Virus record (IMG/VR): IMGVR_UViG_3300047564_001761 | Coordinates: 1 to 55,313 of that record | Reading direction: 5' to 3' (one strand) | DNA length: 55,313 nucleotides | Origin: a virus | Shown here: in pieces, positions 1-55,313 of the stretch | How the letters are laid out: every line of letters begins with the position of its first letter | Position numbering within the stretch: the stretch's first letter is position 1 | Position numbers and translations under genes: made by a program | The notes under the pieces: model-generated | Told to the model about the DNA's origin: nothing | What the model saw: the letters and a program-made list of their open reading frames with translations, nothing else | Database searches by the model: none

Positions 1-41
1 TGCTGTTCCAAAAGCACGACTAGAAACCTTATTTGCAAACT

Positions 42-347
42 ATGAGTGATGATTTTTTAAATGCTTTGCTTTCTACTGGTCCTAAAGAAGAAGACATACG
101 TAGAAAAATTCATGACGAACTTCGTGATATGTCATTAGTATTTACAGAAAAAGGACGGAGCCAAATGGCTGCAGGACTAACCCTTGCTTCTATGGTAGCA
201 TTAGGAATGAAGATAGATACAGAAGGTCATAGAATATTTGATGAGCTTTTAGATCTAAGTAATACAGAATCAGCTCCAATTAAAGAGACAGACCAAATGG
301 GTAGAGAAAAGTTTTGGGAAGATTTAGGTAGACCAGATGGCTCGTGA
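42..347 (+). CDS. hypothetical phage protein, 101 aa
   Basis: Acidic soluble protein of unknown function with no recognised domain. The ATG at 42 is preferred over the in-frame TTG at 33, which would add only three residues. A short hydrophobic stretch (AAGLTLASMVALGM, about residues 46-59) is too weak for a confident membrane segment. The 3' end overlaps the next gene by 11 bases, so the two are probably translationally coupled. A real small phage gene is likely; its role is unknown. Confidence 0.6.
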   Translation: MSDDFLNALLSTGPKEEDIRRKIHDELRDMSLVFTEKGRSQMAAGLTLASMVALGMKIDTEGHRIFDELLDLSNTESAPIKETDQMGREKFWEDLGRPDGS

Positions 348-555
348 TTGCTCTGGACCTAGCCTATTAAGTATTTGTCAGTGGATAATAAATAACGTAG
401 AGTCTAAAGATTACTATCAGCTAGAATTATTTAATTACTCTGTAGAGCACAGGTGGATACCTAATGAAGATAGGTTACACAAAGAGGAGTATTTTACTTT
501 ATTTCCGTATGAATCAGCGGTTAATTATGTTCGGTCTTACGAACAGACTTCTTAG
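337..555 (+). CDS. hypothetical protein, 72 aa
   Basis: Small protein rich in Tyr, Glu and Asn with no family recognised. It starts inside the end of the preceding gene, a phage-like overlap. Its last 35 bases overlap, tail to tail, the 3' end of the leftward membrane-protein gene at 521-829, so the two convergent genes share coding sequence. Confidence 0.5.
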   Translation: MARDCSGPSLLSICQWIINNVESKDYYQLELFNYSVEHRWIPNEDRLHKEEYFTLFPYESAVNYVRSYEQTS

Positions 556-829
556 CTGTATTGTGTTCGATTCTGTTAACAGCATCACGAAGACTTGAAC
601 CGTTATTGGTGAATAGTTCGTGTTTGATGGTTGTAATTTCTTGTTCAATTTTCTCAAACCTTTCGTTACCTTCTTTAAGTCTTTCTACAACACCTGGATT
701 ATCTTCTGTGCCATTCCAGTCTTCAATGAATTTGAACCAAGTCTTGAATAGCTTAAAAAACTTGTTAAATATATAAATAAGCGCTGAAAAAGCAGCGCCT
801 ACAAGTACGATCCATTCAAGAATATTCAT
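521..829 (-). CDS. membrane-anchored coiled-coil protein, 102 aa (holin-like?)
   Basis: The N-terminus is a transmembrane segment (ILEWIVLVGAAFSALIYIF, residues 3-21) followed by a basic/aromatic stretch and a charged helix likely to form a coiled coil (VVERLKEGNERFEKIEQEIT). Single-span membrane proteins with this layout are common in actinophages and some lie beside lysis genes. No lysin is adjacent here, so a holin role is only a guess. The start is the ATG at 829; the upstream DNA is very AT-rich with no clear Shine-Dalgarno sequence. Confidence 0.65.
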   Translation of the reverse strand: MNILEWIVLVGAAFSALIYIFNKFFKLFKTWFKFIEDWNGTEDNPGVVERLKEGNERFEKIEQEITTIKHELFTNNGSSLRDAVNRIEHNTAKKSVRKTEHN

Positions 830-901
830 GATAGTATAAGTATATATTAGTATTTATTATGATATAAGAAAAAATTAAATATTTTTTTATTTTACACGCT
901 T

Positions 902-939
902 ATTCTTAGTTGACAAGAATTTATGTGTTAGTGTATAAT
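902..939 (+). promoter_or_regulatory. promoter with -35-overlapping inverted repeat, upstream of tRNA cluster
   Basis: TTGACA at 910-915 and TATAAT at 934-939, spacing 18, predict a start near 946, eight bases before the tRNA. The -35 box lies inside an inverted repeat, ATTCTT (902-907) and AAGAAT (915-920). Close relatives occur at 18368, 18606 and 19178, so this is probably a regulated phage promoter family. Confidence 0.75.
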
Positions 940-953
940 ATACATTACAACAA

Positions 954-1028
954 CGCAGAGTAGAGAAGCTCGGTTATCTCGTCTGGCTCATAACCAGAAG
1001 GCCACGGGTTCGAATCCCGTCTCTGCTA
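954..1028 (+). tRNA. tRNA-Met (CAT), initiator-like body
   Basis: Cloverleaf with anticodon stem TCTGG/CCAGA around loop CTCATAA (anticodon CAT), T stem ACGGG/CCCGT and acceptor GCAGAG/CTCTGC. The first acceptor position is a C:U mismatch, recalling the unpaired 1:72 position of bacterial initiator tRNA, and the D-arm and loop text also resemble initiators. However, the three G:C pairs next to the initiator anticodon loop are not complete (TGG/CCA). CCA is not encoded. Initiator or elongator identity is unresolved. Confidence 0.85.
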
Positions 1029-1420
1029 CTAATCCTGTAGTGGGGGTTAAATGACCTATCAGATGTCATTAAACTGGGTAAAATGACCTGAGCACGTCTA
1101 TGTAAACTGCTCTCTATCGTGGGTACTGGGTACGGATTGGTCTCCAAAACCGATCTTGCAGAGTTCGATTCTTTGACACGGTGCAAACAGAGGAGCGACG
1201 GCAACTCTGGAATATGACTGAACGAAGTCTTTTGTCAGCAAGGGATGAGTAAGGTACACTGGGGGATTAGCGTCCTGATCTTAGCGGGTCTAACTGGTGG
1301 TCGGATGAAAGCGTATATCATACAATGGTATTGTTGACTTATCCGTGGTGGTAAAAGGCAATCCACCTATTCACAATAATTATAAAACCCTGCATTAGCC
1401 ATTACAATGCAGGGCTTTAT
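1029..1420 (+). ncRNA. candidate large structured non-coding RNA between two tRNAs
   Basis: Nearly 400 bases without a credible gene, visibly richer in GC than its surroundings, lying between two tRNAs, behind a strong promoter and ending at a long hairpin. Possible helices include GTCATT/AATGAC around 1061-1087, CAGAG/CTCTG around 1188-1208, GACT/AGTC around 1216-1229 and GGTGG/CCACC near 1348-1368. A tRNA-like stretch with anticodon CCA sits at 1116-1183. Large ornate phage RNAs such as GOLLD and ROOL typically lie beside tRNAs, but I cannot assign a family. Confidence 0.55.
1116..1183 (+). tRNA. tRNA-Trp-like element (CCA) with a shortened D-arm
   Basis: Anticodon stem TTGGT/ACCGA encloses loop CTCCAAA, and the T stem CAGAG/CTTTG encloses TTCGATT. 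The acceptor ATCGTGG/ACACGGT pairs at six of seven positions, one of them a wobble. Only about 11 bases are left for the D-arm, so this is either a degenerate or unusual tRNA-Trp or a tRNA-like domain of the surrounding RNA. Confidence 0.4.
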
Positions 1421-1425
1421 ATTTT
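1388..1425 (+). terminator. rho-independent-type terminator after tRNA/ncRNA
   Basis: Perfect nine-base-pair stem CCCTGCATT/AATGCAGGG (1388-1396 and 1406-1414) followed by a T-rich run. It separates the first tRNA and structured RNA from the next tRNA, which starts immediately after. Confidence 0.7.
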
Positions 1426-1499
1426 GCTCTAGTAGTCCAATTGGTAGAGGCGCATGTCTTAGCAACATGATGTTGTAGGTTCAAGTCCTACCTGGAGCA
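1426..1499 (+). tRNA. tRNA with anticodon loop CTTAGCA (TAG by folding), identity uncertain
   Basis: Acceptor GCTCTAG/CTGGAGC, anticodon stem CATGT/ACATG and T stem GTAGG/CCTAC are all well formed. Loop CTTAGCA gives anticodon TAG (reads CUA, leucine), with an unusual C at position 37. The variable region is only five bases, whereas bacterial tRNA-Leu has a long variable arm. CCA is not encoded. Confidence 0.75.
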
Positions 1500-1502
1500 C
1501 TA

Positions 1503-1531
1503 TTGACAACTTCACATTAATTTATTATACT
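1503..1531 (+). promoter_or_regulatory. promoter, predicted start on the next ATG
   Basis: TTGACA 1503-1508, 17-base spacer, TATACT 1526-1531. The expected transcription start, seven bases after the -10 box, is 1538, exactly the A of the next start codon, so the message would be leaderless. Confidence 0.7.
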
Positions 1532-1537
1532 TAAGTA

Positions 1538-1744
1538 ATGATCAATATGGATATTCCAGACCCATTTGATACATTTGTGTCAAAAAAATATAGGAACTAT
1601 ATTGGTTCAAAGTATGACTTTTTTGCAAGGGAATGGGCTATGAATTGCGGGTGTTGCAACGAAGAGCTTTTTGCAAAAACAAGGAAGATGCTTGTTAAGA
1701 TAAGGCTATATCATACTAGAAATGAATGTATGGGTGGATACTAA
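1538..1744 (+). CDS. hypothetical protein, 68 aa
   Basis: Small protein with a CGCC motif near residues 37-40 and a basic C-terminal half. No family recognised. It is the first gene of a tightly packed rightward operon, and its stop overlaps the next ATG by one base. Translation is probably leaderless from the promoter at 1503. Confidence 0.6.
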   Translation: MINMDIPDPFDTFVSKKYRNYIGSKYDFFAREWAMNCGCCNEELFAKTRKMLVKIRLYHTRNECMGGY

Positions 1745-1845
1745 TGAACTGTAATAAATGCGGTATGGACAAAGAACACATTGAATATTGGGATACCCAT
1801 CAAACCATGAGTGACTATAAGGTGTGGTGCAAGAATGGATCTTGA
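1744..1845 (+). CDS. 33-aa zinc-knuckle-like peptide
   Basis: The peptide begins MNCNKCGMDKEHIEYWDTH and has a C-x2-C pair plus two histidines and a later Cys, suggesting a minimal metal-binding fold. It is supported by its exact TAATG junction with the preceding gene and its overlap with the following start at 1835. Too short for family assignment. Confidence 0.45.
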   Translation: MNCNKCGMDKEHIEYWDTHQTMSDYKVWCKNGS

Positions 1846-2245
1846 ATTAGGTCAAATGTTACTAAGCAATAATGATTGGCACAAATACGATTGTTATTGG
1901 GCATCAGATGGATTAAATTTGATTGCAGAGGTAATTGCTGAGTTGCGTGGAGAGCAGTACTCTACTTATGGATGGAATGGATTGCTTACATCTAATTCAG
2001 GTTCAGAAGAATACATAAATGATGTATTTGAGATGCGACCTTATTGCTGGTGTGGTATGGTGTGGGAAGAAGATCCAAATCACCCGCATGCTCAGGGTTG
2101 TCCTCCAAACTTTTTATACAAGCCAAACGGAATGATAATTACATGGTACAAGCATGCAGCTCGTGGAGCAACTTCAAATAAAAAATATCCAGGGGCCAGA
2201 ACTTGGTTTGAAATAGTTAAGCATTGTATTGGGAGTATAGAATGA
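1835..2245 (+). CDS. hypothetical Cys/Trp-rich protein, 136 aa
   Basis: The ATG at 1835 fits the operon overlap better than the GTG at 1811. The C-terminal half contains CWCGMVWEED followed by GCPPNF, a possible metal site of the kind seen in actinophage proteins of unknown function. It ends with an ATGA overlap into the next gene. Function unknown. Confidence 0.65.
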   Translation: MDLELGQMLLSNNDWHKYDCYWASDGLNLIAEVIAELRGEQYSTYGWNGLLTSNSGSEEYINDVFEMRPYCWCGMVWEEDPNHPHAQGCPPNFLYKPNGMIITWYKHAARGATSNKKYPGARTWFEIVKHCIGSIE

Positions 2246-2418
2246 CAGATCAGATAATTAGGCTTCTTTCTGTTATTATTAATAATGAAATTCAAAGGGA
2301 TCAATGGATGAATGGTTATAATCATGCCTTTAAGATGTCACCTGTTGAAATGATTAAGGCGGGAAAAGAAGAAGAAGTAATAAAATATTTAATGTATCAG
2401 ATTGAGGGTCCATACTAA
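2242..2418 (+). CDS. hypothetical protein, 58 aa
   Basis: The start is the ATG at 2242, overlapping the previous TGA in the ATGA arrangement. The in-frame TTG at 2224 is less likely. Mostly helical, with no recognised family. Part of the 1538-2881 operon. Confidence 0.6.
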   Translation: MTDQIIRLLSVIINNEIQRDQWMNGYNHAFKMSPVEMIKAGKEEEVIKYLMYQIEGPY

Positions 2419-2609
2419 TGACACACGATGAGATGATGCTAAGAATAGCACAGCTATCTATTACACCTGAAACTAATGTGGTTCCAAGCGAATTAGCAAC
2501 TGCTTTGATGGCAGTAGTTGAATATATTAGACCCAATGACTGGGACTTTACTGATGAAAAGTATAACAAGACAGAGATATTTAAGATTATTGAAAGGCAT
2601 CTAAAATGA
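2418..2609 (+). CDS. hypothetical protein, 63 aa
   Basis: Acidic helical protein beginning MTHDEMMLRIAQL. It overlaps both neighbours by one to four bases (TAATG before, ATGA after). No domain recognised; a small operon-embedded phage gene. Confidence 0.6.
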   Translation: MTHDEMMLRIAQLSITPETNVVPSELATALMAVVEYIRPNDWDFTDEKYNKTEIFKIIERHLK

Positions 2610-2881
2610 GCAAAAAGAAAATTGATCGCCCAGAATATATAATTAAGGTTAATCGTGACTGGAGATATGGCAAGAGAGCCAGATTCTGGGATATTCAAAA
2701 GTGGTATCAAATGGGTGCAGGTCCAGAAGACGGATATTGGGGAAATGCTTGTAAGGGTGGTCTAGCATATACTGAGTGGGGTATGTGGTGGGCTATTAAA
2801 AGAAGGCTAAAGAAGATGCAGCTTGGATATAGCAATACCTATTTTAATTTAGATAAGTCTAAAATAAAAGACCTATTGTAA
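2606..2881 (+). CDS. hypothetical basic aromatic protein, 91 aa
   Basis: Lys/Arg- and Trp/Tyr-rich protein with a repeated GYWGN / GMWWAIKRRLKK character, consistent with nucleic-acid or membrane-surface binding, though no family is recognised. Last gene of the 1538 operon. The promoter for the GroES gene begins inside its 3' end. Confidence 0.6.
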   Translation: MSKKKIDRPEYIIKVNRDWRYGKRARFWDIQKWYQMGAGPEDGYWGNACKGGLAYTEWGMWWAIKRRLKKMQLGYSNTYFNLDKSKIKDLL

Positions 2882-2904
2882 AATTTGCTATAAAATGATA
2901 TACT
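2876..2904 (+). promoter_or_regulatory. promoter for co-chaperonin gene
   Basis: TTGTAA 2876-2881 and TATACT 2899-2904 with a 17-base spacer. The start is predicted near 2911, giving a short leader with an AGAAAG-type ribosome site before the ATG at 2927. Confidence 0.6.
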
Positions 2905-2926
2905 ATTAAAAACAGAAAGAAGTAAA

Positions 2927-3223
2927 ATGATTAAACCTATGGGTGCAAACCTTTTAGTAAAGAAGATTGATTCAGTAGATAGAACTACTAAGAGTGGGCT
3001 AGTAATCTCAGCAGCCCTTACAGACAGTGATTTAACACAGGCTACCGTAATCCTAGTTGGGGACGGAGAGCAGAACTACCTTGGAGATACCATCAAGGTA
3101 GACTATATTAGTGTTGGGGATATCATCTATTACGCAGAGCGTAATGGTACAGAGATCGAAGATTTCGATACCAATGAGAAGTATTATCTAGTAAATGCCA
3201 AGAATGTCATGGCAAAGCGATGA
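2927..3223 (+). CDS. groES: co-chaperonin GroES-like (Cpn10) protein
   Basis: At 98 aa it matches the usual Cpn10 length. It has the family layout: an N-terminal strand (MIKPMGANLLVKKID), a mobile-loop segment with the TKSGLVIS pattern, VGDG, then VGDIIYYAERNGTEIE and a closing NEKYYLVNAKNVMA. By family knowledge GroES caps GroEL in the cytoplasm to fold proteins, and phages such as T4 carry their own version (gp31) to fold capsid protein with host GroEL. No GroEL lies in this window, so the partner is presumably the host chaperonin. Its stop overlaps the next small gene. Confidence 0.88.
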   Translation: MIKPMGANLLVKKIDSVDRTTKSGLVISAALTDSDLTQATVILVGDGEQNYLGDTIKVDYISVGDIIYYAERNGTEIEDFDTNEKYYLVNAKNVMAKR

Positions 3224-3372
3224 CCCAGAAGCGTCACCAGAAGCAGCTAAAGCGTAGAAAGAATAAGCAGAAGGACGAACAGCACTACATGATGCGTGAG
3301 TATCGTCGTATGGCCCAGTACATGTTCGGCCAGGCTATGAAGGGTCAGGAAGAGGCTAAAAGTGAGCAGTGA
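3220..3372 (+). CDS. 50-aa very basic peptide
   Basis: Begins MTQKRHQKQLKRRKNKQK, strongly positive, followed by a Met/Tyr/Gln helix. It overlaps the GroES stop by ATGA and runs to the next start, which supports a real gene. The charge suggests RNA or DNA binding or assembly with acidic partners; no family recognised. Confidence 0.55.
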   Translation: MTQKRHQKQLKRRKNKQKDEQHYMMREYRRMAQYMFGQAMKGQEEAKSEQ

Positions 3373-3532
3373 GCGGCTGGAAGAAGGAATTACCCTATTT
3401 TATGATGACGGCATCCTATGGAAGGGTGCTGTATTGTATAAGGGAAGATACTACTTTGATGACATTGGAAGCGAATCCTTCATGGATGAATTAGAGTTTA
3501 TGGATGAATGGTCAGGCCTAAATGCGAATTAA
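3362..3532 (+). CDS. 56-aa hypothetical protein, GTG start
   Basis: Begins at GTG 3362 inside the end of the preceding gene and overlaps the next ATG at 3522. Acidic and aromatic with a plausible beta-hairpin (ILWKGAVLYKGRYYFDDIG). The operon geometry supports it; no family recognised. Confidence 0.5.
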   Translation: MSSERLEEGITLFYDDGILWKGAVLYKGRYYFDDIGSESFMDELEFMDEWSGLNAN

Positions 3533-3713
3533 ATTCTTTGCTGGGGTATGGGATTCATGGGGTATAGAAGTCTCATATTGCCACTGGTATAGAGGCTTTA
3601 CAATAGCTCTGATCCACTGGTATTTTGGCTTTGAAATCTGGACTAAAGAAGAAGTAGAGATTGCTTCAGAAGTAAGACGTAAAATGACAGAAGAAGAGTT
3701 TTCAGAAGAGTGA
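3522..3713 (+). CDS. hypothetical protein, 63 aa
   Basis: Trp/Tyr-rich N-terminal half resembling a small antiparallel sheet and an acidic C-terminal helix. Overlaps the neighbours on both sides. Function not recognised. Confidence 0.55.
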   Translation: MRIKFFAGVWDSWGIEVSYCHWYRGFTIALIHWYFGFEIWTKEEVEIASEVRRKMTEEEFSEE

Positions 3714-3775
3714 GCCGAAAACAGAAGCCCCGTCCAGAACTGGACCTAAATAAAGAGAAACTTAAGGATAAATAA
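3710..3775 (+). CDS. 21-aa basic micropeptide, GTG start
   Basis: Begins MSRKQKPRPELDLNKEK. Its GTG overlaps the previous stop and its TAA ends directly before the next ATG at 3776, so translation coupling is the main support. It could be only a coupling leader for the membrane protein. Confidence 0.35.
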   Translation: MSRKQKPRPELDLNKEKLKDK

Positions 3776-4096
3776 ATGGGATATTGGTCATGGATACTGG
3801 CTGTAATAGGCGTTACAGGCATATTTTTGGTAGGTAAGAAAACTCTCTACGGATGGTTAATTCTCCTACTCAATGAATGCATCTGGATCGCCTATGCATT
3901 AGCTACTGACCAGTACGGTTTTATCGTTATGGCTACCGCCTATGCTCTAGTCTATATTAAATCATATAGGGCCTGGCGGAAAGAGGAAGAATCCAATAAA
4001 GTACGTAATAGAATAAAGGATAAGGTACTCAATAAGGATAAGTATGTCCCAGAGGGTAAATATCCAGAGAAATATGAAATTTTGACGGAGCTATAG
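3776..4096 (+). CDS. small membrane protein, PnuC-like topology
   Basis: 106 aa with three hydrophobic helices (about 3-20, 24-41 and 46-63) and a long basic cytoplasmic tail. The sequence style (GKKTLYGWLILLLNECIWIAYALATDQYGF) matches a membrane-protein family seen in many actinophages, distantly like NMN-transporter helices. It is too small to be a full transporter. Located at the inner membrane by inference; role unknown. Confidence 0.7.
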   Translation: MGYWSWILAVIGVTGIFLVGKKTLYGWLILLLNECIWIAYALATDQYGFIVMATAYALVYIKSYRAWRKEEESNKVRNRIKDKVLNKDKYVPEGKYPEKYEILTEL

Positions 4097-4098
4097 AG

Positions 4099-4290
4099 AT
4101 GTTTAATCTCAGAGGAATACCTACTCCTATATGTCCTTGTTGTCAATCTAGCCTATTACGGGTTACTGTACAGTTTGATCAGGATACATATGATATTGTA
4201 GGATATCTTCTAGATGATGCAGAGTGTATGGAATGTAAATGCTTAATTACTGCTCCAACTCCATTAGATCATCCTGAATATAGCCCATAG
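4099..4290 (+). CDS. zinc-ribbon-like protein, 63 aa
   Basis: Two C-x2-C knuckles (CPCC near residues 12-15 and CMEC near residues 44-47) separated by a beta-rich stretch, a classic treble-clef or zinc-ribbon spacing. Last gene before the terminator at 4327. May bind nucleic acid or protein; not assigned further. Confidence 0.6.
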   Translation: MFNLRGIPTPICPCCQSSLLRVTVQFDQDTYDIVGYLLDDAECMECKCLITAPTPLDHPEYSP

Positions 4291-4326
4291 AAGGCTTATA
4301 GAGCTATCGCTCTGCTTGTGCCAAGA

Positions 4327-4351
4327 GGGGGAATATCCATTCCCCCTTTTT
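4327..4351 (+). terminator. strong terminator ending the first rightward block
   Basis: Perfect eight-base-pair GGGGGAAT/ATTCCCCC stem with a four-base loop (4327-4346) and a run of five T. It closes the rightward genes just before the convergent origin-like region. Confidence 0.85.
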
Positions 4352-4481
4352 GCCATTTCTAGAGCCAAATAACAGGGTTTTAGAGGCATATCTGTGGATA
4401 ACTTGTGGATAACTATATAAAGAAAATTAATAAATAACTAATGTTTATATATGTTATAGTTATATGGGTAATAGCGCATAT

Positions 4482-4553
4482 CAAAATATGAGACGTAATG
4501 TCAAATTTGGAGGGATAAAATATCAACATATGAGACCTATCATATTTGGAGAG
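4482..4553. repeat. iteron-like direct repeats
   Basis: Two imperfect copies of about 31 bases (4482-4513 and 4524-4553) share ATATGAGAC and ATTTGGAG; a partial third ATATGAGAC follows near 4590. They could be binding sites for a replication protein or operator copies. Confidence 0.5.
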
Positions 4554-4646
4554 ACTTGTCAATAACTTGACCATATATATCTCATTATATGAGACAATAT
4601 TCCCGTGATTTTTGGGACTCATCGTAATGTTTTTTTGCATAAAAAA

Positions 4647-4673
4647 TCCCAAATTTCACGGAGAAATTGGGAT
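4647..4673. terminator. bidirectional-looking hairpin
   Basis: TCCCAAATTTC pairs with GAAATTGGGA with one bulge. A-rich on the left and moderately A/T-rich on the right, it could stop the leftward 37-aa gene message. Confidence 0.5.
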
Positions 4674-4692
4674 AAAATAGATTATAATTATA

Positions 4693-4806
4693 TTATTTAA
4701 ATAGTTTTTCTAGAATTCTTTCAAGAAATATAAGCAGCTTATTAGACCTCTTATCTGTATAGTGCATAGGTTGTTTATATAGGTTAGAGAAGTATCTACG
4801 TGGCAT
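4693..4806 (-). CDS. 37-aa basic peptide with strong expression signals
   Basis: Begins MPRRYFSNLYKQPMHYTDKR and ends with an amphipathic basic helix. No family recognised. It has a consensus AGGAGG site, a near-consensus promoter and a leader of two stable hairpins, an expression setup far stronger than its neighbours have. It lies alone inside the origin-like region, so a role in replication control or early takeover is conceivable. Confidence 0.6.
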   Translation of the reverse strand: MPRRYFSNLYKQPMHYTDKRSNKLLIFLERILEKLFK

Positions 4807-4892
4807 TATTATTCCTCCTGCCGCCGTTCGGCGGCGGTGATCCAGAAGATCACCTTACTCCTAGTATAGTACATAGAATAATACCTTGTCAA
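4807..4892 (-). promoter_or_regulatory. promoter and double-hairpin 5' leader
   Basis: On the minus strand TTGACA (4892-4887), 18-base spacer, TATACT (4868-4863), start near 4856. The roughly 50-base leader is almost entirely two abutting perfect hairpins, GGTGATC/GATCACC (4836-4854) and GCCGCC/GGCGGC (4820-4835), the second directly touching the AGGAGG ribosome site (4814-4819). Confidence 0.7.
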
Positions 4893-5087
4893 ATTCCCGT
4901 GATTTTTTAGATCATGTCGTAATGTCTAAATTATATAGATAATACTTATCCACAGAGATATCCACAGGTTGTGGATAAAGTTGTGGATAACTTTTATCAA
5001 ATTTATTCCCCAAATTCCAGTGATTTTTATCATGTTGACGTAATGTCATTTATTTGATATGCTGCATTTTATATGCCGCACACAAAC

Positions 5088-5107
5088 CCCAGCTTTGTCA
5101 AGCTGGG
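5088..5107 (-). terminator. terminator of the leftward block
   Basis: Perfect CCCAGCTT/AAGCTGGG stem with a four-base loop, followed on the minus strand by GTTTGTGT. It lies just beyond the stop of the gene at 5121-5492. Confidence 0.7.
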
Positions 5108-5120
5108 ATCGTGCGTTATA

Positions 5121-5492
5121 TTATGCGTTTTGCGGGATACGGAATCCTAGTTTATCTAAGAGCTCTTGCCCCAAATGATACTGGCAGAATTCCTCAAATG
5201 AATGCCCGTCGATTTGCTTATTTACCATATCAATTTCTACAGTAAAGTCCCATAGATTTGTATTCTCTGGGTCCACCGCAAATAAACCAAAGCCCGTTTC
5301 TGAATTCCAGTCTTCGTTAATTAATTGGCTTACGATAATACGGGTTGCATAGGATGCATCGTTCCACCGTGGCTTTGCCATCCAGATTGCATGTGCGATT
5401 GATGACTCCCATTCAGTCTCGCCCCAATGTGAATATAGGGCCACTGCCTGAGATGTGCCATCGTTGAATACGTAATTGATACGTGCTCCCAT
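5121..5492 (-). CDS. hypothetical actinophage-type protein, 123 aa
   Basis: Soluble mixed alpha/beta protein rich in Trp and Asp, beginning MGARINYVFNDGTSQAVALY. Its N-terminal style resembles a conserved small-protein family of actinophages, but I cannot name it. Last gene of a leftward operon (6114 to 5121), three bases after its upstream neighbour. Confidence 0.7.
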   Translation of the reverse strand: MGARINYVFNDGTSQAVALYSHWGETEWESSIAHAIWMAKPRWNDASYATRIIVSQLINEDWNSETGFGLFAVDPENTNLWDFTVEIDMVNKQIDGHSFEEFCQYHLGQELLDKLGFRIPQNA

Positions 5493-5495
5493 AAT

Positions 5496-5777
5496 TTATT
5501 CTCCTTGTTGTAGTGGGTTTGCCTTGAAGTATTTCTTCAATTCATTGTATGCTCCTACGATGTAGGAAACTGCGCTATCGTTTTTCTTTACTGTGATGTG
5601 TCCAAGTGCTGAGCCAATTGCGTAGGCAGTACCTAAATCATTAGCCTCATGTACAGGCTTGCCCTTATCACCAAGATAAGCAACCATGACCATAACACGA
5701 TAGCAGAGTGTGTTTAATTGTAGTTCGCCATCGGCTTCGTTAGCCCATGCCTGGATTTCGTTACTGATTGTAGTCAT
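5496..5777 (-). CDS. hypothetical helical protein, 93 aa
   Basis: Helical protein with a hydrophobic centre (LNTLCYRVMVMVAYLG) and a second helix after GTAYAIGSALGH. No family recognised. Its 5' end overlaps the upstream gene by 17 bases; GGAG-type sites precede the genes of this operon. Confidence 0.65.
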   Translation of the reverse strand: MTTISNEIQAWANEADGELQLNTLCYRVMVMVAYLGDKGKPVHEANDLGTAYAIGSALGHITVKKNDSAVSYIVGAYNELKKYFKANPLQQGE

Positions 5778-6114
5778 CTAGATTAACCGCTTTCTCATCG
5801 TATTTGTAATTGGACCATTGTACTACAGGTGGCTCGTAGTTGTCAAGAATATCCTTGCCTGGACCCTCGTCTAGGACTATGGTATCTATCACACTGGCTA
5901 CCTCAACTGTATCGTTGTCTTTATTGTGGTAGTTATAGTATTTGAAATCAACTCCCCAATACTTTATCATTGTTAGAAATAGTTTCATTATTCGCCGCTG
6001 GACATTTGGTGGTTGCTTCATCACGTTCATGGCAAAGTCTGAGTCTTGGAATCTAATATCTGAAATTGAATCTACTAACTTTTCTACCGCCTTCTCTTCA
6101 TCTCTCTTAGCCAT
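5761..6114 (-). CDS. hypothetical acidic protein, 117 aa, near-leaderless
   Basis: Charged protein with a helical N-terminal half and an acidic C-terminal region. First gene of the 6114-5121 operon. The promoter TTGACA/TAGAAT at 6151-6123 predicts a transcript starting at 6116, only two bases before the ATG. Function not recognised. Confidence 0.65.
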   Translation of the reverse strand: MAKRDEEKAVEKLVDSISDIRFQDSDFAMNVMKQPPNVQRRIMKLFLTMIKYWGVDFKYYNYHNKDNDTVEVASVIDTIVLDEGPGKDILDNYEPPVVQWSNYKYDEKAVNLDDYNQ

Positions 6115-6122
6115 AACTCCCT

Positions 6123-6165
6123 ATTCTACTAAAAATATGTGGGGGTGTCAAGTACCCACCCCCAC
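6123..6165 (-). promoter_or_regulatory. promoter embedded in a terminator-like hairpin
   Basis: TTGACA (6151-6146), 17-base spacer, TAGAAT (6128-6123) on the minus strand. The -35 box sits in the loop of a GTGGGGG/CCCCCAC hairpin (6139-6165) that is followed by ATATTTTTAG and probably terminates the upstream Lsr2-like gene. Confidence 0.65.
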
Positions 6166-6180
6166 CGCTATTAAATTATA

Positions 6181-6315
6181 TTACTTAGTGTTTGGTGCTT
6201 CAAAGACCTTACCTTCGGCCTCTGCATTGCGTAGTGCTTCTACCTGAGCACGTGTGAAACGTCCTCGTGCCCCAACTAGAAATCCTAGTTGCTCTAGATA
6301 TTCACGCTTTGTCAT
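6181..6315 (-). CDS. Lsr2-C-terminal-domain-like DNA-binding mini-protein, 44 aa
   Basis: The sequence KREYLEQLGFLVGARGRF aligns position for position with the DNA-binding domain of actinobacterial Lsr2 (pattern R-x-W-x4-G-x2-V-x2-RGR-I), including the RGR tripeptide that inserts into the AT-rich minor groove. The N-terminal dimerisation domain is absent. By family knowledge Lsr2 silences foreign AT-rich DNA; a lone domain could compete with or modify host silencing. The ATG at 6315 gives the better GGAG spacing; 6321 is the alternative. Confidence 0.65.
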   Translation of the reverse strand: MTKREYLEQLGFLVGARGRFTRAQVEALRNAEAEGKVFEAPNTK

Positions 6316-6345
6316 CCGCATTCTCCTTTTTGTTAGTTTGTGCTA

Positions 6346-6375
6346 ATCCTACCACCATGATAGGAAACCTGTCAA
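6346..6375 (-). promoter_or_regulatory. promoter for the Lsr2-like gene
   Basis: TTGACA (6375-6370), 18-base spacer and TAGGAT (6351-6346) on the minus strand. A short GTCTCA/TGAGAC hairpin (6379-6395) immediately upstream probably ends the preceding operon. Confidence 0.6.
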
Positions 6376-6394
6376 GCTGTCTCATAATTTGAGA

Positions 6395-6745
6395 CTACTC
6401 TTCCTCTTCTCCGTCATACTCTTCGATAATGCCTTCATCAAGCATCCAGTCCCGTACAGCCTCGTACAGGTCCTCTGTCCCGTATTCCAGTGTGAACCCG
6501 TTCTTGTCCGCCTGTGTGAAGAACAGTTCCCACATCTCTTCTTCATCCATAGTTACGTTGTAATCAGGATCTCCGCCTTCACGGATGTCTTTTAAAATAG
6601 TTATTGCTACATCCCAAGTCCATACCCAAACCAGGGGCGGGAATAAACGAAGTTCCCCTATCTTATCAATGATTATATTGATATCACGGAATGTATCCTG
6701 CATGCGTGTTTTTTCCTGTAGATCCATATCAGTCTTCGTACCCAT
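6395..6745 (-). CDS. hypothetical acidic protein, 116 aa
   Basis: The start is the ATG at 6745, eight bases after GAGGGG; an upstream in-frame ATG at 6784 would overlap the preceding gene too far. The C-terminus is extremely acidic (ending EEYDGEEEE). Mostly helical; no family recognised. Last gene of the 7045-6395 cluster. Confidence 0.65.
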   Translation of the reverse strand: MGTKTDMDLQEKTRMQDTFRDINIIIDKIGELRLFPPLVWVWTWDVAITILKDIREGGDPDYNVTMDEEEMWELFFTQADKNGFTLEYGTEDLYEAVRDWMLDEGIIEEYDGEEEE

Positions 6746-6899
6746 CAAAATACCCCTCTGCCCATAGGCCTTGTAAGAAATCATGAGCCATAACTAAATA
6801 GTTATGGATAGCAGGATTTTCATCAGCATTGACTAATAAGTCTGCTTGATAAACTCCATATGTCATATCTGCTAGATCCTTCTGTGTATAACCTAGCAT
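6729..6899 (-). CDS. 56-aa hypothetical protein
   Basis: Begins MLGYTQKDLADMTYGVYQAD, an amphipathic helical, acidic protein. It overlaps the downstream gene by 17 bases and shares a TAATG junction with the upstream gene, strong support for translation. Function unknown. Confidence 0.55.
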   Translation of the reverse strand: MLGYTQKDLADMTYGVYQADLLVNADENPAIHNYLVMAHDFLQGLWAEGYFDGYED

Positions 6900-7045
6900 T
6901 ATTCATTCCACCAATACTTAACAATTGTGTTTAAAGTAGTATGAATATGGCAGTCACAATCTTCACCGCCCATATTCTCGTGGAATTCTATATGAGAATA
7001 ATTATCCTCGTATATCTCGTTAACTAGTTCTTCGATAGTTCTCAT
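6899..7045 (-). CDS. 48-aa protein with Cys/His cluster
   Basis: Contains GGEDCDCHIHTT, a compact C-x-C-H-x-H arrangement that could bind metal, flanked by helices. Starts at 7045 and ends in a TAATG overlap with the next gene. No family recognised. Confidence 0.55.
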   Translation of the reverse strand: MRTIEELVNEIYEDNYSHIEFHENMGGEDCDCHIHTTLNTIVKYWWNE

Positions 7046-7054
7046 GCCTGCTCC

Positions 7055-7588
7055 TTAGAAGTGGAAATCAACTGGGACGAGGAATTGTAGCATGGCGGTC
7101 TCAGGCTTGTCAAGTCTTTCCCGTAAATATCTCAAATCCGCAGTGTATTCCTTTTTGTCAAAGAAGGCGGAGTCAGGTATCCATTCGCCTGACATTAACT
7201 TACACATAGTATTAATATAGTAATTGTTAAAATCAAATCGGCTGTCGTCAGGTAGTTCTCCACTGTTACTAATATACTCAACAATGTCAGAGGTAAACTT
7301 ATCTAACTTTATCTTAGTTAGATATTGGTTGGCATTCTCAATACGATACTTAACAATACCGTCAATTATCTTATTAAACTCTTCAGGCTTTTCTGCATAT
7401 GAGATAATCATATTGGATGAATCTTCATATTGTGATTCAGACCAGCGACCACCGCCGACAACATGCCAGTCAGACCAATCGCAATTTCTAAATCCTGTTT
7501 CTTCTGACGGCTCTAAGAATGCCTGAACATCTGAGAAGGCCTCTTCCATATCTTGTGCTTCAACCGCAATGTAGTGGAGTGTGTGCAT
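7055..7588 (-). CDS. hypothetical protein, 177 aa
   Basis: Begins MHTLHYIAVEAQDMEEAFSD, a strand-helix opening like small ferredoxin-fold phage proteins, followed by a Trp-rich GGGRWSESQ segment and a helical C-terminal half. Not assigned to a family. First gene of its operon, behind a TAGAAT promoter and a perfect CRP-like palindrome. Confidence 0.65.
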   Translation of the reverse strand: MHTLHYIAVEAQDMEEAFSDVQAFLEPSEETGFRNCDWSDWHVVGGGRWSESQYEDSSNMIISYAEKPEEFNKIIDGIVKYRIENANQYLTKIKLDKFTSDIVEYISNSGELPDDSRFDFNNYYINTMCKLMSGEWIPDSAFFDKKEYTADLRYLRERLDKPETAMLQFLVPVDFHF

Positions 7589-7624
7589 TTTCCTGTGCTT
7601 TCTATTAGTTTATCGTAATGGGTA

Positions 7625-7680
7625 ATTCTACCATGCGGGACTGACATCTGTCCAGCCCAGCCAGTGTGATTAATATCACA
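7625..7680 (-). promoter_or_regulatory. promoter with perfect CRP/GlxR-like site
   Basis: TGTGATTAATATCACA (7665-7680) lies upstream of TGGACA (-35) and TAGAAT (7630-7625). The alternative TGTCAG box is ten bases from the -10. Drives the gene starting at 7588. Confidence 0.65.
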
Positions 7681-7683
7681 AAG

Positions 7684-7896
7684 CTATGCGAAGATCGACC
7701 AGCCCTGGAAGTCTCCCTCATCCACGACATAGCGCTGAACGGCAGACCAAGCGGACTCCCCGTAGAAATACTTAGGGCGCTTGTTGGGGACGGTAACCTT
7801 GAAGAAACAATTATCTTCGTTGGCCTCGTATACGTCAATTGCTGTGTCCCCGTTATAAATAGGGAACCAGGTTACAGAATTTACTTTAGGTTTCAT
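7684..7896 (-). CDS. hypothetical 70-aa protein, leaderless
   Basis: Beta-rich protein (TWFPIYNGDTAIDVYEANED) with no family recognised. The predicted transcription start coincides with the A of its ATG (7896), so it is probably translated from a leaderless message. Monocistronic and CRP-site controlled. Confidence 0.6.
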   Translation of the reverse strand: MKPKVNSVTWFPIYNGDTAIDVYEANEDNCFFKVTVPNKRPKYFYGESAWSAVQRYVVDEGDFQGWSIFA

Positions 7897-7902
7897 GGCT
7901 GT

Positions 7903-7963
7903 ATTCTACCACCCCGCATAGCCGTGAGTCAAGTTTGATCCCCGTAATGTGATCAAAGTCACA
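7903..7963 (-). promoter_or_regulatory. leaderless promoter with perfect CRP/GlxR-like site
   Basis: Palindrome TGTGATCAAAGTCACA (7948-7963), TTGACT (7932-7927), 18-base spacer, TAGAAT (7908-7903). The start is predicted at 7896, the first base of the gene. Confidence 0.7.
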
Positions 7964-7980
7964 GGGGCCGCACCAGCTTT

Positions 7981-8095
7981 ATAAAAAGCAGAAGGGCCAG
8001 GTCCCCCAACCTGGCCCCTCATGTAGGCATTCCCATATTTAACGACTTGGCGAAGCCTGACAGCCGTACCTACATCATCACCACTTACGTGATAC
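7981..8095 (-). ncRNA. candidate phage small RNA with own promoter and terminator
   Basis: A consensus promoter at 8129-8101 and a strong terminator hairpin, GGGCCAGGT/ACCTGGCCC (7994-8017) followed on the minus strand by a T-rich tail, bracket about 110 bases. Inside, ATGTAGG pairs with CCTACAT and encloses a GGC-TTC-GCC hairpin, and a 5' ATCAC/GTGAT hairpin precedes it. The 63-aa open frame crossing it also crosses the terminator and the neighbouring promoter, so an RNA is the better explanation. Confidence 0.6.
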
Positions 8096-8100
8096 ATACT

Positions 8101-8129
8101 ATTTTACTTGACTGAAATAAATCTGTCAA
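8101..8129 (-). promoter_or_regulatory. consensus promoter of the small RNA
   Basis: TTGACA (8129-8124), 17-base spacer, TAAAAT (8106-8101) on the minus strand; predicted start near 8094. Confidence 0.7.
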
Positions 8130-8130
8130 G

Positions 8131-8313
8131 TTACTCCCACTTTAGTGTGTATCCCTTTACCCTAATGTTTCTGCCCATGTTAAACTTCTTCACGGCCTCT
8201 GATACAACTGCCTTGTCTTCATATTTAGTTATTGCTATGAAGTTATCAATTGCATCGCTGGCGGTGATACCCGCAAACATAAGATTGTTATTCTTACGAA
8301 TAATCCAAGCCAT
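8131..8313 (-). CDS. hypothetical 60-aa protein
   Basis: Begins MAWIIRKNNNLMFAGITASD. Chosen start 8313 lies in a TAATG overlap with the previous gene and follows GGGGAG; the longer frame to 8349 is rejected. Basic alpha/beta mini-protein, last gene of the 10132-8131 cluster. Confidence 0.65.
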   Translation of the reverse strand: MAWIIRKNNNLMFAGITASDAIDNFIAITKYEDKAVVSEAVKKFNMGRNIRVKGYTLKWE

Positions 8314-8468
8314 TAGAACTCCCCGTTCTCTAACATGGTAATAAGCCATTCGATTGCTTCTACCAATTCGTCGTCTATTGTTTGTTCTGCTTTTTCTGCC
8401 AATTGTTCTACAAGATCCTCACGAGATTGCTTGTAGCCATCGTGCCAGCCAGATGTGTAGTCTGACAT
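8313..8468 (-). CDS. hypothetical 51-aa acidic helical protein
   Basis: Begins MSDYTSGWHDGYKQSREDL, mostly one acidic helix. Good GGAGTAAT ribosome site and a TAATG junction with the downstream gene. N-terminal WHDGY text recurs in small actinophage proteins; role unknown. Confidence 0.6.
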   Translation of the reverse strand: MSDYTSGWHDGYKQSREDLVEQLAEKAEQTIDDELVEAIEWLITMLENGEF

Positions 8469-8469
8469 A

Positions 8470-8685
8470 TTACTCCTTTTGATATGGATGATTTGGTTCG
8501 TACTCTGACAAATAAGTTTCTTTTAAACTGTACTTGTCTCTAATACGTGAGACCTTCTCAATGCTACCAGTTCCAATGTTGAATGTCAACGGGGGCATGA
8601 ACTCAGGGTCCAGCCCATTAATCTCAGCCTCCCAATAGGCCCTCTCAAGAGAGAGCCTATCAGGAGCGGTAAGTTCAAAATACAT
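8470..8685 (-). CDS. hypothetical 71-aa protein
   Basis: Begins MYFELTAPDRLSLERAYWEA. The TAATG overlap with the upstream stop at 8685 fixes the start. Resembles a beta-alpha-beta mini-domain; no name assigned. Confidence 0.65.
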   Translation of the reverse strand: MYFELTAPDRLSLERAYWEAEINGLDPEFMPPLTFNIGTGSIEKVSRIRDKYSLKETYLSEYEPNHPYQKE

Positions 8686-9371
8686 TATGCGTTCCAATCA
8701 ACGTCGTGGTCTTCAACGGACCAGGAATCAACTGAGACGTCACCATGCCATGAATCAATACTTAGATTGTCACTTAAGAAGTAACGGGCATCGAAATCTT
8801 CTACTTCTTCAAGTGGGATATCGTAGTCTACTTCAACCTGAATAGTTGCAGTAATACGCACTGTTTGCTTTGGCTCGTGCCCAAGAATCTCGCAAAGGTC
8901 GTTTAGAACTTCTACCTTCTCATAGTTTGGGTTATACCAACCGTCAGCGTTTAGGTTATCAATAATGCTATTGACCTGTGTCTGAAGATTATTTAATCTA
9001 GTAGTTAACAACTGATTCTCATGAAGTTGATATTCTAAATCAACAGTCTTGATACTTGGGTAAATTGCCTCACCGTTGACGATAGACTTATATGTAATAA
9101 GACTATTAGGATTGTAGGTCTCAGGGACCGTTGGTGTTAGAATTGGTTCGTACTGATTTTCCATTTGATTACTTTCTGCTTGTAGGGACGAAGGCGCTAT
9201 TGTAGCACTTTCGGATGAGATATGCAACATATCTCGCCCACATGGACATGTGAGCTTTACCACACCAGATGGGAATCCAAACCCATCTGATGTAGTTACT
9301 TCGATCATAGTATCACACTCATCTGGGTCACAGATGAATGTGTACTTGCTAGAGATAATGTCAGACATCAT
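8685..9371 (-). CDS. hypothetical protein with N-terminal Cys cluster, 228 aa
   Basis: Residues 14-46 hold CDPDEC and CPCGRD, a possible four-cysteine zinc site. A coiled-coil segment (YQLHENQLLTTRLNNLQTQV, about 112-131) follows, then an acidic C-terminal domain. Similar acidic C-terminal halves occur in actinophage hypothetical proteins. The start overlaps the upstream stop (ATGATG). Confidence 0.65.
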   Translation of the reverse strand: MMSDIISSKYTFICDPDECDTMIEVTTSDGFGFPSGVVKLTCPCGRDMLHISSESATIAPSSLQAESNQMENQYEPILTPTVPETYNPNSLITYKSIVNGEAIYPSIKTVDLEYQLHENQLLTTRLNNLQTQVNSIIDNLNADGWYNPNYEKVEVLNDLCEILGHEPKQTVRITATIQVEVDYDIPLEEVEDFDARYFLSDNLSIDSWHGDVSVDSWSVEDHDVDWNA

Positions 9372-10132
9372 GCATCTACCTTATCTACTAGAGACTTATG
9401 GATTTCGCATTCTGCCATTGCCTCTTCATCTTGCCATGAACCTTCGTTACATTCAGAGCAGAATTCACCGCATTCATTATCGCAGTAAGATAATGTATCA
9501 AAAGATTGGCAGGCGTAGCAACGATTCTCCCATTCTGCTAATTCTTTTACTTCACCACGTAGAATCTCATACTCTCCACCCCAGCCAGTTTCTTCTTCAA
9601 ACTCTAATGTGAGAAGAGAGTTGGGAACTAAGTTAGATAGTTTAGTTAGAACTGTGACGGCAGGAGACCAAGCAGTCTCATACTTATAAACAAGCCAGTT
9701 ATCCTCACCCTCTGACTTGTGTTCAACCAACTCAGTATTAGGATATTCATCCTCATCACGAACTGCTACATCCCACTTGGTTCCCCAGTTAGTATGATTC
9801 CAGTTATACCAATCCTTTTGAGTCTTAGCAAACTCGACGGACTTAGCAAACCAACTAGGGTCTTTCATATCTACACCATCACGAGCAGGCTGGCAGGCAT
9901 ACTCTTCATCAGTAATACCAGCATCCTTATATGAATAGATATTATGAAAAGCAAAGACAGGATTGTTGTATTCAACCTGAGTAATCTTAGTTGGGAATCC
10001 CATAGAACTAATATCACCCATGCCAAACGTTTCCTGCGCTAGTGTAAACGGACGGTTAAGTCTTTCTTTGATAGAATCAATCTCAGACTTAGGACCTTGG
10101 ATTGTTAATGTATTATATACCCAGTTTGGCAT
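9368..10132 (-). CDS. Api92/DUF1281-like ferredoxin-fold protein, 254 aa
   Basis: The opening MPNWVYNTLTIQG and the following helix (IDSIKERLNRPF) are typical of the Api92-like/DUF1281 family, small ferredoxin-like proteins common on phages and mobile elements. The C-terminal 60 residues add a Cys-rich tail (CYACQSF ... CDNECGEFCSEC) that may bind zinc. The biochemical role of the family is unknown. Confidence 0.7.
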   Translation of the reverse strand: MPNWVYNTLTIQGPKSEIDSIKERLNRPFTLAQETFGMGDISSMGFPTKITQVEYNNPVFAFHNIYSYKDAGITDEEYACQPARDGVDMKDPSWFAKSVEFAKTQKDWYNWNHTNWGTKWDVAVRDEDEYPNTELVEHKSEGEDNWLVYKYETAWSPAVTVLTKLSNLVPNSLLTLEFEEETGWGGEYEILRGEVKELAEWENRCYACQSFDTLSYCDNECGEFCSECNEGSWQDEEAMAECEIHKSLVDKVDA

Positions 10133-10162
10133 ATTATTACCTTTCGTAGTAGGAGGGGGCTT

Positions 10163-10191
10163 ATTCTACACTGTTGCGACGGCGTTGTCAA
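10163..10191 (-). promoter_or_regulatory. consensus promoter for the Api92-like operon
   Basis: TTGACA (10191-10186), 17-base spacer, TAGAAT (10168-10163). It overlaps the stop of the upstream gene and has no CRP-like site. Confidence 0.65.
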
Positions 10192-10600
10192 GAACCATCT
10201 TGGATTGCCATAGCATACAGTTAGAATCTAAACGGTCACCGAATATACGTATATAATCAGCGATATCTTCTGTTTGATCAGTTAAGCAGGACTTCACGGT
10301 TTCTACTGAAATAAACACACGTCCATTCCATAGACCCATTGCACCTATATTAGTAGGAACTTCTAGGCAACCATATGTATCTTGCTCCCAGCCAACACCT
10401 TCTGAACAAACAAGGGCGTACTTATTATCACCGAAGACATTCTTTTCTTCAAGTGTAATCAGTAATAGATTATCTACTGTGCATTCGCTAAAGTCATTGC
10501 CATATTGTAAGCGATAGATATCATTAGCAATTGTAGCCAGTTTCTTTCCGTCCACAATTTGTCCAACATATCCGTTCATTCGTGATGCTCTGCGGTCCAT
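10166..10600 (-). CDS. hypothetical protein, 144 aa
   Basis: The ATG at 10600 follows an AAAGGA ribosome site; the longer open frame to 10789 crosses the promoter and is rejected. Mixed alpha/beta protein with no motif recognised (MDRRASRMNGYVGQIVDGKK at its start). Monocistronic, controlled by a CRP-like promoter. Confidence 0.65.
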   Translation of the reverse strand: MDRRASRMNGYVGQIVDGKKLATIANDIYRLQYGNDFSECTVDNLLLITLEEKNVFGDNKYALVCSEGVGWEQDTYGCLEVPTNIGAMGLWNGRVFISVETVKSCLTDQTEDIADYIRIFGDRLDSNCMLWQSKMVLDNAVATV

Positions 10601-10623
10601 ATATTTCCTTTCGATAAGGGTGA

Positions 10624-10699
10624 ATTTTACCATTCTGCAGGGACCCGTGTCAAATCCGTGATGCCCGTAATAGACCCGTAATATGTGATTTTGAGCACA
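10624..10699 (-). promoter_or_regulatory. promoter with CRP/GlxR-like site
   Basis: TGTGATTTTGAGCACA (10684-10699, one mismatch), TTGACA (10653-10648), 18-base spacer, TAAAAT (10629-10624). Confidence 0.6.
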
Positions 10700-10754
10700 A
10701 ATGGTGCCGCCCCATTTTTTCAGCTTTGTCAAGTGCAACACGATCATGAAATAA

Positions 10755-10786
10755 AAAAAATACGGGAGCGAATTTCTTCGCCCCCG
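10755..10786 (-). terminator. terminator of the DUF932 gene
   Basis: CGGGGGCGAA/TTCGCTCCCG stem with a four-base loop and one mismatch, followed on the minus strand by TATTTTTTTT. Lies just beyond the stop at 10803. Confidence 0.8.
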
Positions 10787-10802
10787 CATCTTTTATTTTT
10801 TA

Positions 10803-11822
10803 TTATGCGATTTGCATAATTCCCTTAACCACTTTTAGCAAGCGATTTTTTTCTGCGTTGATTTGTGCATCAAATCCTGATGCAGATGCAAGGATAGATT
10901 CGTTAGAACCACCACGAGCAGAGCGGTGCCAGTCAAGGCGTTCAGTAAGTGCATTAAACGCACCCCAAGCAGTTCCAGCAATCATGCCGTTAAACTCGCC
11001 TGTGTAAATATCGTTGAGAGTATCAACTTTATTTGTCCATTTGGTGATTGCGTTCTTTGCTTCACCCTTTGGCTTTGGATAAGCAGCGAGAATGATGTCG
11101 TTGAATTCCTGAGCGGTGACTTCCTTCTCATATAGAGAATTAGCCAACTTTGAGAATTCGTCCATGTATGCATTAGCAAGACCAAGAGTCTCACGTGCAA
11201 CTTGAATTTTTCCTTCTGCTGTTTGTGTGTGGCGAATCTTGAAAGATTGCTTAACGCCACCCTTCTTACGACCAACACCATTAAGTGCAAGGTTTAGAGT
11301 ATTAGCGCACACAACACGAACGGGAGTAATAGATGCCTGAATAGCAATAGACCCGTCATGAGATGTGTTGATGAGCAAATAAGTCTTCACCTTATCTGCT
11401 ACGCCCTGAGCGTCAATAACCGCTTCACGTTCAAGAGCAAGAGAGCCGAATACAACACGCCCTCCACGAATAGAGCCAGCAGTTTCCCAGCGTCCTCCAC
11501 CATCTAGAATGTTATCGCCGAATGAGAATAAATCTTCATTCTGCAATGGTACATAACGCTGACCAACTACGCCGAGAACGTCTGTTTGAGATGCGTCGGT
11601 AGGATTGGTACGCACTACGTACTGATATGATTTATCAGATGAGAGGTGATTTGGAATTTCCAAATCTTCAAGGCGAACGTTCCACCCGTCAAGATTTGCG
11701 AGAGATAGCATTTCGCCAGTAGTTACTTCATTTGTAAATACTGTTCCGAGACCATGCCAAGCAGGTTCTCTGAATGATGCGAATGAGGTTTTGCCATTTT
11801 GATTTTCTAGGTCGTGAGCCAT
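10803..11822 (-). CDS. DUF932 phage/plasmid-like protein, 339 aa
   Basis: Full-length member of the DUF932 family (TIGR03299 phage/plasmid-like protein): PAWHGLGTVF near the N-terminus, DVLGVVGQRYVPLQNEDLF, then VVCANTLNLAL in the centre. These proteins are widespread on phages and plasmids, are often highly expressed and have no proven function. AAAGGA ribosome site, its own promoter with CRP-like site and its own terminator, so it is a monocistronic unit. Confidence 0.85.
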   Translation of the reverse strand: MAHDLENQNGKTSFASFREPAWHGLGTVFTNEVTTGEMLSLANLDGWNVRLEDLEIPNHLSSDKSYQYVVRTNPTDASQTDVLGVVGQRYVPLQNEDLFSFGDNILDGGGRWETAGSIRGGRVVFGSLALEREAVIDAQGVADKVKTYLLINTSHDGSIAIQASITPVRVVCANTLNLALNGVGRKKGGVKQSFKIRHTQTAEGKIQVARETLGLANAYMDEFSKLANSLYEKEVTAQEFNDIILAAYPKPKGEAKNAITKWTNKVDTLNDIYTGEFNGMIAGTAWGAFNALTERLDWHRSARGGSNESILASASGFDAQINAEKNRLLKVVKGIMQIA

Positions 11823-11851
11823 AGTTTTCCTTTCGATTGTTTGAAGAGCCT

Positions 11852-11938
11852 ATTTTAGCACAACCACCCCAGCGGAGTCAATTCATCTTAGTTAAATGTC
11901 CGAATTATCCTAGTATTTCCCGTGTGTTTAAAATCACA
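11852..11938 (-). promoter_or_regulatory. promoter with CRP/GlxR-like site for DUF932 gene
   Basis: TGTGTTTAAAATCACA (11923-11938, one mismatch), TTGACT as -35, 18-base spacer, TAAAAT (11857-11852). Confidence 0.6.
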
Positions 11939-11985
11939 CCCGTAAAACTTGACAAGATCAGTTTTTGGGGGCGGCACAGCTCAGG

Positions 11986-12153
11986 CTATTTGTCAATAGC
12001 CAAAGCGTCTTGCCATTCTGTGTCGTCTATTTTTGGCGTAGGGATAGATAATAAATTAACTATAACAGCAATTGGAAGAATAATAAAATAAATTACCAAC
12101 ACAACTGCAATTAACACGCCAAAGAAAGTGCCCATACCGTAGTAGAAATCCAT
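11986..12153 (-). CDS. small membrane protein, 55 aa
   Basis: Begins MDFYYGMGTFFGVL, then a long hydrophobic run to about residue 36 and an acidic cytoplasmic tail. Downstream partner of the two genes above it; five bases separate it from the 39-aa zinc peptide. Function unknown. Confidence 0.6.
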   Translation of the reverse strand: MDFYYGMGTFFGVLIAVVLVIYFIILPIAVIVNLLSIPTPKIDDTEWQDALAIDK

Positions 12154-12157
12154 TGCG

Positions 12158-12277
12158 TTATCCTATCACATTTTTTAGTCGTTGTACAATTGGCAGGTGA
12201 CACACGCACTCGCACACATAGTAATTATTTTGTTTACAATCATTGCACATATAATCAGATCTACACTGCCAGCCCAT
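12158..12277 (-). CDS. 39-aa Cys-rich peptide
   Basis: MGWQCRSDYMCNDCKQ plus CECVCH gives six cysteines and a histidine in 39 residues, a likely zinc-binding mini-protein. The TAATG overlap with the Gp88 gene stop supports coupled translation. Confidence 0.55.
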   Translation of the reverse strand: MGWQCRSDYMCNDCKQNNYYVCECVCHLPIVQRLKNVIG

Positions 12278-12999
12278 TATTTTTTACTCGCAGAGAATCT
12301 AACATCGGCCTTACCATAAACACACAATCCGCATGATACGCAGGCGGACCCATTGCTAGAGATAAGAGGAATTTTCTTTAGGTTCTCAGGACACTTAGCG
12401 CCAGGCTTACCGATTAATTCTTTCATCTTGCTTTCAGTAGCGGCGAAAGTCTTACCTAGATATGCAAGACGAATACCCTCATAGTTAGTGCGTAAGTCTT
12501 CCGCAATTTCTGCATTCTCATCGTCGGTAGAATAGTAAAGAGATAGGTTTTCAATACCCTTAAGCATAATAGCAGCGGACTTTACACGTGTATATACCCA
12601 GAATTGAACATCGGGATGATTAAGAATAACATGCTTCCAGGCGAATGTATAAGTATCGTTAAAGAAATCTCCGTCCCAGTGGATACGGAATAACTTATCT
12701 GCCTTACGCTTATCGCAATCTTTTTTGAAGTCTTCGATCATTTCCATGAGTAGCGCTTCCATAGTATCATGGTCGGCGTCTTTTAATAATTCCCAGTTAT
12801 GTAGAAGAGTAGCCTTTACTCCCTTATAGACTTTTTCCAATTTGCCTGCATAGCAAACAGTCTCGCAGATAGACGTAGCACCAGGACATGAATAGGCTTT
12901 TCCTGCAGGTAATCCGAAGGTGTTGGCAATTGTTGGGGTTTTTCCATTAGGGGAGACGGCATTAGTTACTTTCCTATCATTAGAGCGCTTCAGTTTCAT
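12277..12999 (-). CDS. Gp88-family phage protein, 240 aa
   Basis: Matches the 'gene product 88' family of actinophages: NAVSPNGKTPTIANTFGLPA, CPGATSICETVCYAGK near residues 38-53 and a C-terminal Cys cluster (CVSCGLCVYG). The conserved cysteines suggest a metal or Fe-S site. The catalytic role is unknown. Heads a three-gene operon with the zinc peptide and the membrane protein. Confidence 0.8.
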   Translation of the reverse strand: MKLKRSNDRKVTNAVSPNGKTPTIANTFGLPAGKAYSCPGATSICETVCYAGKLEKVYKGVKATLLHNWELLKDADHDTMEALLMEMIEDFKKDCDKRKADKLFRIHWDGDFFNDTYTFAWKHVILNHPDVQFWVYTRVKSAAIMLKGIENLSLYYSTDDENAEIAEDLRTNYEGIRLAYLGKTFAATESKMKELIGKPGAKCPENLKKIPLISSNGSACVSCGLCVYGKADVRFSASKK

Positions 13000-13025
13000 T
13001 AGGGGCCTTTCTTAGTGGGGGTGTA

Positions 13026-13054
13026 ATTCTAGCATACTGCAGGGGTTTAATCAA
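13026..13054 (-). promoter_or_regulatory. promoter for the Gp88 operon
   Basis: TTGATT (13054-13049), 17-base spacer, TAGAAT (13031-13026); it overlaps the end of the small upstream gene. Confidence 0.6.
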
Positions 13055-13181
13055 GTTTATTAGCGTGTTTCTTTTTCCTAGTATAAACTTTCTTACTAGG
13101 AATAGCGGTAGCGCAATTGCTACGTCGTAGCTCAAGCACACGGCGTAATTCCTCACGGGTTTTCCTAGTTTTAGTAATCAT
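13047..13181 (-). CDS. 44-aa basic peptide, leaderless
   Basis: Begins MITKTRKTREELRRVLELRR, very basic at both ends, likely nucleic-acid binding. The predicted transcription start (13181) is the A of the ATG, so it is probably leaderless. Preceded by a perfect CRP-like palindrome. Confidence 0.55.
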   Translation of the reverse strand: MITKTRKTREELRRVLELRRSNCATAIPSKKVYTRKKKHANKLD

Positions 13182-13187
13182 GCCGTA

Positions 13188-13252
13188 ATAATAGCAGAAA
13201 TTCCAGCGTTAATCAAATCCTACCCGTAAGTAGCTCTGTGAGATTGATCACA
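13188..13252 (-). promoter_or_regulatory. leaderless promoter with perfect CRP/GlxR-like site
   Basis: TGTGAGATTGATCACA (13237-13252), TTGATT (13216-13211), 17-base spacer, TATTAT (13193-13188). Confidence 0.7.
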
Positions 13253-13277
13253 GGTGCCGCAATTTTTTCAAGGGAAA

Positions 13278-13311
13278 TGCCCCGCTAGAAAGAAAGGTAA
13301 CTAACGGGGCA
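13278..13311 (-). terminator. terminator of the SH3-like gene
   Basis: TGCCCCGCTAG pairs with CTAACGGGGCA with one mismatch (13278-13288 and 13301-13311), followed on the minus strand by TTTCCCTT. It ends the leftward 13422-14075 transcripts after about 110 bases of apparently non-coding sequence. Confidence 0.6.
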
Positions 13312-13421
13312 AGATTGTGAGCAGTTTTGGCTCTTGCTCAGGAGGTCTGCGTCTTTAGGTCGGCAGTAACCTTGCTCTATAGTATTTTTATTATCGCCCT
13401 AATCAGCCTGGCGAATATTTT

Positions 13422-13592
13422 TTACTTGCTTGTTTTCACCATTGCAAAACGGCGAGAACCATTAGCGAGAATTAGATTTACACGAGTAACCTTATTGCTA
13501 ATTGGAGAGAAGTTAGCAATACGACCTGTAACACCTGTCTTTGATGTTGTGAAAAGGTCTCCGATTTGATAAGTGTATCCGCCAAGAGTCAT
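13422..13592 (-). CDS. SH3/KOW-like mini-protein, 56 aa (paralogue 1)
   Basis: Begins MTLGGYTYQIGDLFTTSKTG. The core IGDLFTTSKTGVTGRI matches the 48-aa protein at 14162-14308 (IGETFTTAKSGVTGEV), so the two are paralogues. The short beta-rich V-T-G-x-V layout resembles SH3/KOW-type RNA- or protein-binding barrels. AAAGGAAAT ribosome site. Confidence 0.6.
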   Translation of the reverse strand: MTLGGYTYQIGDLFTTSKTGVTGRIANFSPISNKVTRVNLILANGSRRFAMVKTSK

Positions 13593-13658
13593 TTATTTAT
13601 TTCCTTTCAGTAGTGGGTTGGTTGAGTAGTTTAGCGACATACTCAGGTCGTAGATTAT

Positions 13659-14075
13659 TTAGAGATACTTAGCAATTTGCTTCATGGTTGAAGCATTTAC
13701 TGTTTCCTCATCTGTCATCTTTAGAATTGTGAGAGCATTTGTGATGTCCTCTACAATTTCATTGTATGTGTGCTGGTGCATAATTGTGAAATCACGCTCA
13801 GGCTCTTTAGGGAAATCGGTTTCCTTTACAATCAAATCAAAATCAACATTAAGAGAGTTGTTCCAAGAGCGATAAGATGTGCGGAAGTTTTCAGCCTTCT
13901 TGATGTTTGCAATAGCAAAATCTTGAACTTCCTTACGCCACTTTTCTCTTGACTTCTCATACTTTGCTTCGTTTGCACCCTGCTCAGCATAGTCTTTCTT
14001 GATTGTTGCCAACTTTGTTTCCAAAGCCTTGATTACCTTTGGTGTTGCCACCTTTACTGTGATTGCTCTGCTCAT
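13659..14075 (-). CDS. hypothetical coiled-coil protein, 138 aa
   Basis: Long charged helices (KALETKLATIKKDYAEQGAN) indicate coiled coil, with a short mixed centre and a helical end. No family recognised. Start 14075 follows a GGAATAACATG-type site, and a TGGACA/TAAAAT promoter with a degenerate CRP-like site lies upstream. Confidence 0.65.
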   Translation of the reverse strand: MSRAITVKVATPKVIKALETKLATIKKDYAEQGANEAKYEKSREKWRKEVQDFAIANIKKAENFRTSYRSWNNSLNVDFDLIVKETDFPKEPERDFTIMHQHTYNEIVEDITNALTILKMTDEETVNASTMKQIAKYL

Positions 14076-14110
14076 GTTATTCCTGTTCTTTTAGTGGGTT
14101 ATTAGGGAGT

Positions 14111-14166
14111 ATTTTAGCAGATGGGCTGAACTATTGTCCAGCCCACCCGCTGTGATTTACATTACT
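14111..14166 (-). promoter_or_regulatory. promoter with weak CRP-like site
   Basis: TGTGATTTACATTACT (14151-14166, right half poor), TGGACA (14140-14135), 18-base spacer, TAAAAT (14116-14111). Confidence 0.5.
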
Positions 14167-14308
14167 TTGCTGTTGTCCAGCGGTCTTGACCATTGACGGA
14201 TAGTCTGATACGATAAGAGCCATTATCGTTCTTGACTACTTCCTGAACCTCACCTGTTACGCCTGACTTAGCAGTTGTAAAGGTTTCACCGATTTTTGGA
14301 GTTGCCAT
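14162..14308 (-). CDS. SH3/KOW-like mini-protein, 48 aa (paralogue 2)
   Basis: Begins MATPKIGETFTTAKSGVTGE and shares the IGxxFTTxKxGVTG core with the gene at 13422-13592. Beta-rich with a C-terminal RWTTAK. AAGGAAGC ribosome site. The duplication within a kilobase and independent promoters suggest two related small binders with different timing. Confidence 0.6.
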   Translation of the reverse strand: MATPKIGETFTTAKSGVTGEVQEVVKNDNGSYRIRLSVNGQDRWTTAK

Positions 14309-14340
14309 TTGTGCTTCCTTTCTGTTGTTGTTGAGAGAGA

Positions 14341-14416
14341 ATTATAGCAAAACCCACCGACATACACAAATCCAAAATGCTATCAAATCGGACATTTTCC
14401 TGTGATAAAAAACACA
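14341..14416 (-). promoter_or_regulatory. TGTCGG-N10-TATAAT promoter with CRP-like site
   Basis: TGTGATAAAAAACACA (14401-14416, one mismatch), the shared AAATCGGACATTTT box (14385-14398), TGTCGG (14362-14357) and TATAAT (14346-14341). Confidence 0.6.
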
Positions 14417-14539
14417 TTAGCGTAACTTGACTTTCGCCAAAAAATCGGCGGCAAATTCCAGGGATTCCTGTGAGATCTTAGTAATGCATGTAATAGCAAG
14501 TAGTAGCTCTGTGCGGCGCTGTCGGGCGTGTCTAAATTA

Positions 14540-14574
14540 GTTGAAAGTTAAACCAATTTGATTTAACTTTCAAC
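14540..14574 (-). terminator. long perfect hairpin
   Basis: Thirteen-base-pair stem GTTGAAAGTTAAA/TTTAACTTTCAAC with a nine-base loop, just past the stop at 14589. The T-run is on the plus side, so it may also stop rightward transcription. Confidence 0.6.
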
Positions 14575-14588
14575 CTTTTTAGATCGTG

Positions 14589-14879
14589 TTACTTTCCTGA
14601 AACTTTTCCATCTCGCCAAAAGTTTTTAGTCCAAAGTTTTCCATTTGGTTCTGCTAAATTATAAGTTGCGTATTCTTCAGCGTCACCGAAATCAACGCAC
14701 TTATTAAAATCATTTACTGCGTCAAGTGCAAAGTTATAGCGTTGTGTATTTACTAATTCACCATCATAGTAAGTTGTTAGTGCGTAGTCGTATTCCAAAG
14801 TTTCCCCCTTGTTGTAGTTCATAAATGTACCGCCTCTCTCAAACCAGTTTCGTCTTTTTTCTAATTCAGTAATTGTCAC
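14589..14879 (-). CDS. hypothetical protein, 96 aa (GTG start) or 77 aa
   Basis: The GTG at 14879 overlaps the upstream stop (TAGTG); an internal ATG at 14822 would give a 77-aa protein. Tyr/Asn-rich alpha/beta protein with LEYDYALTTYYDGELVNTQR. No family recognised. Ends at a long hairpin. Confidence 0.6.
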   Translation of the reverse strand: MTITELEKRRNWFERGGTFMNYNKGETLEYDYALTTYYDGELVNTQRYNFALDAVNDFNKCVDFGDAEEYATYNLAEPNGKLWTKNFWRDGKVSGK

Positions 14880-15043
14880 TACTCATTAACCCAGTCAATG
14901 GTTAGTTCATCAGATAGTTCTGCGATACAATCGCAAGGCTCTACATCATAGTCGTATTCATTTCCAAAGAAAATAAATCCTGCTCCACCGCACTCATCAC
15001 ATGGAGCAGAAACAATCTCGATTAGTTCTTTTACATTAGCCAT
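14879..15043 (-). CDS. DnaJ-zinc-finger-like mini-protein, 54 aa
   Basis: CDECGGAGFIFF repeats the CxxCxGxG character of the DnaJ/YrvA zinc knuckle, followed by CDC. A single knuckle is present, so it is not a complete DnaJ domain. Start 15043 follows the AAAGGAAAACTAAA ribosome site; the longer frame to 15148 is out of context. Function unknown. Confidence 0.6.
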   Translation of the reverse strand: MANVKELIEIVSAPCDECGGAGFIFFGNEYDYDVEPCDCIAELSDELTIDWVNE

Positions 15044-15044
15044 T

Positions 15045-15158
15045 TTAGTTTTCCTTTCGTGTTGTTGTTGGAATTGTAGCAGATAGCACTGACAATGCCT
15101 CCGCCTTGCTTGCTTCACGTTGAGCAATAACGTGAGCCTTGAATTCATCTAGGTTCAT
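15045..15158 (-). CDS. 37-aa helical peptide
   Basis: Begins MNLDEFKAHVIAQREASKAE. It ends inside the ribosome site of the next gene and has the same AAAGGAAAACTAAA leader, so it is translationally linked. No family recognised. Confidence 0.5.
   Translation of the reverse strand: MNLDEFKAHVIAQREASKAEALSVLSATIPTTTRKEN
15073..15094 (-). promoter_or_regulatory. internal TGTCAG-N10-TACAAT promoter
   Basis: TGTCAG (15094-15089), ten bases, TACAAT (15078-15073), inside the 37-aa gene and upstream of the zinc mini-protein gene. Same layout as six other leftward promoters. Confidence 0.45.
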
Positions 15159-15250
15159 TTAGTTTTCCTTTCGTTAGAAAATTGTGTGTGAGTTCTTACT
15201 TACGACATTGGGCGAGAACACTCACGAAACTGCCCCTGTTTCGATTTTAG

Positions 15251-15454
15251 TTAATCGGAATTCTTAACCGCAACTGTGCGGAAAGTTGTAGAAATACGAT
15301 TAGTAGGCTGTACCTCTACTAGATAGGTATCGCAACCTTCATACCATACCGCTTTAGGGTGTGGCTCGGCGTTGATAATAATTCCTTCAAGGGAATTGGA
15401 GTAATACTGCTTACCTACTAGGAGGTTACGGACAGAGTATACATTTGCTGACAT
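15251..15454 (-). CDS. hypothetical protein, 67 aa
   Basis: Begins MSANVYSVRNLLVGKQYYSN. The ATG at 15454 after AAAGGAAATAAA is chosen over the TTG at 15502, which lies in the promoter. Beta-rich, possibly an SH3-like fold. Not assigned. Confidence 0.6.
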   Translation of the reverse strand: MSANVYSVRNLLVGKQYYSNSLEGIIINAEPHPKAVWYEGCDTYLVEVQPTNRISTTFRTVAVKNSD

Positions 15455-15479
15455 TTTATTTCCTTTCTTTATACCCGCA

Positions 15480-15545
15480 ATTATAGCGGATAGGTCTGAC
15501 AAATTATTAAGTTTTGGGGGGTGTGTCGTTGTGATTTATATCACA
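15480..15545 (-). promoter_or_regulatory. TGTCAG-N10-TATAAT promoter with perfect CRP-like site
   Basis: TGTGATTTATATCACA (15530-15545), TGTCAG (15501-15496), TATAAT (15485-15480). The palindrome overlaps the stop codon of the upstream gene. Confidence 0.65.
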
Positions 15546-15663
15546 ACGCACCTTCCTGAAATAAACCTATTTCAAGGTCTAGCAATTCGGACGGGGTGGC
15601 GTCTGATAAATCAACCCAGCCAGCACCCTCTTCATCTATTCTGAATATTTCAATATAACCCAT
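15541..15663 (-). CDS. 40-aa acidic peptide
   Basis: Begins MGYIEIFRIDEEGAGWVDLS. AAAGGATAACTA ribosome site, own promoter and CRP-like site. Acidic strand-helix mini-protein; unknown. Confidence 0.5.
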   Translation of the reverse strand: MGYIEIFRIDEEGAGWVDLSDATPSELLDLEIGLFQEGAL

Positions 15664-15691
15664 AGTTAGTTATCCTTTCTTTATGTCTGAA

Positions 15692-15767
15692 ATTATAGCA
15701 TGGGGGACTGACAAATTTCTTGTTACCTCTCAGTATTTGAGACAAAATTCCTGTGATAAAAATCACA
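15692..15767 (-). promoter_or_regulatory. TGTCAG-N10-TATAAT promoter with perfect CRP-like site
   Basis: TGTGATAAAAATCACA (15752-15767), TGTCAG (15713-15708), TATAAT (15697-15692); drives the 40-aa gene. Confidence 0.65.
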
Positions 15768-15840
15768 TGATCATAAATTCCTGTGAAAAAGTTATCCACA
15801 GAATAATCCCCAGACACGCCCGACCTCGTGGGGCGGCAAA

Positions 15841-15858
15841 TTCGAACAGATGTTCGAA
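15841..15858. promoter_or_regulatory. actinobacterial-type LexA (SOS) box candidate
   Basis: TTCGAACAGATGTTCGAA is a palindrome with eight-base arms containing CGAAC-N4-GTTCG, the LexA-box form of Actinobacteria and Firmicutes. It sits between the end of the 16600-15891 operon and the gene at 15663. It could alternatively be a terminator hairpin of the operon. Confidence 0.45.
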
Positions 15859-15890
15859 CTGCATTTATAATTATGAATTGTTATGCATAA

Positions 15891-16067
15891 TTATTCAAAG
15901 TAGAACGGATCAAATTCTCCATCGAATAATTCAGCGTCAGCTGAATTTTCAAATTCAAATTCATCAGTTTCATTTATTACTTCTGGAGTAGTAAATAATT
16001 CTGAATTATCCTCGTAGTAATTATCCCAATTATATTTGGGCTGTTCCCATGACATTGTGTAACTCAT
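15891..16067 (-). CDS. 58-aa acidic Asn/Tyr-rich protein
   Basis: Begins MSYTMSWEQPKYNWDNYYED, highly acidic (FEFENSADAELFDGEFD). Last of five genes coupled by ATGA overlaps. An acidic DNA-mimic character is possible; not assigned. Confidence 0.55.
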   Translation of the reverse strand: MSYTMSWEQPKYNWDNYYEDNSELFTTPEVINETDEFEFENSADAELFDGEFDPFYFE

Positions 16068-16177
16068 AGATAGTTCTCCTTACATTCTGAACAAACGAAA
16101 TTAATTTTGCAATAGCAGCCAACGGCGGAAAGTAGATTATCATTCTGATAATCGTAGTAATCATCACGATAACTCAT
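16064..16177 (-). CDS. 37-aa zinc-binding-type peptide
   Basis: Acidic/Tyr-rich start then CYC and CSEC (four cysteines in its second half). ATGA overlaps with both neighbours support translation. Confidence 0.5.
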   Translation of the reverse strand: MSYRDDYYDYQNDNLLSAVGCYCKINFVCSECKENYL

Positions 16178-16323
16178 TCTGAAACCTCCTCAACATGGAA
16201 AGCGTTAAACTTATCGAGTTCATTCTCGCTAAGTGGGTAGAGTGTTTTATTAAGTGCAAAGATTGCGCTTAGTTCATCTTGTGCCTCTACGACATAAGAT
16301 ATAAGTACATTATATTTACTCAT
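16174..16323 (-). CDS. 49-aa hypothetical protein
   Basis: Begins MSKYNVLISYVVEAQDELSA, a strand-helix layout with an acidic C-terminus. Overlaps both neighbours in the operon. Unknown. Confidence 0.5.
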   Translation of the reverse strand: MSKYNVLISYVVEAQDELSAIFALNKTLYPLSENELDKFNAFHVEEVSE

Positions 16324-16427
16324 TTATATTCTCCTTTCGAGATAAGTTCATCTAGTTTTAAAACTAGTTCATCTTGAGGTTCATCAAGATAGTTTTTTAA
16401 TTCTGAATTTTTTACGAAGTCTATCAT
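16320..16427 (-). CDS. 35-aa hypothetical peptide
   Basis: Begins MIDFVKNSELKNYLDEPQDE, a helical acidic peptide; overlaps the genes before and after. GAAAGGAG inside its end serves the next gene. Confidence 0.45.
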   Translation of the reverse strand: MIDFVKNSELKNYLDEPQDELVLKLDELISKGEYK

Positions 16428-16600
16428 TTAGATACCTTCCAATCTGTCCACATTGGTAGACGCTCAGGGTCGGTATCGTTATACCAACGCTCAATATTGT
16501 TTTCACAAACTTCACAAAATGTGAATTGTGTATCTGCATATTCTGAGATAGCAGGTTTGAATGGTGTGTGCTCTGCACACTTGATAATTGTTGAATTCAT
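16424..16600 (-). CDS. 58-aa Cys/His protein, operon head
   Basis: Begins MNSTIIKCAEHTPFKPAISE and contains CAEH and CEVC, a plausible C-x2-H/C-x2-C zinc site. First of the five-gene overlapping operon 16600-15891, with an AAAGGAATTC ribosome site behind a small leader hairpin. Confidence 0.55.
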   Translation of the reverse strand: MNSTIIKCAEHTPFKPAISEYADTQFTFCEVCENNIERWYNDTDPERLPMWTDWKVSK

Positions 16601-16617
16601 TTGAATTCCTTTCTAGT

Positions 16618-16768
16618 TTGAGAACCTTTCTCAACTTTCTTTATAATGGAATTATAACAGGGGGGTCTGACATTTACTGACTGGTAATGCCACAAATCGG
16701 ACATTTTGAAATGTGATGTAGGTCATGTGGATAACTCACGCTCAAATTTCCGTGTGATTTAAATCACG
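16618..16768 (-). promoter_or_regulatory. promoter region with leader hairpin, TATAAT box and two CRP-like sites
   Basis: From upstream: TGTGATTTAAATCACG (16753-16768), a DnaA-box-like TGTGGATAA (16728-16736), TGTGATGTAGGTCATG (16712-16727), AAATCGGACATTTT (16694-16707), TGTCAG (16672-16667), TATAAT (16656-16651), then a leader hairpin TTGAGAA-AGG-TTCTCAA (16618-16634) before ACTAGAAAGG. Confidence 0.6.
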
Positions 16769-16808
16769 TGCATAAACCTGTGGAGGACACGCCCGAGTGC
16801 GGGGGCCG

Positions 16809-16853
16809 CAAAATTTTCGCAGCTTGTCAAGTTAACACGCCGAGAAAATTTTG
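16809..16853 (-). terminator. inverted repeat below the 16930 genes
   Basis: CAAAATTTTC (16809-16818) and GAAAATTTTG (16844-16853) pair around a 25-base loop, just downstream of the 20-aa peptide gene; a possible terminator. Confidence 0.4.
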
Positions 16854-16867
16854 TTTTTTATTTTTTT

Positions 16868-16930
16868 TTATAATGTGATCAGAATTCCAAAAGCTAAACA
16901 AAATAAAAAGAAAATAAAAGTCTCTTTCAT
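16868..16930 (-). CDS. 20-aa hydrophobic micropeptide
   Basis: MKETFIFFLFCLAFGILITL is essentially one transmembrane helix. Its ATG overlaps the upstream stop (ATGAAATGA). The very short length makes it uncertain, but three other tiny membrane peptides occur in this phage. Confidence 0.35.
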   Translation of the reverse strand: MKETFIFFLFCLAFGILITL

Positions 16931-17097
16931 TTCATGCATGCTTCCCAAAATCTATCGGAATCAAATCTTTCGTTATCTTCCGAAAACATAACGGCGAAAT
17001 CATCCACCAAATCTTCATAAGTAAAACTGTTACCGATTAAATCTTTATAAGTAGAAAGAATCTCGGCGGTCTTTACATAGTCTTTACGTGTCATCAT
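16927..17097 (-). CDS. 56-aa conserved actinophage-type protein
   Basis: Begins MMTRKDYVKTAEILSTYKDL and contains FEDLVDDFA-like and DNERFDSDRFWEAC text that closely recalls a small protein family found in many actinophages. All-helical; function unknown. Start 17097, or 17094 if the second Met is used. Confidence 0.65.
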   Translation of the reverse strand: MMTRKDYVKTAEILSTYKDLIGNSFTYEDLVDDFAVMFSEDNERFDSDRFWEACMK

Positions 17098-17098
17098 A

Positions 17099-17203
17099 TT
17101 AATTTAGTCCGTTCTCTCGTAGGTCCTTGATTACTGCAATTAGTAGGGGAATGGTAACGCCTGCCAAGATTAATTGGACGGCGGTTGTTAGTAGTCTATT
17201 CAT
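17099..17203 (-). CDS. 34-aa single-span membrane peptide
   Basis: Begins MNRLLTTAVQLILAGVTIPL, one hydrophobic helix then a charged tail. TAATG overlap with the upstream gene. Confidence 0.5.
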   Translation of the reverse strand: MNRLLTTAVQLILAGVTIPLLIAVIKDLRENGLN

Positions 17204-17403
17204 TAGAAATCATCTCCGAACATGTCTAGGATTTCATTTACCTGTTCATCTGTTAGGTGTTCTGTCTCTATAGCCTTAGAGAAACCGAAGACATCTTCTT
17301 CCTCTTCCTCTACAGGGTATTCATCTAAGTAGGTGTAGGCATCTGCTACATCCTCTTGAATTGTGTCCCATTTAGACATTTTACTATTATCGAATGAGTA
17401 CAT
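17203..17403 (-). CDS. 66-aa very acidic protein
   Basis: Acidic protein with an EEEEED run and C-terminal LTDEQVNEILDMFGDDF helix. TAATG junctions at both ends. Could mimic DNA or bind a basic partner; no family recognised. Confidence 0.55.
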   Translation of the reverse strand: MYSFDNSKMSKWDTIQEDVADAYTYLDEYPVEEEEEDVFGFSKAIETEHLTDEQVNEILDMFGDDF

Positions 17404-17567
17404 TACTTAGCCTCCAATTTCTGTACATTAGCGGTAAACTTTACCTTCTTACCTAAGTCGCTAGCATTTAGCGAATTGATTAGGTGGTCAATTTCTTTTG
17501 TATCTGTTGCAACATTGTCAATAGATAGTAGACGAGAGCCTTGCCAAATTGAGTAAGTGATTTTCAT
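17403..17567 (-). CDS. 54-aa hypothetical protein
   Basis: Begins MKITYSIWQGSRLLSIDNVA, beta-rich with a short central helix. First gene of the 17567-16868 cluster, with GGAAATAAATAA before the ATG. A CRP-like promoter lies upstream. Confidence 0.55.
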   Translation of the reverse strand: MKITYSIWQGSRLLSIDNVATDTKEIDHLINSLNASDLGKKVKFTANVQKLEAK

Positions 17568-17607
17568 TTATTTATTTCCTATTCTTTTAGTTTTATTTAT
17601 TGAGATT

Positions 17608-17662
17608 ATTCTAGGGGATAGACTTAAGAAAGTCAAGTTTATTTAGTGTGTTGTTACTCACA
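17608..17662 (-). promoter_or_regulatory. promoter with CRP/GlxR-like site
   Basis: AGTGTG/CACACT palindrome, core TGTGTTGTTACTCACA (17647-17662, one mismatch), TTGACT (17636-17631), 17-base spacer, TAGAAT (17613-17608). Confidence 0.65.
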
Positions 17663-17869
17663 CTGTCCGCATGGACACTGTGGGAACTCTCGTTCCTGCT
17701 TGATACGATTAGCAAGAGCGATAACCTTGTTATAGGTATCGGCGGAGGCGCCTCTAAAAGAGACCACCTCTCCATTTGCTACCATTTGAGCAGCGAGAGT
17801 AATTCTAGCGTTAAGGTCAAGGTGACCGAACTTAGAGTGGTTAATTTTGTTTTTATCTAGTGTAGTCAT
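17654..17869 (-). CDS. hypothetical protein, 71 aa, C-terminal CPCGQC
   Basis: Helical protein ending QCPCGQCE, a cysteine cluster that could bind metal. Overlaps the CRP-like site of the next operon at its stop. AAAGGTGGTCACCAA before the ATG supplies the ribosome site. Unknown role. Confidence 0.6.
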   Translation of the reverse strand: MTTLDKNKINHSKFGHLDLNARITLAAQMVANGEVVSFRGASADTYNKVIALANRIKQEREFPQCPCGQCE

Positions 17870-17929
17870 TTGGTGACCACCTTTCTTTAGTTTAGTTTAT
17901 TTTTATTTCTATTAAATTGTTATGGCTTA

Positions 17930-17984
17930 AGCCTAGCAGACCAAAGGCGGAAAGTCAAGCCTATTTAGTGTGAGGTTAATCACA
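17930..17984 (-). promoter_or_regulatory. promoter with perfect CRP/GlxR-like site
   Basis: TGTGAGGTTAATCACA (17969-17984), TTGACT as -35, 17-base spacer, TAGGCT (17935-17930). Spacing and surrounding bases nearly duplicate the promoter at 17608-17662. Confidence 0.65.
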
Positions 17985-18152
17985 CTGGCTAGGGGACTTA
18001 GAGTAAGAGTAAGCCATAGCCTCTCTATCGAACCATGCGAACATCTGTTCGGTTTTATGAGACTTGTCTACTTTACAGAACATGTCCCAAGAGTCGCCTG
18101 TCCAATTACAGGACTGGCACTTACTAACTTGATGTGATAAAACTTTTGTCAT
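17976..18152 (-). CDS. 58-aa CxxC protein
   Basis: Begins MTKVLSHQVSKCQSCNWTGD; CQSC plus later Cys residues suggest a zinc knuckle. A CGAAC-N4-GTTCG SOS-type sequence lies inside the gene (18038-18051). Own promoter with leader hairpin and CRP-like site. Confidence 0.55.
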   Translation of the reverse strand: MTKVLSHQVSKCQSCNWTGDSWDMFCKVDKSHKTEQMFAWFDREAMAYSYSKSPSQCD

Positions 18153-18167
18153 TTTGACCTTTCTAGT

Positions 18168-18275
18168 TTAGAGACCTTCTCTAACTTTCTAATAGTGTAA
18201 CTATAACACCCCCCACTGACATTTTCAACTTGAAAAACGGGTAAATCGGACATTATTTTTGTGATTTACACCACA
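18168..18275 (-). promoter_or_regulatory. promoter region with leader hairpin and CRP-like site
   Basis: TGTGATTTACACCACA (18260-18275, one mismatch), AAATCGGACATTAT (18243-18256), TGTCAG (18221-18216), TATAGT (18205-18200), then hairpin TTAGAGA-AGG-TCTCTAA (18168-18184) and ACTAGAAAGG. Same layout as 16618-16768. Confidence 0.6.
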
Positions 18276-18367
18276 TGGATCTATGGGCGCACTATTTGTC
18301 CGAATTATACTAAAAAAAGTATGCATCATACAAGAAAAATATATATTCACATTTTTATAAATCTAAT

Positions 18368-18404
18368 ATTCTAGTTGACTAAAAATATAGGGCGGTGATA
18401 TAAT
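18368..18404 (+). promoter_or_regulatory. promoter with TTCTAG-TTGA-CTA element
   Basis: ATTCTAGTTGACTA element, TTGACT (18375-18380), 18-base spacer, TATAAT (18399-18404). The start is predicted at 18411, the first base of the next ATG. Confidence 0.7.
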
Positions 18405-18410
18405 CAGATC

Positions 18411-18488
18411 ATGAGAACAATAATTGCCATAACCATAGTCACTATAATGACCTTTATACTTGGCATATGCTATCAGATATTTTCCTAA
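18411..18488 (+). CDS. 25-aa membrane micropeptide, leaderless
   Basis: MRTIIAITIVTIMTFILGIC forms one transmembrane helix and ends YQIFS. The promoter places the transcript start exactly on its ATG, and the tRNA-Ile gene follows eight bases later. Could be only a tRNA leader, but promoter geometry favours translation. Confidence 0.45.
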   Translation: MRTIIAITIVTIMTFILGICYQIFS

Positions 18489-18495
18489 TCTCTTT

Positions 18496-18570
18496 GGGGA
18501 TATAGCTTAATCTGGTTAAAGCAATTGTCTTATATACAATCGAGTTTGGGTTCAAATCCCAATATCCCTA
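18496..18570 (+). tRNA. tRNA-Ile (TAT)
   Basis: Acceptor GGGGATA/TATCCCT (first pair a wobble), D stem GCTT/AAGC, anticodon stem ATTGT/ACAAT around CTTATAT (anticodon TAT, reading AUA), T stem TTGGG/CCCAA. CCA not encoded. AUA is rare in many GC-richer actinobacteria but frequent in AT-rich genes here, a sensible reason to carry it. Confidence 0.85.
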
Positions 18571-18605
18571 CAAAAAAATTTTATTAACATTTTTGAATAT
18601 CTAAT

Positions 18606-18637
18606 ATTCTAGTTGACTAGAATTTATGTGATACAAT
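18606..18637 (+). promoter_or_regulatory. perfect TTCTAG-TTGA-CTAGAA palindrome plus extended -10
   Basis: ATTCTAG-TTGA-CTAGAAT (18606-18623) is a perfect inverted repeat. Extended -10 TGATACAAT (18629-18637) predicts a start at 18644, the A of the cupin ATG. The palindrome covers the upstream promoter DNA, so it may be an activator site or operator. Confidence 0.65.
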
Positions 18638-18643
18638 TATTTT

Positions 18644-19192
18644 ATGATACAACAATTACAATCTAGAGAAATAAAAACGGCGGTATTAAAAGGTTTAATG
18701 GAAGAATCCAGAATAAACCGAAAGCCATTTGTCATAAGAGATTTCTATAAGCCTATGTTTGGATGGGATTTCGGAATCGACTTGCTCAATAAATGCATGT
18801 TAAATTCTGAACCAAATATCAGCATGATCAAAACTGGTGATTACTACTTCATCTTGCAACCAAGTGAAAAGTATAACGATATCTACTCTGATTACTATGA
18901 TCTGATTAATACAGCTCATCCAGATGGAGTAATATCTATTCCAGTAATACTGGTGAGTATATTTAATAACATCCCAAATCTTACTGAGCATGCAGATCCA
19001 TTAGATCAGATGCATCTAGCTATAGTTGGAAGCAGTAATTGGAAAATTACATTAGACGACGGTGAGATAGAAAGATTTACTCTAAACCCAGGAGACTTTA
19101 TCTTTATGCCTATAGGTATTAAACATGAGGTTAACTCAGAAACTCCTAGAATGGGAATTACTTTTTCATCTAATAATATTCTAGTTGACTAG
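18644..19192 (+). CDS. cupin/JmjC-like protein, 182 aa
   Basis: The C-terminal half carries cupin motifs: HADPLDQMHLAIVGSSNWKI (an H-x-D-like metal site with G and W, as in the JmjC/Cupin_4 group) and LNPGDFIFMPIGIKHEV (the second cupin motif with its histidine). By family such proteins are often 2-oxoglutarate/Fe(II) hydroxylases. The N-terminal 90 residues are unassigned. Leaderless promoter; isolated rightward gene beside tRNA-Ile. Confidence 0.65.
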   Translation: MIQQLQSREIKTAVLKGLMEESRINRKPFVIRDFYKPMFGWDFGIDLLNKCMLNSEPNISMIKTGDYYFILQPSEKYNDIYSDYYDLINTAHPDGVISIPVILVSIFNNIPNLTEHADPLDQMHLAIVGSSNWKITLDDGEIERFTLNPGDFIFMPIGIKHEVNSETPRMGITFSSNNILVD

Positions 19193-19195
19193 GAT
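19178..19195. promoter_or_regulatory. TTCTAG-TTGA-CTAGGA palindrome copy
   Basis: ATTCTAG-TTGA-CTAGGAT, one mismatch from the perfect copy at 18606, overlapping the stop of the cupin gene. No good -10 follows at normal spacing, so it is more likely a protein-binding site. Confidence 0.5.
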
Positions 19196-19200
19196 TTATG

Positions 19201-19323
19201 TTACTTATCAGTACGATGTTCTTTAGATTTATGATTATTTAATGTGAAGTATGCAAAGGCAGATCGAACTTCGATTTCTTTCTTGCATATCTCACAGATA
19301 ACTACTCTTGATGCATTTGCCAT
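19201..19323 (-). CDS. C2H2-type zinc-finger-like peptide, 40 aa
   Basis: Begins MANASRVVICEICKKEIEVR; C-x2-C followed by NHKSKEH gives the two-cysteine, two-histidine pattern. Overlaps the previous gene by about 20 bases. Possible DNA-binding or adaptor protein. Confidence 0.5.
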   Translation of the reverse strand: MANASRVVICEICKKEIEVRSAFAYFTLNNHKSKEHRTDK

Positions 19324-19490
19324 GTCTTATCTGCACATTTCTTACATAGTGGTTTTAATATGTGATCTGACTTTTCTATTGGTAAAAATTCGGCGGAGAT
19401 AAAGAGCTTTAGCTCTTTCTTGCATAGAGTACATGACTTGTACTTTTGCTCTATATACTTTCTATAGACTGCTCTATACTGAACTGACAT
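19302..19490 (-). CDS. 62-aa zinc-binding protein
   Basis: CTLC (about 20-23) and CKKC (about 49-52) form a treble-clef-like pair around beta strands, as in HNH-like knuckles, but no catalytic H-N-H is seen. Preceded by a long structured leader (19495-19676). Confidence 0.55.
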   Translation of the reverse strand: MSVQYRAVYRKYIEQKYKSCTLCKKELKLFISAEFLPIEKSDHILKPLCKKCADKTWQMHQE

Positions 19491-19494
19491 AGTA

Positions 19495-19676
19495 TCCCTA
19501 ATTCCGCCTTAAAAATGCCTATGAGCCTCTTTCGGCTCACTTTTGATGTCTTCCCATCGACCTGGCCTTAAAACGGCTTACAGGGCCTTTAAAAAGACGA
19601 GAACCCTCGGATCTGCGGTAATCCAAGGGCCTCTAATGTAAGGGAGCATGGTGGATGCTCAACCAAACACTTCTAT
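19495..19676 (-). ncRNA. structured leader or small RNA
   Basis: On the minus strand about 180 bases fold into successive hairpins: GAGCAT/ATGCTC, CCTTGGAT/ATCCGAGG and TGAGCC/GGCTCA (the last followed by a T-rich stretch). They lie between a TTGACT/TATTCT promoter and the zinc protein start at 19490. Could be a cis-regulatory leader or a separate RNA ending at the last hairpin. A 23-aa frame inside is possible but unconvincing. Confidence 0.45.
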
Positions 19677-19683
19677 AAGAATA

Positions 19684-19830
19684 CTATAACTCATTTTCTA
19701 AGTCAACTTCTTCGTCGACTGAAAATAAGTCCTCTTCTAGAACATCTGATAAAGTCTTGGCAGCATAGATAGCAAAACCTACTGCTGCAAAGCCAGATAG
19801 TGTTGCTATGCCTGCTGCTAGATATGCCAT
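19684..19830 (-). CDS. 48-aa single-span membrane protein
   Basis: Begins MAYLAAGIATLSGFAAVGFA, a transmembrane helix followed by an acidic tail. One base from the upstream gene's stop, so co-transcribed with thyX. Unknown role. Confidence 0.55.
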   Translation of the reverse strand: MAYLAAGIATLSGFAAVGFAIYAAKTLSDVLEEDLFSVDEEVDLENEL

Positions 19831-19831
19831 T

Positions 19832-20044
19832 TTACCCCTCATCGATTACTTCTTCAATTAGCGCTGGATCTGGTCCAAGTAGCTTACCGTCCTTATGGGA
19901 TTCAATGAGCTGTAACAGTTCCTCGCCTTTTCCGACCCCATCTGCAATTAGGCAGAGAACGTCGTAAATGCGAGACATCAGGATATAATTGACCATACCC
20001 AGATTATCATCAATATTTTGTGCTTCTACTTTCGGATCACTCAT
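19832..20044 (-). CDS. hypothetical 70-aa protein
   Basis: Helical acidic protein beginning MSDPKVEAQNIDDNLGMVNY. Its start overlaps the thyX 3' end by eight bases. No family recognised. Confidence 0.6.
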   Translation of the reverse strand: MSDPKVEAQNIDDNLGMVNYILMSRIYDVLCLIADGVGKGEELLQLIESHKDGKLLGPDPALIEEVIDEG

Positions 20045-20732
20045 TAGTATATACCTCGTATGTTAGTGGAAATTTTTCTTTTACCAATTCTCGTACTGCT
20101 TTAGCGTATTCTTGAATTTCTACCTGTGCATCATGTGGAAGACGCTGATCAAGGAATGTTAGAACACCTTGTAGAGATACCGTCCATCTCCAGCGTACAT
20201 ACATGGAGTATGCAGGTAACATAAGTCGAGCCATCTCTGGTGCGACGCCATCACTCAATGCTTCTTCGTATTTAGTCATAGCAAACTCAGATATCTGTCG
20301 TAGTGCCTGAGTATACTTAGCACCTATCATATCTGATACAGGCTCTCCTGAGCCCTGCTTAGAGTTTTCTGGAGCACTTCTCCACTCATTAGGCATAGGA
20401 ATGTAGAATACTTCATTCTCAGTAATATATCTACGAGAAGATTCATTCCAACCGTTCTGATCGTCAATATGAGATGAAGCAACAGCATACTTCCACCATT
20501 GACGAGCAACCATTAATGGAGCATATACTTCAAATGTCATCGCAGCATGACGAAATGGGCTAGTGTGGTTTTCTTTTAACAAAAAGCGAATGAGCTTCTG
20601 GTCACGCTCACTCAATTCTGTGCTTTCTTTATCGTATGAGACTCTAGCAGCATTAACTACTGATAAATCACTACCAAGTGTATCTACAAGTCTTACATAT
20701 CCAATATTATTAATTACGTTGATGTGGCTCAA
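20037..20732 (-). CDS. thyX: FAD-dependent thymidylate synthase ThyX (variant motif)
   Basis: 231 aa, normal ThyX length. Recognised by NAARVSYDKES, LIRFLLKENHTSPFRHAAMTFEV (with the H-x-S-P-x-R-H dUMP/folate face) and the ARQWW...NESSRRY region. ThyX makes dTMP from dUMP with FAD, NADPH and methylene-folate in the cytoplasm. The usual RHR-x7-S signature is replaced: KYA stands where RHR is expected and about eight residues are inserted before NESSRRY. The phage probably uses it to supply dTMP for its AT-rich DNA. Overlaps both neighbours. Confidence 0.87.
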   Translation of the reverse strand: MSHINVINNIGYVRLVDTLGSDLSVVNAARVSYDKESTELSERDQKLIRFLLKENHTSPFRHAAMTFEVYAPLMVARQWWKYAVASSHIDDQNGWNESSRRYITENEVFYIPMPNEWRSAPENSKQGSGEPVSDMIGAKYTQALRQISEFAMTKYEEALSDGVAPEMARLMLPAYSMYVRWRWTVSLQGVLTFLDQRLPHDAQVEIQEYAKAVRELVKEKFPLTYEVYTNE

Positions 20733-20922
20733 GTACCGCTCTTTTCATTCTGTCATATAAATTGTATCCAACATTAACTCTATGGTTACATGCTAGACAG
20801 TAAAGGTATACTGTATCATTATCTGTTAAATTTGGCAACATCTCATAAAGATCATAGGGACAGGTTATATCCCTGTCCCCATGAAAACGTCCTAAGAACT
20901 CCCGCACAATTCTAATGTCCAT
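20710..20922 (-). CDS. zinc-binding hypothetical protein, 70 aa
   Basis: CPYDLYEML and CLACNHRV supply three cysteines and a histidine, a possible zinc site. Ends 22 bases inside thyX and begins on the stop of the lysozyme-like gene, so it belongs to that operon. Role unknown. Confidence 0.6.
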   Translation of the reverse strand: MDIRIVREFLGRFHGDRDITCPYDLYEMLPNLTDNDTVYLYCLACNHRVNVGYNLYDRMKRAVLEPHQRN

Positions 20923-21494
20923 TAATTACTTACTCTCTTCTCCTTGCATGGTTCTGGCTTAAAGCTTTTAGGATACTGAGCCATCCATGATTTTGTTCTA
21001 GGTGTTAAACCTTTCCAAGAAATCCAGTTGTCTCCACCCTGAGACATGTAAAACGCAGCTTCTGCATTTGTAACTGGATCGAGGAGGTCACGATTATAAG
21101 TTAATTCAAACTTATCTCTACGCTCTGGTCCTAAATTTCCAATCATATTGATTTGGAAAATACCATAAGAGCTATCTCCTGTTTTTGCATTTCCATTATA
21201 AGCAAGTGGCCTACCGTTCGACTCCTTCTTAGCAACGCTCCATGCTTCACGCAGATCTAATCCACGGAAGCCCACACAATAAAGCAGTTGGGCCAGGTCT
21301 TCATCTGAAAATTGCTTGTCCTGCTGACGGAAATCAGACAGGTATACGTATTTTGCATCATCTTGGACTTTTACGCTAGATAATGCTACAATGTTATCAG
21401 CAACTGCGGGTGAGTCAATGCTTGGGAACTGGCTAAATAAATAACCAACAAACACTAGCTTAGCGGCAGCTACTACTAAATTTTTAGTAAACAT
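20922..21494 (-). CDS. secreted lysozyme/transglycosylase-like peptidoglycan hydrolase
   Basis: 190 aa. An N-terminal signal-type helix (VVAAAKLVFVGYLFSQF) is followed by an SLT/lysozyme-like domain with catalytic-Glu context AWSVAKKESNGRP, then GDSSYGIFQIN and NAEAAFYMSQGGDNWISW, typical of lytic transglycosylases. It would cleave the glycan strand of the host wall; the signal suggests export or membrane anchoring as in SAR endolysins. Promoter start is one base before the ATG. Confidence 0.82.
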   Translation of the reverse strand: MFTKNLVVAAAKLVFVGYLFSQFPSIDSPAVADNIVALSSVKVQDDAKYVYLSDFRQQDKQFSDEDLAQLLYCVGFRGLDLREAWSVAKKESNGRPLAYNGNAKTGDSSYGIFQINMIGNLGPERRDKFELTYNRDLLDPVTNAEAAFYMSQGGDNWISWKGLTPRTKSWMAQYPKSFKPEPCKEKRVSN

Positions 21495-21501
21495 GAATAC
21501 T

Positions 21502-21531
21502 ATCTTAACCTATTATGAAAGGATTTGTCAA
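21502..21531 (-). promoter_or_regulatory. promoter for the lysozyme/thyX operon
   Basis: TTGACA (21531-21526), 18-base spacer, TAAGAT (21507-21502); start near 21495, so the message is essentially leaderless. Confidence 0.6.
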
Positions 21532-21534
21532 GTC

Positions 21535-22536
21535 GTGATTTTAAGTTTTAACACAAATCCAGGAAGTCTCAATATAAATACAGGTTATGGATATGCAGGG
21601 TATCATATGGTTACCTCTATGCAAGAGCTTGGACATAAAATTCCTTTTCGTTATCCAAAGTCTAAAGTTCAATTAAATTTTAGTCAACCACAATTTATTC
21701 AATTTAATAAAGGACAAAAACAGATTGCTTTTCATCCGTGGGAATCAACTCAATTAAAACAAGGGTGGCTAGAAACTTTAAAACAAGCAGACGATGTTTG
21801 GGCTCCGTCTCAATGGGTTGCAAACATTTACAAGGATCTTGGAATAGATGATGTTTATGTTTATCCTCATGGTGTAGAAAAATTATGGAAGCCAGTTAAA
21901 AGAAAAACTAATGGGCCACTAAGATTTTTACATGTTGGAGAACCAGCACCTCGAAAAGGTGGACAAATGGTCTTTGAAGCTTTTCTACAAGTTTTTGGAA
22001 ACGATCCAGATTATCAACTAACAATTAAAGCTCATCATTATAATACTATTAGATTATATAATAATTATAATAAATATAATAATATATATAATAAATATAA
22101 TATATCTAATATATATAATATTAATAATATATCAATTATAACAAATGATGTTTCTACAAGTCAACTTGCGGGTATATTTATGACACATCACTGTTTAGTT
22201 TATCCTTCCTACGGCGAAGGTTTTGGCTTCATTCCGCTTCAAGCCCTTGCAACTGGTATGCCAACAATTTGTACTGGAGAATGGGCAGAGTATAAAAAGT
22301 ATCTAGGTGAACTTGAACTCAAGAGTTCTTACATCCCTTCCCCTTGGCCAGACATGCATCCTGGATATATGCCAGAGCCAGACTTCGATCATTTATGCGA
22401 TTTGCTAAAAGATGTTGCAAATAGGTATAATACTCACTCTGAAGTTTTTTACAATCAAGCTGCGGAAGTTGCTCAAGCATTTGACTGGTTACAGTTGACC
22501 AATAATGCTATGAAGAGAATTGAAGAAAAATTTTAA
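21535..22536 (+). CDS. GT-B glycosyltransferase (GT4-like) with AT-repeat-encoded insert
   Basis: Rossmann-type opening ILSFNTNPGSLNINTGYGYA, then FHPWESTQL, VPHG-like VYPHGVEKLW, LHVGEPAPRKGG and the C-terminal sugar-nucleotide motif YPSYGEGFGFIPLQALATG, all typical of GT4 retaining transferases. The GTG at 21535 is preferred; the ATG at 21493 overlaps the divergent gene's start and has no leader. A 28-residue Asn/Tyr/Ile insert sits between the domains near residues 175-202. Substrate unknown, perhaps virion or host-surface glycan. Confidence 0.82.
   Translation: MILSFNTNPGSLNINTGYGYAGYHMVTSMQELGHKIPFRYPKSKVQLNFSQPQFIQFNKGQKQIAFHPWESTQLKQGWLETLKQADDVWAPSQWVANIYKDLGIDDVYVYPHGVEKLWKPVKRKTNGPLRFLHVGEPAPRKGGQMVFEAFLQVFGNDPDYQLTIKAHHYNTIRLYNNYNKYNNIYNKYNISNIYNINNISIITNDVSTSQLAGIFMTHHCLVYPSYGEGFGFIPLQALATGMPTICTGEWAEYKKYLGELELKSSYIPSPWPDMHPGYMPEPDFDHLCDLLKDVANRYNTHSEVFYNQAAEVAQAFDWLQLTNNAMKRIEEKF
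22051..22133 (+). repeat. A/T-only microsatellite-like tract inside the glycosyltransferase
   Basis: About 80 bases of almost pure A and T in degenerate ATA/TAAT/AAT units, encoding runs such as YNNYNKYNNIYNKYN. In frame and free of stops, so length change by threes would keep the enzyme intact while other changes would switch it off. Confidence 0.7.
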
Positions 22537-22543
22537 AAGTTTT

Positions 22544-22571
22544 TGGTCTTTAAAACCAGATTCATTATACT
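22544..22571 (+). promoter_or_regulatory. probable promoter for ribonucleotide reductase
   Basis: TTGGTC (22544-22549), 16-base spacer, TATACT (22566-22571); start near 22578 leaves a leader with AGGAGGAG. Confidence 0.5.
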
Positions 22572-22625
22572 TGTATTTACTAACAGATTTTAAGCCCATG
22601 GATGGGCCAGGAGGAGTATTCGGAA

Positions 22626-24560
22626 ATGTCAGAAACAATTGATAACGCATATGAGAATTTCATTGCACTAAGCAGATATGCAAGATGGATCCCAGAACAT
22701 GGGAGAAGAGAAACTTGGGGAGAAACAGTTGATCGCTATGTCAACTATATGACCAAGCATCTTAAAGATAATTATAACTACGAGCCATCAGCAAGTCTTG
22801 TATTTGAAATTCGTGATTCTATTTTTAATAGAAACGTTATGCCATCAATGAGAGGTGTGATGACAGCTGGAGCAGCATTGGATAGAGATAATGTTGCTGG
22901 TTACAACTGCTCTTTCTTGCCTGTCGATTCACTACGTTCTTTTGACGAAGCAATGTATATCTTGATGTGCGGAACAGGTGTTGGTTTTTCTGTTGAATCA
23001 GTTTATGTAGATAAGCTTCCAGCCGTCAACGAGCACTTTGAAAAGTCTAGCACAGTAATTGTAGTTGAAGATTCAAAGGCTGGTTGGGCAAAGTCTCTCA
23101 GAGAGCTTCTTGCTTTGTTGTGGCAGGGTCAGATTCCAACATGGGATGTTTCTAATGTTCGTCCTGCAGGTGCAAGACTAAAGACTTTTGGTGGTCGTGC
23201 ATCAGGACCAGAACCACTTGTTAATCTTTTTGAGTTTTGTGTTACAACAGTAAAGCATGCAGCAGGTCGCAGACTAAGTTCTATTGAAGCACATGACATT
23301 ATGTGTAAGATTGGTGAGGTTGTTGTAGTTGGTGGAGTTCGACGTTCTGCTTTGATTTCACTTTCAGATCTTCGTGATAACGATATGGCAAAAGCAAAGG
23401 CTGGAGCATGGTGGGAAGCAACAGGTCATCGTGCACTTGCAAATAACTCAGTAGCATATACTGATCGTCCTTCAATGTCAGACTTTATTACAGAGTGGAA
23501 GAATCTTTATGACTCAAAGTCTGGAGAGCGTGGTATCTACAATATTAAGGCTGCACAAAAGCAGGCTGCAAAGTATGGACGTCGTGATGAAACAATTAGA
23601 TACGGAACAAATCCATGTTCAGAAATTATTCTTCGTCCTTATCAGTTCTGTAACCTTTCAGAAGTTATCGTAAGACCAGAAGACAACGAAGAAACACTAA
23701 AGAGAAAGGTTGAGCTTGCCACTATTCTTGGAACATGGCAATCAACACTTACAAACTTTAAGTATCTTCGCAAGATTTGGAAAGAGAATACTGAAGAAGA
23801 AAGACTGCTAGGAGTTTCAATCACTGGCCAGTTCGGACATGAAATGATGTCTGGAAAGCAGGGTCTTGATAAGCTTGAGCAAGTTCTAAATGATCTAAGA
23901 AAAACTGCAGTTATAACTAACTATGATGAAGCAGAAAGAATTGGAATTCAGCACTCAGCAGCTATTACCTGCGTTAAGCCATCTGGAACAGTATCACAGC
24001 TAACTGGAGTTTCTTCAGGAATGCACCCATGGCATAACGACTACTACATTCGTACAGTTCGTGGAGACAAGAAAGATCCTCTAACTCAGTTCCTAATGGA
24101 AGCTGGAGTTCCAGCTGAGGATGACTTTATGAATCCTACTCAAACTAAAGTATTCTCATTCCCAGTAAAGGCTCCAGAAGGAGCTATTTTAAGAAATGAT
24201 CTTACTGCTATTGAACACCTGAATACTTGGCTTGTTTATCAGAGAGCATGGTGTGAGCACAAGCCTTCTATCACCGTTTCAGTCAGAGATGAAGAATGGA
24301 TGGAAGTTGGGGCATGGGTTTGGGAGCACTTCGATGAAGTATCTGGAATCTCATTCTTGCCTTACTCAGATCATACATACAAGCAAGCACCATATCAAGA
24401 TGCTACTAAGGAAGAGTACGAAGAAGCTCTTTCAAAGATGCCAGAAAAGATTTACTGGGAAATGCTAACAATGTATGAAACAGAGGACGGAACTTCAGGA
24501 AGCCAGACCCTAGCCTGCTCTTCAGATGCAGGTTGCGAAGTAGTAGATATTGGCTCTTAA
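22626..24560 (+). CDS. nrdJ: adenosylcobalamin-dependent (class II) ribonucleotide reductase
   Basis: 644 aa from the ATG at 22626, placed after AGGAGGAG; the ATG at 22602 lies upstream of that site. Family motifs: YNCSFLPVDS with the N-terminal redox Cys, MCGTGVGFSVE, the thiyl-radical loop TNPCSEI, CVKPSGTVSQLTG, and a C-terminal TLACSSDAGCEV with the shuttle cysteines. It reduces ribonucleotides to deoxyribonucleotides with B12 in the cytoplasm. Class II is oxygen-independent and common in aquatic phages, implying host cobalamin. Works with ThyX to feed DNA synthesis. Confidence 0.9.
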   Translation: MSETIDNAYENFIALSRYARWIPEHGRRETWGETVDRYVNYMTKHLKDNYNYEPSASLVFEIRDSIFNRNVMPSMRGVMTAGAALDRDNVAGYNCSFLPVDSLRSFDEAMYILMCGTGVGFSVESVYVDKLPAVNEHFEKSSTVIVVEDSKAGWAKSLRELLALLWQGQIPTWDVSNVRPAGARLKTFGGRASGPEPLVNLFEFCVTTVKHAAGRRLSSIEAHDIMCKIGEVVVVGGVRRSALISLSDLRDNDMAKAKAGAWWEATGHRALANNSVAYTDRPSMSDFITEWKNLYDSKSGERGIYNIKAAQKQAAKYGRRDETIRYGTNPCSEIILRPYQFCNLSEVIVRPEDNEETLKRKVELATILGTWQSTLTNFKYLRKIWKENTEEERLLGVSITGQFGHEMMSGKQGLDKLEQVLNDLRKTAVITNYDEAERIGIQHSAAITCVKPSGTVSQLTGVSSGMHPWHNDYYIRTVRGDKKDPLTQFLMEAGVPAEDDFMNPTQTKVFSFPVKAPEGAILRNDLTAIEHLNTWLVYQRAWCEHKPSITVSVRDEEWMEVGAWVWEHFDEVSGISFLPYSDHTYKQAPYQDATKEEYEEALSKMPEKIYWEMLTMYETEDGTSGSQTLACSSDAGCEVVDIGS

Positions 24561-24606
24561 TCCTAACTCATTCCATGATAAAATGATATTGTGTGAGGAG
24601 TAGCTA

Positions 24607-24957
24607 ATGCCATTTGTAACTAAAAATTTTTCAGTCGACCAAGGTGCAACATATACATTTGATGTTGTATGGAATGACTCTAATGGTCAGCCAATTAATT
24701 TGACTGGATATTCTGCTAAGATGCAGGTTAGAGATCAAGCTGGAGGTAAGCAGCTAGCATTTACTTTAACGCATGTAGACGGAATAGCTATAAATGGTCC
24801 ACTTGGTAAAATAACTGTTACCATTAGTGCAGAGAGAACAAATAAGCTAATTTACCCTAAGTCTTTTTATGATATTCTTCTTACCGCTCCAGACAGCATA
24901 ACCAAGACAAGAATTCTTGAAGGAACACTTACTCTATCAAGGGCTGTGACAGTTTAA
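24607..24957 (+). CDS. baseplate/tail-associated beta-sandwich protein, 116 aa
   Basis: Begins MPFVTKNFSVDQGATYTFDV and continues with LTGYSAKMQVRD, the pattern of small BppU-N-like or minor tail proteins that start many tail-fibre operons. First of the late rightward genes; GAGGAG ribosome site. Overlaps the next ATG by one base. Confidence 0.65.
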   Translation: MPFVTKNFSVDQGATYTFDVVWNDSNGQPINLTGYSAKMQVRDQAGGKQLAFTLTHVDGIAINGPLGKITVTISAERTNKLIYPKSFYDILLTAPDSITKTRILEGTLTLSRAVTV

Positions 24958-25442
24958 TGGCTGAAACAATAATTGTTACCGAATTAAATCAATCAGTTCA
25001 GGTAGATGAAAACACTACAGTAATTCAAATAGCGACAACTGGTCCACAAGGACCCTCTGGAAGAACAATTCTTAATGGTTCTGGAAATCCTTCAGACTCC
25101 CTTGGAGCAGTTGGAGATTTTTATTACGATACCACAGGGTTTAAATTTTGGGGTCCAAAGATCCAGATAGATCCAGAGTCAACTACTGGAACATGGGCAG
25201 GATCAACAGTAATACCATTTAACGAGCCTGTCGCATTTGAGTACAGCTGGGGAACTGACGACCTAGTTTCTCATGCTGATGGATGGGCTATAACTATTCA
25301 GCACAACCTAGGATTTAAGCCCAATGTCACTGTAAAAGCAACTGGCGGAGACGTATTAGAGACTGGAGTGCAGTATAATAATCTTAGCAGTATTACGCTA
25401 ACTATGACACAAAAATTTAGTGGGACAGCGTATCTGTCTTAA
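24957..25442 (+). CDS. small tail protein with GPQGPSG spacer, 161 aa
   Basis: N-terminal beta region, then a collagen-like GPQGPSG and a GAVGDFYYDTTGFKFWGPK segment typical of fibre proteins, with a C-terminal jelly-roll-like end (ITIQHNLGFKPNVTVKATGG). The same end-type recurs in the next gene. Confidence 0.7.
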   Translation: MAETIIVTELNQSVQVDENTTVIQIATTGPQGPSGRTILNGSGNPSDSLGAVGDFYYDTTGFKFWGPKIQIDPESTTGTWAGSTVIPFNEPVAFEYSWGTDDLVSHADGWAITIQHNLGFKPNVTVKATGGDVLETGVQYNNLSSITLTMTQKFSGTAYLS

Positions 25443-25454
25443 CGAGGAGTTGAA

Positions 25455-26948
25455 ATGGCAAGAGTATTTGCTATAAACATTGATTTAGCTAAAAATCAGC
25501 TGATCAATGCTAGAATTCATAATGCGCCATCCAGTGCAAAGCCTGCAACACCTGGATTAGGTCAAATCTATTTTGATACAACTGACAATTTTTTATATTT
25601 TTGGAATGGAACTTCTTGGTTAAGAGCATCTGGTGATTTTGGTGTTGGCGGAGAAACAACTTCTCTAACTTTTGGAAATACAAAGTCTGACGGAACATCT
25701 ACTGCGGTAGCTCGTGCAGATCATACTCATGAAGTTCCAGACATCCTTGGAACAACTGGAAAGATTACAGTTACAAAAGATGGGACAACTGGCGATGCAA
25801 CAATTACGCTTCCAGACGAAGTAACAGTAACTACAAAAGTAACTGCGCCAGAGTTTGTTGGAGATTTAACTGGTAATGCTCAAACAGCAACAGCTTTTGA
25901 TGGTTTAAGAACTGTAGAGTTAGCTGGAGATGTAGCAGGAACTACAACTTGGGATGGTTCTGGAAATCTTACAATAACTACATCAGTACAAGAAAACTCA
26001 GTAGCACTTGGAACTGATACAACTGGCGATTATGTTGCTGGAGTTTCAGTATCTGGTAATGGTATTTCAGCAACTGGAACTGGAGAAGGAGCCTCAGTTG
26101 CAATTTCTTCAAACGCTACAGCAGACAATGTTGCAAGCACAACAGTATTTCGTGATTCAAGTGGTAACTTCTCCGCTAATAGAATTACAGTAGAAAATTT
26201 AACAATTAATCAGACTCCCACACAAGCTACAGATGCTGCAACCAAGGGTTACGTAGATGGACTTAAGCAGGGCCTTGATGTAAAAGATTCTGTTAAGGCT
26301 GCAACAACCGAAAACATCGCACTTGATCAAACAACAACAGTGCTTGACGGAGTTGCTCTTGCAGATGGAGACAGAGTACTTGTAAAAGATCAGACAGATG
26401 CTGTAGAAAACGGTATTTGGGTTGTAAGCACAACTGCATCATGGACAAGAGCTGTAGATGCAATAAATGGAAAATTAACTGGTGGATCATTCTTCTTTGT
26501 AGAACAAGGTGGAGTAAACGGAGATAACGGTTTCGTACTTGCAACAAATGGTACACCATCTGTTGGGACAGTAGGTCTAATATTCACACAGTTCTCTGGC
26601 GCAGGTCAGATTGATGCTGGTGCAGGACTTTCTAAGGCAGGAAACCTACTAACAGTAAACACTGGACTTGGATTAGAGATTGTTGATGACAATGTAAAAA
26701 TTGACACAGCAATTGTTGTAAGAAAAGCGGCAGCAACAATCCCAGGAGATTCTACAAGCACAACATTTGCAATAACACATAACCTAGGAACAGACGATAC
26801 AACAGTTCAGGTATTTAGATCAACTGGAGATAAGTCTCAAGTAGAAGTAGATGTAGAGCATACAGATACAAACACTGTTACTATTAAGATGGCTCAGAGT
26901 CCAAATGACTTAGGCCTAGGAGCTTTCAGAGTAGTTATCCACGGATAG
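25455..26948 (+). CDS. tail fibre protein, 497 aa
   Basis: Layout: fibre N-terminus (GQIYFDTTDNFLYFWNGTSW), a repetitive Thr/Val-rich shaft, the tail-fibre segment GLDVKDSVKAATTENIAL ... DGDRVLVKDQTDAVENGIW ... SFFFVEQGGVNGDNGFV common in long fibre proteins of marine phages, and a C-terminal ITHNLGTDDTTVQVF domain. Follows AACGAGGAG. Confidence 0.8.
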   Translation: MARVFAINIDLAKNQLINARIHNAPSSAKPATPGLGQIYFDTTDNFLYFWNGTSWLRASGDFGVGGETTSLTFGNTKSDGTSTAVARADHTHEVPDILGTTGKITVTKDGTTGDATITLPDEVTVTTKVTAPEFVGDLTGNAQTATAFDGLRTVELAGDVAGTTTWDGSGNLTITTSVQENSVALGTDTTGDYVAGVSVSGNGISATGTGEGASVAISSNATADNVASTTVFRDSSGNFSANRITVENLTINQTPTQATDAATKGYVDGLKQGLDVKDSVKAATTENIALDQTTTVLDGVALADGDRVLVKDQTDAVENGIWVVSTTASWTRAVDAINGKLTGGSFFFVEQGGVNGDNGFVLATNGTPSVGTVGLIFTQFSGAGQIDAGAGLSKAGNLLTVNTGLGLEIVDDNVKIDTAIVVRKAAATIPGDSTSTTFAITHNLGTDDTTVQVFRSTGDKSQVEVDVEHTDTNTVTIKMAQSPNDLGLGAFRVVIHG

Positions 26949-26958
26949 GAGATAATAG

Positions 26959-29900
26959 ATGGCTAAGAGACTTCTATCTACAGTATCTCTCCCTTCATTA
27001 AGTACAGCACCTACTGGTGCAAATGTTGGCGAACTTTACTATAACACAGCAGATAAAACAGTTCATTCATATACTGGAACTGAGTGGAGACCACTTAGCG
27101 TAGATTATATGAAAGAAATGTTCCTTGGTGGCGCACACGAAGGAATAAATGTAAACTATGACTCTGTAGCAAATACACTTAATTTAGATTTAGATTTAAC
27201 AAAATATTCTTTAGAGCCAGGGGGATTTGAAAATAGAGATGATTCTGAGCTTATTTGGGATGCCCCTTCAAAATCAATAAGATTAAATATAACTGGAAAC
27301 TCTTCTCTGTATTCTCCATATGGTGCATCTCCATATACATTTAAAGGTGCATATGAGAATGGAGCTGATTATAACGTAGATGATGTTGTTACTTACAACG
27401 GTAAATATTACGTAAGAATACTTCCAGCAAATCCAGGTTATCCTCCTGAAACAGAATATTGGGATGCAGGGCATGGACAGCAATGGGCTGAATACTTTTT
27501 AAATCAATATATTTATTATGTTCAGGGCAAGAAGTTTACGAGATTCTTGCCAGATGCAATGAATATACCAGACGATATTGATGGTCTGGTTCCAGGAATA
27601 TATTACATTTATTATGCAGTCGATGGAAACCTTGTTAGAAAAACAACACCATTTAATTTTAAAGATGAGTGTCCAGTAGCAGTAGTAGTAGTTGGCGAAG
27701 ATAGATCTGTTCTCCATGTTGGCGAAGAAAGACATGGAATTGCAATGGACTGGGCAACTCAGTATTATTTGCACAGAACTTTTGGAACACAGTCTACTGG
27801 CGGATTTAATATTGGAAATTACAATATTGCAACAGATGGAACAGCCGATTCAAATTATCAATTCTCTTTAACTGGCGGAACAATATATGATGAAGACAGT
27901 GACTTTACAATAACACATTCTGCTACTCCTTCAGTAGAGGGTGAACAGATATTAGAGCCTATAGCAAACCTTCCAGTTTTATATAGAGTTGGTCCAACTG
28001 GATGGGCTAAAAAGAATCCAAGTCCAATGGCTATTAATGTCAATGGGTCTGGAATACCACAAATAAATGTTAAGTCTGGAACAGACTGGATATCTCAATC
28101 TGCAACAAATAATGATTTTTATGCAGTGTGGATTGTAGCAACAAATAATTTGCTACATCCAATAATTGCTATTATGGGTCAAAGAACAGACACAACAATA
28201 AATGCTGCAAAAGCAAATAACTCTTATGATTCATTAGATCTTATTGGAATTCCAGGATCAGAATTTTATCCTTTATATAGAGTTATACTTCAGCACAAGA
28301 CATCGTACACAAATTCAGCAGCTTCGGTTATAGAAGATGTTTTAGATATTAGATCTTCTTCTGGAGGAACATCTGGTGGCGGCTCTACAACAACTCCAGA
28401 ACACGGAGAGCTTGTAGGATTACTAGATGATGATCATACTCAATATATTCATATATCTAATCCAAGAACTATCGTAGCCGCACACACATTTAATCCCTCT
28501 TCAGTTGGACCAGCTTTTGTGCTTGGACCAAATGCACAAGATTATTTAATAGAGGGCTTAAATGCTGAAATGGTTGGTGGAAATACACTAACTCAAATTA
28601 ACACAACAGCATTTGGATATGCTTCTTCTGCTAAAGATGATGCAATTGCAGCATCTAATGGGTATACAGATGGAAAGTTTACAAACATAGATAGTTACGT
28701 TGCACCTCTCTTAAACCATTCAGGTCATGATGGAGTTCAAGTTGCATGGGATGATTCTCAAAACAAAATAACTTTAAATGTTGAAGAGCCAGTAAGAGTT
28801 TCTAATACTCCTCCAACAGGTGTTGCTGAAGGTGATCAATGGTACGATAATCAAACTGGTGTAATGTATGTTTACGACGGAGCTTACTGGGTTGAAGTAT
28901 CTGGAGGTCTAGGAGCAGATGCGGCGGAACTACCTTCAACAGTACAATATTTGACTGGAACTACATCTAATATACAGTCTCAATTAAATGCAAAGGCTCC
29001 TTTAGCAAGCCCAACATTTACAGGAACCGTCAATCTTCCTAGCAATACATTCTATAATGGAACTGAGTTATCTATTATTTCTAATATACCAAATGCAGCA
29101 CCAAAAGAATCTCCAACATTTACTGGAACAGTTTCTTTGCCAAGTACAACTTCGATAGGAAATGTTTCTTCTTCAGAGATCGCTCACCTCGATGGAGTTA
29201 CATCAAATGTGCAAACACAAATCAATTCTAAAATTTCTGCAAATAATCCTACACTTACTGGAGTCGTAAACCTTCCGTCAACTACATATATTGGATCTGT
29301 AACCCCGATAGAAATAGGTCATTTGGATGGACTAACTGGATCAGTTCAAACACAGCTAGATGATAAAGTTTCTTATGGAAACTTTAATACAGCTAATATT
29401 TCTATTCAGACATATGCAACACTAGCTAATCTACCACCAGCTTCCGCTAATGCTGGAAGAATAGCATATGTTTCTGGAGATGGATATACATACTATTCTC
29501 ATAGCAACGCATGGATTAAGTTAGCTAAGTTTTCAGATATTGCAACTGGCGGAGCAGCATTTCCAATAAACGAACTTTCAGATGTAGATACATCAACAAC
29601 TTCTCCTACATCTGGACAAGTTCTATCTTGGGATGGTTCTAGCTGGGTGCCAGCAACGGTAGCTGGAGGAACAGGAAGTGCTCCGCTAGAAAGCCCAGCA
29701 TTCACTGGTAACGTTTATTTGCCTAATACTACAACTATAGGAGATATTTCATCTACAGAATTATCTTATCTAGATGGAGTTTCTTCTAGCATTCAAGATC
29801 AGTTAGATTTAAAATCTCCTGTTAATGATCCAGTGTTTACTGGTCAGGTATCTCTTCCATCAACAACAAGCATAGGTGGAGTTTCAGAAGAAGAGATTGG

Positions 29901-30627
29901 ATATCTAAACGGAGTAACTAGCGAAATCCAAGCTCAAATAAACTCTAAGTTAAATTCTACTGATTTTAAATATACAGACATTGCCATAAATGCATATGCA
30001 ACAGTCCTAGCTTTACCAGCAGCATCTTCTAACACTGGAAGAATTGCATTCGTATCAGCAGATCAATCAATATACGTTTCAACTGGAACTGTATGGGCTA
30101 GATTAGCAAAGGCTTCAGAAATTTCTGGAACAACTATATCTACAATAAATGATTTAACTGACGTAGATACAGCAACCGCATCTCCTATGACAGGGCAAGT
30201 CTTATACTGGAACGGCACATCTTGGATTCCACAAACGTTAGCGATTCCAACCATAGTTCCTACATATCCAGCAATTACTCAGTTGGAAGTAACAAACAAC
30301 GGAGCAATGGCGTATAACTTCTTAAACCAATATACTGGAGACAATCCATCGCTGTATGCAATTTCTGGAACTACAATTGCATTTAAGCTAAATGTACCAG
30401 GACACCCTTTCTTGATACAAAATTCTTCTGGAACAAATTATAGCAATGGTTTAGTGCATGTTGGACTAGATGGTACCATTTCTACTGGGTCTAATGCTCA
30501 GGGAAAAACAAATGGTACACTATATTGGCAAATACCAGCAACATTAAGCGGAGACTATAAGTATCAGTGTCAAGTGCATTCTATGATGAATGGTATTATA
30601 ACCGTAAAGGATATATCTCTGATATGA
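26959..30627 (+). CDS. large tail fibre with LDGVTS repeats and C-terminal cupredoxin-like domain
   Basis: 1222 aa. Near residues 130-170 a GADYNVDDVVTYNGKYYVRI ... PETEYWD stretch resembles a carbohydrate-binding module. The shaft has about five units of roughly 40 residues with the core TFTGTVSLPSTTSIG ... LDGVTSNVQTQ. A linker with WDGSSWVPATV units follows. The last 100 residues carry VPGHPFLIQ and KYQCQVHSMMNGIITV, with His, Cys, His and Met placed as in blue-copper cupredoxins. Virion surface, receptor binding by inference. Confidence 0.8.
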   Translation: MAKRLLSTVSLPSLSTAPTGANVGELYYNTADKTVHSYTGTEWRPLSVDYMKEMFLGGAHEGINVNYDSVANTLNLDLDLTKYSLEPGGFENRDDSELIWDAPSKSIRLNITGNSSLYSPYGASPYTFKGAYENGADYNVDDVVTYNGKYYVRILPANPGYPPETEYWDAGHGQQWAEYFLNQYIYYVQGKKFTRFLPDAMNIPDDIDGLVPGIYYIYYAVDGNLVRKTTPFNFKDECPVAVVVVGEDRSVLHVGEERHGIAMDWATQYYLHRTFGTQSTGGFNIGNYNIATDGTADSNYQFSLTGGTIYDEDSDFTITHSATPSVEGEQILEPIANLPVLYRVGPTGWAKKNPSPMAINVNGSGIPQINVKSGTDWISQSATNNDFYAVWIVATNNLLHPIIAIMGQRTDTTINAAKANNSYDSLDLIGIPGSEFYPLYRVILQHKTSYTNSAASVIEDVLDIRSSSGGTSGGGSTTTPEHGELVGLLDDDHTQYIHISNPRTIVAAHTFNPSSVGPAFVLGPNAQDYLIEGLNAEMVGGNTLTQINTTAFGYASSAKDDAIAASNGYTDGKFTNIDSYVAPLLNHSGHDGVQVAWDDSQNKITLNVEEPVRVSNTPPTGVAEGDQWYDNQTGVMYVYDGAYWVEVSGGLGADAAELPSTVQYLTGTTSNIQSQLNAKAPLASPTFTGTVNLPSNTFYNGTELSIISNIPNAAPKESPTFTGTVSLPSTTSIGNVSSSEIAHLDGVTSNVQTQINSKISANNPTLTGVVNLPSTTYIGSVTPIEIGHLDGLTGSVQTQLDDKVSYGNFNTANISIQTYATLANLPPASANAGRIAYVSGDGYTYYSHSNAWIKLAKFSDIATGGAAFPINELSDVDTSTTSPTSGQVLSWDGSSWVPATVAGGTGSAPLESPAFTGNVYLPNTTTIGDISSTELSYLDGVSSSIQDQLDLKSPVNDPVFTGQVSLPSTTSIGGVSEEEIGYLNGVTSEIQAQINSKLNSTDFKYTDIAINAYATVLALPAASSNTGRIAFVSADQSIYVSTGTVWARLAKASEISGTTISTINDLTDVDTATASPMTGQVLYWNGTSWIPQTLAIPTIVPTYPAITQLEVTNNGAMAYNFLNQYTGDNPSLYAISGTTIAFKLNVPGHPFLIQNSSGTNYSNGLVHVGLDGTISTGSNAQGKTNGTLYWQIPATLSGDYKYQCQVHSMMNGIITVKDISLI

Positions 30628-30646
30628 TAAATAAGGAAAATCTATA

Positions 30647-32239
30647 ATGGCTACAATATTCCCAGCTAATCCATCCATTAACCAGATATATAATGGTTAT
30701 CAATGGAATGGTACTGCCTGGAAGATTATAGATAATTTTACTGAAAGATCTCAAGATGCTGTATCATCTTTGTTTACTCATACAAATCACTCAAATGTAA
30801 GCGCTGTATATAATGATGAAACAAACCAGATAATATTTACTGCTTCTGCAACATTAACGCAAGAACAAATACAGGATTCTGTAGCACCACTTTTAAATCA
30901 CGTAAATCATCAAAACATAGACGTTTTGTATGATGACGATAATAATAAGCTTATACTAGAAGCGGTTATTCCTCCTTCTAAGGCAATAATTTCTGCAACT
31001 GCCCCAACCTCTCCTCAAGATGGAGAGTTCTGGTTTGATATAGACGATTTGCGTGGGGACATAAAGGCATTAAAGGTTTGGAATGCCACTTCTTCTGCAT
31101 GGGAGTATGTTAGCCCAAATCTAGGTCTGTCTACAACTAACTCTTGGACAGCAAAAAATACATTTAGCCAAGGTGTTGTAATTGGACTTTCCTCTTCACC
31201 ATCATCTCCAGTAGAAGGCCAAGTTTACTACGATACAACTTTAGACACATTGCGAATCTGGAATGGCACTCAATGGACAACAGTAACTGGTGGTGGGGGT
31301 GGCGGATCAGCATTCTCCTTAATATCTACTGACACAACTCAAGTTCCAGCAATTATGTTTTTTGGAGCAGCAGCTCCTTCAGGCGGAACTCAAAACGTAG
31401 GTGATTTATGGATTGATATAGATGATGATGCTGGAGATACAGAGTTTATACATGTTGGTCCTGATGCGCCAGATACTTATGGTGCAGGAACATTGTGGGT
31501 AGATACAGATGAGCCAGAACTTCCTTTAATATATTCTGATGAGGAGCCTCCAAATCAAACTCCAATCGAGGGAGACTTTTGGGTAGACATTGATGATCTA
31601 GCTGGACAACTGGTAACAGTAAGAGAAACAGCACCCCTACCATCAGAGTCCGAACTTTGGATTGATACTTCTACAGAAGAAGGACTAGAAACATTTACAG
31701 TTGCAAATGTATATGAAGGAAATAGGTCAGTATTTAATACAGTAACAGATTTACCAAACGCTTCAACTCATGGTGGAATGATTGCGTATGTAGAGCAAAA
31801 CAAATCTCTTTATGTGTCAAGAGTAGATATCCCAGAATATACCCTTGCTGCTACTTATACTATTTCAAACAATGGGTCATTAAACTATACAATTAATGGA
31901 AATTCTAATGCGCCTATAATTTTGCAAAGAGGTAAAAAGTATATATTCAATATAAATTCACCAGGACACCCATTTTGGATTAAAACTCAGCCTTCGGCTG
32001 GAGTTAACTTTGACTGGTATTATGGAGTCGTAAATAATGGCTCAGACAGTGGTTCTGTAATATTTAATGTGCCATACAATGCTCCAGACAACCTATACTA
32101 TGTTTGTCAAGGGCATGAGGCTATGAGTGGATCAATAACAGTAACTGGAACAGTCACATTAACCTCATCTTGGGAAAAGCTTTACCCAAATGATGCAAAA
32201 GATCAATTAGAGGTCTTTGGTTACATGGGATTATTATAA
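30647..32239 (+). CDS. tail fibre protein with second cupredoxin-like domain, 530 aa
   Basis: Repeated segments pattern GEFWFDIDD / GDLWIDIDDDAGDT / LWVDTDEP (each starting a fibre unit), then a C-terminal SPGHPFWIK ... YYVCQGHEAMSGSITV cupredoxin-like domain with the same His-Cys-His-Met set as the 1222-aa fibre. After it, a short tail ends in EVFGYMGLL. AAGGAAAAT ribosome site. Confidence 0.75.
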   Translation: MATIFPANPSINQIYNGYQWNGTAWKIIDNFTERSQDAVSSLFTHTNHSNVSAVYNDETNQIIFTASATLTQEQIQDSVAPLLNHVNHQNIDVLYDDDNNKLILEAVIPPSKAIISATAPTSPQDGEFWFDIDDLRGDIKALKVWNATSSAWEYVSPNLGLSTTNSWTAKNTFSQGVVIGLSSSPSSPVEGQVYYDTTLDTLRIWNGTQWTTVTGGGGGGSAFSLISTDTTQVPAIMFFGAAAPSGGTQNVGDLWIDIDDDAGDTEFIHVGPDAPDTYGAGTLWVDTDEPELPLIYSDEEPPNQTPIEGDFWVDIDDLAGQLVTVRETAPLPSESELWIDTSTEEGLETFTVANVYEGNRSVFNTVTDLPNASTHGGMIAYVEQNKSLYVSRVDIPEYTLAATYTISNNGSLNYTINGNSNAPIILQRGKKYIFNINSPGHPFWIKTQPSAGVNFDWYYGVVNNGSDSGSVIFNVPYNAPDNLYYVCQGHEAMSGSITVTGTVTLTSSWEKLYPNDAKDQLEVFGYMGLL

Positions 32240-32248
32240 AGAATTTGG

Positions 32249-32254
32249 TATAAT
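32249..32254 (+). promoter_or_regulatory. extended -10 element (GGTATAAT type)
   Basis: TTTGGTATAATTCTATAAGG lies before the collagen-like gene. Similar AAGGTATAAT sequences occur at 38320 and 41248, always in short gaps of this block, suggesting internal late promoters. Confidence 0.5.
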
Positions 32255-32274
32255 TCTATAAGGAGTGTGAGCTA

Positions 32275-32838
32275 ATGTCATTAAAACGCTATGATGGAAC
32301 GCAATGGGTTACCGTTGCTGGTTCACGTCCAGGCCCTACAGGTCCAGCAGGACCTCAAGGCCCAGCAGGTTCACAGGGGCCAGCAGGCCCCGCAGGTGCG
32401 GCAGGCCCAGCAGGACCACAAGGTCCGCAAGGAGTCGCAGGCCCAGCAGGTTCACAAGGAATTCAGGGTCCTATTGGTCCAACAGGTGAAAGAGGCTCAA
32501 AGTATTTTACTGGCTCATTGAATCCAGTTTCAACTTCTGGCTACTTCACTGGAGATCAGTTTTTAAACACCACAACTGGTGACCTATTTACATTTAGTGC
32601 ACTTCCAACACCAGCTTGGACACTAGCGGATAATATTATTGGTCCAGCAGGACCGCAAGGCCCAGCAGGACCAACAGGTCCTACTGGAGAAATTGTTGTG
32701 GCGGACATTGAAAGAAGAGTATCTGCATATGAGTTAGATATTCTGCTAAACTTAGGTATATACTTTCCAAAGTATAATACCCTTGCAAATCTTTCAACAG
32801 TTACTGGAACAATTTCAGCAACAAGCTTTATTCTATAA
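32275..32838 (+). CDS. collagen-like tail fibre protein, 187 aa
   Basis: Residues about 18-75 are uninterrupted Gly-X-Y triplets ([19 protein letters not shown] and on), with a second short block [17 protein letters not shown] near 123-139. Gly-Pro-X repeats can form a triple-helical stalk. The rest is a fibre-type globular region. Pro in the Y position would be the substrate of a prolyl hydroxylase, and one is encoded at 45101. Confidence 0.8.
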
Positions 32839-32852
32839 GATGGAGAAAATGA

Positions 32853-35800
32853 ATGGCTAGAAGAACGTTAGTAAACAGAGATTACATATTTAATCCAGTA
32901 GCTGGAACAATTATAATTCCTGAACCAATTCAACGTGAAAGACTCATGTTGATAACAAACGTAACACGTAATAAGGTTATCTATAACTTCTCAGATCAAA
33001 ACCTAGGTGCGCTTGCTTACTCCATCAGCGACCACCCAACATCACCTGACACAACAGTAACATTAGAGTATAACACTGCTGATATGGCATCAACAGATGA
33101 TCTATCAATTATTTACGATGATGCAGTAGAAAGATTCTTGCCAGCAGAGACAATGATCGATGCAGTTGGAAAAATGCGTGTTTCTACTCCGCAGTCTCTC
33201 ATCGATACAGACTTTGAATACTCAGTTCAGAACTCTAAGTGGGAAACACTTACACTTCAAAACAATTACCCATCATTCTTCTCAAGAGGTACTGGAGGAA
33301 ACTCATTTGACCTTCTTTCTGTTACATCGAATGGAGCTTCACCTAGATCAGTTATTACAGTAACAACAAACTCATTAGCCCCACATGGACTTAATAGTGG
33401 TGATATCGTTTCTGTTCAAGAAACATTAAACGCTTTGGCAGATGGTACATCTGTTATTCAGGTAACAAACGCAAACGTATTTACATATACTTCAAAAGGA
33501 ATAATTCCAGCAGGCGAATTGCTAGATGGAACACTAACAACAATTTATGGTGGCGGTATTTTTGACAATGCACATATCCCAGGAGGAATCCCAGGACAGT
33601 TTAACGCATTTGCAGCGGTATCAGATGAAGCATCAGCCGCATCAGGCGGATCTACAATTACAATTCAGACTCAGAGACCACATGGACTCTATGCTGGAGT
33701 TACAGTTTTGTTTGCAGGATCTTCTGCAACATCAATCGACGGCAACTACTTGGTAACAAAAGTTCCTACAGCTACTACAATTCAGTTTAAATCACCAAAT
33801 ACAGTATTAAACCCAATCAATACTGACCAGCTAGGATTTTATGTAAGACCAGAAGGATACGTAGACCACAGACCATTTGACGGTGGTGTTATTCTTTCAA
33901 CCGCTAATAACGTATGCGGAACACAAACAATTCGTCAGACACGCCGTTACTTCCGTTATCAGTCAGGTAAGTCAATTCAGTTCTCAACAGGAACTAAGTT
34001 TACACCTACATTTGATATTACAGATATTTATTCTACATCAACTGCAGCAGGATCAAACTACATTAATATTACAACACTTCAAGACCATAACCTACAGCCA
34101 GGCGCAGAGGTACTTCTTGAGGGAATTGAAACAGTTGGATACAACCCATATAATGGTGTACACGTTGTATATGAAGTTATTAATAACACACAGCTTAGAC
34201 TTCAAACAGTATTCACACAAACAATTTCTGGACTAGATCAATATCCAGGTGGTGTTAATGCATTCTTAACAGCATACCGCTGGAAGGGTTCAGCAACACG
34301 TGCAGGTCTATATGATGAGCAAAATGGATTCTATTTTGAGTATGACGGAACAAAGCTTTATGCAGTTAAAAGATTCTCAAACAAAGAGCTTTTTGGAAAG
34401 CTAACATGTACTCAATACTCTAATCTAATTACAGGTCAAGGAACAAGATTCCGCAAGCAGCTTGTGGTTGGACAGTATATTGTTATTCGTGGACAGTCAT
34501 ATCGTGTTATTGGAATTGATTCTGACACACAGATGTATGTTTCTCCAGCATATCGTGGATCATCAAATACATCTGCAAGATATATGGTTACTCAAGTAGA
34601 AAAAATTCCTCTAGATGAGTGGAACATAGATAGATTTGACGGAACAGGTCCTTCAGGATTTAAGATTGATCTTTCAAAGATGCAGATGACATATATTGAT
34701 TACTCATGGTATGGAGCTGGTTACATTAGATTTGGTCTCAGAACAACAGAGGGAGACATTGCTTGGGGTCATAAGATTTCAAACAACAATATTAATACAG
34801 CAGCATATATGCGTTCTGGTAACCTTCCAGCTCGTTATGAAACAATTAACGAGCCACTTGAGTCAACAAGATTAATTGCAGGAGGAGATGGAGTAAGCGG
34901 TTCAACATTGTTCCCACAGCAAACACTTCTTTACGTAGAAAATGTTGAAAGATGGCCAGCACAAGGTCACCTAAGAATTTCTGATAATACAAACTTTGAA
35001 ATTTGTGAGTATACTCAAATTGGTGCATATAACTCTACATTACGTGCTTATCCGATTACAGTAATTAGAAGAGCTCCACAAACATTAGTTTATGGAGGAC
35101 AATCTTATGTCCTAACTGGAACATCAAGCCTTGTAAACTTTGTACCAGACCTATCAATTCCTGGTGGTTCTGGAAATGCTCAAGTTTCTGTTCAAACAAT
35201 TTCTCAAAACTGTGCACCAGTTATGTCCCACTGGGGATCATCCGTAATTATGGATGGTGGATTCAATGATGACTCATTCTACCTCTTCACTGCTGGTATG
35301 CAGAGATATCTACAGGTTGGTGGATCTGGTACAGTTTCTGCAACAGTTACAAACCGTTCACGTGCTGCAAACATTGTAACCCTAACAACGTCAACAAATC
35401 ATGGATTACAGGTTGGCTCTGCAGCAACTATTTCTGGAATTCTTCAGCTATCAACTATTACTGGTAGACAGTTAACATCTGGAGTTGCAATTATTTATAT
35501 GGCATCTGATCACGATGCAGTTGTAGGAAATCAAGTAACAATCACAGGACTTGATTCAAGATTTAATGGAACATATACAGTAGCATCTGTTCCAAATAAT
35601 AATACTATTACTTACTCAAGATTAGGATTTGGAAACGTACCATTTGCCTCTGCATCAGGAACTGCAACAGTTTCTACTTCATACAATGGAGTATTTACAC
35701 TTACAGCAGCCTCTGGAAACACTTTAACCTATTCTAATACTGGACCAGATGAACCACAAACATCTGTTATTCCAAATGGTACAGTTCAACAGTCACTTGG

Positions 35801-36350
35801 ATCTACTCCAATTCCACGTCCATTAATTTCTCTTAGAATTGCACCTTCTGTAGATAATGGTATTGCAAGAAACTTTGGTGTTCGTGAACTAGCAAATAGA
35901 ATGCAGCTAAAGCTTGACTCAATTGGAGTTTTGGCTTCAGGTCAGTTCCTAATTGAAGGAATTTTAAATCCAGCATCTATGAACGGTCCAACATTGCCTA
36001 CAGCATGGGAAACAGTTCGTGTTGGAGCAGGTTCCCTAGCTCAAGTTATCTTCCATGATAATACTGGTACTCAAGGAGCAACAGTTACATCTCCTACAAA
36101 TACAATCGGTGGTGGTGACCGTGTATTTGCATTTTATACAGAAGCTCCTACAGGTGGTACATTCTCAGTAACAAACTTCTCTGCTACAAAGATCAGAGAT
36201 TTGGGTAACTCAATTCTTAACGGAAATGGATCACAGACAAATCCATCATTCCCTAACGGTCCAGATATTCTTACAATTGTAGCAACAAACATTGGTACAG
36301 CAGCTGCAAACATTTCAGCTCGTGTAACATGGACAGAAGCTCAGGCATAA
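32853..36350 (+). CDS. large tail/baseplate structural protein, 1165 aa
   Basis: Long beta-rich protein with repeated TTNSLAPHGLNSGDIVSVQ, TQRPHGLYAGVTVLF, TLQDHNLQPGAEVLL and TSTNHGLQVGSAATIS units, the 'HGL-x-GD' repeat found in baseplate and fibre proteins of marine and aquatic phages. N-terminal SDHPTSPDTTVTLEYNT and EDAVERFLPAETMIDAVGKMR-like text belongs to the same family. Virion-associated. Confidence 0.75.
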   Translation: MARRTLVNRDYIFNPVAGTIIIPEPIQRERLMLITNVTRNKVIYNFSDQNLGALAYSISDHPTSPDTTVTLEYNTADMASTDDLSIIYDDAVERFLPAETMIDAVGKMRVSTPQSLIDTDFEYSVQNSKWETLTLQNNYPSFFSRGTGGNSFDLLSVTSNGASPRSVITVTTNSLAPHGLNSGDIVSVQETLNALADGTSVIQVTNANVFTYTSKGIIPAGELLDGTLTTIYGGGIFDNAHIPGGIPGQFNAFAAVSDEASAASGGSTITIQTQRPHGLYAGVTVLFAGSSATSIDGNYLVTKVPTATTIQFKSPNTVLNPINTDQLGFYVRPEGYVDHRPFDGGVILSTANNVCGTQTIRQTRRYFRYQSGKSIQFSTGTKFTPTFDITDIYSTSTAAGSNYINITTLQDHNLQPGAEVLLEGIETVGYNPYNGVHVVYEVINNTQLRLQTVFTQTISGLDQYPGGVNAFLTAYRWKGSATRAGLYDEQNGFYFEYDGTKLYAVKRFSNKELFGKLTCTQYSNLITGQGTRFRKQLVVGQYIVIRGQSYRVIGIDSDTQMYVSPAYRGSSNTSARYMVTQVEKIPLDEWNIDRFDGTGPSGFKIDLSKMQMTYIDYSWYGAGYIRFGLRTTEGDIAWGHKISNNNINTAAYMRSGNLPARYETINEPLESTRLIAGGDGVSGSTLFPQQTLLYVENVERWPAQGHLRISDNTNFEICEYTQIGAYNSTLRAYPITVIRRAPQTLVYGGQSYVLTGTSSLVNFVPDLSIPGGSGNAQVSVQTISQNCAPVMSHWGSSVIMDGGFNDDSFYLFTAGMQRYLQVGGSGTVSATVTNRSRAANIVTLTTSTNHGLQVGSAATISGILQLSTITGRQLTSGVAIIYMASDHDAVVGNQVTITGLDSRFNGTYTVASVPNNNTITYSRLGFGNVPFASASGTATVSTSYNGVFTLTAASGNTLTYSNTGPDEPQTSVIPNGTVQQSLGSTPIPRPLISLRIAPSVDNGIARNFGVRELANRMQLKLDSIGVLASGQFLIEGILNPASMNGPTLPTAWETVRVGAGSLAQVIFHDNTGTQGATVTSPTNTIGGGDRVFAFYTEAPTGGTFSVTNFSATKIRDLGNSILNGNGSQTNPSFPNGPDILTIVATNIGTAAANISARVTWTEAQA

Positions 36351-36361
36351 AAGGAGAATAA

Positions 36362-37030
36362 ATGCCAGACTATACTACGCTATCTGATCAGATAGAGTTA
36401 TTTAAAGATAAGGTTGATGCCTTAACCTCAACAACTATGGATGCAAACGACCTAGTTCTTTTGGCATCTGCTCTAAATGCTCTAGGAGCATCTCTTGGCG
36501 TAAATGACATTTTGCAGGCTACAGTAGATAGAATAGCAGCAATTGAGGCGGCTAAGGTTGCTGCAATTGCAACAATTAACTCTTCAGTTAATGGTGATAG
36601 ACTTACAGACCTAGAAACAAGCCAGGTTGATCAAGAATCAAGACTAGACAACGTAGAAAACTTTGTGTCAACTAGCCTTTCAGATTTTAGCGGTTTGTCT
36701 TCTCAAATAAATACAATTAATTCTCAGCTGGCACCAAACCTTCCATCAACATGGAAAGTAATTACAGACAGTGGATATACAATTGCCAACAAGGATAGAC
36801 TACTTGTTGTCCCCTCTGCTGGTCAAACAGTAACTTTACCAATTACTCCTACAGTTGGAGCAAATGTTCAGATTGTAGATGCAGTAGGAAATTCAGCAAC
36901 AACTAGCTTTACCGTATTAAGAAACGGATCACTAATAAATGGTGTAGCAGAAGATTTGGTATTTAACGTAAATGGTGGAAACGTAACAATGGTTTTTGCA
37001 GGTTCAACTTATGGATGGAGAGTGTTCTAA
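36362..37030 (+). CDS. coiled-coil fibre-linked protein, 222 aa (paralogue of 38345)
   Basis: The first 70 residues (MPDYTTLSDQIELFKDKVDA ... LGVNDILQATVDRIAAIEAA) match those of the gene at 38345-38677, so they are duplicates. A C-terminal SDFSGLSSQINT region and a beta domain (DRLLVVPSAGQTVTLPITPT) follow. Likely fibre or connector component. Confidence 0.7.
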   Translation: MPDYTTLSDQIELFKDKVDALTSTTMDANDLVLLASALNALGASLGVNDILQATVDRIAAIEAAKVAAIATINSSVNGDRLTDLETSQVDQESRLDNVENFVSTSLSDFSGLSSQINTINSQLAPNLPSTWKVITDSGYTIANKDRLLVVPSAGQTVTLPITPTVGANVQIVDAVGNSATTSFTVLRNGSLINGVAEDLVFNVNGGNVTMVFAGSTYGWRVF

Positions 37031-37909
37031 TTGGCTAATTTAAATACAATAAAAACTAATCAGTCTGGTATTTCTTTAAATATTCAGCAGGCTGAAGAAA
37101 GACTTTTTAAAGAAGTAACGGATGGCTCAAGAAGACCATTTCAAATTCCTACCATTACAACAGTAAATAATAGAACAAATGTCTGGGCTTATAACTGGTC
37201 ATCAGGAGAATCTTGGACAAACTATTATAATTACCTTACTGGAGCTGGTGAGCCAGATATGGAAAGAGCTTTCTGGTTCTCACTTGGAACAAACAATAGA
37301 CAAAGCACTTTAAGCTATTCTTCACAGCATCCAGCGCATACTGGAAGAGTTGAGTATGCAACTAATACTGTAGCTGGCGGAGAATCTCAGTTCACATCTT
37401 GGTCAAATAATACATCATATGGACCAATGAGATTTAGAACTTTATTTCTAAGAAATTTTCACCCAACATTAACTAAATCAGTTACTATGTACGGACATTA
37501 TTCAAATTACTGGTCAGCTGGATATGAGGGTTCTGGAGTTACTATTGGAACTCCTAATACTCAGAATTACGCTGGGTGCACAAGAGTAAATTGGACAGTT
37601 CCAGTAAATAGATCTGGCGGAAACTCTTATTACACTTGGTCGTGGAACGTATCAATTCCTCCTCTTAGAACAGTTGCAGTTGTACAGGCAAATTCAATGT
37701 GGTATTGGACAAGCTCAAGCGGACAATATGTTTGGGGAGATATTAATAAGTTCTACGATCTTCATACAACATTCAGCGATTTTTGGGTTCAACCAGATCT
37801 TAAAATGACTCATGCTGCAGATACATATAATGACCATGATAACCAGTTTAATTCATATACCGCACATAAAATTTGGAATAGAACAGCACAGTTGTTTGGA
37901 GACAGATAA
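37031..37909 (+). CDS. Trp/Tyr-rich virion protein, 292 aa (TTG start)
   Basis: TTG directly after the previous stop, about a dozen bases from GGAG. Rich in Trp, Tyr, Asn and Ser (WAYNWSSGESWTNYYNYLTG), consistent with a receptor-binding or jelly-roll domain. No family recognised. Followed by an assembly chaperone gene, as tip proteins often are. Confidence 0.65.
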   Translation: MANLNTIKTNQSGISLNIQQAEERLFKEVTDGSRRPFQIPTITTVNNRTNVWAYNWSSGESWTNYYNYLTGAGEPDMERAFWFSLGTNNRQSTLSYSSQHPAHTGRVEYATNTVAGGESQFTSWSNNTSYGPMRFRTLFLRNFHPTLTKSVTMYGHYSNYWSAGYEGSGVTIGTPNTQNYAGCTRVNWTVPVNRSGGNSYYTWSWNVSIPPLRTVAVVQANSMWYWTSSSGQYVWGDINKFYDLHTTFSDFWVQPDLKMTHAADTYNDHDNQFNSYTAHKIWNRTAQLFGDR

Positions 37910-38307
37910 TGTATTACATAAATTTTGATGAAAACGGAAATCAGTCAGAGCTAAAATGGTTTGACGGCGTTGAGCCTTCAGAAGAAGGCTGGTACCAAGC
38001 AGATCTAGATATTATTGGAAAAAGATATAAGCTAGTTTCTGGTGAAGTTTCAGAAATGACATCAGAGGAAATACAGTCTGAAAATGACCAGCTTTTTTTT
38101 AATAGTTCTCTAATTGGAATAAAAGATCAAAGAAACAGAATGCTTTTAGAGTCAGACTGGACAGCAAATCCTCAAATTCCTATGTCGGATGAAAAGAAGG
38201 CTGAATGGGCTATGTATAGACAATCTTTGAGAGATTTTCCGTCAACAGTAACTCTAGAATTCCTAAAGAGTGGGGCTGACCTTTTATGGCCAGTCCCTCC
38301 TTCTTAA
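37909..38307 (+). CDS. tail-fibre assembly chaperone (Phage_tail_APC-like), 132 aa
   Basis: C-terminal RNRMLLESDWTANPQIP ... KKAEWAMYRQSLRDFPS is the characteristic R-x2-LL-x2-SDWT ... W-x2-YR-x2-LRD signature. It would help fold or attach the fibre encoded just before it. A second member is at 41708. Confidence 0.8.
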   Translation: MYYINFDENGNQSELKWFDGVEPSEEGWYQADLDIIGKRYKLVSGEVSEMTSEEIQSENDQLFFNSSLIGIKDQRNRMLLESDWTANPQIPMSDEKKAEWAMYRQSLRDFPSTVTLEFLKSGADLLWPVPPS

Positions 38308-38319
38308 AGGATTTTAAGG

Positions 38320-38325
38320 TATAAT
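38320..38325 (+). promoter_or_regulatory. AAGGTATAAT extended -10
   Basis: TTTTAAGGTATAATTTAACA between the chaperone and next gene; nearly the same text as at 41248, supporting a repeated internal promoter. Confidence 0.5.
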
Positions 38326-38344
38326 TTAACAAGAGGTGAGATAA

Positions 38345-38677
38345 ATGCCAAGTTATGATAGTTTACAGACACAGATTGACCTTTTTAAGACAAAGGTTAA
38401 TGCTTTGTCGGGTTCAACTTTAAATACACAGGATCTAGTCTTTTTGGCTAAGGCCATCGAATCAATGGGCAACCTGCTTGGCGTTAACGACGTTCTTGCA
38501 GCAACAGCAGCAAAGATCAACGAGATTCAAACAGCTTCTTCTGGAGCTGTTACACAAATTGGAACAGCAGGAGGAACTCAGGTTTCTAATGTTCAAAGTG
38601 CAGGACTAGCAGCAATAGCTTCAGTAGAAGCGGTGCTAGATAATTTTAAGATATATTCACACATGGGAGTAATTTAA
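38345..38677 (+). CDS. coiled-coil fibre-linked protein, 110 aa (paralogue of 36362)
   Basis: Begins MPSYDSLQTQIDLFKTKVNA and shares most of its first 70 residues' pattern with 36362-37030; the C-terminal part is different and short. Likely an adaptor helix that joins fibre modules. Confidence 0.65.
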   Translation: MPSYDSLQTQIDLFKTKVNALSGSTLNTQDLVFLAKAIESMGNLLGVNDVLAATAAKINEIQTASSGAVTQIGTAGGTQVSNVQSAGLAAIASVEAVLDNFKIYSHMGVI

Positions 38678-38678
38678 T

Positions 38679-38996
38679 ATGGCTACAGTAGTAACACCAG
38701 TCAGATTTTATGCGAATGTCCCAGGAACATCAGACGTAGCTGTGTATACCGTACCAGCATCTCAAATCGATGTTGTTACTGGAATTTCAATTAATAACAA
38801 TACAGATGTCGCAGCTCAGGTAAGCATCAAGATGGCAGGAGTATTCTTCTGCAAGAACCTAGATATTCCACCACGTTCACTAGTGGCCTTGGATTCAAAG
38901 ACAGTTTTGAATACAGTAGAGACAATATCTGTTTATCAGAACACAGCAAGCGCTTGCTCAGTATTTATTTCTGGCGTAAAAGTAAACGAAGTTTAA
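38679..38996 (+). CDS. small jelly-roll-like virion protein, 105 aa
   Basis: Beta-sandwich pattern (VYTVPASQIDVVTGISINNN ... AAQVSIKMAGVFFCKNL) like small fibre-associated proteins. Its fold pattern resembles the 111-aa gene at 42886. Unknown specific role. Confidence 0.6.
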   Translation: MATVVTPVRFYANVPGTSDVAVYTVPASQIDVVTGISINNNTDVAAQVSIKMAGVFFCKNLDIPPRSLVALDSKTVLNTVETISVYQNTASACSVFISGVKVNEV

Positions 38997-39019
38997 TATA
39001 ATTTAGTTAGGGGTTACAA

Positions 39020-39997
39020 ATGACATACAGCGTAGGTACTACAACAGGGCAAACCTATTTACCAGGCCTTACCTCAACATTAACAAGTATTGTTTCGGCA
39101 AATCTTGTAGTTAATGGTGGTGCTTACTTGCCAGTTCAAGAAAGAATTTATACAACTGGTAACTGGACACGTCCAGCAAATCCAGTTCAGATTGCAGACT
39201 GGATCAAAGTAACTTGTGTTGGAGGAGGCGGCTCTGGTGGATCTGCAACATCATGGACTGGTCCTGGCTCAGGCGGTGGCGGAGCTGGTCAGTACCTAAC
39301 ACGATTTGTCAACATCGCAGGTGTTGCTGCTGGAGGAACAATACCAGTTGTTATAGGTGATGGAGGTGCTCAGGTTGGAGGAAACACTAACGGAAATAAT
39401 GGTGGAAATACAACCTTCGGAGTAAATGGTAACGCATTCCATCTTATTGCATATGGCGGTGGCGGTGGAGCATATGCTAGAGACTGGGGAAGAAATGGCA
39501 ACAACGGTTCATGCGGAGCAGGTGCAAGTAACATTCAAGGCTCAGGCTCAGGCGGTGGCGGAGGGGGTTACTGGCAGTATCAGTACTCAGGATCAGGCGG
39601 AGGTGGAGGAGCTAATGAAGTTGGACACCATGCATTCTCCCACGTAAGAACAAACGGAACATTTTATGGTGGATACCTAGGAGGAAGAGCCTACGGCTTT
39701 GGTTCATCTATGGGTGGAAATGGAATTTCAAACTCTTGGGGAACGTATCACACTTCTGGAGGAAGAGGTGGACAAGGCATCAACGGTCTTGCAGGCGGCG
39801 GCGGAGGCGGCGGCGGAGTTGGTGGAGCAGGATCTTCTGGTGGAGGACAAGGGGGAGATGCAATTAGAGATAACGCTGGACAGCCAGGTGTTGATGGAAC
39901 TGGCGCAGGCGGAGGCGGCGGAATGAATGGTGGATCAGTAGGTCGAAAAGGCGGTAGTGGAATAATAATAGTAGAATATTATAGAAGGATATCATAA
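39020..39997 (+). CDS. glycine-rich tail-fibre adhesin, 325 aa (copy 1)
   Basis: N-terminal GNWTRPANP...WIKVTCVGGGGSGG start of a glycine-rich adhesin domain, then many GGGG, GSGGGGGGY and GGRGGQG runs, ending SGIIIVEYYRR. Glycine-rich sandwich adhesins (T-even gp38-like) bind host receptors. Paralogue at 40283. Gene ends with a TAATG junction. Confidence 0.75.
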   Translation: MTYSVGTTTGQTYLPGLTSTLTSIVSANLVVNGGAYLPVQERIYTTGNWTRPANPVQIADWIKVTCVGGGGSGGSATSWTGPGSGGGGAGQYLTRFVNIAGVAAGGTIPVVIGDGGAQVGGNTNGNNGGNTTFGVNGNAFHLIAYGGGGGAYARDWGRNGNNGSCGAGASNIQGSGSGGGGGGYWQYQYSGSGGGGGANEVGHHAFSHVRTNGTFYGGYLGGRAYGFGSSMGGNGISNSWGTYHTSGGRGGQGINGLAGGGGGGGGVGGAGSSGGGQGGDAIRDNAGQPGVDGTGAGGGGGMNGGSVGRKGGSGIIIVEYYRRIS

Positions 39998-40272
39998 TGA
40001 CAAGTAGATTTGTTTTAGTTGATGGAGAAACAATTGTAAATTCTGTTTATGGCGGAACTAGAGAGTTTTTAGAGTCTCACCCAGATTATCAAGGGTATAC
40101 AGTAGTTGATGTTTCTGATATGGATCCGTGGCCATCAGTAGATTGGACATATGTAGATGGGGAATTTGTTCCTCCAGTTACAAATGTAGAGGCAGCTCCA
40201 GTTCCTGGAGCTTTTGAAGAAGAAATTGTAACTGAAGTTGAAAATATAACTCCAGCTATTGGAGAAGTTTAA
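39997..40272 (+). CDS. small fibre-accessory/chaperone-like protein, 91 aa
   Basis: Begins MTSRFVLVDGETIVNSV and contains SVDWTYVDGEFVPP, the W-x-Y-x-G-x-x-F-x-P motif of small tail-fibre assembly proteins. Placed between the two glycine-rich adhesins. Confidence 0.6.
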   Translation: MTSRFVLVDGETIVNSVYGGTREFLESHPDYQGYTVVDVSDMDPWPSVDWTYVDGEFVPPVTNVEAAPVPGAFEEEIVTEVENITPAIGEV

Positions 40273-40282
40273 GGAGAGTAAC

Positions 40283-41245
40283 ATGCCAACAGTTCTAAGC
40301 ACAACCCAACAAATAATGATTCCAGGCCTTGAGGACACTTTAGGTTCTGTTGTCAGAAACGTGACTCCACCAACTCCTCTTTTTATTCAAAAAGAAGAAA
40401 CAATTTTAGCTAATGGTAACTGGACACGTCCAGCAAACATTTCTGATTTTATTGAAGTGACACTAATTGCTGGTGGTGGATCAGGAGGAACTTCAAATAA
40501 CAACTCACGTTATGGCGGAGGCGGTGGCGCAGGCCAGTTTGTAAGAAGAATTCTTAATATCTCATCAATAGCGTCACTTGGAGTTATTCCAGTTACAATT
40601 GGAAACGGCGGAGCAGCGGTATCTGGTGCAACTAATGGAAACAATGGCGGAAACTCAGCGTTTGGAACATCTGGAAATACATTTTACATGGTTGCATACG
40701 GCGGAGGCGGCGGAGGTTGGGCCGCAGATAATGGACGTGATGGAAATAATGGATCGATGGGTCCAGGTGCAGAGAATAGAACAGGATCTGGCTCAGGCGG
40801 AGGCGGCGGTTCAGAATGGCAACGTTCATGGGGCGGCGCAGGCGGAGGCGGAGGTGCTTCTCAGGGAGGAATGACTGGTGGAGCAATTCATGGAGGACAC
40901 CAAGGAGACTTTGATGCTGGACGTGCTGGAGGAAGAGGAATTGGTGAAGGCTCGTCTGGCGGTGGCGGTGGAATGGGAAACAGTACATCTCATGAAGACG
41001 CAACTGGCGGATCAGGCGGAGCAGGAATTGAAGGTTACGCAGGCGGAGGCGGCGGAGCAGGACGATGTGGTGGAGGTAATGGGTCTTGCGGTGGAGGAAT
41101 GGGAAGAAATCACACCCATGGTGAGCATGACAAGTCTGCCGCACCTAACTCAGGCTCAGGAGGCGGAGGATCTAATTCAGATACTTCTTCTGGGGCTGGT
41201 GGTTCAGGAATATGCATAATCAGATACTGGGCTAAAATAAATTAA
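40283..41245 (+). CDS. glycine-rich tail-fibre adhesin, 320 aa (copy 2)
   Basis: Start at 40283 after AAGGAGAGTAAC. Same layout as the 39020 gene: NGNWTRPANISDFIEVTLI, GYGGGGGA-type runs and a C-terminal GSGICIIRYWAKIN. The two differ in their loops, so they may be alternative tips or a heteromer. Confidence 0.75.
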   Translation: MPTVLSTTQQIMIPGLEDTLGSVVRNVTPPTPLFIQKEETILANGNWTRPANISDFIEVTLIAGGGSGGTSNNNSRYGGGGGAGQFVRRILNISSIASLGVIPVTIGNGGAAVSGATNGNNGGNSAFGTSGNTFYMVAYGGGGGGWAADNGRDGNNGSMGPGAENRTGSGSGGGGGSEWQRSWGGAGGGGGASQGGMTGGAIHGGHQGDFDAGRAGGRGIGEGSSGGGGGMGNSTSHEDATGGSGGAGIEGYAGGGGGAGRCGGGNGSCGGGMGRNHTHGEHDKSAAPNSGSGGGGSNSDTSSGAGGSGICIIRYWAKIN

Positions 41246-41247
41246 GG

Positions 41248-41253
41248 TATAAT
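41248..41253 (+). promoter_or_regulatory. AAGGTATAAT extended -10
   Basis: TTAAGGTATAATATAACAAG before the gene at 41271, sharing its first 13 bases and ACAAG end with the 38320 copy. Confidence 0.5.
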
Positions 41254-41270
41254 ATAACAAGGAGATAATT

Positions 41271-41699
41271 ATGGCAATTACATCGATACCAACACAAGTA
41301 ACACCTCCACTTTGGGCTTATACCTTTGTTCAGGCACCAATCAACGGAAATGGTTACGACTATTTTAATACTGCAGTTAAGAGAACAAACTATGGAACTG
41401 TCTCAACAGGGACACTTGCCCTAGATGTAACAGCAGCAGCTATTCACAGATGGCAACCAGGTGCTACCACAACAGTTTCATTTACTGGTTTTCCAGCAGT
41501 TTCAACAGGATATTTTTGGCAGGTAGAAATTAAGGGTGGTTCACTCTTTACAATTAACTGGCCAGCATCAATTAAGTGGGATTCATCTGCATCAGCTCCA
41601 ACGCTATCTGCAAACGTAACACTACTTAATTTCTTTACCCCTAATCAGGGAACAACAGTTTACGGCGGAGTAGCATTCGCAGATATTAACGCAGCATAG
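41271..41699 (+). CDS. virion protein, 142 aa
   Basis: Beta-rich C-terminal fibre/tip domain-like protein (TGYFWQVEIKGGSLFTINW) found next to chaperones in aquatic phages. AAGGAGATAATT ribosome site. Confidence 0.65.
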   Translation: MAITSIPTQVTPPLWAYTFVQAPINGNGYDYFNTAVKRTNYGTVSTGTLALDVTAAAIHRWQPGATTTVSFTGFPAVSTGYFWQVEIKGGSLFTINWPASIKWDSSASAPTLSANVTLLNFFTPNQGTTVYGGVAFADINAA

Positions 41700-41707
41700 G
41701 AGATATA

Positions 41708-42142
41708 ATGTACGCAATTTTAGAAGATGGAAAAGTATCAAAGTTTGGATCATTGTCAGAACTCTTTCCAAGCGTATCTTTTGCTGCTTCTGGTCCAGAT
41801 AAAGAGTGGCTAACACTAAACAACGTAACAGAAGTTGAAATGACAATGCCATACAATCAGGATACCGAAGAATTAGTTTATCTAGAGACACCAAAGGTTA
41901 CAAAGGGCGGAAAAGTAATTGGAGTCGAAGCAAAGAAGCTTTCAGATGAAAATGCATGGGCAAGAATTAAGATGAAAAGAAATGATTTGCTTACAAAGAC
42001 TGACTGGACTCAACTAGCAGATACTCTAACACCAGAAATGACAAAGAAGTATGCAGAGTATCGTGCTGCACTTCGAGACATTACATCAGCAAAAAGTCCG
42101 TCTGATGTTATCTGGCCAGAGGATCCTGCAAAGGGGGCATAA
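41708..42142 (+). CDS. tail-fibre assembly chaperone, 144 aa
   Basis: Contains RNDLLTKTDWTQLADTLTP ... YAEYRAALRD, the same signature as the gene at 37909. Fibre-assembly helper for neighbouring tip genes. Confidence 0.8.
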   Translation: MYAILEDGKVSKFGSLSELFPSVSFAASGPDKEWLTLNNVTEVEMTMPYNQDTEELVYLETPKVTKGGKVIGVEAKKLSDENAWARIKMKRNDLLTKTDWTQLADTLTPEMTKKYAEYRAALRDITSAKSPSDVIWPEDPAKGA

Positions 42143-42873
42143 TGCTTCCTCACGTATTATTTAACTTTAGAACTGCTAATAGAGCAGCCTTTCCAGTAAC
42201 AGCTGGATTGCAAATGCATTATGATGCAGATGCGCTAAATACATTTACAAAAAATGCTTCTAACGATGTTTCTCAATGGAGAGACCGTTCTGGAAATTCA
42301 AGACATGCTGCACAAGCAACATCTAATCAACAGCCAAGATATACTCTTAATACTGTAGGAGGAAAGGCTGGAGTCGTACATGATGGTTCAAATGACTTTA
42401 TGCTTATGGGAGATGGAACACTATCTTTCTTGAATACATCTTCAATGACAATTGCAATTGTATGTAATAGACCAGATACACCAATTAACAAGTGGATTGT
42501 TGGTGGTCAGGGTGGAATTACAAGAACAAATCTGCAAATTGGTTACAACTCAGCAACATCGTTTAAGTTTGGTTTTGGTTCAGACGACCTTAACGCAATT
42601 ATTCCAAACGTTTCAACAAACACAACAGAAATGTTTATTATGACATACAACTCCTTGAACCAAGAAAAGTTTTTGAGAAGAAATAAAGTAGAAGAGGCAT
42701 CTGGCGCAGGAACTGGATCAATCTCATCTATGACAGGCCAATCAATAGGTAGATACCTATCAGCATTTGGCAACATATCTGTTGGAGAAATTGCAATATT
42801 TAATAGAGTCCTTTCACAGGCAGAAATAGATACAGTAGAGACATCTCTTGCTATTAAGTGGCAAGTAGTTTAG
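42142..42873 (+). CDS. LamG-like fold virion protein, 243 aa
   Basis: Jelly-roll layout of a concanavalin/LamG lectin: LQMHYDADALNTFTKNASND, VSQWRDRSGNSRHA and the C-terminal VGEIAIFNRVLSQAEIDTVE typical of LamG_3. Probably binds carbohydrate on the host surface. Confidence 0.75.
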   Translation: MLPHVLFNFRTANRAAFPVTAGLQMHYDADALNTFTKNASNDVSQWRDRSGNSRHAAQATSNQQPRYTLNTVGGKAGVVHDGSNDFMLMGDGTLSFLNTSSMTIAIVCNRPDTPINKWIVGGQGGITRTNLQIGYNSATSFKFGFGSDDLNAIIPNVSTNTTEMFIMTYNSLNQEKFLRRNKVEEASGAGTGSISSMTGQSIGRYLSAFGNISVGEIAIFNRVLSQAEIDTVETSLAIKWQVV

Positions 42874-42885
42874 TTAGGGGATAAA

Positions 42886-43221
42886 ATGGGATACATACCA
42901 ACCAGAATAGTTGGTCCATATAACCTGATTGATGATTATCAGGCAGTTTATGTTGCCCAAAACAAAACAATCATGAAGCAGGTATTGCTTTCTAATGTAA
43001 CGGGAACTGCTGCTAACGTAAGACTTGCAATAACTGGATTTCAAGGATCACCGTCCTCAATTAACGCTATTATGCAAGACGTAGAAATAGAAGCAAACTC
43101 AACATTGGTTGCAGATATTGTACAAGTTTTAGAGGTATCAGATAAGTTGTATGCAAGATGTTCTATTTCTGGAGCAATTAATCTTACAGTTTCTGGTGTA
43201 GTTCAAGAAGAAACAGAGTAA
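42886..43221 (+). CDS. small jelly-roll-like virion protein, 111 aa
   Basis: Beta-sandwich pattern like the gene at 38679 (MKQVLLSNVTGTAANVRLAI ... VEIEANSTLVADIV). GGGGATAAA ribosome site. Confidence 0.55.
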   Translation: MGYIPTRIVGPYNLIDDYQAVYVAQNKTIMKQVLLSNVTGTAANVRLAITGFQGSPSSINAIMQDVEIEANSTLVADIVQVLEVSDKLYARCSISGAINLTVSGVVQEETE

Positions 43222-43235
43222 AATGGGAGACTACC

Positions 43236-44354
43236 TTGGCCGTTCAGTCTTTTCCCAAAGATAGAAATCAGCAAGTAGAGCATTTAAATGTTCCATATGC
43301 CCGTGTAATTGTTCCTAATTTAGTTGGATTAAATAATGTTGTTGCACAGCAAGAGCTTGATGGTCAAGGTCTAAGATCAGACGAAAGGTACTTTGTAGAT
43401 ACTTCAGGAACTGGCGGAGTAGTAATTTCACAAGCAGTTCCAGCTGGAAAAAGAATTAGATTTAAAACTAAAATTGAATACACAGTAAGAACCTTGTCTG
43501 CAGTAACCACCCCATATGTTGTAGGGCAAACAAAAAATTCAGCAATAGCAACAATTACATCATCACTACTTACCTATAATATTGTTACTGCATCTACTCC
43601 AAACCAAAATAATCAAGATGTTGTTATTGGTCAGTCTCCAGAGCCACCAGTACAGCTTGCCCCTGGTGCCACAGTTACAATAGTTGTTGGTAATTATGTT
43701 CCAGCAACAGCTGGAATTTTGCCAGACGTAACAAGCAAAACAGAATCTGAAGCGATATTAGCATTAAATGTTGCTGGATTTACAACATATACCGTAACAA
43801 ATAGCGTAGGGTCAACACCATCATATCAAACTTTAAACGGTAAAATTATTGCTCAAACTCCAACAGGTGGAGCGCTACAAGACTTTACAACAAACATATC
43901 TTTGACAAAGGCAGTTTATCAAGTTGTAACGCCAACTGTTACACCTACAGCTCCTACAGTAACTCCTACAGCCCCAACAGCACCAGTCGGTGTTGTTCCA
44001 GCAGCTCCTACAGTTACTCCTACAGCCCCAACAGTTGTTCCTACTGCCCCAACAGCGCCAAGAGCTCCGACGGTAACCCCTACAGCCCCAATTGGTGTTG
44101 TTCCAACCGCACCTACGGTCACACCAACCGCACCTACGGTCACACCAACCGCACCTACGGTCACACCAACCGCACCTACGGTCACACCAACCGCACCTAG
44201 CGGAGGCGGGGGATGTACACCAGGAGCTGTTTGTGGTGAAATCATAGTTCCTTGTGGATCTTCAGGATGTACTTGTTGTCCAGAAGGATGTACAAGATTG
44301 AGAAGATATACAGCAACCTGCGCCTGTACAAATAGCGGTGGATTGTTATGTTAA
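43236..44354 (+). CDS. PASTA-domain protein with Pro/Thr repeats and Cys-rich tail, 372 aa
   Basis: TTG start behind GGGAG. Three PASTA-like units follow (VIVPNLVGLNNVVAQQELDG with VISQAVPAGKRI; TPYVVGQTKNSAI with VIGQSPEPPVQLAPG; ILPDVTSKTESEAILALNVAG with IAQTPTGG). Then a PTAPTVT tandem-repeat stalk (about 230-325) and a C-terminal domain with ten cysteines in about 45 residues. PASTA binds peptidoglycan fragments in actinobacterial kinases; here it is on a phage, probably virion or cell-wall docking. Confidence 0.75.
   Translation: MAVQSFPKDRNQQVEHLNVPYARVIVPNLVGLNNVVAQQELDGQGLRSDERYFVDTSGTGGVVISQAVPAGKRIRFKTKIEYTVRTLSAVTTPYVVGQTKNSAIATITSSLLTYNIVTASTPNQNNQDVVIGQSPEPPVQLAPGATVTIVVGNYVPATAGILPDVTSKTESEAILALNVAGFTTYTVTNSVGSTPSYQTLNGKIIAQTPTGGALQDFTTNISLTKAVYQVVTPTVTPTAPTVTPTAPTAPVGVVPAAPTVTPTAPTVVPTAPTAPRAPTVTPTAPIGVVPTAPTVTPTAPTVTPTAPTVTPTAPTVTPTAPSGGGGCTPGAVCGEIIVPCGSSGCTCCPEGCTRLRRYTATCACTNSGGLLC
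44102..44198 (+). repeat. 21-base tandem repeats encoding PTAPTVT
   Basis: About four and a half near-perfect copies of CCAACCGCACCTACGGTCACA in a row. The near identity of these copies versus degenerate copies just upstream (43940-44100) points to recent expansion. Confidence 0.8.
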
Positions 44355-44356
44355 TA

Positions 44357-44385
44357 TTGACATCATTAAAACAATATGATATTAT
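44357..44385 (+). promoter_or_regulatory. strong internal promoter
   Basis: TTGACA (44357-44362), 17-base spacer, TATTAT (44380-44385). Start near 44392, followed by GAGGAA and the ATG at 44406. It separates the fibre block from the modification cassette. Confidence 0.7.
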
Positions 44386-44405
44386 CGTTCATATGAGGAA
44401 TAAAA

Positions 44406-44846
44406 ATGTTAAAAAATAAATTTGCTATGGTTGTAGAAAACGACGTGTTTGATGTCCTAGAGTTTGGAACAGGGTCTGACATATCTGGAAGATGGATAGC
44501 TGGAATGAACTCTGATCCAACCTTTGTAAAGGTCAATCTTGTACCAGACGTATGTGCAGGATCTTTTTGGGACGGCAACAACTTCTTCTTGCCTGGAGAT
44601 GATCTTAGAGAAAATGCTTTAGTTCCTTCGGAAGTAGATAGTTTAGGCGGAGCAATTAAATACGCTGCAATTGTAGACGGAGACGTATTTGGAACTATAA
44701 CGTATGATCTAGAGGCTTACTCTATTCAAGAAGTAGAGATGATAGATGCGGCAATGCAATCAAATCCAGTAGCAGTACCAGTAGATTCTTCCACCCAGGT
44801 TTTACCTGGATGGACATGGGACGGACAAAACTTTAATCCAGCATAG
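44406..44846 (+). CDS. fibre-accessory-type protein, 146 aa
   Basis: C-terminal PGWTWDGQNFNPA repeats the W-x-Y/W-x-G-x-x-F motif of small tail-fibre assembly proteins (compare 39997). Beta-rich N-terminus. First gene behind the 44357 promoter. Confidence 0.6.
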   Translation: MLKNKFAMVVENDVFDVLEFGTGSDISGRWIAGMNSDPTFVKVNLVPDVCAGSFWDGNNFFLPGDDLRENALVPSEVDSLGGAIKYAAIVDGDVFGTITYDLEAYSIQEVEMIDAAMQSNPVAVPVDSSTQVLPGWTWDGQNFNPA

Positions 44847-44860
44847 AAAGGGCTAGTCAC

Positions 44861-45091
44861 ATGACTTCAGCTTGGCAGCAGTATAAAAAGAATTTAGGTG
44901 AAAGCAGGCCCTGGCATATGCTTGACCCTACAACAGAAATGGCAGATAAAGAAATTGCAGACTCTAGAATGGAGATATGCAAGGCATGCCCAGAGCTTAT
45001 AAAAGTAACTCATCAATGCAAGAAATGTGGATGCTTTATGTCTGCAAAGACAAAATTAAAAAATGCAACGTGCCCATTGTCTAAGTGGTAA
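44861..45091 (+). CDS. four-cysteine zinc-binding protein, 76 aa
   Basis: Conserved CKACPELI and CKKCGC...CP pattern (about residues 41-72) forms a zinc ribbon. It resembles the small Cys-rich proteins found with oxygenase genes in cyanophage-like genomes. Precedes the oxygenase gene; possibly a partner. Confidence 0.6.
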   Translation: MTSAWQQYKKNLGESRPWHMLDPTTEMADKEIADSRMEICKACPELIKVTHQCKKCGCFMSAKTKLKNATCPLSKW

Positions 45092-45100
45092 GGAGTAAAA

Positions 45101-45802
45101 ATGGAAAAAACAGCATGGCAATTATACAAAGAGCAAAACTCAACAGCTCCTGCTAAAAAGGAAGTTGTTTTTAATCCAGAGCCAATAAATTTTACAAAAG
45201 TAGAATTAGCTCCAGGGGTATGGATTTATAAGAATGTTTTTCCAAGCCCAGATGATCTAGTCGCAAAGATCAATTCTGAGTTTGAGTCAAGTTGGCAAGA
45301 TGGCCAAGTGTTTAGTAATGGCGACGAAAAGAAAGAAGAAATAAACAAAAAATTTAGAGATTGCTCTGTGGTTGTAATCAATAAGCCAAATGAAGATTCA
45401 AGCGAGCAGAGAGATTTGCTGTATAAGCTTGTAGATCATTCAATGAGGGTATGCCTAGAAGACTATACAGCTATGTTTGGCATGAGTATGACAGAGCTTA
45501 TTGGTGATGAGTGGCAAGTTTTAAAGTACGGACACGGACAGCATTTTGATGGCCACGCAGATGATGGATTTAGATTCCCAAGAACAGTTTCTATTACAGC
45601 ATATCTCAACGATGAATATGAAGGCGGAGAGCTAGACTATAAGCACTTTAATCTATTCTTTAAGCCAGAAAAGGGAGACGTATTAGTATTTCCATCCAAC
45701 TATGTATATAACCATCGTGTTGTAGAGGTAAAGACTGGTGTAAGATACGCATTGGTAAATTGGTTTAGATGGAAGACTATGAAGGTGGATATGTTATCAT
45801 GA
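45101..45802 (+). CDS. 2-oxoglutarate/Fe(II) oxygenase, prolyl-4-hydroxylase-like
   Basis: 233 aa. Catalytic facial triad visible: HFD (H-x-D) in YGHGQHFDGHADD and the distal His in YNHRV; the 2-oxoglutarate-binding Arg is in TGVRYALVNW. GGELDY and GDVLVFPS are the conserved strands of the double-stranded beta-helix. Family members hydroxylate proline or other residues using O2 and 2-oxoglutarate. The AYLNDEYEGGEL text matches P4H-type enzymes. Cytoplasmic; likely acts on phage or host proteins. Its neighbour 45799 is a second such enzyme. Confidence 0.85.
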   Translation: MEKTAWQLYKEQNSTAPAKKEVVFNPEPINFTKVELAPGVWIYKNVFPSPDDLVAKINSEFESSWQDGQVFSNGDEKKEEINKKFRDCSVVVINKPNEDSSEQRDLLYKLVDHSMRVCLEDYTAMFGMSMTELIGDEWQVLKYGHGQHFDGHADDGFRFPRTVSITAYLNDEYEGGELDYKHFNLFFKPEKGDVLVFPSNYVYNHRVVEVKTGVRYALVNWFRWKTMKVDMLS

Positions 45803-46368
45803 ATATAAAAGTACAAGAACCAAGAATTATAAAAGATTTATTTTCTCAGCCAGATTATGAGAGGTTAAAGAATTACCTATACTCATATGAAAAAACAGAT
45901 TCTACCTACGATAAGTACTTTGGTAGATACTGTTTTCATGATCCATTAATAGATGAGTATGCAAAGAAGATAACTCCCTATGCCAGAAAAGTTTTTGGTA
46001 GTGACACACTAGTTCCGTCCTACTCTTTATTTGCACACTATGAAGGGTCAGAAGCAAACTTGTTCAAGCATGTAGACGATAATGCTTGCACATATACTTT
46101 AGATATGTGTGTGTATCAGAATGAGCCATGGGATTTATGGGTAGATGATAAACCTTATGAACTGTATCCTAATGAAGCTCTAGCATATTATGGAAATGAT
46201 CAGATGCACTGGAGAGAAAAGTTTCCAAATCCAAATTCTCAACATGTAGCAATGATATTTTTTCACTTTATTGAGCCAGACCACTGGTATATAACAAAGG
46301 GTCCTTCGTATTTAGAAGTTATTAGAGGAATAAAAACGGAAGATCAATGGAACAGCGAACAGCACTAG
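45799..46368 (+). CDS. second 2-oxoglutarate/Fe(II) oxygenase-like protein, 189 aa
   Basis: Start is the ATG in the ATGA overlap with the previous gene, not the earlier in-frame ATG at 45769. KHVDD supplies H-x-D; MHWREKF supplies the distal His and a nearby Arg; LFAHYEGSEANLFKH is the upstream strand. More divergent than the first enzyme, so substrate differs or is unknown. Confidence 0.7.
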   Translation: MNIKVQEPRIIKDLFSQPDYERLKNYLYSYEKTDSTYDKYFGRYCFHDPLIDEYAKKITPYARKVFGSDTLVPSYSLFAHYEGSEANLFKHVDDNACTYTLDMCVYQNEPWDLWVDDKPYELYPNEALAYYGNDQMHWREKFPNPNSQHVAMIFFHFIEPDHWYITKGPSYLEVIRGIKTEDQWNSEQH

Positions 46369-47315
46369 TATTAGGTGCAGGCGGTTTTATAGGAAGCCAT
46401 CTAGTAAAAAGACTCAAGGAAGATGGCTTTTGGGTCAGAGGCGTAGATTTAAAGCTTCCAGAATACTGGGACACATACGCAGATGATTTTGTAATAGGTG
46501 ATCTAAGAAACCCTATTGTTGTAAATAAAGTTATAGACATACGTTTTGATGAAGTCTACCAGCTTGCCGCAGATATGGGTGGCGCTGGATATATAAATAC
46601 TGGAGATAATGATGCAGAAGTAATGGGAAACTCAATTCTTATTAATGTTAATGTGTTAAAAAGATCTCATGACATAGGGATAAAAAGTGTTTTTTATTCT
46701 TCTACTGCATGTGTTTATCCAGAATATAATCAGATGGATCCAGATTCAATAAATTGCCGTGAAGATTCTGTTTATCCAGCTGCACCAGATACAGAGTATG
46801 GATGGGAAAAGCTTTTTAGCGAAAGGCTATATCTAGCATACAACAAAAACTATGGTATGAAAAACAAAATTGCAAGATACCACAACGTCTTTGGTCCGTA
46901 CGGAACATATGATGGTGGAAAAGAAAAAGCTCCAGCTGCTATATGCAGAAAAGTAGCAAAAGCTGATTCTAATATTGAAATATGGGGAAGCGGAAAGCAA
47001 CATAGGTCATTTTTATTTATCGATGAATGTATTAAGGCAACAGTTGACTTCTATAGGCAGGAAGGCTTTAATGAGCCTATAAACATAGGTTCTGAAAGAT
47101 CAGTATCTATAGATGAGCTTGTAGATATAGTTTCTTCTATAGCAGGAAAAAATTTAGTTAAAAAGTATATTGACGGTCCAATTGGAGTTCATGCAAGAAA
47201 GTCAGAGAATTCCCTAATCAGAAAAGTTTTAGGTTACGCACCAAAAGAAAATTTAGAGCATGGGTTGTCGGTTACCTATGCTTGGATATCAGAAAGGATC
47301 AGCAATGAAAAATAA
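46347..47315 (+). CDS. GDP-mannose 3,5-epimerase-like NAD-dependent epimerase
   Basis: 322 aa. Rossmann motif GAGGFIGSHL, then YQLAADMGGAGYI, catalytic SSTACVYPEY and YGWEK (Y-x3-K), ARYHNVFGPYGTYDGGKEKAPAA and WGSGKQHRSF, the specific hallmarks of GDP-mannose 3,5-epimerase. It converts GDP-mannose to GDP-L-galactose or GDP-L-gulose. Supplies a nucleotide sugar to the following O-fucosyltransferase-like enzyme. Overlaps both neighbours. Confidence 0.85.
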   Translation: MEQRTALVLGAGGFIGSHLVKRLKEDGFWVRGVDLKLPEYWDTYADDFVIGDLRNPIVVNKVIDIRFDEVYQLAADMGGAGYINTGDNDAEVMGNSILINVNVLKRSHDIGIKSVFYSSTACVYPEYNQMDPDSINCREDSVYPAAPDTEYGWEKLFSERLYLAYNKNYGMKNKIARYHNVFGPYGTYDGGKEKAPAAICRKVAKADSNIEIWGSGKQHRSFLFIDECIKATVDFYRQEGFNEPINIGSERSVSIDELVDIVSSIAGKNLVKKYIDGPIGVHARKSENSLIRKVLGYAPKENLEHGLSVTYAWISERISNEK

Positions 47316-48339
47316 AATATTTTTTCAAATGTGGAATCCAACTGGAATGATTAACCAAGTAATGAGCCTGGAGATAGCCGCAGGAATCTCTCATGAAACA
47401 AAGAGTAATGTTATAGTTCATTATGTTTCTACAGAGGGAGAACACTTTAAAAAAGTTCCGATATATACGCCAAGCATATACCATAATCAAAATAGAATAA
47501 ACTTTACTGACAAAACAAGGTTCCCACACTTAAAAGATATATTAGAGTGGGATGCAGATCTAACTCTAATAGATGAGTTAATATCTTCTTTTCCTCAGCA
47601 AGACGTAGAAATTACTGGAACATGTAATGACTACTACTATGCTAATCCAAATAATTCAATAACAGAGGACGAGCTCATGTTTGCTGAAGGAAGACAAAGA
47701 TTAGTTATAGATAGAAACGTGCATCTTAAACAAACCCTAGGCTGGTACTCAAGATTTTTCTATAAAAGAAGCAGCGACCTAGACAGATCCCTTGCGTCGG
47801 TAAAATTTAAAGACCAGTACGTACAATTTGCAAATATGGTTTCAAAATCTCTAGGAGATTTTCAAGGAGCTCACATTAGGCTTTCAGATCATGCAACCAG
47901 AATGTTTAGTACATCTCAAGAGATGTTTGAGGCTGGACTTGAAAAGATGGAAAGAAATAATCTTCCTATAGTTATATCTACCTGTGAACCAATGAATAAG
48001 ATGATTATAGACAATAAGCATAGGTTTATTCTTTTAGACGATTACATAGTTCAAAATTTTGAAAAAGAGTTTAAACAACTAGACTTCCAAGACGAGGTTG
48101 TATTTGGCCTTATATGTAATCTAGTTATGCATGATGCAAAATATTTTATAGGAACTTCTGGAAGCACATATACTGCGTATATTCATAGAAAAAGAAATCA
48201 ATCTGGAATAGAAACATGGGATCTTTTTGATAATCCAGACCATTCTAGTGCTGGACCATACAGCTTTAATACGCCAAAGCTTGAAGGATATCAAAAGAAT
48301 TTTTGGAGAGAGTGGGAGGAGTCAAAATTAGTTTTTTAA
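47305..48339 (+). CDS. O-fucosyltransferase-like glycosyltransferase, 344 aa
   Basis: Start at 47305 overlapping the epimerase end. GAHIRLSDH corresponds to the O-fucosyltransferase donor-binding H-x-R-x-x-D motif, and FIGTSGSTYTAYIHRKR to the C-terminal S/T-rich motif. The fold would use GDP-linked L-sugars, which fits the adjacent GDP-mannose 3,5-epimerase. Acceptor unknown: virion protein or cell-surface glycan. Confidence 0.7.
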   Translation: MKNKIFFQMWNPTGMINQVMSLEIAAGISHETKSNVIVHYVSTEGEHFKKVPIYTPSIYHNQNRINFTDKTRFPHLKDILEWDADLTLIDELISSFPQQDVEITGTCNDYYYANPNNSITEDELMFAEGRQRLVIDRNVHLKQTLGWYSRFFYKRSSDLDRSLASVKFKDQYVQFANMVSKSLGDFQGAHIRLSDHATRMFSTSQEMFEAGLEKMERNNLPIVISTCEPMNKMIIDNKHRFILLDDYIVQNFEKEFKQLDFQDEVVFGLICNLVMHDAKYFIGTSGSTYTAYIHRKRNQSGIETWDLFDNPDHSSAGPYSFNTPKLEGYQKNFWREWEESKLVF

Positions 48340-48410
48340 GAAGATTCCTGTATAAATATAAAATGTGGAAAAAATATAGGAAGATTAAAAAAAGTAATTT
48401 AACCTACTGA
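48312..48410 (+). CDS. 27- to 32-aa basic peptide before the SGNH gene
   Basis: Frame from GTG 48312 or, after GGGAGGAG, a possible rare ATT start at 48327; ends at 48410 in a TGATG overlap. Its FLYKYKMWKKYRKIKKSNL resembles the 28-aa peptide at 50287. Both precede cassette enzymes. Uncertain. Confidence 0.35.
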   Translation: MGGVKISFLRRFLYKYKMWKKYRKIKKSNLTY

Positions 48411-49357
48411 TGTTATTTGATACTTATTACAGCAAAGTAATTCCAAATTTTAATAGGGAACTAGAAAACCCAAATAAGAATTACTCAGAGGTCTTAGACA
48501 TTATAGCTCCACACTCTGAGGTGCCACGCTCAGAGTACAACTATGTTATGAATTCAGATGGTCTAAGGTCTATAAAGTTTGATCCTATGCCAGAGGTGAT
48601 AGCGCTTGGATGCTCAATAACTTTAGGTCAGGGCCTTCCTGTAGACTTAAGGTGGTCAGACTTGCTATCAAAAAGAATAGATAAGCCAATAGGTAATATA
48701 TCTTATAGCGGAGCAGCAATAAACAAAGACATTTCTAGCTTTTTTGGTTTAGTAAATCAATATGGCAAATACCCAAAGATACTGCTCTGCAACTTTGCAA
48801 ATTTTGAGCGTTTCTATTTTATTGATGAGGGAGGTCAATATTTAAGAGATTGGTATATAAACTATAGTCCAAAAGTTACAAAAGCAAAAGTTCCATGGAA
48901 CTATCAAGAAATACTTCCATATGAATGGGTATACTATCAAAATCTAGATCACATAAAAATGCTAGAAGTATTTTGCGATTCAGTAGGAATAAAGCTATTG
49001 TGGACTTGTTGGTCAAACGCCCTGACAGTAGAAATGGAAAGTTTTTTAACTTGTAACTTTAAACACTATGTTCCAAATATGGTTAGAAAAGTTTTCCCAG
49101 AAAACTTTGAGTTCAACGTTGTGGCCAATACCGTAGATGACTTAGAGAAAAGCTACAAGATGAAAAATTGGGATATTGTTAGATGTCACAAAGAATATAA
49201 AGATATGTACCCAGAAATATTTGAATATGCATATGACAAGAATAAGATAGCGGGACCATGGGGAAGTGGATCCCATTGGCCACACCCAGGCCTACACAAG
49301 CAGTTACACTTTGCAGACTTTTTTTATGAAGAGCTAAAAGACAGAAGTTGGATATAA
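48410..49357 (+). CDS. SGNH/GDSL-like hydrolase, 315 aa (copy 1)
   Basis: GCSITLGQGL is a modified GDSx motif with the nucleophile Ser; GNISYSGAAIN gives the second block; the C-terminal HWPHPGLHKQLHFADFF holds the catalytic D/H. SGNH enzymes remove or add acyl groups on sugars. Paralogue of the next gene. Acts on the glycan built by this cassette by inference. Confidence 0.75.
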   Translation: MLFDTYYSKVIPNFNRELENPNKNYSEVLDIIAPHSEVPRSEYNYVMNSDGLRSIKFDPMPEVIALGCSITLGQGLPVDLRWSDLLSKRIDKPIGNISYSGAAINKDISSFFGLVNQYGKYPKILLCNFANFERFYFIDEGGQYLRDWYINYSPKVTKAKVPWNYQEILPYEWVYYQNLDHIKMLEVFCDSVGIKLLWTCWSNALTVEMESFLTCNFKHYVPNMVRKVFPENFEFNVVANTVDDLEKSYKMKNWDIVRCHKEYKDMYPEIFEYAYDKNKIAGPWGSGSHWPHPGLHKQLHFADFFYEELKDRSWI

Positions 49358-49358
49358 T
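49353..49358 (+). promoter_or_regulatory. TATAAT placed for a leaderless message
   Basis: TATAAT at 49353-49358 predicts a start exactly at 49365, the ATG of the second SGNH gene. It overlaps the end of the first SGNH gene. No clear -35 is seen. Confidence 0.45.
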
Positions 49359-49364
49359 ATTGGT

Positions 49365-50294
49365 ATGAAGTTTTTATATAGTTACGAGACCTGGGGTAAG
49401 ATACTAAGATATGTTGATCCTAACAGACTAGATAACTTTACTTTCGATTATGAGTCTTACCATTTTTATTCAGACGGCAGGCTTAAGAAAACTGAAGATG
49501 GCTACCACATTGGTCCAAATGGATATTATGACCCCTCAATAAAAAAAGAGGATAGGGTAAGCTATAGATTTAACAATTTATTTTTTAGATCTAGGCACTT
49601 TGAAAAACTAAACGAAAAAGAAGTAAATATACTATACTCTGGTTGCTCATGGACATATGGAAGCGGCATGTATGAAGACTTTATGTGGACAAAGTTTTTG
49701 ACAGAGAAGATAAAGGGTAATGGAAAAGTGGTAAAAGATTTCAACGTTGCACTTCCTGGAAGCTCAGTTTTTTTAGCTATAAAAAATGTAATGTCGTTTA
49801 TTAGACAGTATGGAAAACCTACCTATATTTTTATTAATATGCCACCAATAGCTAGAGACATGAAGTATGATAAGAAAAACAATTTCTTCTATTCGGTAGT
49901 TATGGGTAGCGGGTACTTTGAGAGCAATCATCCAAAAATATACCTAGAGTATATAAAGTCACATAATCATGAAGATAGTATATTAAAAGCAGTAGACCAA
50001 ATAAAGATGCTAGAAGATTACTGTAGTGAAGCTGGGATTAAATTAATATGGACATTCTGGCATCAACATGACTCTGGGGTTTATGAAAGCATAAAGTTTG
50101 ATAATATTTTTTTACCAGACTTCAATTTTAGACCCTACGTTTTAGATGAGGATAATAATAAAGAATACTATGATAATTCAAATGGACTACCGCTTTGGGA
50201 GTTAGCGCAGGATAGATGTCACCCAGGCTCAGCATGGAATATAAAGTGTGCAGATGATTTTTATAGCGAGATCGTTAGGAGAGGTTATGAATAA
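49365..50294 (+). CDS. SGNH/GDSL-like hydrolase, 309 aa (copy 2)
   Basis: ILYSGCSWTYGSGM is the nucleophile motif, ALPGSSVFLAIKN the second block, IFINMPPIARD the third, and RCHPGSAWNIKCADDFY the catalytic D/H block. Same family as the preceding gene but well diverged, so probably a different acyl position. Confidence 0.75.
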   Translation: MKFLYSYETWGKILRYVDPNRLDNFTFDYESYHFYSDGRLKKTEDGYHIGPNGYYDPSIKKEDRVSYRFNNLFFRSRHFEKLNEKEVNILYSGCSWTYGSGMYEDFMWTKFLTEKIKGNGKVVKDFNVALPGSSVFLAIKNVMSFIRQYGKPTYIFINMPPIARDMKYDKKNNFFYSVVMGSGYFESNHPKIYLEYIKSHNHEDSILKAVDQIKMLEDYCSEAGIKLIWTFWHQHDSGVYESIKFDNIFLPDFNFRPYVLDEDNNKEYYDNSNGLPLWELAQDRCHPGSAWNIKCADDFYSEIVRRGYE

Positions 50295-50373
50295 GATAAA
50301 GTCTATTTTTTATAAAATAAGATATTATAAAATATACAGAGAATTAAAAAAGAAGAGCGATTACACATACTGA
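50287..50373 (+). CDS. 28-aa basic Tyr/Lys-rich peptide
   Basis: MNKIKSIFYKIRYYKIYREL, then KKKSDYTY. Starts inside the SGNH gene end and its stop overlaps the next ATG, so translation coupling is exact. Similar to the peptide at 48312. Could be an interaction tag or coupling leader. Confidence 0.5.
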   Translation: MNKIKSIFYKIRYYKIYRELKKKSDYTY

Positions 50374-51800
50374 TGATAGTACTTGGTATAAATGAAACAT
50401 CTCATGATGCAGCAGCATGTCTTATAAAAGATGGAGACATACTTTTTGCTGGCCATGCAGAAAGGTACAGCAAGGTAAAGAATGACTGGTATGTAAATGA
50501 TGATCTTATAAATGACTTAATGTCGTATGGAAAACCAGACGCTATTGCATATTATGAAAAACCATTTTTTAAAAAGTTAAGGCTTAGTCTAAGAGGCGGA
50601 CTTGGAGACTGGAAGCCAAAGTTTGATATATCAGATATTCCAAGACGTAACTTTAATCATCATTACTCTCACGCATGTGCTGGATACTTTACAAGCAAAT
50701 TTAATGATGCCGTAATAGTTGTTTTAGATGCTATAGGAGAATGGAATACTTCAACTATATGGGTAGGCAAAGGTACAGAGATTACTCAGAAGTATAAGAA
50801 AAACTACCCAGTCAGCTTTGGCCTGTTTTACTCAGCTTTCACAAAGTTAATAGGTCTTATGCCAAACCAAGAAGAATACATAATGATGGGCATGGCTGGT
50901 TATGGTGACCCAAATAAATATCTATATAAAGTTTCTCAATACTTTCCAGATATAAACACTCAAAAATATAATTTTCATAAAGGTATATTTGATTGGGATG
51001 AACCAATTACTGAGAAAAATAAATTTGATATTGCAGCATCAGTTCAAAAAGTTTATGAATTAAGACTTAACGAATTTATGCACTTTGCCTATAAAATTAC
51101 TGGTAAAGAAAATCTAGTATTTATGGGTGGGTGTGCTCTTAATTCTTCTGCCAACACGATGTTATGGAACATATTTAAAAACGTATGGATAATGCCGAAC
51201 CCAGGAGATGCTGGTAGCTCTTTGGGAGCAGCAGCAGCTTTTTATGGCAAGCATTTAAATTGGAATGGTCCATATTTAGGACACGATTTAGGCGGAGAGT
51301 ATCCAGTAGAAAAGATTGTAGAAAAAATATTAAATGACAAAATAGCTGCAGTCGCAACTGGTAAGGCGGAGTTTGGCCCAAGAGCGCTAGGAAACAGAAG
51401 CATACTCGCTGACCCAAGAGATCCAGATATAAAAGATAAGGTTAATCTTATAAAGCAGAGAGAGTTGTTCAGACCATTTGCTCCAGTAGTTTTAGAAGAA
51501 CATGCCTCATCATGGTTTGATATGGACTTTAAATCTCCATACATGCAATATACCGTCAAATGCTTAAGGCCAGATATTATCCCATCAGTAGTTCATGTGG
51601 ACGGAACTTCTAGGGTACAAACAGTCAGTAAGTCTGAAAATCCAGGACTATGGGAAGTGGTGAATAAATTTTATGAAAAGACTGGAGTTCCAGTGCTCTT
51701 AAATACTAGCCTTAATATAAAGGGACAGCCGTTGCTTAATGACCTCAATGATGCTCAAGAATGGTCAAATCTTTATGGTACTGGTATAATTGGTGTATGA
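50373..51800 (+). CDS. NodU/CmcH-type carbamoyltransferase, 475 aa
   Basis: N-terminal GINETSHDAAACLIKDGDIL is the family's ATPase-like start; HHYSHACAGYFTS and VVVLDAIGEW follow; the C-terminal EFGPRALGNRSILADPRD and RPFAPVVLEE are the YrdC-like carbamoyl-AMP domain hallmarks. It transfers a carbamoyl group, from carbamoyl phosphate and ATP, onto sugar hydroxyls. In this cassette the acceptor would be the transferred sugar. Somewhat shorter than bacterial enzymes (about 570 aa). Confidence 0.85.
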   Translation: MIVLGINETSHDAAACLIKDGDILFAGHAERYSKVKNDWYVNDDLINDLMSYGKPDAIAYYEKPFFKKLRLSLRGGLGDWKPKFDISDIPRRNFNHHYSHACAGYFTSKFNDAVIVVLDAIGEWNTSTIWVGKGTEITQKYKKNYPVSFGLFYSAFTKLIGLMPNQEEYIMMGMAGYGDPNKYLYKVSQYFPDINTQKYNFHKGIFDWDEPITEKNKFDIAASVQKVYELRLNEFMHFAYKITGKENLVFMGGCALNSSANTMLWNIFKNVWIMPNPGDAGSSLGAAAAFYGKHLNWNGPYLGHDLGGEYPVEKIVEKILNDKIAAVATGKAEFGPRALGNRSILADPRDPDIKDKVNLIKQRELFRPFAPVVLEEHASSWFDMDFKSPYMQYTVKCLRPDIIPSVVHVDGTSRVQTVSKSENPGLWEVVNKFYEKTGVPVLLNTSLNIKGQPLLNDLNDAQEWSNLYGTGIIGV

Positions 51801-53449
51801 AGATATTAGATGCTGTTTTTAATCAGCAAGACCAGTCATTCTCAAATCCATGCGGATTCGCTGCACGAGCTATGAAGGAAGGTCTTGGAACCTTAAAGTA
51901 CACAACCCCACTATCATCTACCTCATATAGCTCTATAAGGGTTACCCCGCAGGCATCAGTGTCACTACATGATTTAAATATAGGTAAATATAGCTATGAA
52001 AAAGAAGACTTTTTCTTTTCTTTCCAGGCCTATTTTGGAAACACTTTTTCTACCCAACAAAATTTTCTTTATGACGTAAGTCAAAATATAGGTTTTTCTG
52101 TAAAAGACGGAAATGTAATTTTTACTATTACAGATAGTCTAGATGTTTCGCACAAGATATATTACAAGCTTCCTTCTATATCTGAGTCTTATTCGATAAT
52201 AGGAGCCTACTCAAACAATCAATCCTCTTTATATATAAATGGTGAGTTAAAGGCTTCAAAATATCTAGGAGATTTGTTTAAGTTTAAGTCTCAGATTGAT
52301 CTTCAGCTAGACTCAGAAGTAAGCTCAGATTTTATAATATTGGACAAAATAGAGGTTTATAAATCAAAGGTTAATTCTGTATATCTAAGAGATATAGCAG
52401 AGTACAAGGTTTTGGCTAATAATATAAATAGAAACATTGTCATGGATAACCCAGTTTATTTTGAGGCGGCTAGAGACTCAAAGCCAATATCTCATGCCAT
52501 GATCTATGGAGTAAATAAAGATGTTTCCACAGCAGAGCTATCTAATGTTTATATAACAGACTCTAGAGAAGTAAAGTTGATTGAAGGTCAGGCTTCTGGG
52601 TATTTAAAAGATTACTACTTCTTCCCTCCAGTTGCTGACTCAGACCATAATCAAATTGAGTGGTTATTTAACAACTCTGGCATAGCCTTTGAGTACAGCT
52701 TTGACGATATTACATATTATCCAGCAACAAATAATTCTAATATACCTGGATTTTCGGGTGGCTATTTTTATTATAAGGTCACGCTAACATCTTCAGATAC
52801 ATCAATTAATGATCCAGTATTTTCTGGGATATCTTTTATTTGCTATGAATCTAAAACAATAGGCTCAGATAATTCAATAGGACAAATAACAACAGACTAT
52901 AATTTTTTGGTTGGGAAAAGAAACTCATCCGTACTCTACTATGCCTCTAATAAAGGCATAGTGCCGCTTTCTGGAGGCTTTAGATATAACTCTGGAGATG
53001 TAAGGTCAGTAGAGTTTATGTACCGTCCTACGGGCCTAGGACAGACTTCTTTGGTTGACTGCGGAGATTCTAGAGTTTCTTGGAGTGCGGCTGGAAATGT
53101 AACAAAAAGTAATATTTCCTCATTCTACGTAAATGGTACAAATCAGACATCTACTTCTATATCAGACATATTCGACATAGGTATCTGGTATCACGTACTA
53201 ATAACATTTTCTTCAAACAAGCAAGCAGATCTATTCTTTAATCAGACACAGACTGGGACCATGCTTGGAAGCAACAGTAACTATTCTAATATTGCTATTT
53301 ATGACTATGATGCTTCAGGATTAGCATCTAAGCATTTTAATAACATAATTAATAACACATATATTGCATCTTCTTCAGATTCCATAACCATAGGTTCAGA
53401 TTCCTATAACGGCTTTAATGTTGACGTATTAGTGCACTCAACACAATAA
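51797..53449 (+). CDS. LamG-like structural protein, 550 aa
   Basis: Start at 51797 in an ATGA overlap with the carbamoyltransferase. Two jelly-roll regions: an N-terminal LamG-like one (about 45-190) and a C-terminal one (VRSVEFMYRPTGLGQTSLVD ... IGIWYHVLITFSSNKQADLF). Probably a virion tail or adhesion protein; its link to the cassette end suggests it is a modification target or glycan binder. Confidence 0.7.
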   Translation: MKILDAVFNQQDQSFSNPCGFAARAMKEGLGTLKYTTPLSSTSYSSIRVTPQASVSLHDLNIGKYSYEKEDFFFSFQAYFGNTFSTQQNFLYDVSQNIGFSVKDGNVIFTITDSLDVSHKIYYKLPSISESYSIIGAYSNNQSSLYINGELKASKYLGDLFKFKSQIDLQLDSEVSSDFIILDKIEVYKSKVNSVYLRDIAEYKVLANNINRNIVMDNPVYFEAARDSKPISHAMIYGVNKDVSTAELSNVYITDSREVKLIEGQASGYLKDYYFFPPVADSDHNQIEWLFNNSGIAFEYSFDDITYYPATNNSNIPGFSGGYFYYKVTLTSSDTSINDPVFSGISFICYESKTIGSDNSIGQITTDYNFLVGKRNSSVLYYASNKGIVPLSGGFRYNSGDVRSVEFMYRPTGLGQTSLVDCGDSRVSWSAAGNVTKSNISSFYVNGTNQTSTSISDIFDIGIWYHVLITFSSNKQADLFFNQTQTGTMLGSNSNYSNIAIYDYDASGLASKHFNNIINNTYIASSSDSITIGSDSYNGFNVDVLVHSTQ

Positions 53450-53473
53450 TTTGTCCACGCTGGCGGACAAATT
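53448..53473. terminator. hairpin after the LamG-like gene
   Basis: Perfect nine-base-pair AATTTGTCC/GGACAAATT stem with an eight-base loop, starting at the stop codon. No T-run, so it may be a weak terminator or RNA-stability element. Confidence 0.5.
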
Positions 53474-53493
53474 CCGCCTGATACTACAGAAAA

Positions 53494-53502
53494 TGGTAAA
53501 AT
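53494..53502 (+). promoter_or_regulatory. extended -10 promoter, leaderless
   Basis: TGGTAAAAT with the -10 at 53497-53502 predicts a start at 53509, the ATG of the next gene. No good -35 is evident. Confidence 0.5.
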
Positions 53503-53508
53503 GTAACT

Positions 53509-53841
53509 ATGAACAATAAAAGAGTTAAAGAAGTCCAAGAGACTAAATACGGCGTCTATGTCTGGGAAATGCCAGATGGCAAGTGGGTTGGAGATGACGA
53601 AGGTCACTACATGCTTGTGCCAGCAACTCAGGGTGATAAGGACAGCATAAAGGCTATAACCGATGCTGCTAAGTCATATGGGATAGAGGAAGGCGGACCA
53701 GTATTTTTAGCTGGAAGAAGAAAGGTTACTGATGAGGAGTATTCTCTTCAGGAAACAAGATTAAAGTTAGGACTTACACCAGACCCATATGATATTGGAG
53801 AAGGTTTAGATTTGCAAAGGAAGTTAATCCATGGCCGCTGA
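53509..53841 (+). CDS. conserved small protein upstream of portal, 110 aa
   Basis: Begins MNNKRVKEVQETKYGVYVWE and contains MPDGKWVGDDEGHYMLVPAT, a small protein that commonly precedes the portal gene in aquatic actino- and cyanophages. Function unknown. Overlaps the portal start by about 10 bases. Confidence 0.7.
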   Translation: MNNKRVKEVQETKYGVYVWEMPDGKWVGDDEGHYMLVPATQGDKDSIKAITDAAKSYGIEEGGPVFLAGRRKVTDEEYSLQETRLKLGLTPDPYDIGEGLDLQRKLIHGR

Positions 53842-55313
53842 GTTTGTAGAAGATAACGATATCCAAGAAATCGATATCAAGCTAGGTACTGATTTTTCAG
53901 AGAGTAAAGAGTCATACTCTGACCCTTTCATGAGACCTCTAGAGAAAACAAAAAAGCTAGATGGGTTAAGTACAGCATTCAAGAAAAGAATTGCAAGAAC
54001 AGACTTCTCAAAGTTTTTGCGTGGTGATGGAGTAGCATCAACAGCAATTGTTGAACCATTCATGATCACAGGATACAGCATCCTTGATGTAGTTCAGCCA
54101 CCATACAACATAGACTACCTTGCAAAGATTTATGAAATTTCTGCACCACACTACGCTGCTGTAAATGCAAAGGTTGCAAACATTGTTGGCCTAGGCTACG
54201 ACTTTGTTGAGAGCGAAGCAACAAAAGAAAGACTTGCTGATATTGATGACGAAAAGAAATTAGAGTTTGCAAGACGCAAGCTTGAAAGAATGAAGATTGC
54301 AATAAACGAATGGATCGAGTCTACAAACGAAGAGGAGACATTTGTTGAAACTCTTTCTCGTGTATGGAAAGACTATGAAACAACTGGTAACGGATATCTA
54401 GAAATTGGTAGAAAGAATACTGGAGAGATTGGCTATATTGGTCATGTTCCAGCGGCATCAATGCGTGTTCGCAGATTAAGAGATGGCTTCGTACAAATAA
54501 TTGGAAATCAATCTGTCTACTTTAGAAATTATGGAGATACAACATCTCCAAATCCAGTAACAGCAGATGCTCGTCCAAATGAGATTATTCACTTCAAGAA
54601 CTATACACCAACAAATGGATACTATGGTGTTCCAGATATCATAGCTTCTAAGAGCGCTATGACTGGAAACGAGTTTGCAGCCAGATATAACCTGGACTAC
54701 TTTGAAAATAAGGCGGTACCAAGATATATTATTACCGTAAAGGGTGCAAAGCTTTCTAACGATGCAGAAAGAAAGTTGCTTGAGTTCTTCCAGACTGGTC
54801 TAAAGGGAAAGAATCATAGATCACTCTATATTCCACTTCCAGCAGACAATCCAGACTCAAAGGTAGAGTTTAAGATGGATGCGGTTGAGAACGGAATTCA
54901 GGACTCATCTTTTAACACCTATAGAAATGCCAACAGAGATGAAATATTGATCTCTCACAGAGTTCCAATTAACAAGGTTGGAACGCCACAGGGCGTCTCT
55001 TTGGCCAATGCTCGTGATGCAGATAAGACATTTAAAGAGCAGGTATGTCGTCCAGCTCAAAGAAATATTGAGAAGAGACTAAGCAAGATAATTTCAGAAA
55101 AAACAGACATTTTTATTCTTAAGTTTAACGAGCTTACCCTTACAGACGAAGACACCCAGTCTAAGATTGATGAGCGCTACTTGCGTATGAAAGTCGTGGT
55201 TCCTAATGAAATTCGTGCTAGAATGGGACTACAAGGAATACCTGGTGGAGACCAGCCAGTTGAACTTAACGCTAAGGCGGCTGCAGAGCAAACAACTCAA
55301 GCAACTGGCAATA
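53831..55313 (+). CDS. portal protein, PBSX-type (cut by window edge)
   Basis: The frame from ATG 53831 is open to the window end (494 codons), so it is truncated at the right. Recognised by GVASTAIVEPFMITGYSIL, the central AAVNAKVANIVGLGYDF, TGNGYLEIGRKNTGEIGY, IIHFKNYTPTNGYYGVPD and SLANARDADKTFKEQV, the PBSX-family portal pattern. It forms the dodecameric DNA channel of the capsid, anchoring terminase and tail. Capsid genes should follow outside the window. Confidence 0.85.
   Translation, partial: MAAEFVEDNDIQEIDIKLGTDFSESKESYSDPFMRPLEKTKKLDGLSTAFKKRIARTDFSKFLRGDGVASTAIVEPFMITGYSILDVVQPPYNIDYLAKIYEISAPHYAAVNAKVANIVGLGYDFVESEATKERLADIDDEKKLEFARRKLERMKIAINEWIESTNEEETFVETLSRVWKDYETTGNGYLEIGRKNTGEIGYIGHVPAASMRVRRLRDGFVQIIGNQSVYFRNYGDTTSPNPVTADARPNEIIHFKNYTPTNGYYGVPDIIASKSAMTGNEFAARYNLDYFENKAVPRYIITVKGAKLSNDAERKLLEFFQTGLKGKNHRSLYIPLPADNPDSKVEFKMDAVENGIQDSSFNTYRNANRDEILISHRVPINKVGTPQGVSLANARDADKTFKEQVCRPAQRNIEKRLSKIISEKTDIFILKFNELTLTDEDTQSKIDERYLRMKVVVPNEIRARMGLQGIPGGDQPVELNAKAAAEQTTQATGN

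What the first reader, a model, noticed from the sequence alone, without database searches (positions are those of the whole stretch)
6181..6315. Lone Lsr2-type DNA-binding domain
KREYLEQLGFLVGARGRF matches the Lsr2 C-terminal RGR domain without the oligomerisation part. It could cap host Lsr2 filaments or compete for AT-rich phage DNA, an anti-silencing strategy.
Basis: partly seen in the sequence, partly recalled or inferred. Interest (0 to 1): 0.65.

Follow-up and report, generated by a model that had tools for sequence, protein, structure and literature searches.

The report
Phage mini-protein: lone Lsr2-like DNA-binding domain
A freshwater phage that probably infects actinobacteria carries a 44-residue protein consisting of little more than a distant copy of the DNA-gripping part of the bacterial gene silencer Lsr2; the gene is conserved in many related phages and has its own promoter, so it may loosen the host's silencing of foreign DNA, though no binding or antagonism has been shown.

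Summary
Window 6315-6181 (-) encodes MTKREYLEQLGFLVGARGRFTRAQVEALRNAEAEGKVFEAPNTK, a real gene. 66 distinct stand-alone relatives (about 40-54 aa) occur in related IMG/VR phage contigs, all pairs compared are under purifying selection, and gene order is conserved. Pfam's Lsr2 DNA-binding model does not call it. Its direct match (PHROG 6269, 'Lsr2-like DNA bridging') is to the N-terminal domain of two-domain Streptomyces-phage proteins, whose canonical Lsr2 domain lies further in. Profile-profile comparison nevertheless links this domain to the canonical Lsr2 DNA-binding domain (probability 96%; score 42 against at most 24 in 150 shuffles that kept the RGR). AlphaFold predicts helix, RGR loop, helix. 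No Lsr2 oligomerisation domain was found in this record or 16 relatives. WhiB in all 16 relatives, and the ribonucleotide reductase, point to an actinobacterial host. The gene has its own promoter, invariant in its -35 hexamer among close relatives. Best reading: a small, non-bridging, AT-rich-DNA-binding protein, most plausibly a competitor or modulator of host Lsr2-type silencing. DNA binding and presence of Lsr2 in the host are untested; 'capping filaments' has no support, because the part that contacts Lsr2 is missing. New variant of a known kind.

The parts
6181..6315 (-). Lone Lsr2-DNA-binding-domain-like protein, 44 aa (start ATG 6315-6313, stop 6183-6181)
6259..6267 (-). codons for the RGR triplet (AT-hook-like motif); residues 17-19, invariant in the 40-row alignment
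6323..6330 (-). Shine-Dalgarno-like AAAAGGAG, about 7 nt before the ATG at 6315
   Evidence: sequence inspection
6346..6375 (-). sigma-70-type promoter TTGACA-N18-TAGGAT with TG before the -10; the TTGACA is invariant in the seven closest sequences
   Evidence: a promoter at the same place in 70 of 106 loci
6395..6784 (-). Conserved acidic gene (129 aa as listed, pI about 4.1), the nearest conserved upstream neighbour in 86 of 91 loci
6729..6899 (-). conserved neighbour, 56 aa
5121..5492 (-). conserved neighbour, 123 aa (PHROG 31860, unknown function)
9368..10132 (-). conserved marker gene of this phage group (254 aa), same strand and cluster

Best explanation
The gene encodes a free-standing, probably monomeric, Lsr2-type DNA-binding domain of an actinobacterial phage (helix, loop carrying RGR, helix). 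It is made from its own sigma-70-type promoter. [quoted passage not shown] It would thereby compete with or loosen host Lsr2-type silencing complexes on the AT-rich phage genome. Shown: a real conserved gene; homology to the Lsr2 DNA-binding domain at profile level; lone architecture; no PF11774 in the record or relatives; a conserved promoter-like sequence of its own. Inferred: DNA binding, actinobacterial host, high expression. Inferred with less certainty: antagonism of host Lsr2.
For: PHROG 6269 E=1.5e-7. hhalign to Lsr2-type domains: probability 96.6%, E=6.5e-10 over 30 columns; score 41.8 against a maximum of 24.0 in 150 shuffles that keep RGR; 77% against the M. tuberculosis domain alone. 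Invariant R4, Y6, R17-G18-R19. AlphaFold pLDDT 85.6, helices 3-10 and 22-33; in a Daubenski-phage protein both the homologous domain and the canonical Lsr2 domain come out as helix-loop-helix (low-confidence model). One copy per record in 17 of 17; PF11774 in 0 of 17. Median pI 10.4, net charge +2 (window) to +8. WhiB in 16 of 16 relatives. Promoter in 70 of 106 loci against 0.007 expected per 130 bp; TTGACA invariant in the seven closest. Precedents in papers: DNA-binding-domain-only Rok_LS20 (PMC7074111) and multivalent weak silencer binding that is open to competition (PMC4466236).
Against: No Pfam or NCBIfam hit; PF23359 in relatives stays below its cut-off (best E=0.0036). PDB and BFVD fold searches give nothing significant, which is weak evidence for so small a fold. 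A single domain binds DNA weakly. The window protein has net charge of only +2. The host and its Lsr2 were not identified. Loss of host Lsr2 hurts some mycobacteriophages (PMC10066036), so antagonising it is not obviously good for every phage.
Confidence: 0.42

Rival explanations
1. It is a phage-internal regulator or packaging/nucleoid factor: the lone domain binds particular AT-rich sites on the phage genome (promoters, replication or packaging regions) and tunes phage transcription or replication, with no interplay with host Lsr2.
For: Same DNA-binding anatomy. The upstream region of some relatives carries a dyad (TATTTACAAAATTGTAAATA) overlapping the promoter, so the gene itself looks regulated. 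The phage genome is about 39% G+C.
Against: No sign of sequence-specific recognition; Lsr2-type domains read AT-rich minor groove with little sequence specificity. The dyad is absent from the window.
Confidence: 0.33
2. It works as a subunit: the lone domain is tethered to another phage protein (for example the acidic neighbour at 6395-6784) that supplies oligomerisation, rebuilding a split Lsr2-like bridging protein.
For: The neighbour is next upstream in 86 of 91 loci, same strand, with opposite charge (pI about 4.1 against 10.4). In Streptomyces-phage proteins the same domain is fused to a canonical Lsr2 domain and a further C-terminal region.
Against: No interaction evidence; the other neighbours checked are acidic too; the lone gene usually has its own promoter.
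Confidence: 0.12
3. It is not a DNA-binding protein: the helix-loop-helix is used for protein contacts and the RGR is coincidental.
For: No Pfam match; the second helix diverges from Lsr2 and extends to a conserved G..F.
Against: RGR is invariant in the 40 aligned sequences; similarity extends beyond RGR; basic protein; fused to canonical Lsr2 DNA-binding domains in relatives.
Confidence: 0.13

Closest known systems
N-terminal domain of the 'Lsr2-like DNA bridging protein' of Stanwilliamsviridae Streptomyces phages (PHROG 6269)
   Same: Direct homologue, 37-50% identity over about 40 residues; R/KGR loop and G-x-x-F end conserved
   Different: There it is fused to a canonical Lsr2 DNA-binding domain and a cysteine-containing C-terminal region; here it stands alone (Rhodococcus phage Weasels2 gp207 is intermediate: this domain plus a C-terminal region only)
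[quoted passage not shown] PDB 2kng, 6qkp, 6qkq)
   Same: Helix, RGR loop, helix; R-E-Y/W, G and RGR columns align
   Different: Too divergent for the Pfam cut-off; no N-terminal oligomerisation domain (PF11774); second helix runs on to a conserved G..F
Short lytic-phage Lsr2 proteins reported in PMC10066036
   Same: Truncated phage Lsr2 relatives proposed to act by interference
   Different: Those keep mainly the oligomerisation domain and lack the DNA-binding domain; this one is the reverse
Ku-Lsr2 fusion of cluster J mycobacteriophages (PMC8612146) and Rok_LS20 (PMC7074111)
   Same: A xenogeneic-silencer DNA-binding domain used apart from its oligomerisation domain
   Different: Ku fusion, or a different fold family (Rok winged helix)

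Membership tests
Lsr2 DNA-binding domain (PF23359) | Match above the curated Pfam cut-off | tested here: not met
   No match in the window; best in relatives 14.4 bits against 26.9
Lsr2 DNA-binding domain (PF23359) | Homology at profile level beyond the RGR | tested here: met
   hhalign probability 96.6%; beats 150 of 150 RGR-preserving shuffles
Lsr2 DNA-binding domain (PF23359) | Two helices joined by an RGR loop | tested here: met
   AlphaFold model, pLDDT 85.6; no PDB match by Foldseek, uninformative at this size
Lsr2 DNA-binding domain (PF23359) | Binds AT-rich minor groove | not testable with these tools
   needs EMSA or NMR
Full-length Lsr2 nucleoid protein | N-terminal oligomerisation domain PF11774 | tested here: not met
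   0 of 17 phage records; 44 aa leaves no room
Full-length Lsr2 nucleoid protein | DNA bridging | not testable with these tools
   needs biophysical assay
PHROG 6269 Lsr2-like DNA bridging protein | N-terminal domain | tested here: met
   E=1.5e-7, positions 4-46 of 188
PHROG 6269 Lsr2-like DNA bridging protein | Second (canonical Lsr2) domain and C-terminal region | tested here: not met
   protein ends after the first domain
Phage anti-silencing protein | Relieves host silencer activity; host carries Lsr2 | not testable with these tools
   host not identified; both genome-contig scans empty

The most novel reading that the evidence does not exclude
A widespread family of stand-alone Lsr2-type DNA-binding domains made from a dedicated promoter in freshwater actinophages, acting as minimal counter-silencers: the mirror image of the oligomerisation-only Lsr2 truncations seen in soil actinophages.
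Probability: 0.35. Interest if true: 0.7.

Novelty: new variant of a known kind. Interest (0 to 1): 0.5.

Why it matters
The roles of phage-encoded Lsr2 relatives are open (PMC8612146, PMC10066036). A minimal, single-domain version conserved across a large phage group is a clean test object: one domain, no oligomerisation, one promoter. It would show whether phages use the DNA-binding half alone to loosen xenogeneic silencing.

Tried and rejected
Capping of Lsr2 filaments: rejected as unsupported, no oligomerisation domain. Chance ORF: rejected by conservation and pN<pS. Sequence search of PDB and fold searches: nothing significant. Direct Pfam and NCBIfam: nothing. Two genome-contig scans, for bacterial carriers of the domain and for genomes holding the phage: nothing (69, 71), so host Lsr2 could not be examined; relatives cannot be drawn for a virus record (87). 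Rfam on the upstream region: nothing (106). The Enterococcus and faecal-phage tblastn hits were chance matches inside unrelated longer frames (47). The 101-aa ORF on the opposite strand (5942-6247) was taken as incidental and not pursued.

Full report
What is there. The minus strand at 6315-6181 encodes a 44-residue protein, MTKREYLEQLGFLVGARGRFTRAQVEALRNAEAEGKVFEAPNTK. An in-frame ATG two codons earlier (6321) is the less likely start: AAAGGAG stands right beside it but about 7 nt from the second ATG, and relatives start at the equivalent of the second.

Is it a real gene? Yes. The search for related loci fetched many IMG/VR contigs with the same stand-alone protein; a profile search of their ORFs gave 66 distinct lone sequences, about 40-54 aa from the aligned ATG. 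In 595 of 595 pairs pN is below pS; among the 76 closer pairs the median dN/dS is 0.37. The gene sits in a conserved cluster, on the strand of its neighbours; the acidic 129-aa gene is the nearest conserved gene upstream in 86 of 91 loci. These loci are not independent: some contigs are held twice and all are relatives. That the group is freshwater is my inference from the kind of contigs and was not tested.

Is it Lsr2-like? Pfam, NCBIfam and PDB sequence searches are silent. The one direct family match is PHROG 6269, 'Lsr2-like DNA bridging protein' (E=1.5e-7), and tblastn finds relatives among isolates almost only in Streptomyces phages, with a weak one in Rhodococcus phage Weasels2. The label needs care. 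In those proteins the match is to an N-terminal domain; the segment Pfam recognises as the Lsr2 DNA-binding domain is the next one, and that one aligns to solved Lsr2 structures. So the annotation alone would not prove the point. Profile-profile comparison does more: the domain family against Lsr2-type DNA-binding domains gives probability 95-97%, and the score of 41.8 exceeds all 150 column shuffles that kept the RGR in place (maximum 24.0). Against the single M. tuberculosis sequence the probability is 77%. The comparison set was mostly phage Lsr2 domains, which is a limit. Weak PF23359 matches in relatives fall on this same gene in nearly every record examined, but below the cut-off.

Fold. 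AlphaFold with 40 sequences gives helix 3-10, a loop carrying RGR (17-19), and helix 22-33, pLDDT 85.6. A low-confidence model of the Streptomyces-phage Daubenski protein gives the same helix-loop-helix for its first domain and for its canonical Lsr2 domain. Foldseek against PDB and BFVD finds nothing significant, as expected for 44 residues.

Architecture. The known isolates carry this domain fused to a canonical Lsr2 domain and a C-terminal region with cysteines; Weasels2 gp207 has the domain and a C-terminal region without the canonical Lsr2 domain. The window and its close relatives carry the domain alone. The Lsr2 oligomerisation domain PF11774 is absent from the window and 16 relatives, and none of four isolate records reaches its cut-off. 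Each of the 17 records has exactly one copy of the lone domain.

Host. WhiB, an actinobacterial regulator, is found in all 16 relatives searched, though not in the 55-kb window. The B12-dependent type of ribonucleotide reductase is closest, at about 67%, to Streptomyces phages such as Coruscant and Mildred21 of Stanwilliamsviridae. An actinobacterial host is thus likely; its identity and whether it has Lsr2 are unknown.

Expression. The gene has a promoter-like sequence of its own. In the window TTGACA-N18-TAGGAT with TG before the -10 lies at 6375-6346; TTGACA is invariant in the seven closest sequences. In the wider group a TTTACA/TTGACA-N16-18-TATAAT promoter lies within 130 bp upstream in 70 of 106 loci, against 0.007 expected per 130 bp. 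In some relatives a dyad overlaps it.

How it probably works. [quoted passage not shown] the isolated C-terminal domain of Lsr2 binds with a Kd of about 4 uM while full-length, multivalent proteins bind with much higher affinity (PMC4466236). A lone domain is therefore expected to be a weak, non-bridging binder that needs quantity to matter; a dedicated consensus-like promoter fits. The most likely use is occupation of AT-rich phage (or host) DNA in competition with host Lsr2. The alternative, a phage-internal regulator, is almost as good. Filament capping is not supported, since the oligomerisation domain needed for contact with Lsr2 is missing.

Known context. Phage Lsr2 relatives are common and their roles unclear (PMC8612146). 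Lytic phages with Lsr2 truncated to the oligomerisation part have been proposed to act by interference (PMC10066036); Ku-Lsr2 fusions carry the DNA-binding part (PMC8612146); Rok_LS20 is a DNA-binding-domain-only silencer relative (PMC7074111). I found no description of a lone Lsr2-type DNA-binding domain family in the papers searched.

Noticed in passing
L012:393-671 and L015:387-665 (Streptomyces phages BillNye, Wakanda): 92-aa proteins made of two tandem Lsr2-type DNA-binding domains without an oligomerisation domain, next to the three-part Lsr2-like gene.
   Followed up: partly
L011:1501-1875 (Rhodococcus phage Weasels2 gp207): Annotated 'Lsr2-like DNA bridging protein' but PF23359 does not match it; only the N-terminal domain discussed here plus a short C-terminal region is present.
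   Followed up: partly
window 6395-6784 (-): Very acidic conserved gene (pI about 4.1) next upstream of the lone Lsr2-like gene in 86 of 91 loci; possible partner or DNA mimic.
   Followed up: partly
L078, L127, L149, L098 upstream of the lone gene: Dyad TATTTACAAAATTGTAAATA overlapping the promoter; 21 of 26 copies in the fetched loci lie within 200 bp upstream of this gene.
   Followed up: partly
window 22602-24560 (+): B12-dependent ribonucleotide reductase about 67% identical to Stanwilliamsviridae Streptomyces phages, although the stretch searched has no other DNA-level match to known phages.
   Followed up: no
window 45101-51800 (+): Run of auxiliary genes: 2OG-Fe(II) oxygenase-like, nucleotide-sugar epimerase, Nol-like carbamoyltransferase; with the glycosyltransferase at 21493-22536, perhaps sugar modification of DNA or virion.
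   Followed up: no
window 25455-32838 (+): Tail and baseplate genes with T4-like 'baseplate wedge tail fiber connector' matches and collagen-like tail proteins in a presumed actinophage.
   Followed up: no
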